Assembly: GCA_026388545.1 (NCBI GenBank)
Contig: JAPLJS010000115.1
Coordinates: 1-40,726 of the forward strand
DNA length: 40,726 nt
Reading direction: 5' to 3'
Source: Deltaproteobacteria bacterium
GTDB lineage: Bacteria > Desulfobacterota > Syntrophia > Syntrophales > UBA2185
Part shown: piece after piece, positions 1 to 40,726 of the stretch
How positions within the stretch are numbered: position 1 is the stretch's first letter
Layout: each line of letters begins with the position of its first letter
Program-made: the position numbers and the translations under genes
The notes under the pieces: generated by a model
The model's input: only the letters and a program-made list of their open reading frames with translations
What the model was told of the DNA's origin: nothing
The model's database searches: none

Positions 1-97
1 GAGGATCTTTTTCTCATCTCTTCCTGTAATTGTTAGATCTGATTAACCTTTGGATATACAAGAGTTCAAGTCGCAACTATTACCTTCGCTCCGGAAA

Positions 98-792
98 TCA
101 GAAGGTCTGAATGTTGCCATCAGATTGAAGCATACGGTTAAGCCGACGTTCCTCTCCTATAGTGGTGGCTGCACCGTGCCCGGGATAAACAATAGTATCA
201 TCACGCAATGTCAACAATTTTTCGTGAATGCTCTCCTTCAGTTGTTTGTCGTCATAACCAGGATAAAGTCCAGGGAGGGTTACACCAATCCCGCGTCTGA
301 ACAATGTGTCGCCGCTGAAGACAACACCATTCCCAAAAAAACTAACACTATCCGAACTATGCCCTGGTGTATAAAGTACCGAGAAGTGTAAATCGTCAAT
401 ATCTATGGTATCGCCATCATTCAGCAATATATCCGGCTGGAAGGGCAGTTCAAAGGGAACGAATACCAATCCTTTTGCTACCTGACTTACTTTAGGGGAT
501 GCTTTTATATTACCGGTATCAAAGGCGGCCAATTGAGCCTTCGTGGTATTCTTAACGGTATCAAGAGCGCTAAAGTGATCAATATGCACATGAGTAAGTG
601 CAATGAAAGAGACCGATATGTTCAGTTCCTCCACAGCCTCTGTAATATGCTTCGCTTTAACGCCGGGATCGATAATCATACCGCGCCTGGTCGTTTCAGG
701 ACCGGTCTTTGGCTTCCTAAAGATTCTGGTAGAAGGTTACGATCTGTAATAATCGAAAAAACCACAGAACTCTGATTTAAAATATGGTACAT
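98..792 (-). CDS. MBL-fold metallo-hydrolase with broken or displaced 5' end
   Basis: Predicted metal-dependent hydrolase of the metallo-beta-lactamase superfamily, glyoxalase-II-like group; the substrate is unknown. The intact frame is 98-679 (193 aa). It has THVHIDH (metal site), a later TPGHS, a GDTLF aspartate motif and YPGHG near the end, so the metal ligands are complete. The frame opens directly at MIIDPG, whereas the fold normally has about 20-30 more residues of beta-strand first. A second frame starts at ATG 792 and ends ...LKRPGAV immediately before that MIIDPG, so a one-base loss near 680 could have split one gene of about 231 codons. Alternatively the true 5' end was replaced by a repeat: the 770-790 segment resembles other intergenic segments in the window. 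Family assignment is secure; the start is not. Confidence 0.75.
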
Positions 793-1147
793 GATCTTAG
801 GACTAAATCATCATTAGGAGGTTATGCATATGGGGGAAATTCCGGGGACATAATACAGATTCATTATGCTGATTAATTTTAACTTTTACCGTTTGTTGAA
901 ATAATGTGTATTATGTCCGCAGATTATCCCCAATTTGATCTGATCGAGTTTGCTGATTCCCGGGTGGGTAATAATCAAAAAGCTACAGAGCTCTAACTTA
1001 ATATGTGATATCAATAAACAGGTAGAAAATTGACCTGACGTTGTCTGTCAGCTTAAGTCTAGGTGAGAACACATAAATATCCCCGGCCCAAACTTTCTTG
1101 GAAGTATTGCCTCTGACTTTTTTACGTTTAGATTCAAGGTGGTCCTG
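793..1147. other. Gene-free stretch with repeat debris
   Basis: No coding frame is supported here. It contains the inverted repeat at 844-920 and, at about 967-1013, a segment that resembles 743-790 (both read TAATAATC-(G)AAAAA-...-ACAGA-CTCT...), which suggests a decayed duplication on the two sides of the inverted repeat. Positions 1020-1147 show nothing recognisable. Confidence 0.5.
844..920. repeat. Inverted repeat, REP/RAYT-like element
   Basis: An 18-bp imperfect inverted repeat (arms 844-861 and 903-920, 16 of 18 matching, with a perfect 11-bp core GGACATAATAC/GTATTATGTCC at 846-856 and 908-918) flanks about 40 bp. A good ribosome-binding site with ATG (TAGGAGG, ATG at 824 and 830) lies just before the left arm but opens only a very short frame. 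This arrangement resembles the leaders of REP-associated tyrosine transposase genes with the transposase gone; that identification is an inference from memory of the sequence pattern. Confidence 0.5.
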
Positions 1148-1546
1148 TTAACTCTGCACAAGCCGGGAAGCTATGACACCTGCTAACCGCCTCATAATCC
1201 TCAAACCTTCAGCGGGATGTTTTTCAAGTACTCGCATTAGTCGATCTCCATCGATCTTAATTACCTTGCTTTCCCTCTTACACACGGCCGTAGCTGTGTA
1301 CCGTCTCGGTTCAACAAGTGCAGACCAGCCAATCACGGAACCCACCTTATTTACGGGTAGAGATGGACGCCCTTCGCTCTGAATGACAATTTCCCCATCT
1401 TCGAGTATATAGAAAAAATCGGCAAAATTACCTTCCCGCACAACCTGGGAGCCCGCCGAAAATATTTCTTGCGATACAAGTTCAGCAATCTCATCCATAA
1501 TATACGAGGGGATTTCCTTAAACATTTCTACTTCCTGAAATATCAT
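1148..1546 (-). CDS. Cyclic-nucleotide-binding-fold protein without HTH (copy 1)
   Basis: A 132-aa stand-alone cNMP-binding (CRP-type beta-roll) domain. The beta-roll is recognisable from the FYILEDGEIVIQ strand, the V.S.IGWSALVEP turn and the C-terminal helix (MRVLEKHPAEGLRIMRRL). It ends where CRP/FNR regulators would continue into a helix-turn-helix, so it should not bind DNA by itself. The turn that normally holds Arg-Thr/Ser-Ala for phosphate contact reads RRYTATA, so cAMP binding is doubtful. RBS AGGAAG lies just upstream of ATG 1546. It is a paralogue of the protein at 1827-2309, sharing GWSALVEP and YTA.A. The domain call is firm; ligand and partner are unknown. It may act as a sensor subunit or a regulator by protein contact. 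Confidence 0.8.
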   Translation of the reverse strand: MIFQEVEMFKEIPSYIMDEIAELVSQEIFSAGSQVVREGNFADFFYILEDGEIVIQSEGRPSLPVNKVGSVIGWSALVEPRRYTATAVCKRESKVIKIDGDRLMRVLEKHPAEGLRIMRRLAGVIASRLVQS

Positions 1547-1605
1547 GACAATTACTTCCTTTCATCCTCTTGATAATTTTCTGTAAGTTCTGTATTCATC
1601 CAGAG

Positions 1606-1810
1606 TTTTATTATACCTTCCTTCTTTTCCATAACCTTATTTTTATTTCTCCTTCCCGCCCTTCTGCTCTAATCTATTTGGGGGGAAGTGTCTCACTTAT
1701 ATTGGCACAGAGGGTAATACCCTCGAAGTCAAGCGTGCAGGAACGGGTTAGACTTCCGATGAAATGGTAATCCCTCTTCCCGTTCGCCTGTCGAACTGAT
1801 TACCGTCAGA
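1606..1810. other. Structured intergenic region between the two cNMP-domain genes
   Basis: Several inverted repeats are packed here: a perfect 15-nt palindrome GAGGGTAATACCCTC at 1710-1724, a GAACGGG/CCCGTTC pair at 1741-1747 and 1779-1785, and a GGTAAT/ATTACC pair around 1766-1771 and 1798-1803. No ORF is convincing. A TATAAT-like hexamer on the minus strand (1610-1615) could serve the 1148-1546 gene but has no good -35. It could be a structured leader, a decayed repeat, or an operator cluster. Confidence 0.4.
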
Positions 1811-1826
1811 GACCCCACAAAAAGGT

Positions 1827-2309
1827 CTACCATTCATAATCGTTCCGCGTATCCAAAGCGACATCCTTACTCAGCCTCTTTCCGTAGTCCGTCACCCTTG
1901 AACTGACAAGTGCCGCCAGATTCTTCATGAATACATAGCCTATGCGCGGAACCTGATCGAAAAGCTTAAACAGATCCGCCTTTCTCAGGTATATTTCCTC
2001 CGTCTTTTCCGCGCAAATGGCGGACGCCGTATATTGATAGGGTTCCACCAGGGCAGACCATCCAAAGACTTCTCCCTCCAAGGCGGTATGAATCTTGACA
2101 TAGATGGTCGGGGCCTCAAAGTGCCGGACAACTATGTTCACCTTACCACTGCGGCAAAGGTGCAACTCGCTCGCGGGAGTTCCTTGCAGAAAGCAGATTG
2201 TGCCTTCATTCAGGCTTCGCTCCTGGAACAGCGGCGCTATTTTGTTCAACTCGTCATCGTCCAAATCATGGAATAGCTTAAATGTTTTCAATTCCTGGAT
2301 CGTCGTCAT
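1827..2309 (-). CDS. Cyclic-nucleotide-binding-fold protein without HTH (copy 2)
   Basis: A 160-aa cNMP-binding-fold protein. The beta-roll spans about residues 8-115 (FKLFHDLDDDELNKIAPLF helix, then ELHLCRSGKVNIVV, EGEVFGWSALVEP) and is followed by a helix (FMKNLAALVSSRV) and a short polar tail, with no DNA-binding HTH. As in the neighbouring copy, the phosphate-binding arginine position is occupied by Tyr (YQYTASA), so the ligand may not be cAMP. ATG 2309 is preceded by an excellent AAAGGAGGG ribosome-binding site, and a near-consensus sigma70 promoter lies about 90 nt upstream. The adjacent copy is co-oriented but 280 bp away, so a shared transcript is possible but not shown. Confidence 0.82.
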   Translation of the reverse strand: MTTIQELKTFKLFHDLDDDELNKIAPLFQERSLNEGTICFLQGTPASELHLCRSGKVNIVVRHFEAPTIYVKIHTALEGEVFGWSALVEPYQYTASAICAEKTEEIYLRKADLFKLFDQVPRIGYVFMKNLAALVSSRVTDYGKRLSKDVALDTRNDYEW

Positions 2310-2400
2310 AATTCCCTCCTTTCTTTGTGGTTGCGTGAATCAGTTGCGGTTCGTTCTTTCTGAAAGGGATTTGATAAGACTTTTCCTTATAGTGTGCTTT

Positions 2401-2429
2401 AGTATAGGTGAAGGTGTCTTGCATGTCAA
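2401..2429 (-). promoter_or_regulatory. sigma70-type promoter for the 1827-2309 gene
   Basis: On the minus strand TTGACA (2424-2429) and TATACT (2401-2406) are separated by exactly 17 bp. The predicted start of transcription near 2395 gives a leader of about 85 nt to ATG 2309. The rest of 2310-2570 shows no gene. Confidence 0.75.
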
Positions 2430-2575
2430 AACAATTCAACGACACCACATAGCCTTATTTTCTGAAATAATGCCGCCCTAGGATAGTTGAATAGCACTAT
2501 CATGCTGTTGTAGGGTGGTTTGTTTTAATTGTCGCAGTTGCCCATTGGGGACTATGCACGGGCAAGTGGTTCTAC

Positions 2576-2610
2576 AAAAAAAAGCTCCCCCCATCACAGG
2601 GGAAGCTTTT
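2576..2610 (-). terminator. Rho-independent terminator of the cold-shock gene
   Basis: Reading the minus strand, a stem AAAAGCTTCCCC / GGGGGAGCTTTT with a short loop is followed by a run of T, directly after the cold-shock gene stop at 2634. Confidence 0.85.
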
Positions 2611-2633
2611 AAATGCAAAATGAAGCTCAAGTC

Positions 2634-2834
2634 TTACAGCTTGCGAACATTTTCCGCAGCCGGACCTTTGGCCCCGGCGACAACTTCGAAGCTTACCCGA
2701 TCACCCTCGGCCAGTGATTTGAAACCATCTGCCTGGATCGCTGAATGATGCACGAAAACGTCATTACCACCGTCCTGCTCGATAAAGCCAAACCCCTTTG
2801 AATCATTAAACCACTTAACTTTTCCTTCTGACAT
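2634..2834 (-). CDS. Cold-shock protein, CspA family
   Basis: A 66-aa single cold-shock domain, the usual length. It carries both RNA-binding motifs, KGFGFIEQ (RNP1) and DVFVHHSAI (RNP2), and the start [11 protein letters not shown] typical of CspA-like RNA/DNA chaperones, which melt structured mRNA. ATG 2834 is chosen because AAAGGAGA precedes it; an open frame continues upstream to 3005 but is non-homologous leader sequence. A terminator follows the stop, so this is a monocistronic gene. The roughly 170-nt 5' leader resembles the long thermosensitive leaders of cspA mRNAs. Which Csp paralogue it is cannot be told from one copy. Confidence 0.95.
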
Positions 2835-3043
2835 CTTTACTTCTCCTTTGTATTGGGTTCCTCCAGGGAACCATTTAAATTTTTGCCGAACTATTCGGCT
2901 GGCAGTCTGTTTGTGCAAATAAAAAAAAACGCACTTTCCATTACTGAGGATTGTGCGGTCTACTTTTCTGTAATTTGGTAAAAACAAACATGTACTGCAC
3001 ATCAACTTAAATTAAAGTTACATGATCCTTTATGGAAATGCAA
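2835..3043 (-). promoter_or_regulatory. Promoter and long 5' leader of the cold-shock gene
   Basis: Minus strand TTGCAT (3038-3043), 17 bp, TAACTT (3015-3020) is a plausible promoter, giving a leader of about 170 nt. The leader holds a GCCGAA/TTCGGC hairpin (about 2884-2899), a GGTTCC/GGAACC hairpin next to the RBS (about 2857-2873), and a CGCAC/GTGCG stem (2930-2934, 2953-2957) followed by ten T, which looks like a weak attenuator. Nothing else is seen up to 3151. Confidence 0.45.
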
Positions 3044-3151
3044 GGTTTTTTTATTGAACACTTCGAATGGTAATCCGCAGTTTTTACTCTTAACTGATTC
3101 TGTGGATAGGTAGGTGATATGTGTTACAGGGTACATGAAAGACTGAAGACC

Positions 3152-5008
3152 TTAAACCACTGGTTCACCCCACAGTGCATCTCGAAGTCCCGATGAGCGT
3201 TTTATTCTGCGCTGGATCACTGATAAGAAAATATCTTCTTTTCCCCAGATTTGGATTCGCTCTTTCGCCCTCGTAATGGCGGTGTAGATCAGTTCCCTTG
3301 TCATCACCCGGGTGTCTCTGTCGGGCATCACCAGGAGGACATCGTCAAATTCAGAGCCCTGGCTTTTATGCACGGTCATGGCATACACCGTCTCATGGTC
3401 CGGCAACCGGAGCGGCGGAAAGCTTTTGGCTGATCCTTCCAGTCCCGGGAAAAAGACCCTCATCTCCTCGTTTTTCTCATGATCCATCATGGTAATCCCG
3501 ATATCGCCGTTGAAGAGCCGCAGGTTGTAATCGTTTTTAGTGATCATGACGGGGCGTCCGGAATACCATCTTCCGCTCCGGTCGATAAGTCCTTTTCTCT
3601 GCAGAAGATGCTCAACCGCGATGTTCAGGTTATGGACGCCATACGGTCCCTCCCGGAGTGCAGAGAGGATACGGGAGCGATTGAAGAGATCAAGCGCCTC
3701 CATAGGATCAGAAGCCTTCAGGTAAGCGGTATATCGTTCCGTAATCCAGTCTTTGAGCCGGCGCGGCAGTTCATCCGGTCGGGGCAGGCTCTTCCAGTGG
3801 ATGTCTCCGTACTTTTCGTTCCGGATGAGGTCGATTGCCTGCGGGCCGTTGCCGGCATTCACTGCCTGACTAACAGCACGGATTCCGCTAGTTGTGCTGA
3901 AGCGATAGCTTTTAGTCAGTTGGATGATGCAATCATTCATGCCCGCCTTGGGTGTACCTGATGCGCTATCGCTAATCTCTTCACCTGTTGCCCGGCGGCA
4001 GTCTTCGATAAATGAAGGCGAAAACCGGTGAATATTTCCCGTATCACAGATATCGCCGAGAACTGATCCCGCCTCGACCGACGCCAGTTGATCCTTGTCC
4101 CCCAAGAGGATGAGGCGGGATTGGGGCCGGATAGCCTGTACCAGTCTGGAAAAGAGGGCAAGGTCCACCATGGAAGCCTCATCGATGATAACGATATCGA
4201 AGGGCAGGGGGTTCTCCTCGTTGAAGCGGAAGGAGGGAGAATTCGGGATGCTTCCGAGGAGCCTGTGGATAGTTGAGGCTTCATCGGGAATGGACGTTTT
4301 CACGGATTCACTACAGTTCAATCCCGACTTTGCTTTTTTTATGGATTCCTGGAGTCGGCCAGCAGCCTTTCCCGTGGGTGCGGTCAGGGCGATATTCAAC
4401 TGTCCATCGCGGTTTTGTTCGATGAGAAGGGCAAGTATCCGGGCTACCGCGAAGGTCTTGCCGGTTCCCGGTCCTCCGGAAATGACGCATAACCCATTTC
4501 TGAGAGAAGCAAAGGCAGCGATTTTCCGCCAGTCAATGTCTGTTTCCCCGTTACTGTCGCTACGCGGGAAAATCCGCTCAAAACTATCCTCCATGTGCAG
4601 TTCGTCAAATGCCTCGAATTTATTGCCTGCAAGGTCTTTCAATACATCAGCGAGCCTTTTTTCATAATCCCAGTATCTGTAAAGATAGAGACGTGCGCCG
4701 TTCAGGATAAGGGGCCGGTAATCACCGGGCCTTCCCACAACGGGGCTCGCATCGAGAACATTCAGCCAGGTTTCCAGGGGAGGGCACACCAGGGGTTCCG
4801 ATCCTTGAAGCTCGAAGGCGGTTCCTGCAAGCTCCGACAGATCGATACAGATATGACCCTCGCCTCGATAGCGGCTAACCAGGGATGCGGCTAAGAGGAG
4901 CTTCACATCATTCGTTTGGTCAAGCCTTCCGATGAAACGGGCAAACCGGTAATCCAGTTCGGAAAGGAATTGGCGTTCATAGAGGTTGTCGATGGTTGCT
5001 GAGTTCAT
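3152..5008 (-). CDS. recD: Exodeoxyribonuclease V subunit alpha (RecD helicase)
   Basis: 618 aa, the normal RecD length. RecD is the 5'-3' helicase of RecBCD, which processes double-strand breaks and degrades foreign linear DNA. Visible motifs: Walker A GGPGTGKT (178-185), motif Ia TAPTGKAAGRL, Walker B IIDEASMVD (DEAS at 276-279), GDKDQLASVEAG (motif III), and the C-terminal AMTVHKSQGSEFDDV and YTAITRAKERI helicase motifs. A roughly 150-residue N-terminal domain that contacts RecB/RecC precedes the helicase core. It is the last rec gene in the order recC-recB-recD and is separated from recB by about 250 bp of palindromic repeats instead of being translationally coupled. The RBS before ATG 5008 is weak. 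Confidence 0.96.
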   Translation of the reverse strand: MNSATIDNLYERQFLSELDYRFARFIGRLDQTNDVKLLLAASLVSRYRGEGHICIDLSELAGTAFELQGSEPLVCPPLETWLNVLDASPVVGRPGDYRPLILNGARLYLYRYWDYEKRLADVLKDLAGNKFEAFDELHMEDSFERIFPRSDSNGETDIDWRKIAAFASLRNGLCVISGGPGTGKTFAVARILALLIEQNRDGQLNIALTAPTGKAAGRLQESIKKAKSGLNCSESVKTSIPDEASTIHRLLGSIPNSPSFRFNEENPLPFDIVIIDEASMVDLALFSRLVQAIRPQSRLILLGDKDQLASVEAGSVLGDICDTGNIHRFSPSFIEDCRRATGEEISDSASGTPKAGMNDCIIQLTKSYRFSTTSGIRAVSQAVNAGNGPQAIDLIRNEKYGDIHWKSLPRPDELPRRLKDWITERYTAYLKASDPMEALDLFNRSRILSALREGPYGVHNLNIAVEHLLQRKGLIDRSGRWYSGRPVMITKNDYNLRLFNGDIGITMMDHEKNEEMRVFFPGLEGSAKSFPPLRLPDHETVYAMTVHKSQGSEFDDVLLVMPDRDTRVMTRELIYTAITRAKERIQIWGKEDIFLSVIQRRIKRSSGLRDALWGEPVV

Positions 5009-5091
5009 TTCGCTCTCTTCAAAAACTTCCCCTCCCCTGGTGTTTTGGGGATTGGGGGAGGGGGAAACGGATCATCTTCTCACCCTCCCTC

Positions 5092-5250
5092 TGTCCCTCC
5101 CATCAAGCGAGGGAAGGTAAAGTGGTGTCCCTCCCGTCAAGAGAGGGAAGGTAAGTTGGTGTCCCTCCCATCAAGGGAAGGAAGTAAATTGGTGTCCCTC
5201 CCATCAAGCGAGGGAAGTAAATTGGTGTTTCTCGCATCAGAGGGAGAAGG
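5092..5250. repeat. Tandem palindromic repeat array between recB and recD
   Basis: Five units starting at 5092, 5126, 5160, 5193 and 5226 (periods 34, 34, 33, 33). Each has a core like TCCCTCCCATCAAGCGAGGGA, itself an imperfect inverted repeat with ATCAAG in the loop; the last unit is degenerate. The same core occurs singly inside recB (about 8631-8672). This looks like local amplification of a dispersed palindromic repeat. RNA hairpins here would lie in the recB-recD transcript. Confidence 0.85.
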
Positions 5251-5258
5251 AATGTATG

Positions 5259-8200
5259 TCAATTCGCAATCATATTATTACACAGGAATTCGATCGCGTC
5301 TTTCTTCGGCCTGTCCCGGTAAAATCCCGTATGAGATCCGGTTTCCGGATTCACGCCCCTGAGAAAGATATAAAACACGCCTCCGAAATGCGTTTCATAG
5401 TCATAACCGGACAGGCGCGTCTTCAGGTACTGGTGCAGGGCAACGATATAGAGGTGGTACTGGAGGAGGTACAGCTCCTCCCGCATGACGTCCGCAAGCG
5501 CCTCAACCCGGTAGTCTTCGATAGAAGCGCCCAGGAAATTTGATTTCCAGTCCACGAGGTAGAAGCGCCCTTCATACTGGAAAACCAGGTCCATGAAGCC
5601 CTTCATGAACCCCCGCACCGGCTGGAAATTGAGCCTTCCGATCCTTTCGGGAAATGCCGGATGGGGCGATATGCCGCTTTGCGTGAAGATGTTCTGCAGT
5701 GTATCCGGCGTCAGCCTGTTTAGGGGGAAGTAGAACTCAAGCTCGCTGAGGCGGTCATCGTCACGGATGACGGACAGATTAAGCCCATGTATGGCGGGGT
5801 CGAGGGGCGTGGTGACAACCGAGTCGATCATCCGGCAGACCGCCTCCTGCCATTTCAGATCAAAACCATGCTGCTTCAATTTCACGGTCACGAGATTTTC
5901 CGTTTCCGGGCCATCCGGTGCGGTGAAATCGATGTGCTCCAGAATGTCGTGCAAACAATTGCCCGCTTTCGCACCCCTGGGAAAGGCAAACATGCCGACG
6001 GGCTCTTTGTGATACGGCATTTCCGCGACTATAGTTCCGCCGTCACGATCCGGGAGATCCGCCATGTCATCGGGCGCGATTGCCGGTATCGCCATGCGTT
6101 CCGAAAGCAGATATGAGAAACTGGCAATGCGCCTGTCCCGGTCTGCGATAGCGGGAAATTTCCGGCAGGTGAGATTGTCCGGCAGTTCAGCGGGAGGCAT
6201 GTAGATTTCCGCAGAGGATGCAGGCATATCGTACACGCTGATCGCGCCGCCTGACTTCGATGCAATACTTTCCAGGTCATCCTGGATATCAGAGTTCGAT
6301 AGACTCAAAAATTTCTCTTCCGTCGCCTCAACGATATCCGATGAATCGACTCCGGGAGGATGGAGGGTATAGGTAAGGGAGGACGTGCCCGCATCTTTGA
6401 ACGGCCCCCACACGAGGTAGCAGCGGTTTTTCGCGCGGGTGAGAGAAACGTAGAGAAGCCGAATGTTTTCCGCGAGATTTTCCCTTTCCGCAAGCGTTTT
6501 GCCGGGGCCTGCCTCCGGATCAAGGACAAGGTTCAAACGCCAGTCGTCTTCCGGATCGTGATAGGTGAATTCCCTCTTTTTGTCTTTTGAATCTCCCCAG
6601 TTGAAAGGGCAGAAAACGATGGGATATTCCAGTCCCTTGCTCTTGTGGATAGTGACGATCCTGACGGCACGGGCGTCGCTTTCGAGACGGAGTTCGTGTT
6701 CTTCCGACCGCAGGGCATCCGGATCGCGCTGACAGGAAAGCCACTTAACCATGCCGGAGATGCCCAGCTTGCTTTCAATGGATTTCGTGTGGAGAACTTC
6801 CGTGAGGTGAAGGATGTTCGTCAGACGGCGCTCGCCGTCGGGAAATGCGAGGAGCCGTTCGCGGACTTTCTCTTTCGAGAGGAAATAACGGAACATCCCG
6901 ATGAAGCCGTGACGTTCCCAGAGGGTATTGTATTCCCGGAACCGTGTGACCCATTCTTCCCAGTCGGCCTCATTGTGGTCTAGGGATTCCAGTGCGTTGC
7001 CGTTTGATCCCAGCATGTCGGTCGTAAGGGCGATCTTGATGAGGCCTTCGGAATGGGGCTCAGAGAGAGCGGTAAGGACGCGCTCCACCTCCAGGGCTTC
7101 ATGGGTATCAAAAAGATTGCCTGTACTGTGAAGGACGCTGTGGATGCCGCAGGTCCGGAGGGCATCCTGGATAAGACGGGCTTCCCGGTTTACTCTTACC
7201 AGGACGGCGATGTGGCCTTCAGCCAGCGGTTCGGCGCCGATCATCGCCTTTTCTTCTCTGCCCAGTTTGACAAGGCGGGAGATTTCGGCAGTGACGGATC
7301 TTACGATGAGATCAGCCGTCAGCCTCTGGTTTGTTTTTGCTCCTGCCGCCTCCAGTAGATTACCGTTGAGAAACCAGATGTGAAAAGGTGGTTCGGGGCT
7401 ACCGAAAATGGTCAGCCGTTTCCGGTCTTTTACGTCTCCCGCTTCGGCTCTTTCATAGGGAACCTCCGCGTAAAGAAAAGCGTCCTTCTTGGGGTTTTCG
7501 AAGATAGTGTTGACGGCGCGTACCAGGTCCGGTTCGGATCGCCAGTTACTCGTGAGCGTGTAGCGGAAATCGACGTGCCTCGACGCCCGCATGTAGGCGA
7601 AGAGATCGGCCCCGCGAAAGCTGTAGATGGATTGCTTTGGGTCTCCGATGAAAAAGAGAGGGGATTGTCCGCCTCCAAATATATTCTGAAAAATGGCATA
7701 CTGGATCTGATCCGTGTCCTGAAACTCATCGATGAGAGCGGCCCGGTAGCGGCCCCTGATGTTGCGGACGAGTTCTGGGCCGCCTATACCGTCCAGGGCT
7801 TCCCGAAGGTTAATGAGGAGATCGTCAAAGGACTGGATATTTCGTTTTTGTTTTCTTTTCCGGAGTTCCTCCCGCAGGTACCGGAAAACGTCCGATTTCA
7901 GGAAAAGCAGGTGTCCTTCGATCTGCGCCTCCAGTACATGTGCCATGTTCATGAGTGTTTCGCAGTCGTCGAAAAAAAGGTGTTCGGGGGTTATTTTTCC
8001 TTTATTGGTTCCCATTCTCAGCCCGGATGACGTGAATTTGTCAAAACCTTTTAAGAGCGGTAAGGCTGCTTCCGAATCCACATATCCGTCCATTATGGCA
8101 GCAAGGGAATCCGGGTTTTTGTATTTTGCTTTGTTCAAGCCGGGATCTTTGAGTTTTGTGAGTACGTCCTTTCGGACGCTCCACCACGTCGAGAGTACCC

Positions 8201-8963
8201 TGTCACGCGCTCCTCTGAAAGAGGGCAGGGCATCGAGGGAAACAGGCAACGATGCGGGAATGATCCGCATTTCTGGATTGGAAAGTCTGCCCTTGGTCAA
8301 ATCAAGAAATAGGTGTGGCTTAAAGTTATTCTTCAGGGCATAAGATACAAGTTCACGCGGCGCTTCATAAAAATGCCGGCGCCAGAAGTCCTGAACGATA
8401 TCCTCGTGCAGGGCGCGTTCATCCGGAACGAGTTCTGTGTCGAAGAGTCCCATACTTTCGAAGGCGTTCTCATGGAGAACCCGCTGGCAGAAACCATGGA
8501 TTGTGTAGATCGGCGCCTCGTCGAAATCCCTCAGCGCCGCCCTCAGAATGCGCAGTTTCTCTCCTTTGTCATTCCTGAATTGATAAGCCTGCCCCGTGCT
8601 TGATACAGGGGAATCCACTACGCCTTTACTTTCTCCCTCTCCCTTGATGGGAGAGGGTTGGGTGAGGGTGCTTTTTATGTACTTGCGCACTAGTCCATCA
8701 AGAAACGGATCGTCATGCCCGCCCTTTGTAAACGCATCAATGGCCGCGCGGATCGTCCGGCGGATGCGGTCGCGCAGTTCCTCTGTTGCCGCTACCGTAT
8801 AGGTGACGACGAGAATCTCGCCGACAGAAAACCGTTTTTCAAGGAGGAGGCGCAGAAAAACCCCGGCGATGGCATATGTTTTTCCGGTTCCGGCGCTCGC
8901 CTCGATCAGATTGGTCTTCTCAAGGGCGCTTTTCAGGAGATCAAAATTCCGTGAATCTTCCAT
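5259..8963 (-). CDS. recB: Exodeoxyribonuclease V subunit beta (RecB helicase-nuclease)
   Basis: 1234 aa from ATG 8963, chosen because it begins MEDSRNFDLL three codons before the family's usual block and lies 2 nt after the recC stop; the frame is open upstream only through recC sequence. RecB is the 3'-5' helicase and sole nuclease of RecBCD. Motifs: Walker A EASAGTGKT (21-29), TIHGFCQRV, DEFQDTDQIQY (Walker B region), GDPKQSIYSFRGAD, TIHKSKGLEYP, and the C-terminal PD-(D/E)XK nuclease motif VDWKSN (DWKSN about 1138-1142). Residues about 95-131 (...LTQPSPIKGEGES...DSPVSSTGQAYQ...) are encoded by two palindromic repeats inserted in frame between motif Ia and TIHGFC. The other motifs are intact, so the enzyme is probably functional. 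Confidence 0.96.
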   Translation of the reverse strand: MEDSRNFDLLKSALEKTNLIEASAGTGKTYAIAGVFLRLLLEKRFSVGEILVVTYTVAATEELRDRIRRTIRAAIDAFTKGGHDDPFLDGLVRKYIKSTLTQPSPIKGEGESKGVVDSPVSSTGQAYQFRNDKGEKLRILRAALRDFDEAPIYTIHGFCQRVLHENAFESMGLFDTELVPDERALHEDIVQDFWRRHFYEAPRELVSYALKNNFKPHLFLDLTKGRLSNPEMRIIPASLPVSLDALPSFRGARDRVLSTWWSVRKDVLTKLKDPGLNKAKYKNPDSLAAIMDGYVDSEAALPLLKGFDKFTSSGLRMGTNKGKITPEHLFFDDCETLMNMAHVLEAQIEGHLLFLKSDVFRYLREELRKRKQKRNIQSFDDLLINLREALDGIGGPELVRNIRGRYRAALIDEFQDTDQIQYAIFQNIFGGGQSPLFFIGDPKQSIYSFRGADLFAYMRASRHVDFRYTLTSNWRSEPDLVRAVNTIFENPKKDAFLYAEVPYERAEAGDVKDRKRLTIFGSPEPPFHIWFLNGNLLEAAGAKTNQRLTADLIVRSVTAEISRLVKLGREEKAMIGAEPLAEGHIAVLVRVNREARLIQDALRTCGIHSVLHSTGNLFDTHEALEVERVLTALSEPHSEGLIKIALTTDMLGSNGNALESLDHNEADWEEWVTRFREYNTLWERHGFIGMFRYFLSKEKVRERLLAFPDGERRLTNILHLTEVLHTKSIESKLGISGMVKWLSCQRDPDALRSEEHELRLESDARAVRIVTIHKSKGLEYPIVFCPFNWGDSKDKKREFTYHDPEDDWRLNLVLDPEAGPGKTLAERENLAENIRLLYVSLTRAKNRCYLVWGPFKDAGTSSLTYTLHPPGVDSSDIVEATEEKFLSLSNSDIQDDLESIASKSGGAISVYDMPASSAEIYMPPAELPDNLTCRKFPAIADRDRRIASFSYLLSERMAIPAIAPDDMADLPDRDGGTIVAEMPYHKEPVGMFAFPRGAKAGNCLHDILEHIDFTAPDGPETENLVTVKLKQHGFDLKWQEAVCRMIDSVVTTPLDPAIHGLNLSVIRDDDRLSELEFYFPLNRLTPDTLQNIFTQSGISPHPAFPERIGRLNFQPVRGFMKGFMDLVFQYEGRFYLVDWKSNFLGASIEDYRVEALADVMREELYLLQYHLYIVALHQYLKTRLSGYDYETHFGGVFYIFLRGVNPETGSHTGFYRDRPKKDAIEFLCNNMIAN
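8571..8672. repeat. Two dispersed palindromic repeats inserted in frame in recB
   Basis: Repeat A (about 8631-8672, core CTCTCCCTTGATGGGAGAGGG) belongs to the same family as the array at 5092-5250. Repeat B (about 8571-8617, with CCCCTGTATCAAGCACGGGG on the minus strand) resembles the short GGGAATGAC-type repeats found elsewhere in the window. Together they add about 30-35 codons without a stop. Confidence 0.75.
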
Positions 8964-8965
8964 TT

Positions 8966-11900
8966 TTATCTGATCGGCTCCTCGTGTCTTAACATGGGTT
9001 CGAATATGGTCATGGCCAGTTCGCGGAATTCGGTATCCAGCGGGTCGATCTGCCTGAAGCACAACCGGTAGTAAGGGTTATCGTTTTCAGCATATTCGAA
9101 GGCTTCCCATTTGCCCTTGGCTGTTCTCATTGCTTTTTCCGGTTCTGTAACCTTTGTCGCTTGTTCGGCATAGGCCAAAGAAGATTCAGGAAAAAAATGG
9201 AGGGGTATACGGAGTCCCTTCCAGTAAATGTCGAGAAGGATTCGCAGGTACGTTTCCGTATCTTCCACCTGAGAATATCTAAACGCCCTGTCTTCACCGA
9301 CAATGACCGTCTCCCGAACCGCTGCCTGTTCGCGGAGATGATTGAGGACAAGGTGGGAAATCCAGGCTGTGATCCGATCACGGCCTTTAATCTTTGCCAG
9401 GCGGTAGGAGACCAGCCCGCCGGGATAGACATTGACGAGCCGTCCTGTCAGGTGAAAACCGTCAACGGCTATGTCCACCGCTATGGGTTCTCTCTGCCCT
9501 CCTTCGATATGGGGGTGAATCTTCGTGATAAAATTGGTGGTCGATGTGCACAGGTCGTCATAGCAACAGAGGCCGGGTGACCCGTGGGGCAGCCTTCCCG
9601 ATGCCTGCATGAGGGGATACACATCACGGAGCGGTTTCTCCTCAAGGGCTCTGGCGACAAGTTCTTGCCTCATGAGATACTGTTCCAGCTTGTTCAGTTC
9701 AAACGGTTCGCTCTCATCCATAATGGCAGGTTCTTCAAGGAGGTGGATGCCCAGCCGGTGTCTAAGAAGAAATCTCGCCGGGTTTGAGAAGAAATAACCC
9801 AATGATTCCAGCTTGATCATTTTACATTCCTCTTCGGGTTCGGAAAGTCCGGTCGGTATGAATGGAGCGGTCACCTTGCGGCCTGACACGGCGCTTTGCG
9901 CCGCCCGGAGATTTTCGGCGGAATAGCTGAAAAGCTTTCCAATACCAGCGAAATAAGCGGGACTGAACGCTTGGAGGCGATGTTGAGAGACAATTCCCTC
10001 CCGGACGGTTTCACCGAATCCCTCTTCGATATAATCCAGGAGTTCGCTCACCAGTACCGATGGGGGACGGTTGCTGTTGTCTTTCATGCTCCGGCCGACA
10101 TAGCTGATATGGAGCTTCTGCCGGGCCGACAGTATGGCTTCGAGGAAGAGATGACGGTCGTCCATACGACGCGAGCGGTCGCCGATCCGGGGAGAAGCTG
10201 CCATGAGGTCAAATCCGAGCTTGCGAGATTGCCGGGGATAGGAAGCATCGTTCATGCCGATCAGGCAGATGACCTTGAAGGGGATACTCCTCATGGGGAG
10301 GATGGTGCAAAAGGTCACGCCGCCGGTCAGGAAACCGGCGCCGAATCCACTCTCTTTCAGGTTTTGCTTGAGCCAGGCTTTGATCACATCGAGGCCGATT
10401 TTCTCCGCGAATCCGCAGGACGCCTGTATGTCCGGAAGGTTATGAATGACTCGCCGGATCGCCTGGATGTCCCTCAACTGATTTTCATCATCGGAAAAGA
10501 ATGCTTCAAGGATCTCGATGAGAAAATCCCCCCACTCATTCAGGGTTTTCTTTTCTTCGAGCGCTGCCATGAACCGGAAAAACGTTTCCGTGAATTGCAG
10601 AAAATGACCGAGGATTTCCGTGCTTCCGCCTTCGATGCCGTTGAAAGGAAGGATTCCCATGAAAAGAGTGTCTTCGGAACCGGCCGGCATGGCATACCCG
10701 AGGAGCATCCTGTCAAGTCCGGCCCGCCATGTGTTCGAGGAATACGCCGGCAGACCCAGCGTTTCTTTGTTTTGGGCGTCTATCCCCCAGCGGATGCCGG
10801 TTTCGCGAATCCAGTGGTGAATGAGCGCCAGGTCTTCTTCGGTTAGAGAAAATTTGGTGCGCACGGTATCCGCTTCCAGAAGATCAAGCACACCGGAGAC
10901 TTCATACCGGCTTCCCGCCAGGTCTAATAGTTTGAGAAATGTGTCGATGAGGCCGCTTTCATTAAGCAGCCCCCTGTCGGCGATGGTGAAGGGAAGACAT
11001 CGCGAATCATCGGGAGGGATGGAAAAGATTGCCTGAATGAACGGCGCGTAAAGCTCAATGTCCGGGATCATGACCAGGACGTCGTCGGGGCGAATATCAG
11101 GGTGGTTCGCAAAGATGGCAAGGAGCGAGTCCTGCAACACCTCAATCTCCCTGAGCGGACTATGACAGGAGTGAACCTGCAGGGAGTCATCAGCTTCGGG
11201 GAAGGGGAGTGCGCCTGTGCTCTTCCGTTCCCTCAAATTCAGGATGTCGGACTGGATCGCGGCAAGGAGTGTATTTTCTCCCGGATCTTCGAATGCGGTC
11301 GCCTCTTCGCACTGGATTTCACCGATCATGTGAAAGAACTCCCGGCCAAGTGCGCCCATGGAAGCAAGCAGGCGATTACCCACTTCCAGATACAGTTCTC
11401 CGGGGAGAACATCCCCTCCTTTCTGTCCGCTTACATACCGGTTCATTTCCCGGTCGGAAACGATGTCTCCCCAGAATTCACGGCATGGGTTCATCAAAAA
11501 AAGATTGACGTTGATCACGGATGAAACGGCCGCGAGAATCTGAATGTAAAACGGAGGAAGGGCCGAGATGCCGAAAATGGAAATTCTCTCGGGAACGGTC
11601 CTGAACTCTTTATGCGAATCCCGCATGGCCCGGAGAAAACTATCATGGAGCGCTGCCCGGTGAACCTTTCCCTTCTCCTTGACGAGTTTCCGCCAGAGTA
11701 TTGCCTGCCATTGATCTTCTATGCCCCGGTCCCAATTGAGAATCATGTCAGGCCTGAAGAGAAGGTACTGGTCGAAGAGATCGGCGATCCTCACGGAGAG
11801 CTGAAACAGTTTAAGGTCAATATCGGCTCCTCCAAAATAGGTCTTGATGGCCTGAAACTCGGGATTGTCAAGCATGGATGGAAGGACGCGCATGACATCC

Positions 11901-12181
11901 CAGGACATGATCATGGGTTCGTATGGCGAATGATCGGGCACATCCGGGAGTATTTCCTGAAAGAGGTTATGGACGAAATGAATCGGGTAGGGGAAGCGGA
12001 CATTCGCGCAAATGCCGTTGCGTTGTGACAGCTCCATGGAGAGCCAGCGTTCCATGCCTTTGCTCTGGACGAGGATAATTTCACTCGCAAGCGGGTGATT
12101 CAGGGGAACCTTCAGGACATCCGCAAGAAGCTTCACCAGAATTTCCATCCGGTTGCTTGTATAGAGCGTTAAGCCCGGCAT
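8966..12181 (-). CDS. recC: Exodeoxyribonuclease V subunit gamma (RecC)
   Basis: 1071 aa from ATG 12181 (MPGLTLYTSNRMEIL), preceded by AGGTAAT; a TTG eight codons upstream also keeps the frame open but has no support. RecC holds RecB and RecD together and recognises Chi; it is a degenerate helicase-nuclease without catalytic motifs. Family features: the N-terminal LTLYTSNRMEIL, ILVQSKGMERWLSMELSQRNGICANVRFP..., SIFGISALPPFYIQILAAVS, a later PMRSIPFKVICLIGMND followed by the DRHLFLEAILSARQKLHISYVGRS segment, all typical of RecC. Its stop is 2 nt before the recB start, so the two are co-translated. It is likely expressed separately from the Nudix gene upstream, since two hairpin repeats lie in the gap. 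Confidence 0.95.
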   Translation of the reverse strand: MPGLTLYTSNRMEILVKLLADVLKVPLNHPLASEIILVQSKGMERWLSMELSQRNGICANVRFPYPIHFVHNLFQEILPDVPDHSPYEPMIMSWDVMRVLPSMLDNPEFQAIKTYFGGADIDLKLFQLSVRIADLFDQYLLFRPDMILNWDRGIEDQWQAILWRKLVKEKGKVHRAALHDSFLRAMRDSHKEFRTVPERISIFGISALPPFYIQILAAVSSVINVNLFLMNPCREFWGDIVSDREMNRYVSGQKGGDVLPGELYLEVGNRLLASMGALGREFFHMIGEIQCEEATAFEDPGENTLLAAIQSDILNLRERKSTGALPFPEADDSLQVHSCHSPLREIEVLQDSLLAIFANHPDIRPDDVLVMIPDIELYAPFIQAIFSIPPDDSRCLPFTIADRGLLNESGLIDTFLKLLDLAGSRYEVSGVLDLLEADTVRTKFSLTEEDLALIHHWIRETGIRWGIDAQNKETLGLPAYSSNTWRAGLDRMLLGYAMPAGSEDTLFMGILPFNGIEGGSTEILGHFLQFTETFFRFMAALEEKKTLNEWGDFLIEILEAFFSDDENQLRDIQAIRRVIHNLPDIQASCGFAEKIGLDVIKAWLKQNLKESGFGAGFLTGGVTFCTILPMRSIPFKVICLIGMNDASYPRQSRKLGFDLMAASPRIGDRSRRMDDRHLFLEAILSARQKLHISYVGRSMKDNSNRPPSVLVSELLDYIEEGFGETVREGIVSQHRLQAFSPAYFAGIGKLFSYSAENLRAAQSAVSGRKVTAPFIPTGLSEPEEECKMIKLESLGYFFSNPARFLLRHRLGIHLLEEPAIMDESEPFELNKLEQYLMRQELVARALEEKPLRDVYPLMQASGRLPHGSPGLCCYDDLCTSTTNFITKIHPHIEGGQREPIAVDIAVDGFHLTGRLVNVYPGGLVSYRLAKIKGRDRITAWISHLVLNHLREQAAVRETVIVGEDRAFRYSQVEDTETYLRILLDIYWKGLRIPLHFFPESSLAYAEQATKVTEPEKAMRTAKGKWEAFEYAENDNPYYRLCFRQIDPLDTEFRELAMTIFEPMLRHEEPIR

Positions 12182-12211
12182 GAATTCATTACCTGGAATG
12201 TACAAACTGTA

Positions 12212-12272
12212 ATTCCGGACTTGATCCGGAATCCATGTTGTTTAAATACTTGATTCCTGCTTCCGCAGGAAT
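12212..12272. repeat. Two adjacent hairpin repeats between recC and the Nudix gene
   Basis: ATTCCGGA-loop-TCCGGAAT (12212-12219 and 12225-12232) and ATTCCTGC-TTCC-GCAGGAAT followed by GAC (12253-12272). Each has a perfect 8-bp stem. They match the common GGAATGAC-type bacterial intergenic repeat and could attenuate transcription entering recC. Confidence 0.75.
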
Positions 12273-12299
12273 GACAAAGAGGGGTGAAGGCGTTATCGT

Positions 12300-12749
12300 T
12301 TACATTTTCTTCAGCGCAAAATAATCCGCAAGAATTTCTTTATGGTCAAACGCAATAGGGGAGGGCAGGTTATCCCTCGTAAAGATGCCCACTTCTGCGG
12401 CATCATCTGCGGCACGCGGCTGTCCGCTTGCCTTTGCGAAATAGACGGTGGAAATGGCATGGTGGCGGGGGTCCCTGTCCGGCCTTGAGTAGGTGTGCAG
12501 CTGTTTGATCAGTTTTACATCGAGCCCGGTTTCTTCCTTTGCTTCTCTTACAGCGGCATCCTCAAGGGATTCTCCATAGTCAACAAAGCCCCCCGGAATG
12601 GCCCACCCGAAGGGAATATTTTTCCGCTTAATGAGCAGAATACCCTGGTTGTCCAGTTCAATAATGATATCCACTGTGGGAAGGGGATTGAGATAACCTT
12701 CTGTTTCTGCACCGCAGTTTTCGCAACTCTTTTTGGTTTTGGTGCTCAT
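12300..12749 (-). CDS. Nudix hydrolase
   Basis: 149 aa. The Nudix box GX5EX7REUXEEXGU is complete: G54, E60, R68-E69, E72-E73, G75, so Mg-dependent cleavage of a nucleoside-diphosphate-linked substrate is expected. The core around it ([22 protein letters not shown]) fits the ADP-ribose/NAD-type branch. A CENC pair at residues 9-12 is a short remnant of the zinc-ribbon seen before some Nudix domains, but only one Cys pair is present. ATG 12749 lacks a strong RBS. It lies 33 bp downstream of pckG in the same orientation and may be co-transcribed with it. The substrate cannot be assigned from sequence. Confidence 0.92.
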
Positions 12750-12782
12750 TATACATCCAAAATATATTGAAAATGCAGCTTT

Positions 12783-14570
12783 TTACTTTGATAACCTCTT
12801 CTCAAGGGCATTCAATTCATCTTTGAGACCTTGCGGAAGCTTATCGCCAAATTGACTGTAGTATTCTTTAATATTTTCAACCTCAATGCGCCAATCATTA
12901 ACATCCACCTTCAGAAGTTCTGCAATATCCTCGGAAGACACATTGAGTCCTGAAGTATCGATGGCGCCGGGCGCAGGCACATAACCGATGGGAGTCTCAA
13001 TGGCTTTTCCCGTTCCCTCGATCCTCTCGAAAATCCATTTGAGGATGCGGCTGTTTTCACCGTAACCCGGCCATAACCACCTGCCGTCAGATGTTTTACG
13101 GAACCAGTTTACATAGAAGATTCTGGGGAGCTTACTTGGATCACCTTTCTTCCCCATTTCAAGCCAGTGTTTGAAATAATCTCCCATGTGGTAGCCGCAG
13201 AAGGGAAGCATCGCGAAGGGATCTCTGCGCACTTCGCCGACCTTTCCCGCCGCCGCCGCGGTTTTTTCGGAACTGGCGATGGAACCCATAAAGGTGCCAT
13301 GCTGCCAATTGAAAGCCTCAAAAACGAGCGGGAGGATAGTGGCGCGACGTCCGCCAAAGAGAAATGCGGATATTGGGACGCCCTTCGGGTCTTCCCATGC
13401 AGGATCGATTACCGGACACTGGCCTGCCGGAGCGGTGAATCGAGCATTGGGATGGGACGTTAATCGACCACAACCCCGTGTCCATTCCTGCCCTTTCCAG
13501 TCAATAAGCTTTTCCGGTGCTTCTTTTGTCATTCCCTCCCACCAGACGTTACCATCGGGGGTCAATGCAACATTAGTAAAAATTGAATTTTTTGTCATGC
13601 TCAGCATGGCGTTCGGATTGGATTCCATGGATGTACCCGGCGCAACGCCGAAGAAACCGTATTCGGGATTGATGGCGTGAAGCATTCCATCCTCCTTGCT
13701 GAACTTCATCCAGGCAATATCATCTCCGACGCATTCCGCTGTCCATCCGGGAATTGTGGGTATCAGCATAGCGAGATTGGTCTTGCCGCAGGCGCTGGGG
13801 AAGGCGCCGGTTAAGTATCTTTTAACACCACTGGGAGAAGTAATGCCCAGTATCAGCATATGTTCGGCCATCCAGCCTTCGTCACGCGACATTACTGATG
13901 CGATGCGGAGGGAAAAGCACTTTTTGCCTAAGAGTGCATTGCCGCCATAACCGCTTCCGAAAGACCAGATTTCCCTGTCCTCAGGGAAATGAACGATATA
14001 TTTCTGCTCATTACACGGCCACGGAACATCCTTTTCACCGGGATTGAGGGGCTTGCCGACAGAGTGCAGGCAGGGGACAAAATCTCCATCCGGCCCGAGG
14101 ACATCAAGAACAGCTTTACCCATACGGGTCATGATTCTCATGTTGCAGACGACGTATGGCGAATCAGTTATTTCTATACCGATATGGGCGATATTGGAAC
14201 CTAAAGGCCCCATGCTGAAAGGGATAACGTACATGGTTCGCCCTTTCATGCACCCGTTAAAAAATCTTGTGAGGGTATTTTTCATCTCGACAGGGTCGCA
14301 CCAGTTATTCGTAGGTCCGGCATCTTCTTCCTTTTTTGAACAGACAAAAGTCCTTTCTTCGACCCGTGCTACATCGGCAGGATCTGATTTACAAAGGAAA
14401 CAATTTGGTCGTTCCTCCTCGTTAAGTTTGATAAAAGTACCGGACTTAAGCATAAGATCACACATTGCATCATATTCTTCCTGTGATCCGTCGCACCAGT
14501 GAATGCGATCCGGCTTGCACATATCCGCCATTTCCTTTACCCACTTAATAAGTTTCTGGTTTGATGTCAT
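12783..14570 (-). CDS. pckG: Phosphoenolpyruvate carboxykinase (GTP)
   Basis: 595 aa, full length for the GTP-dependent family. It interconverts oxaloacetate + GTP with PEP + CO2 + GDP; in anaerobes it can run in either direction. Visible are the P-loop-like kinase-1a motif PSACGKTN (SACGKTN at 259-265), the kinase-2 motif GDDIAWM (282-288), the [21 protein letters not shown] block and the [13 protein letters not shown] segment, all characteristic of GTP-PEPCK instead of the ATP-dependent enzyme. ATG 14570 has the RBS AAGGAAGG. It is transcribed from the promoter at 14741-14769 with a leader of about 165 nt. Confidence 0.97.
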
Positions 14571-14740
14571 AACTATCCTTCCTTATAGAATGAATTAATT
14601 ATATTTTATCTATCGCACTGCAGTGAAGTGCCGTAGAAACCTTTGTTTTCATAATAGAGTTGACATGGACGATATCATGAAAGCGACGAAAGGTTTTCAC
14701 TGACTATTAACTTGGCAAGTGCCTTATTTAAAGCGCAGAG

Positions 14741-14769
14741 AGTATAGAGAAGAGGGGTTTTTGTGTCAA
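14741..14769 (-). promoter_or_regulatory. sigma70-type promoter of pckG
   Basis: Minus strand TTGACA (14764-14769) and TATACT (14741-14746) with a 17-bp spacer. The leader to ATG 14570 (about 165 nt) contains a possible long-range AAACCTT/AAGGTTT pairing and a GCACT..AGTGC hairpin near 14619-14634; no known riboswitch was recognised. Confidence 0.75.
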
Positions 14770-14981
14770 GAAGAAAACAATCTCAATGAGAGTATTCATA
14801 CGCTTCAAGAATGTAATTGAAAGTAATTGTTATTATTAATAAATATATCATGCAGGTATTTCGTTCCGCTTCTTGAGAATAAATAACAATGCGCGATCGG
14901 TTTAATCCTGAAATGAGTCTTGACAATTGACAGGCAATAAATTAGCTTACGCAGCGAAAGAAAACGTTCGGGAGATAAATA
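14770..14981. other. Divergent upstream region of pckG and the EIIA gene
   Basis: AT-rich. Two overlapping TTGACA hexamers (14920-14925 and 14927-14932) face the EIIA gene but no good -10 follows at 16-18 bp, so the promoter call is weak. No sigma54 -24/-12 element is seen. Confidence 0.35.
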
Positions 14982-15389
14982 ATGATCGGCGTTATTATAA
15001 CAACCCATGGCAACCTGGGAAGTGAGCTAATAAAAGCGGCTGAGCTCATCAAGGGGAAATTAGAGGGCGTAAGCTACATCTCTGTTGATCAGACAAATGG
15101 AATGGAGGAAATAAAAAAGCGAATAAGCTCATCCATTAAAAAGCTGGAACAGGGCCAGGGAGTACTGATACTTACAGATCTTTTCGGTGGTACGCCTTCA
15201 AATATTTCTCTGTCTTTCCTTAAAGAAGGAAAATTGGAAGTTGTAACCGGTGTTAATTTACCGATGCTGTTAAAACTTTACGATAAGAGACAGGAAATGA
15301 ATCTTAAAGATTTTGCCCTATATATCAAAGAATATGGTAAAAAAAATATATATTTAGCGAGCGAGGTATTAAGTAAAAAGGTGGAATGA
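14982..15389 (+). CDS. PTS mannose-family EIIA component
   Basis: 135 aa, the size of a lone EIIA-Man domain. The phosphorylated histidine is His9 in IITTHGNLG; LTDLFGGTPSN is the second conserved block. EIIA-Man accepts phosphate from HPr. In Desulfobacterota such single EIIA proteins often occur without sugar-specific EIIB/C and are thought to act in regulation (PTS-Ntr-like) more than in transport; that is an inference, since no HPr, EI, HPr kinase or RapZ gene is in this window. RBS GGGAG precedes ATG 14982. The gene is followed by 170 bp of repeat-bearing sequence, so it may be monocistronic. Confidence 0.9.
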   Translation: MIGVIITTHGNLGSELIKAAELIKGKLEGVSYISVDQTNGMEEIKKRISSSIKKLEQGQGVLILTDLFGGTPSNISLSFLKEGKLEVVTGVNLPMLLKLYDKRQEMNLKDFALYIKEYGKKNIYLASEVLSKKVE

Positions 15390-15407
15390 AAATCATCTCA
15401 TAGTGAG

Positions 15408-15455
15408 GCTCCACGCAGCCCGCTGCGGGGAATTAACTCGCTGCGGATTCCATCA
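15408..15455. repeat. GC-rich palindromic repeat
   Basis: CGCAGC/GCTGCG motifs occur in CCACGCAGCCCGCTGCGGGG and again in CTCGCTGCGG, giving alternative hairpins. It is of the type dispersed between genes in this group and could terminate the EIIA transcript. The rest of 15390-15558 is featureless. Confidence 0.5.
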
Positions 15456-15558
15456 ATATTAATTTATCATGACCATTCCGGCATGAATAAAATACACAAA
15501 TTACCACAAGACATTGCTCTCCACATTGTTTTTCTAAGGCTGTACGCGCCACAGACAA

Positions 15559-16050
15559 ATGAATCAACAGTTAATTGAAATCACACGTATGGTGATGAGA
15601 GATATCGATGAAGTCTTGACCATTGAGAATTCATCTTTTTCTGCACCATGGTCGCGGGATATATTTGTACGGGAACTTCAATTGCCTATTTCTCGAAACC
15701 TTATTGCGAAAATATACAAGACTTATATTTATGATATTGCAGGATATATGACGTACTGGGTCATTGCCGGAGAGATTCAAATTCATAAAATAACGGTGAG
15801 GAATGATTTAAGGAAAACAGGAATCGCGTCAGCGCTTATGACTGAGATGATCAGACTTGCATATGAAGAAGGTGCTGCCTGTTGTACGCTCGAGGTAGGC
15901 AGATCGAATGAAAGTGCGAAAAAATTATACGAAAAATTTGGTTTTACGGTGACCAGTGTAAGACCACACTATTATGCTGAATCCGGAGAGGATGCCATGA
16001 TTATGTGCGCGGACCTGAAAAAAAGTTTGCAATTTAGTCGTAAACCATAA
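15559..16050 (+). CDS. rimI: Ribosomal-protein-S18-alanine N-acetyltransferase (RimI-like GNAT)
   Basis: 163 aa GNAT acetyltransferase. RimI features are the N-terminal MRDIDEVLTIENSSFSAPWS block, the central IHKITVRNDLRKTGIASALM acetyl-CoA site (a slightly degenerate R/Q-x-x-G-x-G/A, here RKTGIA), the LEVGRSNESAKKLYEKFGF segment, and a C-terminal YYAESGEDAMIM. RimI acetylates the N-terminal alanine of ribosomal protein S18; close relatives act on other proteins. The start at 15559 has no clear RBS; ATG 15592 is the alternative but would shorten the first strand. It lies 14 nt before pyrK. Confidence 0.88.
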   Translation: MNQQLIEITRMVMRDIDEVLTIENSSFSAPWSRDIFVRELQLPISRNLIAKIYKTYIYDIAGYMTYWVIAGEIQIHKITVRNDLRKTGIASALMTEMIRLAYEEGAACCTLEVGRSNESAKKLYEKFGFTVTSVRPHYYAESGEDAMIMCADLKKSLQFSRKP

Positions 16051-16064
16051 ACTATGAGTTTATC

Positions 16065-16874
16065 ATGAATGGCATAATCGTTAAAAACAAGCGAATAACA
16101 GATGGGCATTTTTTACTCTCCATGAAACTATCAGGATCATTCCAGACACCTCGGCCCGGACAATTTGTCATGGTGCGGGATAAAGGGCGTAGTGATCCTC
16201 TTCTGGGAAGACCGTTCAGTGTTTATGCATTTGAACGGAGAGAAACTAAAGTAATAGTTGAAATACTTTATAAGGTTGTCGGGAAAGGAACGTTATTTCT
16301 GTCAATGCTCAAAAGGGGTGATTCGTTAGAGATATTTGGTCCGTATGGTCACGCATTCGATGTTTTTGTTTTTCCGCATGCTACAAAGGTCGTACTTATA
16401 AGTGGAGGAATCGGGATCGCGCCCATTGCATTTCTGGCGTCGAATTACAGAAGGATTGTCGATGCCGGAAACGTAGAGCTCATCTTTTATTGTGGCGCAA
16501 CAAGTGCGTTGGCGCTTGTTGAAGTCGAAAAAATCAAAGAATTATCTTCCGATATTTTTATAAGTACGGATGATGGCAGCATAGGGTATCATGGAGTTAT
16601 TACTGACGTGTTCTCTAAAAATATATCAATGTATGATCCGGAAAATTCGATAATTTATGCATGTGGACCCGGACCCATGTTGAAACGGTTATCAGATCTG
16701 CTGGTAAAAAATCCAATTCCTTGCCATGTATTGATCGAGGAACGTATGGCATGTGGTGTTGGGGCTTGCCTTGGCTGTACGGTAAGATCAAAAGATAAAA
16801 ACGGGAGGGACGCGCATGTGCGTGTATGCAAAGATGGACCGGTATTTAACATAGAAGACATTGCATGGAGTTGA
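16065..16874 (+). CDS. pyrK: Dihydroorotate dehydrogenase B, electron-transfer subunit
   Basis: 269 aa iron-sulfur flavoprotein. PyrK passes electrons from dihydroorotate (via PyrD) to NAD+. FAD site RPFSVY (49-54), NAD-binding GGIGIAP (114-120), YACGPGPMLKRL near 205, and the 2Fe-2S cysteine cluster ERMACGVGACLGC...VCKDGPVF at the C-terminus are all present. It is followed by pyrD in the same orientation, as expected for a class 1B enzyme, though a palindromic repeat is wedged between them. The RBS at ATG 16065 is weak. Confidence 0.95.
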   Translation: MNGIIVKNKRITDGHFLLSMKLSGSFQTPRPGQFVMVRDKGRSDPLLGRPFSVYAFERRETKVIVEILYKVVGKGTLFLSMLKRGDSLEIFGPYGHAFDVFVFPHATKVVLISGGIGIAPIAFLASNYRRIVDAGNVELIFYCGATSALALVEVEKIKELSSDIFISTDDGSIGYHGVITDVFSKNISMYDPENSIIYACGPGPMLKRLSDLLVKNPIPCHVLIEERMACGVGACLGCTVRSKDKNGRDAHVRVCKDGPVFNIEDIAWS

Positions 16875-16907
16875 TGTTTCACCGAGACCTTAAAATATAT
16901 ATACAAA

Positions 16908-16990
16908 ATGTCATTGCGAGGAGCGAAGCGACGCGGCAATCTTATAACTTATACAATTTCTCCCTTCGGTCGAAATGACAGTGAATTCAC
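16908..16990. repeat. Dispersed palindromic repeats between pyrK and pyrD
   Basis: TTGCGAGGAGCGAAGCGACG...GGCAA (about 16914-16939) and ATTTCTCCCTTCGGTCGAAATGACA (about 16959-16981) are typical bacterial interspersed palindromes. They are open in the pyrD frame, so a spurious 32-residue N-terminal extension would be translated if a start at 16908 were chosen. Confidence 0.8.
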
Positions 16991-17003
16991 GAAACGCCCA
17001 TCT

Positions 17004-17963
17004 ATGAAAAGAAAGATGAATCTATCTAATACTTGTAAGCCGATGATGGCGGTTACTATTGGAGGATTAACTCTTAAGAATCCGGTGATGACTGCTTCCG
17101 GAACATTTGGCTACGGTGAGGAGTACGCTCCGTATCTTGATATAGACCGTTTGGGCGCCGTCATTGTAAAGGGCATATCACTGGAGCCGAGAGCCGGCAA
17201 TCCACCACCGAGGATTATGGAAACTTCCTGCGGGATGCTCAACGCCATTGGATTGGAAAATCCCGGTGTAAATATATTCATAAATGAAAAGCTCCCTTTC
17301 CTCAGAAAGCTCAATACTGCTGTTATTGTCAATGTCTATGGCGAAACCATTGACGAATTCAAAAAGGTTGCAGAAATATTGAGCTCGACGGAAGGAGTTC
17401 ATGGTCTGGAGATTAATATTTCCTGCCCTAATGTAAGAAAGGGCGGAATGATCTTTGGCGCTGATCCAGATATGGCGCATGAGGTTACCAAAGAGGTAAA
17501 ACGTGTAACGAAATTGCCCGTCATAGTCAAATTAACCCCCAATGTAACCGATATTTGTTTGATTGCGGAAAGTGTAGAGGACGCAGGAGCAGATGCAATA
17601 TCTCTCATTAATACTTTGACGGGTATGTCTGTAGACATTGAACAAAGGACTCCCCATCTGGGGAACATCACAGGCGGGCTTTCCGGTCCGGCTATAAAAC
17701 CGATCGCCCTGAGGATGGTCTGGCAGGTGGTTAAGCGTGTTAAAATACCCGTAATCGGTGTTGGAGGTATCGTGACTGCTCGCGATGCTTTAGAATTTCT
17801 GATCGTGGGCGCACGAGCAGTTCAGATTGGCACTGCTAATTTCATCAATCCTCGCGCTACACTTGATATTATCGATGGCATTGAAAATTATCTGACAAGT
17901 CATAATATACCGGATGTCAATGAATTGATCGGAACGCTTAATGAGGGAGGTAAAATATGTTAA
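17004..17963 (+). CDS. pyrD: Dihydroorotate dehydrogenase, class 1B catalytic subunit
   Basis: About 319 aa from ATG 17004; ATG 17016 and 17043 are other possible starts, and everything upstream of 17004 is repeat sequence. It oxidises dihydroorotate to orotate in pyrimidine synthesis. The FMN TIM-barrel blocks are clear: LKNPVMTASGTFGYG, GAVIVKGISLEPRAGNPPPR, GLENPGVNIF, EINISCPNVRKGG with the catalytic Cys of class 1B enzymes, LPVIVKLTPNVTDI, NTLTGMSVDI, GGLSGPAIKPIALRMV, GVGGIVTARDALEFL and GARAVQIGTANF. Pairing with pyrK supports the class 1B assignment. Confidence 0.95.
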   Translation: MKRKMNLSNTCKPMMAVTIGGLTLKNPVMTASGTFGYGEEYAPYLDIDRLGAVIVKGISLEPRAGNPPPRIMETSCGMLNAIGLENPGVNIFINEKLPFLRKLNTAVIVNVYGETIDEFKKVAEILSSTEGVHGLEINISCPNVRKGGMIFGADPDMAHEVTKEVKRVTKLPVIVKLTPNVTDICLIAESVEDAGADAISLINTLTGMSVDIEQRTPHLGNITGGLSGPAIKPIALRMVWQVVKRVKIPVIGVGGIVTARDALEFLIVGARAVQIGTANFINPRATLDIIDGIENYLTSHNIPDVNELIGTLNEGGKIC

Positions 17964-18814
17964 AAACTTTTCTTTCAATATTAGTGAGCATACTTATCGT
18001 TTCGAACGCCTATGCGGTTCAGTCCACTATTATGGATACGGAAGGCTATGCCTGCATGGGGGAGGATAAATCGAGAAAACAAACCGAACAGACGGCCATG
18101 GCAGATGCAAAGAGAAACGCCGTTGAGTATGCCATCACCTATGTAAAGAGTGAAACGAAAGTCAAAGACTTACAGATTGAAGAAGATATGATCAAGGCAT
18201 ATTCTAAAGCGTCCGTGAAGGTTTTGGAAGTGAAGGAAAACCGCTGGTACAAAGATGAACGATCAGGGGATTGTTTCAAGACAAAGATAAAAGCAGAGGT
18301 GATTCCGGATGAGAAGGCGGTAAAAGAAATCATCACCGGTAAGGTTTCTTACGATAATCCCGGTTTGCCCTTAAACGTCCGCCTCTGGACAGATAAAAAA
18401 GTATTTAAAAAGGGAGATAAAATAAAGATATATATTCAGGGAAACAAGCCGTTTTATGCGCGTGTCCATTACAGGGATGTAAAGGGGGAAATTGTGCAGC
18501 TTCTCCCCAATCCGTACAGGACTGAAAACTACTTCAATGGCGGTGTAATATACGAAATACCATCAGGTAATGACAGGTTTGAACTGGAGGTTAGTCCGCC
18601 CTTTGGTGAAGAACATATTATTCTTTATTCGAGCACGTCTGCCTTAGGTGATATCAATTTATCGAAAGGAAGCGGTGTTTATCAGGTGATGACCGCAGAA
18701 AAGGATATTGGAATTAAAACGAGGGGCATTAAACTAAAAGAAAAAGTTGATGGCGGCAAGGCTCACACCTCCGAGTTTTTCGAGGAACGCATGACGATAA
18801 AAACGGGGCAGTAG
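17957..18814 (+). CDS. Exported DUF4384-type protein
   Basis: 285 aa. Residues 1-20 form a signal peptide (MLKTFLSILVSILIVSNAYA) with an AYA/VQ cleavage site. Residues about 30-120 (AMADAKRNAVEYAITYV..., typical of LPP20/FlgP-like envelope domains) are followed by a DUF4384-like beta domain from about 130 (LNVRLWTDKKVFKKGDKIKIYIQ ... GEIVQLLPNPYRTENYF ... FELEVSPPFGEEHIILYSS). It probably sits in the periplasm; DUF4384 proteins are often near secretion or kinase modules but the function is unknown. ATG 17957 overlaps the pyrD stop by 7 nt and has an excellent GGGAGG RBS, so it is translationally coupled to pyrD, although no metabolic link is evident. Confidence 0.85.
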   Translation: MLKTFLSILVSILIVSNAYAVQSTIMDTEGYACMGEDKSRKQTEQTAMADAKRNAVEYAITYVKSETKVKDLQIEEDMIKAYSKASVKVLEVKENRWYKDERSGDCFKTKIKAEVIPDEKAVKEIITGKVSYDNPGLPLNVRLWTDKKVFKKGDKIKIYIQGNKPFYARVHYRDVKGEIVQLLPNPYRTENYFNGGVIYEIPSGNDRFELEVSPPFGEEHIILYSSTSALGDINLSKGSGVYQVMTAEKDIGIKTRGIKLKEKVDGGKAHTSEFFEERMTIKTGQ

Positions 18815-18849
18815 CGAATCATTGCAGGCAGGAAACGGTGAAAAACACT

Positions 18850-18873
18850 GGATTCCCGTTTGCACGGGAATGA
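18850..18873. repeat. Short hairpin repeat
   Basis: ATTCCCGT-TTGC-ACGGGAAT (18852-18871) followed by GAC: a perfect 8-bp stem, same family as those at 12212-12272. It lies between the DUF4384 gene and the metallo-hydrolase gene. Confidence 0.75.
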
Positions 18874-18882
18874 CGCAGGTGA

Positions 18883-19572
18883 ATGAAAATGGGGAAAACA
18901 AGAATAATTGCCGAAGGTGTTTATCTCATCGGCGGTCCGGATGTCTCACGTTCCGATGATGCAACGTCGTTTATCATCGATTTTAACGGTGAATTGGTGA
19001 TGATTGATGCCGGTGCAGGTGGAAGTTCACGGATACTGCAAAACAATATTGAAGATGCGGGATTTGATCCCCAATCAATTTCAACCCTGATTCTCACCCA
19101 TAATCATATCGACCATATAGGTTCAGCTCCGTATTTTAGAAAACAATTCGGCTGTAAGATCGTAATGCACGATCTCGATGCGGACGCTCTTGAGGAAGGT
19201 GATAGTGTGAGAACGGCAGCAAGTTGTTACGGGACAATATTTTCGCCGACCTCAATAGACAGTAAACTCACGGGTGAACACGAAATTATTCGTTTCGGTG
19301 AAGAAGAACTTCACTGCATTCATACCCCGGGGCATACCCCCGGTTCACTTTCCATTTATCTTGACAGAGCAGGTAAGCGCATACTGTTCGGCCAGGATAT
19401 ACATGGGCCTTTTTTAGATATTTTCCGATCAGATATCGGCCAGTGGAAAAAATCGATGGAAAAACTCCTTGCCCTCAATGCAGATATACTTTGTGAAGGA
19501 CATTTTGGAATCTTCCAGCCGAAGGAAAAAGTTGAAAATTACATCAAAGGATACCTGAAAAATTATATGTAA
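18883..19572 (+). CDS. MBL-fold metallo-hydrolase
   Basis: 229 aa. A complete metallo-beta-lactamase fold: THNHIDH (72-78), HTPGHTPGS, GQDIHGP and CEGHFG supply the two-metal ligands. The aspartate of the TxHxHxDH motif is present, so it is predicted to be an active hydrolase, in the general glyoxalase-II/flavodiiron-like group; the substrate is unknown. ATG 18883 follows GCAGGTGA. Unlike the 98-792 gene this copy has its normal N-terminus (RIIAEGVYLIGGPDVSRSDDATSF), showing what the other gene lacks. It converges with the S1-domain gene. Confidence 0.9.
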   Translation: MKMGKTRIIAEGVYLIGGPDVSRSDDATSFIIDFNGELVMIDAGAGGSSRILQNNIEDAGFDPQSISTLILTHNHIDHIGSAPYFRKQFGCKIVMHDLDADALEEGDSVRTAASCYGTIFSPTSIDSKLTGEHEIIRFGEEELHCIHTPGHTPGSLSIYLDRAGKRILFGQDIHGPFLDIFRSDIGQWKKSMEKLLALNADILCEGHFGIFQPKEKVENYIKGYLKNYM

Positions 19573-19663
19573 AAATTCGAAGAAAAGTACCAAAGAGTAT
19601 TACTAATTTCTTAATTACCTGATTGATTACTTCTTATTATCACAAACAAAACCATTATTTTAA

Positions 19664-20884
19664 TCATCGTATTTTCTTTTTTTCTTCCAGTTTCCGTTTC
19701 ATAATATCGCCGAATGAACCCATCGACGCTGGGGCTTTCTCAACATATTCACGATAATAATCTTCAGTGTCTTTTTCACTTTTGATTGATCCACTCTCCT
19801 GCGGTTCCATTTCCGGTATGGAAAGGGATATCCTTTTTTGATCCCTGTCTATCGTATCAATCCGAACTTCGATTGCCTGGCCTTCTTTTACTGCATCACT
19901 GGGATGAGTAATTCTCTTGCCCTTTCCCAGTTTCGAGATATGGATAAGGCCGTCGACTCCCGGACCAAGGTTTACAAAAGCGCCGAACTTCATCAGACGC
20001 ACAACTGTTCCCCTATGAAAAGTCCCTTCGGGGTATTTTGCCAATACTTCATTCCAGGGATCGGACAGAGTCTCTTTGAGAGACAAGCTGATACGGTTTT
20101 TTTGCCAATCCAGCTTGGTAATGGCCACATCCAATGTCTGACCGATGGACAGACGCTCCTGGATATCCTCCACCCGTTCCCAGCAGATCTCAGAGATCGG
20201 GAGAAGTCCCTGTAAACCGCCAATATCGAGAAAGGCGCCAAAATCCCTGATGGAAACGACGGTTCCCTTTACGATCATCCCCTCATTAAGTGTAGTCTTC
20301 AGTGCTTCTCCTTCTTTTTTCTTCTGTTCTTCCAGAATGGCTCTGTTGGAAAGAATGATATTGCGGCCACGCTCTCCATATTCAGTAATTCTGAAAGATA
20401 AGCGACGGCCAATATAGTCTTTCGCATTATCAACCCGCTGGATGTCCATCTGGGAATACGGGCAAAAACCCCGCATTTCGCCTACCAGCTTGATATCGAA
20501 TCCTCCTTTGATTTCTTTTTCTACAACACCCTCGATGGGAATCCCGTTTCGCCAGACCTCTTCTATGTGGGTTCGTGCTGAATCACCTGTGCCTATCCTG
20601 GTCGTAAAGAGTTTTTCATTATGCTTCGATGAGAGAAAATAGGCTGTAAGTGAATCGCCTTCTTTTACAGACAGATTGCCATCTTCATCGGCTAATTCTT
20701 TTCTGTCCATATATCCTTCACTCTTTCCTCCCAGATCGAGGAAAATCCAATCCTGGGTAATTTTGACGATGGTAGCTTCAATCTTCTCACCCGGCGTTAA
20801 AAAATCTCTTCGCACCTCAGTTTTGTCGAATAACTCCGCAAAACTCATTTCTTCATTTGGCTCATTCTTTCTATCTTCAACCAT
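19664..20884 (-). CDS. S1-domain RNA-binding protein (ribosomal protein S1-like)
   Basis: 406 aa with four S1/OB-fold repeats: about residues 30-100 (GEKIEATIVKITQDWIFLDLGGKSEGYM), 110-180 (PIEGVVEKEIKGGFDIKLVGEMRGFCP), 200-270 (GMIVKGTVVSIRDFGAFLDIGGLQGLLP) and 285-355 (GTFHRGTVVRLMKFGAFVNLGPGVDGLIHIS). S1 repeats bind single-stranded RNA. E. coli S1 has six repeats and is larger, so this may be a secondary S1 paralogue or a short S1; the C-terminal tail is Lys/Glu-rich. ATG 20884 has AGGAAT upstream, and a promoter at 20984-21012. Confidence 0.88.
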   Translation of the reverse strand: MVEDRKNEPNEEMSFAELFDKTEVRRDFLTPGEKIEATIVKITQDWIFLDLGGKSEGYMDRKELADEDGNLSVKEGDSLTAYFLSSKHNEKLFTTRIGTGDSARTHIEEVWRNGIPIEGVVEKEIKGGFDIKLVGEMRGFCPYSQMDIQRVDNAKDYIGRRLSFRITEYGERGRNIILSNRAILEEQKKKEGEALKTTLNEGMIVKGTVVSIRDFGAFLDIGGLQGLLPISEICWERVEDIQERLSIGQTLDVAITKLDWQKNRISLSLKETLSDPWNEVLAKYPEGTFHRGTVVRLMKFGAFVNLGPGVDGLIHISKLGKGKRITHPSDAVKEGQAIEVRIDTIDRDQKRISLSIPEMEPQESGSIKSEKDTEDYYREYVEKAPASMGSFGDIMKRKLEEKKKIR

Positions 20885-20983
20885 ATGACATTATTCCTGT
20901 TTTAATTTAATTATCATCATGCATGTCTGAATTCTTAATGTTCTTCTGGAAAGATACTCAGGCATGAATCAATGACATGTCCG

Positions 20984-21012
20984 ATCATATAGTGTTCTGC
21001 CGTATTTTTCAA
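20984..21012 (-). promoter_or_regulatory. Promoter of the S1-domain gene
   Basis: Minus strand TTGAAA (21007-21012) and TATGAT (20984-20989) with a 17-bp spacer; leader about 95 nt to ATG 20884. Confidence 0.6.
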
Positions 21013-21417
21013 TTTTATAAATTGACAGCCGGATTTCTGAAGGGGGATAATATTGCAAATAAATGAAATGACTTCGTCTGCATTGTATTGTCTTTTGCTA
21101 AATACCTAGTTTATTTACAGGATTATCTTCTATGTTGATTAGGGTCAATATGTTTTTAATTCATCCTGTCCAGAGGATATTGCAAATTGAATCCATTCCA
21201 CTATTCCTAAATACGGCAAAATATCAAACCGACTTATTTCAAAATATCTTGTATGTGCATTATTGGATAAAAAATATGAATATGCTTCATCTACCAGTCT
21301 TCAGTAGCAAGCATCATCTCAGTTTATTGAATTGCGGTTGAAATGTGGCAAATCTTCGATTGTGTTTTCTACAAATAAGAATCTTATTATCTGTCTCCAA
21401 ATTTTCCTCAAAACGAA
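21013..21417. other. AT-rich gap at left edge of the defence island
   Basis: No supported gene. A plus-strand TTGACA (21022-21027), 18 bp, GATAAT (21046-21051) looks like a promoter but has no coding frame with an RBS behind it; it could drive a small RNA or be chance. A 69-codon frame at 21132-21341 lacks an RBS and protein-like composition. Confidence 0.35.
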
Positions 21418-22362
21418 CTACACTATACCATCCTGCCGCTTCAGCCATCCCGTTACATCCTCTATCAGTGACACTCTGAAATCCTCTGGTGCCAGGAGCA
21501 CAATATTGGGGATCCAGGACTTGAGAATATTGCGTATGGCCTCGTAGTGGCCAACCCTGAAGGTGACGACCAGTGACCCGTCCGGCTTTTCCTCTTTGAT
21601 TTCCTGGGTCGGGAACATCTTCCGGCGCTTGAAATAATGGCTGACCTGGGCATCGATCAGAACCGTGACTTCCAGGTTCATCTCTTCGGCAAACCAAATA
21701 TTGGTGCTGCTCCGAAGGACGGTATCCAAATCCGCCGGGGCACCTTTGAAGAGGGTTTTTGACAATCTGAAATCCCCGATCTTGTCCAGAGCATAACGCT
21801 TGAGGATACCCGTGGCGGGCTCATTCCCGATGAGATACCAGAAACCGCCGAAATAGACGACCCGGTAGGGATCCATCTGGACAGTATGAGGTCCCTTTCC
21901 GGTGACATACTGGAAGCCGACTTGTCTCTTCTCCCGGATGGCCTTTACCATCCGGTTTAGAAGGGAACCATCCAGAGGAACGGCGTCATCGATCTTCACA
22001 AAGATGGGCATGGTTGTCACGCAGTCATACAGACGGTCCAAGACACCGTCGGCTGCCTCCTGGAAAGGCTGGCCCAACTGCCCCACAATATTCTTCAGGG
22101 CCACAACCAGGGCCAGCTCCGTGTCGTCAAAGACCTCCAGGTTCTTCACCAGGTCCTTGCTCATCTGATGGATTCCTTTCTGAACTTCATGCAGAGGAAA
22201 GCCGGATTCCTTCAGCAACAGGAGATCCCGCTGGATCGTCCGGGGGGTCGTCTGGAAGTGCTGACTCAGCCAAGTGCTGGAGACCTTCTCCTTCTCCATG
22301 AAGACTCTGAGGATCTGGCCCAGGCGGATCAGTTTCGTCTGTGTACTTCGATCACGGCTCAT
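21418..22362 (-). CDS. WYL-domain transcriptional regulator (HTH-WYL-WCX)
   Basis: 314 aa. An N-terminal DeoR/HTH_11-like winged helix (residues about 8-55, with the recognition region VSSTWLSQHFQTTPRTIQRDL), a WYL domain (about 135-215: VGFQYVTGKGPHTVQMDPYRVVYFGGFWYLIG) and a WCX C-terminal extension (about 225-310). This is the architecture of BrxR/CapW-type repressors that control phage-defence operons; WYL domains sense nucleic acid or nucleotide ligands. The gene diverges from the defence genes with a 240-bp shared control region; RBS CAGGAGGG precedes ATG 22362. Repression of the facing operon is inferred from layout. Confidence 0.92.
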   Translation of the reverse strand: MSRDRSTQTKLIRLGQILRVFMEKEKVSSTWLSQHFQTTPRTIQRDLLLLKESGFPLHEVQKGIHQMSKDLVKNLEVFDDTELALVVALKNIVGQLGQPFQEAADGVLDRLYDCVTTMPIFVKIDDAVPLDGSLLNRMVKAIREKRQVGFQYVTGKGPHTVQMDPYRVVYFGGFWYLIGNEPATGILKRYALDKIGDFRLSKTLFKGAPADLDTVLRSSTNIWFAEEMNLEVTVLIDAQVSHYFKRRKMFPTQEIKEEKPDGSLVVTFRVGHYEAIRNILKSWIPNIVLLAPEDFRVSLIEDVTGWLKRQDGIV

Positions 22363-22440
22363 CGTTTGCTCCCTCCTGTCCTCAAAGAAAAAATGACATC
22401 CCGAAAATAATGCGACCTGCGTTTGTCGTTTGGCAATTGA

Positions 22441-22468
22441 ATTATACGGGACAACTTTCTAAGGTCAA
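22441..22468 (-). promoter_or_regulatory. Promoter of the WYL regulator
   Basis: Minus strand TTGACC (22463-22468) and TATAAT (22441-22446), 16-bp spacer; leader about 70 nt. Confidence 0.7.
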
Positions 22469-22521
22469 TGAAAAAGAAAGGGGAAATCGAGTAGAGCCGG
22501 ACTCCATTTACATTAAAGACC

Positions 22522-22576
22522 CCTGGTCCAGGCAGGAAGAAGGGGATCAGAGCTTGACTTCAGGGATGAGGTCAAG
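22522..22576. promoter_or_regulatory. Candidate operators in the WYL/defence divergent region
   Basis: A perfect palindrome CCTGG-T-CCAGG (22522-22532) and an imperfect inverted repeat CTTGACTTCA-GGGA-TGAGGTCAAG (22553-22576, 9 of 10 pairs) stand just upstream of the first plus-strand defence gene. They are plausible sites for the WYL regulator; binding is inferred. Confidence 0.45.
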
Positions 22577-22602
22577 TCAAACTACTGTAAGGAGGTGATA
22601 AG

Positions 22603-22800
22603 ATGCCAGACAGCTTCGTTACTCTTGAGGAAATTCAGGCTAAATTGAAGGAGCACCAGTTTGCGGTTGCTTATTATGTGATACTGGAAGAAGCTTTGCT
22701 TCATGGAGATTTTGTTTTCTTCAACGATGAGGCTCCATCTTACCGTATCGTAAGAAAAGGGCAACCTGATTGGAACTCAATGATCAAATTGAATCACTAA
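22603..22800 (+). CDS. Small protein of unknown function (65 aa), defence-island leader gene
   Basis: 65 aa with a very strong RBS (AAGGAGGTGATAAG before ATG 22603). The sequence is a short amphipathic alpha/beta protein (VTLEEIQAKLKEHQFAVAYYVILEEALL ... SYRIVRKGQPDWNSMIK) with no signal peptide, membrane segment or cysteines. I do not recognise the family. A decayed relative of its C-terminus (PYRIVRKNQPDW) lies at 23876-23920 with mostly synonymous differences, which shows the gene has been under selection. It is followed by a strong hairpin at 22814-22841. It may be the antitoxin-like or regulatory first gene of a module. Confidence 0.75.
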   Translation: MPDSFVTLEEIQAKLKEHQFAVAYYVILEEALLHGDFVFFNDEAPSYRIVRKGQPDWNSMIKLNH

Positions 22801-22813
22801 ATCAATTCTGCTT

Positions 22814-22841
22814 GGATGCTCAAATTATAGCTTGAGCATCC
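22814..22841 (+). terminator. Hairpin after the 65-aa gene
   Basis: GGATGCTCAA-8 nt-TTGAGCATCC, a perfect 10-bp stem 13 nt after the stop. No U-run follows directly, so it may be a processing or attenuation hairpin instead of a full terminator. Confidence 0.5.
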
Positions 22842-22945
22842 TCTTGAGCATTGATTTACCCTAAAAAAAAGAGGGATTCGGCACGCAGCCAAGAAATGCT
22901 CGACTACTCAGAACATTCATATTTTAAAGGAAATAAAATTTTTTA

Positions 22946-22954
22946 TGCTATAAT
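22946..22954 (+). promoter_or_regulatory. Extended -10 promoter of the toxin-antitoxin pair
   Basis: TGCTATAAT (22946-22954) is a consensus extended -10 about 30 nt upstream of the antitoxin start; no good -35 is visible. Antitoxin-toxin complexes commonly repress such promoters. Confidence 0.6.
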
Positions 22955-22984
22955 ATGTTTAGACATATGAAGGAGGGCAAAGTT

Positions 22985-23164
22985 ATGGATACGTTAAAAC
23001 AGGAAGCATTGAATGTGATCGCAAAGATACCAGAGACGGCAGACATCGACACGATTATGTACCGGCTCTATGTTGTCGATAAAATTCGGAAAGGCAGAGA
23101 GGCGGCTGAAAGAGGTGAAACAATCTCAATTGAAGACTTAAAACGGGAAATCGAGTCATGGTGA
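22985..23164 (+). CDS. Type II antitoxin (RelB-like partner of RelE/ParE)
   Basis: 59 aa from ATG 22985, preceded by GAAGGAGGG; an ATG at 22955 would add an unsupported 10-residue extension. It is a short helical protein (VIAKIPETADIDTIMYRLYVVDKIRKGREAAERGETISIEDLKREI), with a C-terminal toxin-wrapping segment. The family is common next to RelE-type toxins. The end overlaps the toxin start (ATGGTGA), so the two are translationally coupled with the antitoxin first. A 33-nt relative of its 3' end survives at 23923-23955. Confidence 0.85.
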   Translation: MDTLKQEALNVIAKIPETADIDTIMYRLYVVDKIRKGREAAERGETISIEDLKREIESW

Positions 23165-23490
23165 TCTGGACCAATCCGGCAAAAGCTGATTTAAAGTCCA
23201 TTCACAACTTTATTGCATCAAATTCGAAATATTACGCTAAAAAAGTCACGCGGGATATCGTTGAAAAAACGGATACATTGAATAAATTTCCGATGATCGG
23301 CCGGGTTGTTCCTGAAACCGATAACGAGAAGATTCGAGAAATATTCGCCTATTCCTACAGGATCATTTACGAAATCAAGCCGGACCACATTTACATTTTG
23401 GGTATTATTCATGGAAAACAGGAGCTTACATCGACGGATCTTTATACCATACAGGAACCGTGCGCATCCATGAAAATACGCAAAGAATGA
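23158..23490 (+). CDS. Type II toxin, RelE/ParE superfamily
   Basis: 110 aa. RelE/ParE fold: VIWTNPAKADLKSIHNFIAS N-terminal helices, then PMIGRVVPET, IREIFAYSYRIIYEI and HIYILGIIHGKQEL. The RIIYEI and HGKQ blocks match the family; whether it cleaves mRNA (RelE) or poisons gyrase (ParE) cannot be decided. It overlaps the antitoxin by 7 nt. Residues after 95 (QEPCASMKIRKE) are a divergent tail. Its place inside a nuclease defence operon suggests stabilisation of the island or an abortive backup. Confidence 0.88.
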   Translation: MVIWTNPAKADLKSIHNFIASNSKYYAKKVTRDIVEKTDTLNKFPMIGRVVPETDNEKIREIFAYSYRIIYEIKPDHIYILGIIHGKQELTSTDLYTIQEPCASMKIRKE

Positions 23491-23537
23491 TCATGCAAAG
23501 AAGGTCAGACACAGGCATATTACATTAAGGAGATATT

Positions 23538-23849
23538 ATGAGTACCGACAGAAGCATCAGGACGGATCGTGCTAAAACAAGAGAAAAGATAATTGACAGA
23601 TCGAAGTATCCAGACAAAGATGGTAGAAATTGGCTTGGTCATGAGACAACGTCGGGAGCTGCAAAGGTCGATGAACTTCTCATGGATGGAGAATATAAAG
23701 ATAAGCTAATTGCTATTGACCTTGGGTACACTATATACAAAGGTTACCCAAACCACAAACCGCACTTACGCGAAGCGCATGGGTTAAAAGTGGTTCGAGA
23801 CACAACAGGGAAATATTTGTTTGACCGTGCAGATTTGGGGATGAGTTAA
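23538..23849 (+). CDS. Small protein of unknown function (103 aa), paralogue of 24055-24666
   Basis: 103 aa; ATG 23538 follows TAAGGAGATATT. Family unknown. Residues 28-100 align with residues 26-115 of the 203-aa protein: DG-x2-WL-x-H (28-35), V-DE-LL (44-48), G-E-Y (51-53), a helix ending HLREAHGLK and a final strand D-x2-GKYLFD. The spacing (two helices, then a short beta hairpin) resembles a winged helix, so DNA or nucleic-acid binding is a reasonable inference but not shown. The basic N-terminus (MSTDRSIRTDRAKTREK) is unrelated to the 203-aa protein. It lies 48 bp after the toxin gene. Confidence 0.75.
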   Translation: MSTDRSIRTDRAKTREKIIDRSKYPDKDGRNWLGHETTSGAAKVDELLMDGEYKDKLIAIDLGYTIYKGYPNHKPHLREAHGLKVVRDTTGKYLFDRADLGMS

Positions 23850-23875
23850 ACATAACGCGCTACATAACTCCACCC

Positions 23876-23955
23876 TACCGGATTGTGAGAAAAAATCAAC
23901 CTGATTGGATGCTCAAATTTCGGAAGATTTGAAGCGGGAAATAGCATCATGGTGA
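23876..23955 (+). pseudogene. Fused remnant of the 65-aa gene and the antitoxin gene
   Basis: Positions 23876-23908 match 22741-22773 in 27 of 33 bases and encode YRIVRKNQPDW as in the 65-aa protein, with three synonymous codon changes. Positions 23923-23955 match 23132-23164 in 27 of 33 bases and encode EDLKREIASW-stop as in the antitoxin, again mostly synonymous. The frames differ and everything between is missing, so this is the scar of a deletion inside a duplicated module, not a gene. Confidence 0.85.
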
Positions 23956-23970
23956 ACAAGCTGGGAATTT

Positions 23971-23987
23971 TTCATGATTATCATGAA
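23971..23987. promoter_or_regulatory. Inverted repeat upstream of the 203-aa gene
   Basis: TTCATGA-TTA-TCATGAA, a perfect 7-bp inverted repeat about 70 nt upstream of ATG 24055; possible operator. Confidence 0.35.
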
Positions 23988-24054
23988 TTCGCTTCAATAG
24001 ATTATCTGTACAATCTGTAATGATTTATGAAATTTAGAATTGGGAGGATAAAAG

Positions 24055-24666
24055 ATGGGTGATGGAAGAAAAGAAGATTACTTTAAGAGAACTCAAGATA
24101 TGTTAAAGGGTTTAATTCCGGCGATCGTAGATGGTCAATCTTGGCTCGATCACAAAGGTGAACAGGCTTGGCGAATAGATGAAATGATATTAGCTGGCAA
24201 ATATACCATTAAGGATATTGCCAGGGTGATCTATGATATACAGCCTTCTGATCGAATTAAGCCACTCAAAATCATGATACAAAGAGTGAATAAACACAAA
24301 GATCATCTTACGGATAAGTTTAATGTGAATATGGCACCTCACCGCTTTCAGGTTAAGGTAGGGCCCGATGGTATTGTAAGGTTTGACTTTACCGCAATGA
24401 AACTTTCTATCGATAATCAATCGGCTCTCCAAGAAAAAAATAAAGATATTCAGCAACATAGTGGCTATCTGCCCAACCGTAGCGATTTCAAGAAAGCCTA
24501 CAAGTCGATTGTAGGAGAAATGGGCAAAAAGGGCGCCATTGATGACGTACTGGATCAAATGCAGCGTGATGCCGAAAAGGATGGAAAAACAATGAAGCCA
24601 AACTGGCGCATGATTACGGAAGCTAATATCAGAATATGGGAGAGCGATGAGGATGACAAAAAATGA
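24055..24666 (+). CDS. Unknown protein (203 aa), likely recognition subunit of the McrBC-like system
   Basis: 203 aa; ATG 24055 has TTGGGAGGATAAAAG upstream. Its stop overlaps the McrB-like start by 4 nt (ATGA), so it is a dedicated partner. Residues 26-115 form the domain shared with the 103-aa protein (DGQSWLDH, IDEMILAGKYTIKDIARVIYD, HKDHL, VKVGPDGIVRFDF), which has a winged-helix-like layout. Residues about 135-203 are a separate helical segment (SDFKKAYKSIVGEMGKKGAIDD ... NWRMITEANIRIW) with an acidic tail. No known family was recognised. Because the adjacent AAA protein lacks the N-terminal target-recognition domain of McrB, this protein is proposed to provide recognition; that is inference. 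Confidence 0.8.
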   Translation: MGDGRKEDYFKRTQDMLKGLIPAIVDGQSWLDHKGEQAWRIDEMILAGKYTIKDIARVIYDIQPSDRIKPLKIMIQRVNKHKDHLTDKFNVNMAPHRFQVKVGPDGIVRFDFTAMKLSIDNQSALQEKNKDIQQHSGYLPNRSDFKKAYKSIVGEMGKKGAIDDVLDQMQRDAEKDGKTMKPNWRMITEANIRIWESDEDDKK

Positions 24667-25874
24667 CCAAAATGAAAGTTGATTGGACCAAGAGAACTGT
24701 GAAAATGTGGGGGACTATGGAGCATATCTATGACTATTTTGAGGAAAAGGACTATTTCTTTTCTCGGGAAATCCTTACCCGCTACTTCCTCTCTCTGAAA
24801 ACAAAGCCTTTTGTCATCCTCACTGGGATTTCCGGAACAGGAAAAACGAAGATCGCGCAGGTCTTTGCTGAATATATGTGCCAGGATGAGAAAACACAGG
24901 AGGAACGGGAAAGTCGTATCGCCTTTGTGCCGGTCAGACCTGACTGGATGGACAACAAAGGACTCCTGGGCTACTACAACCTCCTCGATGAAAAATATTA
25001 TGCGACACCGGTACTACGCCTGCTTCTGGAAGCGGAAGAACATCCCGAGAAGCCCTATTTCGTCATCCTCGACGAGATGAACCTAGCCAAGGTGGAGCAG
25101 TATTTTTCGGATTTTCTCAGTATTATGGAGAGCCGTACCCCTGGCAATCCCAAGGGCGAAGCGATCCCTCTGCACGCCCTGAATAAACCCGCGCAGACAC
25201 TCGATGGCCTGAATATTCCTCCAAAAATCCACGTCCCACCGAATGTCTATTTCACGGGAACTGTCAACGTGGATGAATCTACCTACATGTTCAGCCCAAA
25301 GGTTCTGGATCGGGCAAACGTTATCGAATTCAACGAGGTGAACCTGGATAACTACGCAAAAGGGATTATCCCGTCGGACCACTTTGCCCTTAAGGACCCG
25401 GATGTGAGACAGCGCCTGCTACCTGCTGACGGCGACAGCCCTTTCTGTACAAAGAAGGATTTTATTGAGGCCATGAAAGTTGATGCAGACGTCGGCGATT
25501 ATCTCAACGAACTTCTGGACATTCTGCGTCCCTTCAACCTTCACTTCGGCTACCGCGTTATCAACGAGATCAGCCGCTACATTTGCTATGCTTTAGATGC
25601 TGTTGACAAATTCGACCTCAATACCGTCATGGACATACAGATCCTCCAGAAGATCCTCCCAAAATTCCACGGTGCCCAAGCAAGGATGGGGGAGCCCTTG
25701 TCGCGGCTGTTTGCGTCCTGTTGCAATGACGAAGATGAAGGCGCACTTGCTGATGACTATCTCCGTAAAGCGGCTGAGTATAACGAAACCCCTCCCTGTC
25801 CCCGGTCGGCCCGGAAGCTGGCCCGGATGATCCTGAACCTGAAGAGTCAGGGATATACAAGCTTCATCGAGTAA
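24663..25874 (+). CDS. McrB-like AAA+ NTPase
   Basis: 403 aa. Walker A GISGTGKT (55-62), Walker B with the McrB signature ILDEMNLAKVEQYFSDFLSIME (DEMN at 137-140) and NVYFTGTVNVDESTYMFSPKVLDRA (GTVNVDES at 199-206), where McrB has a MNTADR-like motif. McrB is the GTP-driven motor that forms a ring and activates the McrC nuclease. Only about 50 residues precede Walker A, so the usual DNA-recognition domain is missing. Overlaps the 203-aa gene by 4 nt and is followed 6 nt later by the McrC-like gene. ATP versus GTP preference cannot be read from the sequence. Confidence 0.92.
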   Translation: MTKMKVDWTKRTVKMWGTMEHIYDYFEEKDYFFSREILTRYFLSLKTKPFVILTGISGTGKTKIAQVFAEYMCQDEKTQEERESRIAFVPVRPDWMDNKGLLGYYNLLDEKYYATPVLRLLLEAEEHPEKPYFVILDEMNLAKVEQYFSDFLSIMESRTPGNPKGEAIPLHALNKPAQTLDGLNIPPKIHVPPNVYFTGTVNVDESTYMFSPKVLDRANVIEFNEVNLDNYAKGIIPSDHFALKDPDVRQRLLPADGDSPFCTKKDFIEAMKVDADVGDYLNELLDILRPFNLHFGYRVINEISRYICYALDAVDKFDLNTVMDIQILQKILPKFHGAQARMGEPLSRLFASCCNDEDEGALADDYLRKAAEYNETPPCPRSARKLARMILNLKSQGYTSFIE

Positions 25875-25880
25875 GTAAAT

Positions 25881-27596
25881 ATGTCTATCCTGCGCTACAC
25901 CCCTGAAATCCGCATGGCCATCGCTGATGAGCCCATGTTTCCTGCCGCTGTGGAAGAGGTTGCTGCGTGCAGCAGCATTGACGACGCACTGACTCTTCAG
26001 GACTGGAAAACCTATTTTGTCAAGTTCTACACGGAAGAAGTACCCGCCTTCTTCCCCGCTCCCGAACAGTATTACAACTATCGTCGATTTCCCGGCCAGC
26101 TCTTCGAGATTGGCTTCCGAAACGCAGCGGGCCTGACACGCATCGGTCCCGTTCCCGTTCGTGTGCAAAGCAGAAAGATCCCGGAGGCCCTCTATCAGGA
26201 AATGCTCGATTATATCGCCGATCAGTATGCCAACCTGGCCTTCAGTTTCGATACGCTCACGGGCCAGCACTACGGGAAGCCACAGGCGGGCCGGGACATT
26301 GCCTACATCGAATACCTGTTTCTCAAGAAATACCTTCTCGATGCTTCACCAAACCTGGACGGCATCGCCGCCCTGATCCTTGCCGACCCCCACCGGCGGT
26401 TGCACCGGGAATTTCGTCGCTGCGATATCAGCGCCGTGACATCACCCCATCCGGCCATGTTGATGTCTCTGTTGACGTCACCTGAGCGGATGACCATCCT
26501 CAAATCAGGACATCCTCTGCTGGCGGCGGGTCTAGGGCGTTCCCTGTTAAGCAGAACCGGCCGCGGGCTTTATCCCGCCGAGGCCATCGAAGAGTACAAG
26601 TATCATTCGGTGGACACCAACGAAAACCGCTTTGTAAAATATCTGCTGGAAACCATTCAGCGGCGCCTGGATGGTCTGAAGAAGGCCCTGACAGGAAAGG
26701 GTGGCGGATACCTGAACCCGGAGATTGAAGGACGCATCGGGGAAATGGCCAAGAATATCCGGCGATTTCTGGCCGATCCACTCTGGAACGATGTGGGCAG
26801 CCTCCATTTCCCACCTCTCCAGTCTCAGGTCTTACAGAGGCGGGATGGCTACCGGCAAATCTTTCAACTCTATTGTCTCCTCCAGCTCGCATCCCGTTGC
26901 GCCTTTGACGAAGAGGATTTCCGAAACTTGCTCGAAACGAAAGACACCCCAACACTTTTCGAATACTGGTCATTTTTTGTCGTCAAGGAGATCATGGACA
27001 GCCTCCTCAAGAGAACCTCCTGCGGCGTCATCGTCAATGACCACCCCATGGAACAGACAGTCACCCAGGGGATCTGCATCCACTATGAAGAAGGCGTGTC
27101 TCTCTGGTTCAACAGGAGTTTCGGCGGGTCGAGAGGCTGGCGCACAGGAGAAGGCACAGGAGCGGAGGATGATAGAGAAGCGGGGATGGAAGAAGATTAT
27201 TCTGCTAACGACGCATCCACCGGTGAAAGTTATTCCCATACTTTACGCCCCGATATGGTCATTTCCAAGGGTGAAACACTCCTTATCTTTGACGCCAAAT
27301 TCAAGGAAAAAAGTGGTGGTTTTTACTGTGAAGATGAATCCGGCGCGATTACCAAATGGAAAGAGGAAGACATAAACAAGATGCACGCCTACCGGGAGGC
27401 GATCCGCCATGCCGCGGGGGCCTATATAATCTATCCTGGGGAAACCGGCATTGTCTATAAGGCCCACGATGCGGTAAAACCCTTTGAGGGCGTAGGGGCA
27501 TTTCCCCTGAAACCAGAGACGGGGGCGAAACCAAATAAGCAACACCGTCATAAGATTCGCAGCGCCATTGTGGATTTCATTGAGAAGGACCGTTGA
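25881..27596 (+). CDS. McrC-like PD-(D/E)XK nuclease (DUF2357/COG1700 type)
   Basis: 571 aa. The N-terminal half (to about 330) fits the DUF2357-type McrC scaffold that docks on an McrB ring. The C-terminal half is a restriction-endonuclease-like nuclease: a TLFEYWSFFVVKEIM helix with the family Glu-x-Trp pattern, then D458 in LRPDMVI and D471-A-K473 in LLIFDAKFK, a complete catalytic set. Residues about 415-445 are a Gly/Asp/Glu-rich linker (GSRGWRTGEGTGAEDDREAG). It starts 6 nt after the McrB-like gene; together they form a type IV restriction-like pair. The pair normally cuts modified DNA; the target here is unknown. Confidence 0.9.
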   Translation: MSILRYTPEIRMAIADEPMFPAAVEEVAACSSIDDALTLQDWKTYFVKFYTEEVPAFFPAPEQYYNYRRFPGQLFEIGFRNAAGLTRIGPVPVRVQSRKIPEALYQEMLDYIADQYANLAFSFDTLTGQHYGKPQAGRDIAYIEYLFLKKYLLDASPNLDGIAALILADPHRRLHREFRRCDISAVTSPHPAMLMSLLTSPERMTILKSGHPLLAAGLGRSLLSRTGRGLYPAEAIEEYKYHSVDTNENRFVKYLLETIQRRLDGLKKALTGKGGGYLNPEIEGRIGEMAKNIRRFLADPLWNDVGSLHFPPLQSQVLQRRDGYRQIFQLYCLLQLASRCAFDEEDFRNLLETKDTPTLFEYWSFFVVKEIMDSLLKRTSCGVIVNDHPMEQTVTQGICIHYEEGVSLWFNRSFGGSRGWRTGEGTGAEDDREAGMEEDYSANDASTGESYSHTLRPDMVISKGETLLIFDAKFKEKSGGFYCEDESGAITKWKEEDINKMHAYREAIRHAAGAYIIYPGETGIVYKAHDAVKPFEGVGAFPLKPETGAKPNKQHRHKIRSAIVDFIEKDR

Positions 27597-27684
27597 AGAA
27601 GACGACTAAGTGTCCACTCATCGAGGTCACACAGGAGAAGCAGAGGTTGCACATTCGTGAAATACCGGTTATGAGATTTCGCTT

Positions 27685-30600
27685 ATGCAGAAAGTAAATA
27701 GTCAAACCCTCTTTTCCGCCTCCGATGTGGTCAACTTTCTGGAATGCGAGCATCTGACAACCCTCGATCTGATTAATCTAGACACACCCCTTCTCAAGGC
27801 AGAGGACGACGAAGAGACGCTTCTTTACCAATCCAAAGGGATTGCCCATGAAGCAGCGTATTTTGATCGCCTCAAACAGCAATCACCTTCTTTCGCCGAT
27901 ATTTCCGGTATCAAGTATGATCTTGATGGAGCGGTCAAAGCAACCCGTGACGCCATGTACGCCGGGGCGGAGATCATTTTCCAGGCCGCCTTGCGCGATG
28001 GCTGTTTTATCGGCCATGCGGACTTTCTAAGAAGGGAGCATACTCCTTCTGAACTTGGTGCTTTCAGCTACGAGGCTGTGGATACAAAGCTTGCCCGCAG
28101 AGCCAAGGCCAAGTTTCTTATTCAGCTCTGTTTTTACTCCGAGCTCATTGCCAAAGTTCAAGGACGCGATCCCGTTATGATGCATGTCGTCCTGGGTGAC
28201 AGACGTGAGGAGGCCTTTCGCTACGCTGATTACTCCAAGTATTATGAATCGCTTAAAAGGCGCTTTCTCATCAGGGTTCAATCCGATACCGGCGAAACCT
28301 ACCCTGACCCCTGTGAACGTTGCGACACATGCCGATGGCGAAACCTGTGCGAGGAACGCCGATGCCAAGACGACCATCTCTGCCAAGTGGCCAATATCAC
28401 GAAATTGCAGATCAGGAAACTTACCGAGCATGGCATCAAGACGTTAGAGTCCCTTGCCGTTTTGCAGGAAGACGAACGCGTCCCGACGATGGCCCCGGAG
28501 ACGCTCGCCACACTCCGTCATCAGGCAGCGCTGCAACACAAGAAACGGCAAACCGGAGAAGATCATTTTGATCTGCTGCCATTGGATCCGAAAGGGAAAC
28601 GCGGTTTTTTCAGACTGCCGAAACCCGATGCCGGGGATATCATCTTCGATATGGAGGCAGACCCCTTGGAGGAAGGCGGACTGGAATACCTCTTCGGGGT
28701 TTACTTTCTTGAACACGGCAAGCCCCGTTTCCAGAGCTTCTGGGCCCATACACAATATGAAGAACGGCGAGCCTTTGAACAGTTCATGGATTTTGTCGCC
28801 AACCGTCTGAATCAATACCCAAACGCACACATTTACCACTATGCTCATTACGAAGAGACGGCGTTGAAGCGGTTGATGTCTCTCCACGGAATACGCGAGG
28901 CCGAGGTAGATAATCTTTTACGTTTCGGAAAACTCATCAACCTCTATAAAGTGGTTCGGGAAGGGATGAGAATATCTGAGCCCCGATATTCCATCAAAAA
29001 TGTCGAGCGCTTCTATATGGATGAACGATCAGGTCCGGTCAAGGACGCAGGAATAAGCATCGTCTATTACGAGCGTTGGAAGGAGACAGGGGATAAGAAG
29101 CTGCTAAAGGAGATTGAGGAATATAATCGTGATGACCTGAGATCAACTTATAAACTCCGGCAATGGCTTCTAACCCTGCGGCGGGATGAGCTTCCCTGGG
29201 CGAATGATTCAGTAAATTCCTCGACGGCATCTCAGCAAGATATCCGTGAATTGAATGAAGTTGAATTGCGACTGGCACATTACCGGGAACGGCTTGTTGA
29301 CCCCCTTCCCGAAAACCGTGATGAGTGGACAGAACAGGATGGACTCAAAGAACTTACATATCAGCTTCTGGATTTTCACCGGCGCACCGAAAAACCGGTA
29401 TGGTGGTCTCTTTTCTCCCGGCAGGAAATGACGGATGAAGAGCTTATCGACGATGTCGAGGCTATCGGGGGATTGGTCAGAGATCCCAAAAAGCCTCCCC
29501 AGCAGGTTAAGCGGTCGTTCATTTACACATTCTTATTTCCGGAACAGGAAACGAAACTGAAAACAGGCGATACCTGCGTTCGCACGGATACCCTCGACAA
29601 GGTTAATAACGTAATCGTCAGTGAGGATGGCCGTTGCTTAACATGCAGCTATCCAATGAACAAAGGCACATTGCCGGAGAAAATGAATGTTGGTCCGAGC
29701 GGCCCGATATCAACAAAACCACTTAAAGACGCGCTTTTCCGCTTTGCCGATCATCTTATCGAGGGAAAGAAGAGATACATGGCCCTGGAGTCTATAATGC
29801 GTCAAGAGATTCCACGCATCAAGGACCATCCTGAGGGTACGGCGATTATCAATGAATCACTGGAGCGGCTGCCCCAGATTATCGAAACGGTGGCCAAGCT
29901 TGATTCCAGTTACGTCTTCATACAGGGACCACCCGGTTCCGGGAAAACATATAGCGGTTCCCGCGTTATCGTGGAACTGCTTCGCCGTGGCTGCCGCATC
30001 GGCGTCTCATCGAACAGTCATAAGGCCATCAACAATCTTCTCTGGAATGTCGAGGCCGTTGCGAGTCAACAAAACATTCAATTTAGCGGGGTAAAGAAAT
30101 CGACGCGAGACAAGGCCGAAAGCGAATTTCATGGCGATTTCATTCAAGATGTGTTCAGCAATGATGATATATTTGGCGGAAATTGGCAGCTTGTTGCCGG
30201 TACTGCTTGGTTGTTCTCCCATGAAAATATGGACCAATCCCTGGATTTTCTTTTTGTTGACGAAGCGGGACAAGTTGCCCTGGCCAATCTCATCGCCATG
30301 GGAACAAGCGCCAGAAACATTGTCCTCCTCGGCGATCAGATGCAACTTGGACAACCGATTCAAGGCGTTCATCCAGGACGATCAGGGGAATCGTCTCTTG
30401 ATTATTTACTGAACGGAATAGCCACTATCCCGCCTGAGCGGGGAATATTTCTTGGAACGACATGGCGCATGCATCCGGATGTTTGCCAGTTTATCTCGGA
30501 GGCAGTCTATGACGGCCGCCTGAAACCAGATGTTTCCAACAATATACAATGCCTGATAATTTTGAAAAACGCCCATCCATTTCTCAAACCTACGGGTATC

Positions 30601-31110
30601 TGCTATATCCCCGTCGAACATGACGCCTGCTCCCAGCGCAGCCAGGAAGAGGCCGATATTGTTATGAAGTTGTACGAAAACCTTTTGATGCAGCATTATC
30701 TGGATAAGAAAGGAAATAAACATCAGATCACCAATGAGAACATCCTTATCGTGGCGCCCTACAATATGCAGGTAAATCTTCTGAAGACATTGCTGCCGGA
30801 GGGTGCGCGGGTGGGAACGGTAGACAAATTCCAGGGACAGGAGGCTGAGGTGGTGATCATATCGATGGCAACATCCAGCGGCGATTATCTGCCGAGGTTT
30901 ATTGAGTTCCTGTACAGTAAAAACAGACTTAATGTCGCAATCTCAAGGGCAAAATGCCTTGCGATCCTTATTGCAAATCCGGCGCTGATGTCAATTCGCT
31001 GCACGACGCCGGAGCAAATGGCTTTAGTGAATACACTCTGCTGGGTTAAGCGCTACCAGGATAAAAACAATAAGCCTGAACATCCAACGACTTGTGTTGA
31101 TAATCTGTAA
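27685..31110 (+). CDS. TM0106-type nuclease - DEDD exonuclease - Dna2/Upf1-like SF1 helicase
   Basis: 1141 aa, three enzymes in one chain. (1) Residues about 10-235: RecB/Cas4-like nuclease with D113 (GHADFL), D133-T-K135, QLCFY at 147, and an Fe-S set C21 plus C213-x2-C216-x5-C222, with extra cysteines at 210, 227 and 233. (2) About 315-500: DEDD/RNase_H_2 exonuclease (IIFDMEADP with D322 and E324, HYAHYEETAL, YNRDDLRSTYKL). (3) About 735-1120: SF1B helicase with Walker A GPPGSGKT (748-755), Walker B FVDEAGQ (D859), GDQMQLGQPIQG, TVDKFQGQEAEVVIIS and NRLNVAISRAK. All active sites look intact. It lies 88 nt after the McrC-like gene; the start at ATG 27685 has a poor RBS but matches the family N-terminus (ASDVVNFLECEHL). 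Confidence 0.93.
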   Translation: MQKVNSQTLFSASDVVNFLECEHLTTLDLINLDTPLLKAEDDEETLLYQSKGIAHEAAYFDRLKQQSPSFADISGIKYDLDGAVKATRDAMYAGAEIIFQAALRDGCFIGHADFLRREHTPSELGAFSYEAVDTKLARRAKAKFLIQLCFYSELIAKVQGRDPVMMHVVLGDRREEAFRYADYSKYYESLKRRFLIRVQSDTGETYPDPCERCDTCRWRNLCEERRCQDDHLCQVANITKLQIRKLTEHGIKTLESLAVLQEDERVPTMAPETLATLRHQAALQHKKRQTGEDHFDLLPLDPKGKRGFFRLPKPDAGDIIFDMEADPLEEGGLEYLFGVYFLEHGKPRFQSFWAHTQYEERRAFEQFMDFVANRLNQYPNAHIYHYAHYEETALKRLMSLHGIREAEVDNLLRFGKLINLYKVVREGMRISEPRYSIKNVERFYMDERSGPVKDAGISIVYYERWKETGDKKLLKEIEEYNRDDLRSTYKLRQWLLTLRRDELPWANDSVNSSTASQQDIRELNEVELRLAHYRERLVDPLPENRDEWTEQDGLKELTYQLLDFHRRTEKPVWWSLFSRQEMTDEELIDDVEAIGGLVRDPKKPPQQVKRSFIYTFLFPEQETKLKTGDTCVRTDTLDKVNNVIVSEDGRCLTCSYPMNKGTLPEKMNVGPSGPISTKPLKDALFRFADHLIEGKKRYMALESIMRQEIPRIKDHPEGTAIINESLERLPQIIETVAKLDSSYVFIQGPPGSGKTYSGSRVIVELLRRGCRIGVSSNSHKAINNLLWNVEAVASQQNIQFSGVKKSTRDKAESEFHGDFIQDVFSNDDIFGGNWQLVAGTAWLFSHENMDQSLDFLFVDEAGQVALANLIAMGTSARNIVLLGDQMQLGQPIQGVHPGRSGESSLDYLLNGIATIPPERGIFLGTTWRMHPDVCQFISEAVYDGRLKPDVSNNIQCLIILKNAHPFLKPTGICYIPVEHDACSQRSQEEADIVMKLYENLLMQHYLDKKGNKHQITNENILIVAPYNMQVNLLKTLLPEGARVGTVDKFQGQEAEVVIISMATSSGDYLPRFIEFLYSKNRLNVAISRAKCLAILIANPALMSIRCTTPEQMALVNTLCWVKRYQDKNNKPEHPTTCVDNL

Positions 31111-31133
31111 TAGAATTTACGGAGGTAAGAGAT

Positions 31134-31295
31134 TTGAAAACACTGAATCGATACCACATCTGCCTCCTTGTCTTGGACGTAGGGGATGCCCTGGGAAGCA
31201 CCATGGAATGGTTCGCTGCTATGTGTTCGCATATATCAGACAAGGAAGAGCAAATGTTTCTGTGTTACCAAAATTGTCAAGGACTACAGTGGTAA
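31134..31295 (+). pseudogene. N-terminal fragment resembling ADP-ribosylglycohydrolase
   Basis: A TTG-initiated frame of 53 codons with an excellent RBS (GGAGGTAAGAGAT). Residues 6-24 read RYHICLLVLDVGDALGSTM and continue EW, close to the RxRGxLLGLAVGDALGxxxE start of ADP-ribosylglycohydrolases (DraG/ARH family, which remove ADP-ribose from proteins or nucleic acids). After about residue 26 there is no further similarity in any frame and the metal-binding WTDDT-type block is missing, so it looks like a truncated end. If transcribed with the operon it could still be translated. Confidence 0.5.
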
Positions 31296-31703
31296 TCCTC
31301 ACCCCAATTCCAAACCGAAAATCGTTGATAGGTAGGCGACAGCAATTCTCAACATAATTCAGTTTTGGGATTGATCAAGAATGCGAATTGCGGGATGAAA
31401 GTTGCGACACGAACGACTTGGTCGCGCTTAACGAGTACAATAAATAACAGAGTACCCGTCTGTGAAATAAAGAGAGTTGATAATTAGGTATAAGTCAGTC
31501 AATGCTCAATTCAACAGATTATCAACTCTAAAGTACGCATGAACCGGATGAACCTAAAAAATATGTCTTAAATACAGCATTTTAATGTTGCTTTTTTTAA
31601 AAGGCACTATTTATATGTACAGCATAAGAAGCTGTTATTGATACACGGGGATAGATGATGCCGCTTTTGGCGGATGAAAACTAAAAAAAGGGAGGATGAG
31701 GGA
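31296..31703. other. Gap at right edge of the defence island
   Basis: No gene is supported. A 12-bp perfect inverted repeat AGAGTTGATAAT/ATTATCAACTCT (31473-31484 and 31518-31529) encloses 33 bp. Around 31580-31610 a TTGCTTTT... and TTATAT pair could be the HU promoter, but the match is weak. Confidence 0.4.
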
Positions 31704-31973
31704 ATGAACAAAGGAGATATCATTGATGTGGTTGCAAAAACTACCTGCAGCAAGGCAGAGGCAGTCAAGGCCGTAAATGCTTTCCTTGAGGCAATTAAGA
31801 AAACACTGAAGAAGGGAGAGAAGGTAACTCTCATCGGCTTTGGGACTTTCTCAGTTGCGAAAAGATCTGCCAGAAAGGGAAGAAATCCTCAGACCGGCAA
31901 ACCGATCAAGATTGCGGCAAAAAAGGTCCCTAAGTTTACAGCCGGTAAGGCATTAAAAGCTTCTGTTAAGTAA
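31704..31973 (+). CDS. HU family DNA-binding protein
   Basis: 89 aa from ATG 31704, preceded by GGGAGG; the upstream ATG at 31674 is unsupported. All HU hallmarks are present: MNKGDIIDVVAKTTCSKAEAV, GEKVTLIGFGTFSVAKRSARKGRNPQTGKPIKI with the conserved beta-arm tip (RNPQTG), and VPKFTAGKALKASV. HU bends and compacts DNA as a dimer. A strong intrinsic terminator follows at 32015, so it is a single-gene unit. It forms the right boundary of the defence island; HU genes are also common neighbours of integration hot spots. Confidence 0.96.
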   Translation: MNKGDIIDVVAKTTCSKAEAVKAVNAFLEAIKKTLKKGEKVTLIGFGTFSVAKRSARKGRNPQTGKPIKIAAKKVPKFTAGKALKASVK

Positions 31974-32014
31974 ATATTTTATATTATAGTGAAGTTGTAA
32001 ACGATAAAGATTAG

Positions 32015-32056
32015 ACAGGAAAGGGTGGGATCAATTCCCGCCCTTTCCTGTTTTAT
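32015..32056 (+). terminator. Rho-independent terminator of the HU gene
   Basis: ACAGGAAAGGGTGGGA-TCAAT-TCCCGCCCTTTCCTGT: 16-bp stem with 15 pairs (one G-T), followed by TTTTATAAAG. Confidence 0.93.
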
Positions 32057-32253
32057 AAAGAAGATACTTTATTTATCTCTTTAACTTTTCATATCCACGC
32101 AACATATCAACAAAACAGAAAAAACAATCCCAACACGGAGACATTGCTGAATTACATAATGAAAAATGGAAGAACTATAACGAAAAATGTGGTACCGGGT
32201 AGCAGGCAGGGAAGCAGATAAATCACCGTTCAAAAAGAGAGCATGAATATTTC

Positions 32254-33507
32254 ATGAAAGAAAGACAGGGCATATTTTGGGGCTGGTACATAGTCATGGG
32301 GGCATTTCTGCTGCTGAGTATCAGTTACGGAGCCCGTTACTCATTCGGCATCTTCGTAAAACCTATGTCCCTCGATTACGGCTGGTCCCGGTCGGTCATC
32401 TCACTTGGGGCTTCCATCAACATGATTATCTATTCCTTCTGTTCCATTTTTCTCGGGAGAATGCTCGATAAGGCGGCTCCGAGGTGGATTATTACAGCAG
32501 GGGCGACGATTACCTCCCTGAGCTTTTTTCTGACGAGTCTTGTCAAAACACCGCTTCAGTTTTACATCGTCTATGGACTTCTCTGCGGCGCCGGAACCGC
32601 ATGCATGGGGCTGGTTGTGATAAACTCCTCCGTAGGCAAGTGGTTCGTCAGGAAGCGGGGCCTCGCCATCGGGATTTCTACAATGGGCGTTAGTTTCGGG
32701 ACGATAGCGCTAACACCGTCCGCCGGCTATATCGTAAAGAGTTATGATTGGCAAAGAGGGTTTATTTTTTTGGCGGTTATATTTTTACTCGTCGGAGTAT
32801 CCCTCTCCCAGTTGCTGATGAGGAGGACGAATCCCGAAACCTACGGACTCTTCCCTGACGGTGACAGAAGAGAGGAGAGGGTATATAAGAATAATCCTGT
32901 TAACGGGCATCCGATGCAGCTTCCCCTCGGAATAATATTCAGGGATTTTCGCTTCTGGGTTCTGGCGGTATGCTACTCACTTGCCGTTATGGCTCTCATG
33001 TCTGTTTTTGTTCATCAGGTAGCCTATGCCCTGGATAATCAAATTGAAAATATCGTCGCCGCTTCATCTCTGGGGGTCCTCGGGGTTGGAGGTTTTTGCG
33101 GCCAATTCTTCTTTGGATGGTTCAGTGACCGGGTGAAGGATGCCAAGTACTCAGCGTTTCTGGGAATGGTCATTATGGCAGCGGGGATGGTCCTCCTGTT
33201 GAATGCGAACACGGCACAGCGTCTCTATTATTATGCTCTCATCTACGGCTTTGGCTACGGGTCATTGGCTCCTATGATGCCCATTCTCGTGGCAGATCGT
33301 TTCGGCAGGCATGTCCTGGGCTCTGTATATGGAATACTCACCTTTTTTATAGGTGTTGGGGGTGGGATTGGTCCTTTTGTGGGAGGGCTGATCTATGATA
33401 GATTTGGATCCTATACCTACGTCTGGCAGAGCAATGTTGTGGTTCTCGTTATCTGTGCCTTCCTTATTCTTATGCTCAAGCCCGGGGATGCCGTTGTAAA
33501 GAAATAA
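32254..33507 (+). CDS. MFS transporter, oxalate/formate antiporter (OFA) family
   Basis: 417 aa with about 12 hydrophobic segments. The first segment follows GWYIVMGAFLLLSISYGARYSFGIFVKPM, and LDYGWSRSVISLGASINMIIYSF fits the OFA subfamily. Between helices 2 and 3 is GRMLDKAAPRWI, a degenerate MFS G-x3-D-R/K loop, and the second-half counterpart is GWFSDRVKDAKY. The cytosolic loop between helices 6 and 7 is about residues 190-220. Transported compound unknown; OFA members move small monocarboxylates or oxalate/formate. No RBS is evident at ATG 32254, and a peptide-like leader ATG at 32243 ends after four codons. It is unlinked to adjacent operons. Confidence 0.88.
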   Translation: MKERQGIFWGWYIVMGAFLLLSISYGARYSFGIFVKPMSLDYGWSRSVISLGASINMIIYSFCSIFLGRMLDKAAPRWIITAGATITSLSFFLTSLVKTPLQFYIVYGLLCGAGTACMGLVVINSSVGKWFVRKRGLAIGISTMGVSFGTIALTPSAGYIVKSYDWQRGFIFLAVIFLLVGVSLSQLLMRRTNPETYGLFPDGDRREERVYKNNPVNGHPMQLPLGIIFRDFRFWVLAVCYSLAVMALMSVFVHQVAYALDNQIENIVAASSLGVLGVGGFCGQFFFGWFSDRVKDAKYSAFLGMVIMAAGMVLLLNANTAQRLYYYALIYGFGYGSLAPMMPILVADRFGRHVLGSVYGILTFFIGVGGGIGPFVGGLIYDRFGSYTYVWQSNVVVLVICAFLILMLKPGDAVVKK

Positions 33508-33593
33508 AAAACCACTGATTACTGTCCCGGAGCTTGAGATTTATCCTCAAAGGCGCATCGAAACACTATCGATATGCTTATATAAAAGTGCAG

Positions 33594-33620
33594 ACCTCTA
33601 AATTAAAATGTGGTACAAAT
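33594..33620. repeat. Copy of a short intergenic sequence
   Basis: ACCTCTAAATTAAAATGTGGTAC (about 33594-33616) resembles CTCTGATTTAAAATATGGTAC near 771-791 (and more loosely 992-1010). It may be a dispersed element or a shared promoter-proximal motif. Confidence 0.35.
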
Positions 33621-33681
33621 AACGTACGTAGGTCGATTAAGGCGATCAATGACTAAAGTTTCAGTACAGAATGGAGGAGGC

Positions 33682-34173
33682 ATGAGTAAGGTTCTTGCGT
33701 TTCGGAGACCTGATGAAAATTGTGCAAACTGCTGGTATTATACGCCTCATCGTAAAGATTATATAGGTCATGATTTTCCTCCCACTGGCTATTGCCGGCA
33801 TCCTGATCGTACAAAAGACTCCTATCCAGTTTGTCATCCGTTGATTGAACGGTTGGGTATACAGTGTGATCCGCGTCAGTGGTGTCCCAAATACGTTACT
33901 ATTGATTCACCTGAAATGAAGAAATTACAGTTTATTTCAGCTGTTAAATTTTTGCTGTTATGTATGCAGTATCGGTTAAGGGATTCTATTGAGGGTATAG
34001 AAAAAGCTTATGAATACAGGGAATTGGTAGATCAATTTTATCTGGAAAATAAGAAACTCATGACTATCAATCAGTACAAAGCAGCAAAAAGAGATTCTGG
34101 ATATTTTGTTACGTTAATTGAAGAAACTATTCACTATTATAAAAAAATGAGTAAGAACCGAAGGCAGTTATAG
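33682..34173 (+). CDS. Cysteine-rich protein of unknown function
   Basis: 163 aa from ATG 33682, where GAATGGAGGAGGC is an ideal RBS; an upstream start at 33610 is unsupported. Residues 10-70 hold a cysteine cluster CANC, GYCRHP, YPVCHP, IQCDPRQWCPKY (seven Cys: 12, 15, 36, 49, 60, 67 region), resembling HiPIP-like or zinc-binding small domains that end in WCPxY. The rest (70-163) is helical with RLRDSIEGIEKAYEYRELVDQFYL and a basic C-terminus. It may be a metalloprotein; no partner gene is near. The family was not recognised. Confidence 0.7.
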   Translation: MSKVLAFRRPDENCANCWYYTPHRKDYIGHDFPPTGYCRHPDRTKDSYPVCHPLIERLGIQCDPRQWCPKYVTIDSPEMKKLQFISAVKFLLLCMQYRLRDSIEGIEKAYEYRELVDQFYLENKKLMTINQYKAAKRDSGYFVTLIEETIHYYKKMSKNRRQL

Positions 34174-34235
34174 AAAGATAAAACGTTGATACTGAACCAG
34201 AGATAGAAAGTCATGCGAGATATTGTATGTGCTTT

Positions 34236-35906
34236 TTAGGCAAGTTGATTTCCACCATTAAGTTTTTCGTACACTTTTATATACTTGCCAACCATGATGT
34301 TTAAATCATACTTCTGCCTCGTTTCTCTCATAATCCTTTTTATTTGCTGTTCCTTTATTTCCAGGGATTTTCTGTGGAATTGAACACTTTTATTTAATCC
34401 ATACCATAGACCACCTGAATCATAATCCTGAAAGAGAAATCCATTTCCTTCATCCTGAGAAGCACCATCGATCATCAAATTCATCTCTTTTATTTTGTCA
34501 TGATAACCGCCGGTGTCACGATTCGTTGCCGTAGCCCCGAATATATTCCCGAGCTGATCTATCTGTCCACAGGGCTCATACAGAGAGGCGCCAAAGACGT
34601 CGCTGGCAGCTGCATAACCGAGCGTGGAGAGTTCCTCGCTGAAGTGCTGGTATATTATCTTTCCTCCGGATGCGCATGCGATTCTTCCTAGGATCTCTTC
34701 ATGGTTACGATCACGCCCAACACCGTCACCGACGATAGCTATCTGGACATCAGCATTCTCTATGACAAATTTCAGGGCAATATCTTCCAGGAGTTCAACA
34801 CCTTTTTGCGATGGATCCAATCTGGACGGCCAGTAGAGGAGAATCGCCCCGGAATTAACCATGAGGCCTGTCCTTTTCTGAAACTCTATGAGGTTTTCCT
34901 TTTTTGCCGCGATAATATCGTCTTCGGGACCATAGTTTCTTACAAGATGATTACATCGCTCAGGATAGAGGCCTGGAGATGGTGCATTTATGATTGCCAG
35001 TGCCGCACCCTGATAGTACTTCGCCTTAACCTCCTGTCTGATACTGGGAGAAATAATGGGTCTGTCCAAGAAATAATCGTCAATGATCTCTTTGAGGAAT
35101 TTTTCGCCAACAAAATTTATCAGGGTTGCATTCTTGATTGCTGTAGCCTGACTGTCAATGCACCTTTTCCCGTGTTCTTCAGAAAAAAAGATATTCCATA
35201 CTAAACTGTCAATATCCACACCAAAAAGCATTTCCGGGGGAATGTGGCCTGTATGAATGTTATGAATGGTATGGAGAACCGGACATCCTCTCAATTTCGC
35301 GTAGGCGGTTATAGCACCACCCGCCATCCAATCATGGCTGTGGAGAATCAATCTCCCTCCGTTTTTGGCGCGAACATTTTTTATAATGTTGTTGACAATT
35401 CCTTTTTGAAACTCAGCGGCATTTAATATGGGATCGCCCGCATAGGCACTTGGTAGATTTGCGAAAATGGATGAACTGACCAAGTGGACCTTATCCGGAT
35501 CAATCTTGTGTCTGATTTCCTGCCACTTATCTTCATCTACATTGCTTTCTTTCTGAAATCTTTTTTTCAGATTAAGCGTAGCAAGGTGGCACTCGATTCC
35601 CCTCGCCCTGAGCCCCTCGCATAGCGCAGAAACAACCTCCCCTAGGCCGCCGGACTTACAGGAAATGTACCTGGCAAGTGTTCCCATCTCATCAGGCAGT
35701 CTTCCCGTTTCAGGAGTTACAAGTAATACAGCCGTTTTTGCAGTCTTTTTTAAGACCTCAAAACCATAAATGGACTTTATCCTTTTCAACGGTTCATTGT
35801 ATACGCGTCGAGCGATTCGTTGTTTTCTGAAATTATCCGGATTATTGATGACTTTCCGGTTCTTAAGGGAAAAAATCGCCTTAGGTTTGTACAATACTCT
35901 TTCCAC
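34236..35906 (-). CDS. Glycogen/starch synthase-like glycosyltransferase (GT5)
   Basis: About 556 aa. Start is uncertain: GTG 35906 or TTG 35912, since a stop lies just upstream and no good RBS is visible. The N-terminal Rossmann half has the GT5 substrate loop KSGGLGEVVSALCEGLRARG (K-x-G-G-L-x-x-V), and HSHDWMAG and LHTIHNIHTGHIP match the family. The C-terminal half has WPSRLDPSQKGVELL and GASLYEPCGQIDQLGNIFGATA, the EPCGxxQL nucleotide-sugar site. GT5 enzymes extend alpha-1,4-glucan from ADP- or UDP-glucose. An unusual basic N-terminal extension of about 60 residues (KAIFSLKNRKVINN...) precedes the first Rossmann strand. No glgB/glgC/glgP is nearby. Confidence 0.85.
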   Translation of the reverse strand: MERVLYKPKAIFSLKNRKVINNPDNFRKQRIARRVYNEPLKRIKSIYGFEVLKKTAKTAVLLVTPETGRLPDEMGTLARYISCKSGGLGEVVSALCEGLRARGIECHLATLNLKKRFQKESNVDEDKWQEIRHKIDPDKVHLVSSSIFANLPSAYAGDPILNAAEFQKGIVNNIIKNVRAKNGGRLILHSHDWMAGGAITAYAKLRGCPVLHTIHNIHTGHIPPEMLFGVDIDSLVWNIFFSEEHGKRCIDSQATAIKNATLINFVGEKFLKEIIDDYFLDRPIISPSIRQEVKAKYYQGAALAIINAPSPGLYPERCNHLVRNYGPEDDIIAAKKENLIEFQKRTGLMVNSGAILLYWPSRLDPSQKGVELLEDIALKFVIENADVQIAIVGDGVGRDRNHEEILGRIACASGGKIIYQHFSEELSTLGYAAASDVFGASLYEPCGQIDQLGNIFGATATNRDTGGYHDKIKEMNLMIDGASQDEGNGFLFQDYDSGGLWYGLNKSVQFHRKSLEIKEQQIKRIMRETRQKYDLNIMVGKYIKVYEKLNGGNQLA

Positions 35907-35912
35907 GAACAA

Positions 35913-36469
35913 TCGCTTTCACATATGTCTTGAATTCGAAAGTATACTGAACAGCCTTCATTCTTGTCTTGATCAACATGTAATGTAGTTTGCACTTTAT
36001 ATGCCATACGGGGAAAAGATAGTACGCGTCATTGATAAAATGATAATATAGTTTATATAACAACTAGTTAGATAGTAAAGGCGAAAGTAGTTGATTGATT
36101 AACGCAATCCAAGAAACTCTAAAGAATGACAATATCTTGACAATTGTATGACAATTATTTGATGATTCGTTGTCGCCGTTGAATGATGCGTTATGATTAT
36201 TTTCGAGATTAACATCTTTCATGATGGGGCGAAGCACTGCTCATTTTTTACTGAACTGTTAACGCAGGAGGTCGGGGTGGTGGTTTTATCGCACTATCAG
36301 CCGTTTTTAATATTTAGCTTGTTTCACGCAGTTTATATCCAGAGGAATGAGAAGCTGCTCCTTGAAAGATTAAAAAGTCACCTCAAGAAGTATTGCGGGA
36401 TAGGTAAAATCATCGATAATTAAATAGGGACTTATCAAAAAAAAGAAGAGAGTTTCCTTGCACAGGATT
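35913..36469. other. AT-rich intergenic stretch
   Basis: Between two minus-strand genes. A 76-codon plus-strand frame (36193-36423) has no RBS and hydrophobic, phase-shifted composition, so it is not called. No promoter or terminator stands out. Confidence 0.4.
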
Positions 36470-36880
36470 CTATTTGTTGTCTTTTAAAACGGAATCTATT
36501 TTGGCTATCAATTCTTCCGGTGATACAGGCTTGGCGATGAACTGTCTCCCCCCGATAACCCCTTCCTGTGATTGCACCTCGCTTCGGGAAGCTATGGCAG
36601 TAACGAAGAGTACGGGGATGCTTTTTGTTTTCGGGTTATCAAGGAGCATGCCCGCAATCTGACCGCCGTTCATTTCGGGCATGATGATATCCAGAAGAAC
36701 GAGGTCGGGGCATTCTTTTGAAACCATAATCAAGCCGCTTGAACTATCTGTGGTCGTCAAAACTTCATATTTGCCTGTTTTTTCAAGGTTGAGTTTGACA
36801 AAAAAGCAGAAGTCTTCTTCGTCATCGATGAGTAATATTTTTATTTTACGTTGAGATTCCGGTTTGATTGCATCGCTCAT
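36470..36880 (-). CDS. Single-domain response regulator (CheY-like)
   Basis: 136 aa from ATG 36880, which has AAAGGATG upstream; ATG 36910 would add ten residues. Only a receiver domain is present: acidic pair DDEED, phospho-accepting Asp in LVLLDIIMPEMNGG, Thr in VLFVTA, Lys in FIAKPVSPEEL. There is no output domain. It follows the HEAT-repeat gene by about 50 nt in the same direction, suggesting that it acts with that protein or with a distant histidine kinase (none is in the window). Confidence 0.92.
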   Translation of the reverse strand: MSDAIKPESQRKIKILLIDDEEDFCFFVKLNLEKTGKYEVLTTTDSSSGLIMVSKECPDLVLLDIIMPEMNGGQIAGMLLDNPKTKSIPVLFVTAIASRSEVQSQEGVIGGRQFIAKPVSPEELIAKIDSVLKDNK

Positions 36881-36931
36881 ATCAGCATCCTTTTCCTGAG
36901 TAGCGTTCATACAGTTCCATTTTAAAAAAGA

Positions 36932-39172
36932 TCAGCCTTTACTCATGATCCTGCCGACAGCCTTCCCCGCGGCAGCTTTCACTGTTTGATGATAGGACTT
37001 GAAACTGAGAAAACCGCTTTGTTTACTAACCTCGGTCAGAAACGGTAATGCCTCGCTGTCCCCAATGTTTCCCAAGGCCAGACAGATCTTTTCCTGCAGA
37101 TCGATTTTTACATCATCCGGTAAAGTATGTTTAGATTTAAACAGCTCAATGAGCGGCTTTACGGCATCACGGTATTTCAAAGAGCCCAATGTGGTTACGA
37201 TACTTGATTTGAGAAGGTCGTCGCATTTCGGCAGCGCGTCCAAAAGAACTTCTCCCCTTTGGCCGCCTCCAATATTACTGATACTTTTCAGTACTTCTCT
37301 CTGAACACGGTGATCATCGTGAACCAGAAGTTGTGCGAGAATTTTCGTATGCCCTTCACTTCCAACTCTGCCTAAGAGGCGCGCCAGATTTCTCGTGTAA
37401 TACCAGGGAGCGTCTTGATCGATCCTCGCTATTACGGCTCGAGAGGCAACGGGTCCCATTTCAGGTATCAGGTTCAAAATAAGGATACGCTCCGAGCTGT
37501 CTTCACATTCCTTCAACATATCCAGAAGGCGGTTTATCGAAAACTCAGACATCATGACCAGAAGTCGTCCTGCTTCTTTTCGTTTATCATTTTTATTAGT
37601 ACGGAATTCATCTATGAGGATGTCAAGTATGTCGTCAGATGCGATTTTCCTTATCGAGTCAGATGCTACTGATTTAATTTCCTCATTTTTTTTAATCTGA
37701 TCGGAACTAATGAGGCGGAAAGTATCAATGATGGGATGACTATCAATAAAGCGCTGATTCCGTATCTGGCTTTGAGCAAGATCGCTCAGGTGAGTACAGA
37801 TAGATTTGTAGGCTAAAGTAGATGAGGTTTCAAATTGTATCCATTCAATCAGCTTGTTTGAAAGCCGGGTTAGTATATCTGCTCGCTGTTCCAAAGGAAG
37901 TTTTTCAAGAATTCCCGCTAATGCCTCCGATGATTCAGCCCGAATGTTGTTGTTTTCGCTGAGCAGCTTGTTGCTTAATCCGTTAATGATCGCTTCAGCT
38001 GTATCGCTTTCACCTTCAGCAAAGAGATCTTGCACTATTCCGGGCGAATATTTGGAAATGCTTTCGTCCGGGACGTCCCCCTCAAGTTTACTTAATATAC
38101 TGCTGCCTTTTTCTTTGAGATAGCTGATTTTCTTTTGCTTTTCTTCCTCTTCGATGGTTCGTTTCTCTTGAATCTGTCGCTGTAATTCGATTCCTTTATC
38201 GGTACTCATAACTTGCTGATAGGCTTGCTGAACGGATGCGATTCTCGGGTCGTCAGTGCCTTTATTTGCCAAACTTACAACATCCAACGCCTGTTGTATT
38301 TTACCGGCTACCGTCTCAAACTTTTCAAAGTCCATCCTACGGACAATATCGCCGAAAAGTCGATTATCGAGAAAACTTTCAATATTTTGCGTCAGAGTCA
38401 TGGCAATAAGTTCGGGATCCATATCTGAGATGTATCCGGCAACCAGTTGGGAGATTTTTTCCTTGTCGGCGTTTTCTGAAATTTTATCCAGAGTGCGCAA
38501 CATATGCAGCATTCCTTCAGACAATTTAGCACTTGAGGCATCGCCGTCTTTTCCAGTAATATTCTGCATACCGGATTGGAATATACGGGAGACCCATTCG
38601 GGATCTTTTGCCATTTCCTTCATTTTTTGAGAATCTAAAGTGGCGTTTGGATCTTCAGAAGTAATATATTTAACAATATCTTCATCCTTTATATCAAGGC
38701 TCGCCACGAATTGGTGGTCCTGATCCTTTGTAATATAAATCTTTTGATTGAAAAGAATGTGAGGCATTTTTCCCTCAGAGATGATCTGCTCCAATCCCCC
38801 TTCCTTTTTTACCTCATCCGGTTTCTTACTCATTATTTCCAGGAAAGGCATGAGTTCACTTGCATCCATCCCTCTCATAAAAGTGAGACTCTTGATCCCC
38901 CAGTTGAACATTAACATGAGAAAGATCGCAACCTGCGGTTTTCCTCTATGTTTTTGACTTAGCGGTTCCCCGGAGATGAGGAGATTCCTGTCCGTCTCGG
39001 CAAAGCTTACGGATTCCTCTTGCTCAAAAATTGCCTGAAAGGTTTCATACAGCTTCTCGATGGTGTTTATGATCATTGCATTTGTTGCCGGGTAGAGGCG
39101 TAGATTGATTATCGCTGTGTTCATAATGACCAAAGTGTCGATAGCTTTTTCTTGACTTCCCGGGTTGGTCAT
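36932..39172 (-). CDS. HEAT-repeat protein of unknown function
   Basis: About 746 aa from ATG 39172; the upstream ATG 39187 is read through the RBS (AGGAGGGAAAG), so 39172 is preferred. The N-terminal 250 residues carry no clear motif (LRLYPATNAMIINTIEKLYETFQAIFEQ, a helical segment; GPMGWGIKSLTF is absent, but a LMFNWGIKSLTFMRGM block is seen). From about residue 560 HEAT-like repeats are visible (SRAVIARIDQDAPWYYTRNLARLLGRVGSEGHTKILAQLLVHDDHRVQREVLKSISNIGGG ... and AVKPLIELFKSKH). No catalytic residues. Such proteins act as scaffolds in Desulfobacterota signalling; the paired receiver protein supports that. Confidence 0.75.
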   Translation of the reverse strand: MTNPGSQEKAIDTLVIMNTAIINLRLYPATNAMIINTIEKLYETFQAIFEQEESVSFAETDRNLLISGEPLSQKHRGKPQVAIFLMLMFNWGIKSLTFMRGMDASELMPFLEIMSKKPDEVKKEGGLEQIISEGKMPHILFNQKIYITKDQDHQFVASLDIKDEDIVKYITSEDPNATLDSQKMKEMAKDPEWVSRIFQSGMQNITGKDGDASSAKLSEGMLHMLRTLDKISENADKEKISQLVAGYISDMDPELIAMTLTQNIESFLDNRLFGDIVRRMDFEKFETVAGKIQQALDVVSLANKGTDDPRIASVQQAYQQVMSTDKGIELQRQIQEKRTIEEEEKQKKISYLKEKGSSILSKLEGDVPDESISKYSPGIVQDLFAEGESDTAEAIINGLSNKLLSENNNIRAESSEALAGILEKLPLEQRADILTRLSNKLIEWIQFETSSTLAYKSICTHLSDLAQSQIRNQRFIDSHPIIDTFRLISSDQIKKNEEIKSVASDSIRKIASDDILDILIDEFRTNKNDKRKEAGRLLVMMSEFSINRLLDMLKECEDSSERILILNLIPEMGPVASRAVIARIDQDAPWYYTRNLARLLGRVGSEGHTKILAQLLVHDDHRVQREVLKSISNIGGGQRGEVLLDALPKCDDLLKSSIVTTLGSLKYRDAVKPLIELFKSKHTLPDDVKIDLQEKICLALGNIGDSEALPFLTEVSKQSGFLSFKSYHQTVKAAAGKAVGRIMSKG

Positions 39173-39314
39173 TCTTTCCCTCCTCATGAAACGTTTTTGA
39201 TTGTCACGACCTTAATGGTGTCTCCAGTCGAGTTGTTCCAAACATTTTGCTAATTATATCAAATATATTCGTATTTGTCTTCTTAAATTGCACAAAATGC
39301 ATCGGATAAAATGG

Positions 39315-39917
39315 TCATATGCCTTTTAGATGATTGGTATCGTTGAATATTGAAATGATGCCTTTCCCATTGTCAAACTCCACAACGGTTTTTGATGCCA
39401 CATCTACGCGCAACTCCCTGGCATGCGACAGATCAAGGTTTTGAATTTTGCAGAGAATAGTCATGATGGTCATGCTGTGGGAAACGACAAGGTAGTTTTT
39501 CGAGTTTTCGATGATCTTTTCGATGGCGCTCCACGCACGTATCTGCAGGTCTTGGAGGGATTCTCCGTTCGGCATGGCAACGGAAGCAGGATCAAGGAAC
39601 CACTGTTTGAGGAAGGGGAGATGGTTGGCCTTCAACTCTTCTATCGTTACATTTTCAAAATCCCCGTGGTTCATTTCCTGGAGTTTGTTATCAAGCGCTA
39701 TTGCTGTAGTATGATATTTACCGATAGCCTTGGCGGTCTGATAAGCGCGTTTTAACGGACTTGATACTATGCTCGCTATTGGTTCATTTTTCAGAGACTC
39801 TGCAAGTTTTTCTGCCTGAATACGGCCATTGTCATTCAGCTCTGTGTCGGTTGTCCCCTGTACCCTGTTTTCTCTGTTCGACTGAGTTTCTCCGTGCCTG
39901 ACCAGAATTAGCTTCAA
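39315..39917 (-). CDS. Histidine phosphatase family protein (phosphoglycerate-mutase-like)
   Basis: 200 aa from TTG 39917, which has GGAGGT seven bases upstream; a GTG at 39935 in frame is less favoured. The active-site LVRHGETQSNRENRVQG (RHGE), SSPLKRAYQTA, LQEMNHGDFENVTIEELK, LDPASVAMPNGESLQDLQIRAW and VVSHSMTIMTILC (second catalytic His) are complete. Members include cobalamin-pathway CobC and phosphoglycerate mutase-like phosphatases; the PNGESLQDL segment favours a small-molecule phosphatase. It begins 18 nt after the hrpA stop, on the same strand. Confidence 0.88.
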   Translation of the reverse strand: MKLILVRHGETQSNRENRVQGTTDTELNDNGRIQAEKLAESLKNEPIASIVSSPLKRAYQTAKAIGKYHTTAIALDNKLQEMNHGDFENVTIEELKANHLPFLKQWFLDPASVAMPNGESLQDLQIRAWSAIEKIIENSKNYLVVSHSMTIMTILCKIQNLDLSHARELRVDVASKTVVEFDNGKGIISIFNDTNHLKGI

Positions 39918-39935
39918 TGCAATACCTCCACCCAC

Positions 39936-40726
39936 TCAAACGATGCGTTCAATTTCCTGTACTTTCTTTTCGAGGCGCTTTCGCGATATGGGAAACGCAG
40001 TCTTTATTTCCTGGGCAAATACCGATACCTTGTATTCCTCGATCATCCAGCGAAATTCCTCAAGAGCTCTCAATTTTTCTTCTGATGCCACAGGGCTGAT
40101 GTTCTTTATCATATCTTGAAGTTTATCGGAAAAGATATTTACCTCAGCGGTCTTCAAATATGCCTTTTCCAGATGAACGATCCCTCTTTCCGCTCGAACA
40201 GTAATAGCCTTTAGATAGCGTATGATGTGGCTTAACTTCTCTTCATCATAGTGCATCAAAAAATCATGGGGCATTAAATTATTCAGATCCTGCCTTATAT
40301 ATGACAGATATTGCACAGCCGGTTTGTTAAAACGGTTTACTTTTTCCATGTTTTGAAAATATGTAAGCGTATCATAGGTGGACTTTAAAAGGGGTTTGAT
40401 TTTGTGTAATATCTCTTGGCCCGCGGGGAGAATTTGCCGGGCAACCCTTTTGGTATGGTCGATAAAGGCATCATGCGTTCTGATATTTCTGCAAAAGAGA
40501 TCATGTACCACTTTTTCAAATAGTGCAATTTCAAATTTCCGTGCACCACCGAATGCATCAGCCCACTTCTTAAGATCCCCCGAAAGGGTAATAGCCTTTT
40601 TCAAATACTTCAACTCTTCCTTGAAATAAATCGTGTATAAAACGGTAATGCCTTTATTATGCGATACTTCAGCCTCACGTTTGCTCTTGAATAAACGGAC
40701 ATGGACGCATCCTTCCCCGGCTTCGA
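39936..40726 (-). CDS. hrpA: ATP-dependent RNA helicase HrpA, C-terminal part (cut by window edge)
   Basis: The last about 263 residues of a larger protein; the frame stays open to the window end (it reads EAGEGCVHVRLFKSKREAEV at the edge), so no start is expected here. The DUF3418-like C-terminal domain of HrpA is recognised from VRLFKSKREAEV..., LYTIYFKEELKYLKKAI, ARKFEIALFEKVVHDLFC and, near the end, EEFRWMIEEYKVSVFAQEIKTAFPISRKRLEKKVQEI, which matches the HrpA EEYRVSLFAQELGT-type terminus. HrpA is a DEAH-box RNA helicase that rescues stalled ribosomes; the helicase core lies outside the window. Confidence 0.88.
   Translation of the reverse strand, partial: EAGEGCVHVRLFKSKREAEVSHNKGITVLYTIYFKEELKYLKKAITLSGDLKKWADAFGGARKFEIALFEKVVHDLFCRNIRTHDAFIDHTKRVARQILPAGQEILHKIKPLLKSTYDTLTYFQNMEKVNRFNKPAVQYLSYIRQDLNNLMPHDFLMHYDEEKLSHIIRYLKAITVRAERGIVHLEKAYLKTAEVNIFSDKLQDMIKNISPVASEEKLRALEEFRWMIEEYKVSVFAQEIKTAFPISRKRLEKKVQEIERIV

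Follow-up and report, generated by a model that had tools for sequence, protein, structure and literature searches.

A type IV McrBC relative from Syntrophales with predicted recognition subunits encoded outside McrB

We analysed a 40,726-nucleotide stretch of contig JAPLJS010000115.1 from a Deltaproteobacteria bacterium (UBA2185, Syntrophales), hereafter the window, and found in it an operon that is an McrBC variant with recognition predicted to lie outside McrB, whereas the described McrBC systems covered in the main text of the McrBC census and a 2025 review (PMC11090510, PMC12707154) have the target-recognition domain in McrB. The operon comprises four tightly spaced genes on the plus strand, A (24055-24666; 203 aa), B (24663-25874; 403 aa), C (25881-27596; 571 aa) and D (27685-31110; 1141 aa), with a 4-nt overlap between A and B and gaps of 6 bp and 88 bp between B and C and between C and D, respectively, as the original prediction had described. 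Comparison with related loci suggests, with a probability that we estimate at roughly 0.6, that these genes specify a type IV McrBC relative in which trans-acting, exchangeable recognition subunits dock on McrB, and in which D is an optional DNA-degrading helper. From the family and the genomic context alone, we infer an anti-phage activity.

The assignment of B and C as McrB-like and McrC-like proteins proved correct. B is a AAA+ ring NTPase that matches the E. coli McrB structures in the PDB (2.5e-6) and, over its AAA part, the PADLOC model PDC-M26A (2e-60). The Walker A (GISGTGKT), Walker B (DEMN) and NxD (NVDE) motifs, which together make up the signature of the McrB family, are invariant in B and six homologues. 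C matches DUF2357 (PF09823; 5e-45) and PDDEXK_7 (PF04411; 5e-15), the two parts expected of McrC, and residues D458, D471 and K473 of its PD-(D/E)XK nuclease are invariant among homologues. The pair thus resembles E. coli McrBC, in which a AAA+ McrB works with an McrC of the same two domains, although the E. coli protein has an NxxD motif where B has NxD. In classical McrB an N-terminal domain sets the specificity, according to the main text of the census and the review (PMC11090510, PMC12707154). In B, however, the AAA core is preceded by only ~30 residues, no specificity domain is fused to the N-terminus, and the candidates for recognition are separate genes. Because the classical architecture is absent, we file the operon as an McrBC variant.

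Related loci came from two sources: a search with C through 297 phylum genomes, which gave five close relatives having an adjacent McrB, and a scan of GTDB genomes with an McrB alignment, independent of A and D, which gave 80 loci. The close group (L027 to L040) has 51-68% best-segment identity; three of its members, L027, L028 and L030, are very closely related to each other and are therefore counted as one lineage. Since the B-C pair recurs in five other genomes of the phylum sample and at about 14 clade loci from GTDB genomes, the arrangement is not due to chance. McrB proteins of the clade are ~380-411 residues long and consist almost entirely of the AAA core, the exceptions being natural fusions in L017 and L033, and most of the distant McrBs have ~110-590 extra N-terminal residues ahead of the same core. 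One to three small A-type genes lie directly upstream of the bare McrB in the clade, and the operon core in homologous loci is accordingly (one to three A-type genes)-B-C.

A belongs to no family in Pfam, NCBIfam, PADLOC or PHROGs, and it has no match on plasmids or phages. It consists of an N-domain (residues ~1-110), or front, and a C-terminal domain (residues 138-203, encoded at 24466-24663 on the plus strand), which profile and model delineate as a three-helix adaptor shared with other A-type proteins. The block-mean pLDDT of the predicted helices is mostly 92-97. A profile seeded with ten A-type C-termini and then iterated matched 26 proteins in 15 loci, all of them encoded immediately ahead of McrB in the same orientation (one fused to it), and gave no match among the remaining ~1,340 of the 1,367 open reading frames searched. 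Applied to whole genomes (297 of the phylum and 155 of the class), the profile found McrBC loci only, the additional matches being those of L027, L028 and L030; the A-type genes of L034, L037 and L038 have divergent tails that it misses. Two adaptors from one locus are on average 51% identical, against 30% for adaptors from different loci, a difference reached in 0 of 5000 label shuffles; this count is descriptive because the pairs are not independent. The archaeal loci L043 and L046 also have the same adaptor tail on different fronts. In Candidatus Brocadia (L066, 3-2246) two tandem genes upstream of a bare McrB share a C-terminal tail that differs from the adaptor but is of similar kind, and the design may have arisen there independently.

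Searches for structural relatives of the adaptor gave only unconvincing matches between the profile and PDB sequences, and Foldseek returned no significant match for the model of A. With VIA-align, the winged-helix domains of ORC1/Cdc6 ranked first for the adaptor (Z 7.3, rmsd 1.8, 59 residues), a suggestive likeness, since ORC1/Cdc6 are AAA+ proteins, but one within the noise range of the tool.

The fronts behave differently from the tails. Those encoded in one locus have no mutual similarity, and match fronts of other loci instead. L027_8841 and L028_5762 have a common 127-residue front (72% identical) followed, beyond the boundary, by different adaptor types. In the draft genome L033 the front of L031_9253/L027_7855 is fused straight to McrB without an adaptor, and in the draft genome L017 a front and an adaptor are together fused to McrB; both fusions place the front where the classical specificity domain sits. 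The homogeneity of the tails within a locus, the switch between front and tail, and the natural fusions together give good comparative support to the idea of exchangeable fronts on a tail used for docking. A had been proposed as a recognition protein, and as the single dedicated partner of the McrBC pair. The related loci support recognition at the level of sequence comparison, and show A to be instead one member of a modular family with a common tail and a differing front half.

The same observations bear on whether the small upstream genes belong to the system at all. Upstream parts of defence loci are often mixed, and the window has a ParDE-like pair there, so that an ordinary McrBC with unrelated defence-island neighbours could look similar. 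We consider this very unlikely, in view of an adaptor that is confined to McrB-adjacent genes, homogeneous in a locus-specific way, and naturally fused to McrB.

The front of A contains a GxxWLxH...HxxHL motif and has a weak winged-helix-like prediction, with low model confidence. It occurs also on an HNH nuclease in L017 (PF13391, 3e-12), which links it to DNA, and it stands alone in L025 and, within the window, at 23538-23849 on the plus strand (103 aa; 33% identity over 45 aa, E 1e-5). The latter protein, which lacks the adaptor, may be a remnant or serve as a second sensor. The A-type N-domains have almost no family matches. A model of the L031_9253 front, built from four sequences, is similar to the YjbR/DUF419 fold, with Z 9.0 and 8.1 across ~100-110 residues, and the DNA-bound N-domain of McrB (8ik8) appears lower in the list (Z 4.3). 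YjbR/DUF419 proteins have been suggested to bind DNA through a double-wing motif, but because the confidence of the model is moderate, the likeness is only a hint that this front may bind DNA. Two further assignments were discarded: the archaeal L043_8716 appeared EVE-like by eye, which neither Pfam nor the PDB supported, and a suspected resemblance of the L027_8841 front to the ScoMcrA N-domain found no support in a search.

The fronts likely set DNA specificity, as far as the sequence comparison goes. A pattern of common tails and variable fronts would also fit if the A-type proteins were regulators or sensors that dock on McrB through the adaptor and keep it inactive (or activate it) pending detection of a phage protein or a nucleotide signal by the N-domain. 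The tails could just as well dock inhibitors or sensors of phage proteins, and the N-domains match almost no DNA-binding family. We nevertheless find this explanation doubtful: in L033 the place of the classical specificity domain on McrB is taken by such a fused N-domain, the N-domain of A recurs on the HNH nuclease, and the model of one N-domain is similar to a fold proposed to bind DNA.

We therefore prefer recognition in trans, for which we propose the following mechanism. The N-domain of A would recognise a DNA feature, while the three-helix adaptor would dock onto the bare B ring, replacing the classical N-terminal specificity domain of McrB; the structure models are of single chains, and docking is a prediction from the comparison of loci. 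B would use NTP to translocate DNA, with stimulation from the DUF2357 part of C, and the PD-(D/E)XK domain of C would make the cut. In operons that contain it, D would probably unwind the cut DNA and degrade it. In the relatives, several A-type proteins with unrelated N-domains and the same adaptor would guide one B-C engine to several targets. The N-domains may be exchanged via recombination at the adaptor boundary.

D, rightly described in the original prediction as a three-enzyme protein, matches TIGR03491 (8e-99; 331.6 bits against a cut-off of 97.5), RNase_H_2 (PF13482, 9e-31) and AAA_11/AAA_12. It is a protein of the TM0106/COG2251 type, combining a RecB/Cas4-like nuclease with four conserved cysteines, a DEDD exonuclease and an SF1 (UPF1-like) helicase. 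The catalytic motifs of all three parts show no variation across 13 homologues, among them the four cysteines and DxK motif in the nuclease, the DEDD residues, and the motifs of the helicase. This architecture of a DUF83-like nuclease, PF13482 and a AAA helicase has already been described (PMC3985635); what sets D apart from the family is its placement in an McrBC operon.

D lies inside the operon in four of about 14 lineages, namely the window, L027/L028/L030, L032 and L036, in the last of which it is placed in front of the A genes. In L040 it is located near the operon on the opposite strand, and in L034 McrBC is followed by three individual genes for the same activities (RNase_T, PDDEXK_1 and AAA_11/12). 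The L034 region (5553-15423) also contains an NERD/UvrD helicase gene upstream of McrBC, and the downstream exonuclease carries a WYL domain. Close homologues of D are present in only 2 of the 297 phylum genomes, and this rarity means that the linkage of D with McrBC is not due to chance. Linkage so far above chance, together with the split version in L034, could indicate that A-B-C-D is one obligate four-component defence system with D as its essential effector. This is improbable, since D is absent from L017, L029, L031, L033, L035, L037 and L039, stands alone in L110 and occurs in other contexts on plasmids. The fixed four-gene set that had been predicted was therefore rejected: at least seven related loci have no D, and elsewhere D occurs alone or with other systems.

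On plasmids, homologues of D adjoin a CoCoNuT-like DUF2357/cold-shock protein, a ubiquitin-like operon, and WYL and Abi genes. These varied contexts lead us to regard D as a mobile helper of several defence-like loci, for which degradation of cut DNA would be the likeliest role. On the Caballeronia plasmid NZ_CP049321.1 (L116, 3104-11462) the homologue stands beside the protein with DUF2357 and cold-shock domains, and on a Phenylobacterium plasmid (L118, 4600-11333) it ends the ubiquitin-like operon (multiubiquitin, E2, ThiF, DUF6527). Among viral contigs, neither the A domain nor D has a match, and McrB matches one distant prophage-like locus. A distant McrBC pair lies on a viral contig (L109) next to lysis- and tail-like genes, the neighbours being judged by eye.

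The WYL/WCX transcriptional regulator that had been assigned to the operon is a real gene (21418-22362, minus strand), divergent from it, and may regulate it, but it is present in only part of the clade: relatives with 71-73% identity are placed likewise, divergent from the operon, in L027, L028 and L030 only. Between the regulator and A lies a toxin-antitoxin-like pair, in which a 59-aa open reading frame (22985-23164) overlaps a ParE-family toxin gene (23158-23490; PF05016, 2e-17). The segment just ahead of A (23868-23955) contains degraded copies of 22733-22774, 22808-22826 and 23132-23164, which point to earlier duplication and deletion in this recognition-gene slot. Elsewhere in the window, two large overlapping open reading frames on the minus strand (5259-12205; 1267 and 1079 aa), the first of which matches PADLOC models of UvrD-type helicases, are possibly an AddAB-like pair.

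Several known systems share parts with the operon. The shortened motif NVDE groups B with the NxD branch of the census, which in its main text includes the CoCoNuTs and reports SF1 UPF1-like helicases accompanying some of them (PMC11090510). In contrast to CoCoNuTs, B is too short, judged by its length (403 aa, nearly all AAA core), for a fused long coiled-coil, the active site of the McrC nuclease is intact rather than absent or inactive, and no HEPN match was found among the operon proteins. LlaJI, as presented in the main text of the review (PMC12707154), likewise combines an McrBC-type engine with non-classical DNA recognition, but there the engine comes with two methyltransferases and a B3 domain for recognition, whereas the operon in the window has no methyltransferase and recognition is predicted in trans. 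The best-scoring match of D covers only the helicase end of MkoA (890-1102 of 1112) from the PADLOC system Mokosh (MkoA/MkoC), so that D is not a full-length MkoA-type protein, and the Mokosh partner models have no match among A to C. For the PADLOC candidate system PDC-M26, the match is limited to the AAA part of B (main match ~130 positions of a 724-aa profile), and A and C match no PADLOC model. Because the PADLOC search gave only this partial match for B, no described system matches exactly.

Relative to E. coli McrBC, the operon lacks a fused specificity domain, recognition is predicted to come from separate, tandem, exchangeable proteins, and D is added. In the main text of the census and the 2025 review, specificity domains are fused to McrB, with EVE, YTH or B3 domains replacing the classical one, and tandem trans-acting recognition proteins are not mentioned there (PMC11090510, PMC12707154); full-text literature searches did not find them either. 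Priority cannot be claimed with certainty, because more papers on related branches are announced in the census.

We lean slightly towards a hub-and-plug arrangement, in which one McrB-McrC engine is served by several co-encoded, separately exchangeable recognition proteins with a common docking domain. If this holds, targets would be changed or multiplied by swapping front halves, with the motor and the nuclease left unaltered, which would account for the coverage of several targets by a single engine, and the archaeal and Brocadia loci would extend such swapping beyond bacteria and to other lineages. The operon would then represent a type IV counterpart of the exchangeable specificity subunits of type I systems, and the A-type fronts would supply many unclassified domains that are candidates for recognising DNA, whether modified or unmodified.

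Follow-up and report, generated by a model that had tools for sequence, protein, structure and literature searches.

A TM0106-family, Dna2-like helicase with two nuclease domains adjoins McrBC-type genes in a Syntrophales genome and may act as a degradation effector

Fe-S nucleases of the Cas4/AddB/Dna2 type carry one amino-terminal and three carboxy-terminal cysteines, the latter as C-x2-C-x5-C. AddB carries an Fe-S cluster, and eukaryotic Dna2 joins a Cas4-like Fe-S nuclease to an SF1B helicase of the Upf1 type; the SF1 motors of the Dna2/Upf1 family have 5′-3′ polarity. The TM0106 family (TIGR03491; COG2251) is described in the available text of PMC3985635 as RNHL family F.13, a PD-(D/E)xK (DUF83-like) nuclease with a PF13482 exonuclease and, frequently, tandem AAA domains. 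CoCoNuTs of types II and III combine McrBC of the NxD clade with the UPF1-like helicase CnuH, and RNA is their predicted target (PMC11090510).

The window analysed here, a stretch of 40,726 nucleotides (assembly GCA_026388545.1, contig JAPLJS010000115.1), derives from a Deltaproteobacteria bacterium of the order Syntrophales. Its gene D (27685..31110, forward strand) encodes a TM0106-type nuclease, a DEDD-fold exonuclease and a Dna2-Upf1-like SF1 helicase in 1141 amino acids; the reading frame is uninterrupted from ATG to stop, which rules out a chance or broken ORF. TIGR03491 matches residues 11-495 with 331.6 bits against a cut-off of 97.45, covering model positions 2-462 of 462. By sequence, D is a typical TIGR03491/COG2251 protein, with the domains of the TM0106 family and no difference found in the protein itself; family and architecture are already known. 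An AlphaFold model of the full-length chain (pLDDT 84.1) has eukaryotic Dna2 (5ean) as its top PDB match (Foldseek E 3.5e-27). Because helicases dominated the full-model structure alignment (VIA-align) and left it uninformative on the nuclease domains, the nuclease half was also modelled separately (pLDDT 93.1); a sequence-profile search with this half matched no solved structure. In the two models a Cas4/RecB-fold nuclease (residues 3-263), a 3′-5′ exonuclease fold (315-505) and the helicase (about 523-1129) follow one another. The view of an earlier note on this DNA that two nucleases and a Dna2/Upf1 helicase share one chain is thus upheld by profiles, both models and fold matches. The residues it named lie where it had placed them, and its statement that all active sites are present holds, with catalytic residues nearly invariant across 58 aligned homologs. 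Left out of the corresponding 58-locus count were L001 and L020 (the window itself), L022 (the same place as L059), L021 (the same genome as L004), the stop-containing fragment L023 and L024-L039, which were used for motif II only; G057 and G102 are one place.

The amino-terminal domain (residues 1-265; 27685..28479, forward strand) is a predicted PD-(D/E)xK nuclease. In the nuclease-half model it aligns with Cas4 8d3l_I (Z 14.8, 206 residues aligned, rmsd 4.7), and Foldseek alone gave clear Cas4/Dna2 matches (best E 2.3e-5). His55, Asp113, Asp133, Lys135, Gln147 and Tyr151, representing the RecB motifs His, Asp, Asp-x-Lys and QxxxY, are kept in all 57 rows that include the region. Cys21 (27745..27747, forward strand) is the predicted first Fe-S ligand, and Cys213-x2-Cys216-x5-Cys222 (28321..28350, forward strand) are predicted to supply the other three. 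Forty-eight of the 58 homologs possess all four cysteines, two truncated at the amino terminus retain the last three and eight have none; every complete row therefore shows all four or none, and their loss is a single event on the gene D tree. The earlier note had extended the Fe-S region to Cys210, Cys227 and Cys233, but these vary among homologs, and the predicted ligands are Cys21, Cys213, Cys216 and Cys222 only.

Next in the chain is a DEDD-fold domain assigned as a 3′-5′ exonuclease (residues 315-505; 28627..29199, forward strand). Its fold aligns with the exonuclease domains of family-B polymerases (Z 15.5, 170-172 residues, rmsd 3.0-3.3). Foldseek alone yielded a weak match for this region (6wyb, E 0.03), and the assignment stands because PF13482 supports it by sequence (residues 320-495, E 8.6e-31). 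Asp322, Glu324, Glu390, Tyr480 and Asp484 are kept in 58/58 homologs, so that all four acidic ligands and the Tyr of YxxxD are present. The third acid, in motif II, is Glu rather than Asp throughout these homologs and in 16/16 short relatives, which makes the predicted site a complete D-E-E-D variant plus Tyr. The earlier note had allowed that the RecB or DEDD fold, or one of the DEDD acids, might be lacking; both folds were found in the nuclease-half model, and no acid is missing. Its emphasis on the retention of both nucleases was overstated, since both are kept as a rule in the TM0106 family.

The carboxy-terminal part (residues about 523-1129; 29251..31071, forward strand) is a Dna2/Upf1/Ighmbp2-like SF1 helicase with Walker A (748-755), a DEAG motif II (D859/E860), SF1 motifs and the corresponding fold. 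AAA_11/AAA_12 Pfam matches fall in this half, and in the full model it aligns with 4b3g_B (Z 26.5, 518 residues, rmsd 6.2). Ten helicase residues are intact in 55/58 homologs; two of the remaining rows have Glu at D859 and one is truncated at the carboxy terminus. The next conserved motif after Walker A lies at 776-780, leaving no long insert. Membership in Mokosh, PLuB, DpdJ, IGHMBP2 or RecD2 was rejected: the best-matching stretches are confined to the helicase part, and for the three with cut-offs (PLuB, IGHMBP2 and RecD2) profile scores are far below them. Unlike eukaryotic Dna2, D carries the DEDD-fold exonuclease between nuclease and helicase, and it is located in a bacterial defence-like operon. 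With AddAB/RecBCD it shares the coupling of a helicase to a DNA-degrading RecB-type nuclease, but D is a single chain with an Upf1/Dna2-type motor and the extra exonuclease. RecBCD-type subunits are also encoded in the window.

As the earlier note had observed, gene D adjoins McrBC-like genes, with B and C upstream on the same strand. Gene B (24663..25874, forward strand) encodes a McrB-like AAA+ NTPase with Walker A/B and an NxD motif (NVDE); only 54 residues precede Walker A and no fused specificity domain was recognised. Gene C (25881..27596, forward strand) encodes a McrC-like protein of DUF2357 and PDDEXK_7 that retains its D-x-K motif (D471-A-K473). In the window, C and D are 88 bp apart and no terminator-like site is listed for the gap; at loci L002 and L003, D begins about 6 bp past the C stop. 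Gene A (24055..24666, forward strand; 203 aa) matches no known family and is a possible specificity or adaptor protein; its carboxy-terminal domain of about 59 aa is common to paralogs at related loci. Searched with a profile of this domain, 155 genomes of the order gave five matches. One is weak (26 positions, E 9e-4), one is the window genome itself, and three are genomes whose places correspond to L002, L003 and L016, the loci whose McrB shares the NVDE motif with that of the window. The ORF at 23538-23849 had no family match in profile searches and, in a single comparison, resembles the amino-terminal part of A (45 residues, 33%, E 1e-5). A WYL-domain regulator (21418..22362, reverse strand) diverges from the A-B-C-D genes. 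Canonical McrBC type IV restriction, a GTP-dependent cleavage of modified DNA, likewise pairs a McrB-like NTPase with a McrC-like nuclease; here the motif is NxD, no McrB specificity domain was recognised, A proteins are separate and D lies downstream. The operon resembles CoCoNuT types II/III in its NxD McrB, DUF2357 McrC and UPF1-like helicase. In contrast to them, the helicase of D bears two nucleases instead of OB, SmpB or RNase-toxin-like domains and shows no large helical insert behind Walker A; McrC, for its part, retains the PD-DxK motif. For membership in these types, the NxD motif is found, whereas the helicase insert and RNA-type accessory domains are not. The types are further defined by a long coiled coil fused to McrB; in B, 54 residues stand ahead of Walker A.

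McrBC-type genes lie beside D at 12/58 loci, and their McrB proteins fall into two motif types, NxD (in the window) and NxxD (Herbaspirillum, Leisingera). On the gene D tree this pattern needs nine label changes, at least seven of them forced by well-supported branches. The label is nonetheless partly clustered (16/500 shuffles need equally few changes), so that the 12 loci should not be counted as 12 independent pairings. At L018 and L065 the McrB gene overlaps the end of D, and at L085 it abuts D; at L083 the McrBC genes are oriented opposite to D, at L040 about 1.6 kb, including an ORF on the opposite strand, separates the two, and at L016 C and D are separated by a 251-aa ORF. Taxonomy-based sampling gave 21 D genomes (8 + 5 + 8, two centre genomes left out), in which four of eight McrC genes are 2.9-5.4 kb from D. 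Within 6 kb, these four compare with 0.04 expected for random places (P 5e-8); because genes of defence islands cluster anyway, P rises to 0.006 with a local density 20 times, and to 0.13 with one 50 times, the genome mean. The McrC gene and D are on separate contigs in G1000, a profile search of the L077 genome gave no PF10117 match, and PF09823 was silent both in the second set of 21 genomes and in controls, so that its silence is no sign of absence. At 46/58 loci no McrBC was seen in the stretch examined, several stretches stopping at contig ends; McrBC is thus not required for D. Some of these loci have other defence-type partners and many have none recognised. Neighbour labelling, in which gene starts were longest-ORF starts, left 22/56 labelled loci with zero matches to 22 partner queries, themselves derived from some of the same loci. 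WYL-type genes occur within 1 kb of D at 12/56 (BLAST, three WYL queries), leaving out a 125-aa WYL-like ORF at L055. Some other D neighbours are defence-like. The recurrent McrBC pairing suggests that D may destroy invading nucleic acid for the McrBC genes. The 'degradation engine' suggested in the earlier note gains support from this linkage, whereas the majority of loci, with no McrBC seen, counts against it.

Gene D itself is patchy, present in 9/369, 6/399 and 9/385 genomes (each count with its centre genome), about 2% of sampled proteobacterial genomes. At least 80% of D is covered in 60/72,556 plasmid records and in 0/50,697 phage records. Thirty-four of 100 relatives of the window genome match D at E 1e-3, with full-length D in only G057 and G095 and a fragment in G040; many other matching relatives encode TM0106 proteins that lack the helicase and measure about 500 aa.

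The McrBC neighbours may owe their position merely to gathering in islands, D being a self-contained defence gene often accompanied by a WYL regulator. We consider this tentatively, as a minority reading: the frequency of nearby WYL-type genes, a Novosphingobium plasmid locus with WYL and no other recognised defence neighbour, the many loci without McrBC seen and the inflation of chance linkage by island clustering all agree with it, but overlapping or abutting McrB genes and a pairing repeated with two McrB motif types speak against it. Distinctly less probable is an RNA-directed system in which phage transcripts are the target of NxD McrBC and the Upf1-like helicase and the DEDD domain serves as an RNase. 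The target of D could be RNA because CoCoNuTs, on the NxD branch of McrBC, are predicted in the available text of PMC11090510 to target RNA, and gene B bears this motif; moreover, the DUF2357 protein encoded near D at L040 matches a cold-shock domain with a score slightly under the Pfam cut-off. Against this, D has an active-looking Cas4/Dna2-type nuclease, the proofreading domains of DNA polymerases are the nearest match to its modelled exonuclease fold, A, B, C and D yielded no cold-shock, OB or comparable RNA-binding accessory domain, and the same D type is also paired with NxxD McrBC. The resemblance to Dna2 over the full length would also suit a housekeeping repair enzyme, a bacterial Dna2 analogue in end resection or lagging-strand work; this we regard as quite improbable, given the rarity of D, its presence on plasmids, its changing neighbours and the RecBCD-type subunits already encoded in the window.

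In the reading we favour, D is a portable effector of degradation, Dna2-like in build, which in this window has been added to an NxD-type McrBC operon. We put at roughly one in two the probability that this nuclease-helicase with an extra exonuclease serves a WYL-associated defence operon as its degradation effector, here with NxD-type McrB/McrC and small A proteins. The McrB-like ring and McrC, with its own PD-DxK nuclease, would recognise and cut invading nucleic acid, perhaps steered by A. D would load at the end exposed by this cut; its SF1 motor would pull a strand into the Fe-S RecB nuclease for cutting, and the DEDD-fold exonuclease may trim the 3′ end, leading to failure of the invader's repair or replication. 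The data show the domains, the conserved motifs, the predicted folds, the gene order and the recurring pairing; for the D system we infer physical interaction, event order, polarity, a substrate of DNA and not RNA, and the defence role. A more speculative extension, which we hold with appreciably less confidence, makes D a plug-in effector: a single Dna2-like engine with two nucleases that recognition modules of unrelated kinds (McrBC of NxD and NxxD type, ubiquitin-like/ThiF, SbcCD-like, TrlF and HNH) would have recruited repeatedly, with type IV restriction in these bacteria consisting of cutting and then dedicated end-driven degradation.

D proteins are mostly annotated only as putative nucleases. 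No description of the D-McrBC pairing was found in the titles and abstract openings searched, most subscription papers and supplements being out of reach, nor does it appear in the available texts of PMC11090510, PMC3985635 and PMC12458937; the linkage is likewise absent from the family description in that of PMC3985635. If D is indeed the degradation partner of McrBC-type systems, this would explain what follows the first cut, link Dna2-type chemistry to bacterial immunity and provide one effector with partners that lead to several uncharacterised sensors.

The gene D is an uninterrupted ORF on the forward strand (27685-31110, ATG to stop) encoding 1141 aa, and its product belongs to a known family. 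Residues 11-495 match the TIGR03491 profile with 331.6 bits (cut-off 97.45), Pfam places PF13482 at residues 320-495, and the C-terminal half gives AAA_11/AAA_12 matches. The full-length AlphaFold model, computed from 19 aligned sequences (pLDDT 84.1, pTM 0.75), has Dna2 (5ean) as its top PDB match (Foldseek E 3.5e-27). Structure alignment of the helicase part with Ighmbp2 (4b3g_B) gave Z 26.5 over 518 aligned residues (rmsd 6.2); this part also matched Upf1 and Dna2. Modelled separately from 17 sequences (pLDDT 93.1), the nuclease half aligned with Cas4 (8d3l_I) over residues 3-263 (Z 14.8) and with family-B polymerase exonuclease domains over residues 315-505 (Z 15.5). Foldseek alone recovered the Cas4/Dna2 matches (8 rows with E up to 0.001), and for the exonuclease part only a match at E 0.03. 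The structure alignments thus recover both the RecB and the DEDD fold that the earlier note had claimed for D.

The earlier note's further claim that all active sites are present is borne out in 58 homologs, comprising the window, 18 genome loci, 15 plasmid loci and 24 further loci. The RecB-type residues H55, D113, D133, K135, Q147 and Y151 are invariant in all 57 rows containing the region, the exonuclease residues D322, E324, E390, Y480 and D484 occur in 58/58 rows, and the ten helicase residues are intact in 55/58, the exceptions being Glu at position 859 in two rows and one truncated row. Aligned by eye, the D motif Y-H-Y-A-H-Y-E-E sets E390 over the Asp of the polymerase Exo II motif Y-N-G-D-N-F-D-F; Glu also occupies this position in 16/16 short TM0106 relatives. 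Coronavirus nsp14 functions with a D-E-E-D set. Judged by sequence, the exonuclease site is predicted to be complete, with Glu as the third acid.

C21, C213, C216 and C222, the four-Cys set of Cas4/AddB/Dna2 with its C-x2-C-x5-C spacing, are all present in 48/58 rows; two N-truncated rows retain C213, C216 and C222, all four are missing from eight rows, and mixed patterns are absent (0/58). The eight (L047, L048 and L051-L056; S-x-G-A) retain the RecB nuclease residues and form one branch, requiring one change on the tree, and therefore represent a single historical loss rather than eight tests. C210, C227 and C233, previously proposed to extend the Fe-S cluster region, vary and lie outside the predicted four-Cys set: among the first 45 rows, Cys is found at position 210 in 30, at 233 in 10 and at 227 solely in the window.

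Upstream of D on the same strand lie A (24055-24666), without a known family; the McrB-like B (24663-25874), with Walker A, Walker B and the NxD motif NVDE, classed as PDC-M26A by PADLOC; and the McrC-like C (25881-27596), with DUF2357 and PDDEXK_7 (D-A-K motif). A WYL regulator gene (21418-22362) is divergent from these four. WYL, A-like genes, B, C and D are all retained in three relatives (L002, L003 and L016), two of whose records are titled Smithellaceae and Syntrophaceae. The C-D gap measures 88 bp in the window, with no terminator-like site listed inside that gap by the scan, and about 6 bp at L002 and L003. The A-type proteins of the window, L003 and L016 (three each at the latter two) have a common C-terminal domain of ~59 aa and dissimilar N-terminal parts, an arrangement suggestive of exchangeable specificity modules attached to a shared docking domain. 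The interval separating the WYL gene from A contains a ParE-type toxin gene (23158-23490, +); the 69-aa ORF that precedes and overlaps it matches no Pfam family and may encode the antitoxin (block 22955-23490, +). RecD (3152-5008), a RecB-type UvrD helicase (5259-9062) and RecC (8966-12205) form one reverse-strand block (3152-12205) ~15 kb away from D.

McrBC-type genes adjoin D at 12/58 loci. An NxD McrB and DUF2357 stand beside D in the window and the three relatives. On a Caballeronia plasmid (L040, 1-4418), ~1.6 kb upstream of D, an NxD McrB-like protein and a 1104-aa protein annotated as DUF2357, whose DUF2357 and cold-shock matches fall slightly under the Pfam cut-offs, form a CoCoNuT-like pair. 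McrB and McrC lie downstream of D at L018, L065, L075, L076 and L085; L083 has McrBC oriented away from D, past a WYL gene, and L009 reads D, HNH, McrB, contig end. Of L018, L065, L075, L076, L083 and L085, the motif type was read at the first two and is NxxD at both.

Explaining the McrBC label on the D tree takes 9 changes, of which well-supported branches force at least 7; shuffled labels needed 11.2 on average and as few as 9 in 16/500. In the first set of 21 genome entries, with one place represented by two of them, DUF2357 is encoded in four genomes (adjoining D in three) and McrC (PF10117) in three (adjoining D in one). In a taxonomy-drawn sample of 21 D genomes (8 + 5 + 8, two centre genomes left out), 6 genomes carry 8 McrC genes, and for four of these genes the distance to D is 2.9-5.4 kb; random placement predicts 0.04 within 6 kb (P 5e-8). 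Clustering of both in islands is the main alternative, since P rises to 0.006 under 20-fold and to 0.13 under 50-fold local density.

NxD McrBC systems and UPF1-like CnuH helicases are treated in PMC11090510, in the main text of which COG2251, RecB, Cas4 and DEDD do not occur; the part of PMC12458937 consulted holds no Cas4, RecB or UPF1. The D locus lacks the features of CnuH, the helicase of CoCoNuT types II/III, and is therefore not classed as CoCoNuT. We regard the A-B-C-D operon as an apparently new variant within a recognised system type.

By analogy with their families, the McrB ring and McrC would cleave the nucleic acid of an invader, perhaps guided by A, and D would load at the exposed end. 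Dna2/Upf1 helicases travel 5'-3', and D may, by likeness, do the same, its RecB nuclease cleaving the strand fed into it while the DEDD-fold domain would trim 3' ends.

Elsewhere D has varied neighbours: multiubiquitin/ThiF genes at some loci (ThiF-type, ubiquitin-like conjugation genes at L042, L045, L052 and L075, the last two by BLAST), SbcCD-like genes, a TrlF-type ATPase with BrxL close by at one, Wadjet JetD at L006 and a TmtA-like protein at L061. HNH endonuclease genes lie immediately 3' of D at L005, L009 and L011. Ordinary neighbours include UbiD (L009), flavin reductase (L010) and arsenic genes (a Novosphingobium plasmid). Partner queries found no match at 22/56 labelled loci, and 12/56 have a WYL gene no more than 1 kb away from D. 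D occurs in 9/369, 6/399 and 9/385 genomes of three groups, each centre genome included; at least 80% of D is covered by 60/72,556 plasmid and 0/50,697 phage records. This distribution and these neighbours suit a mobile defence module.
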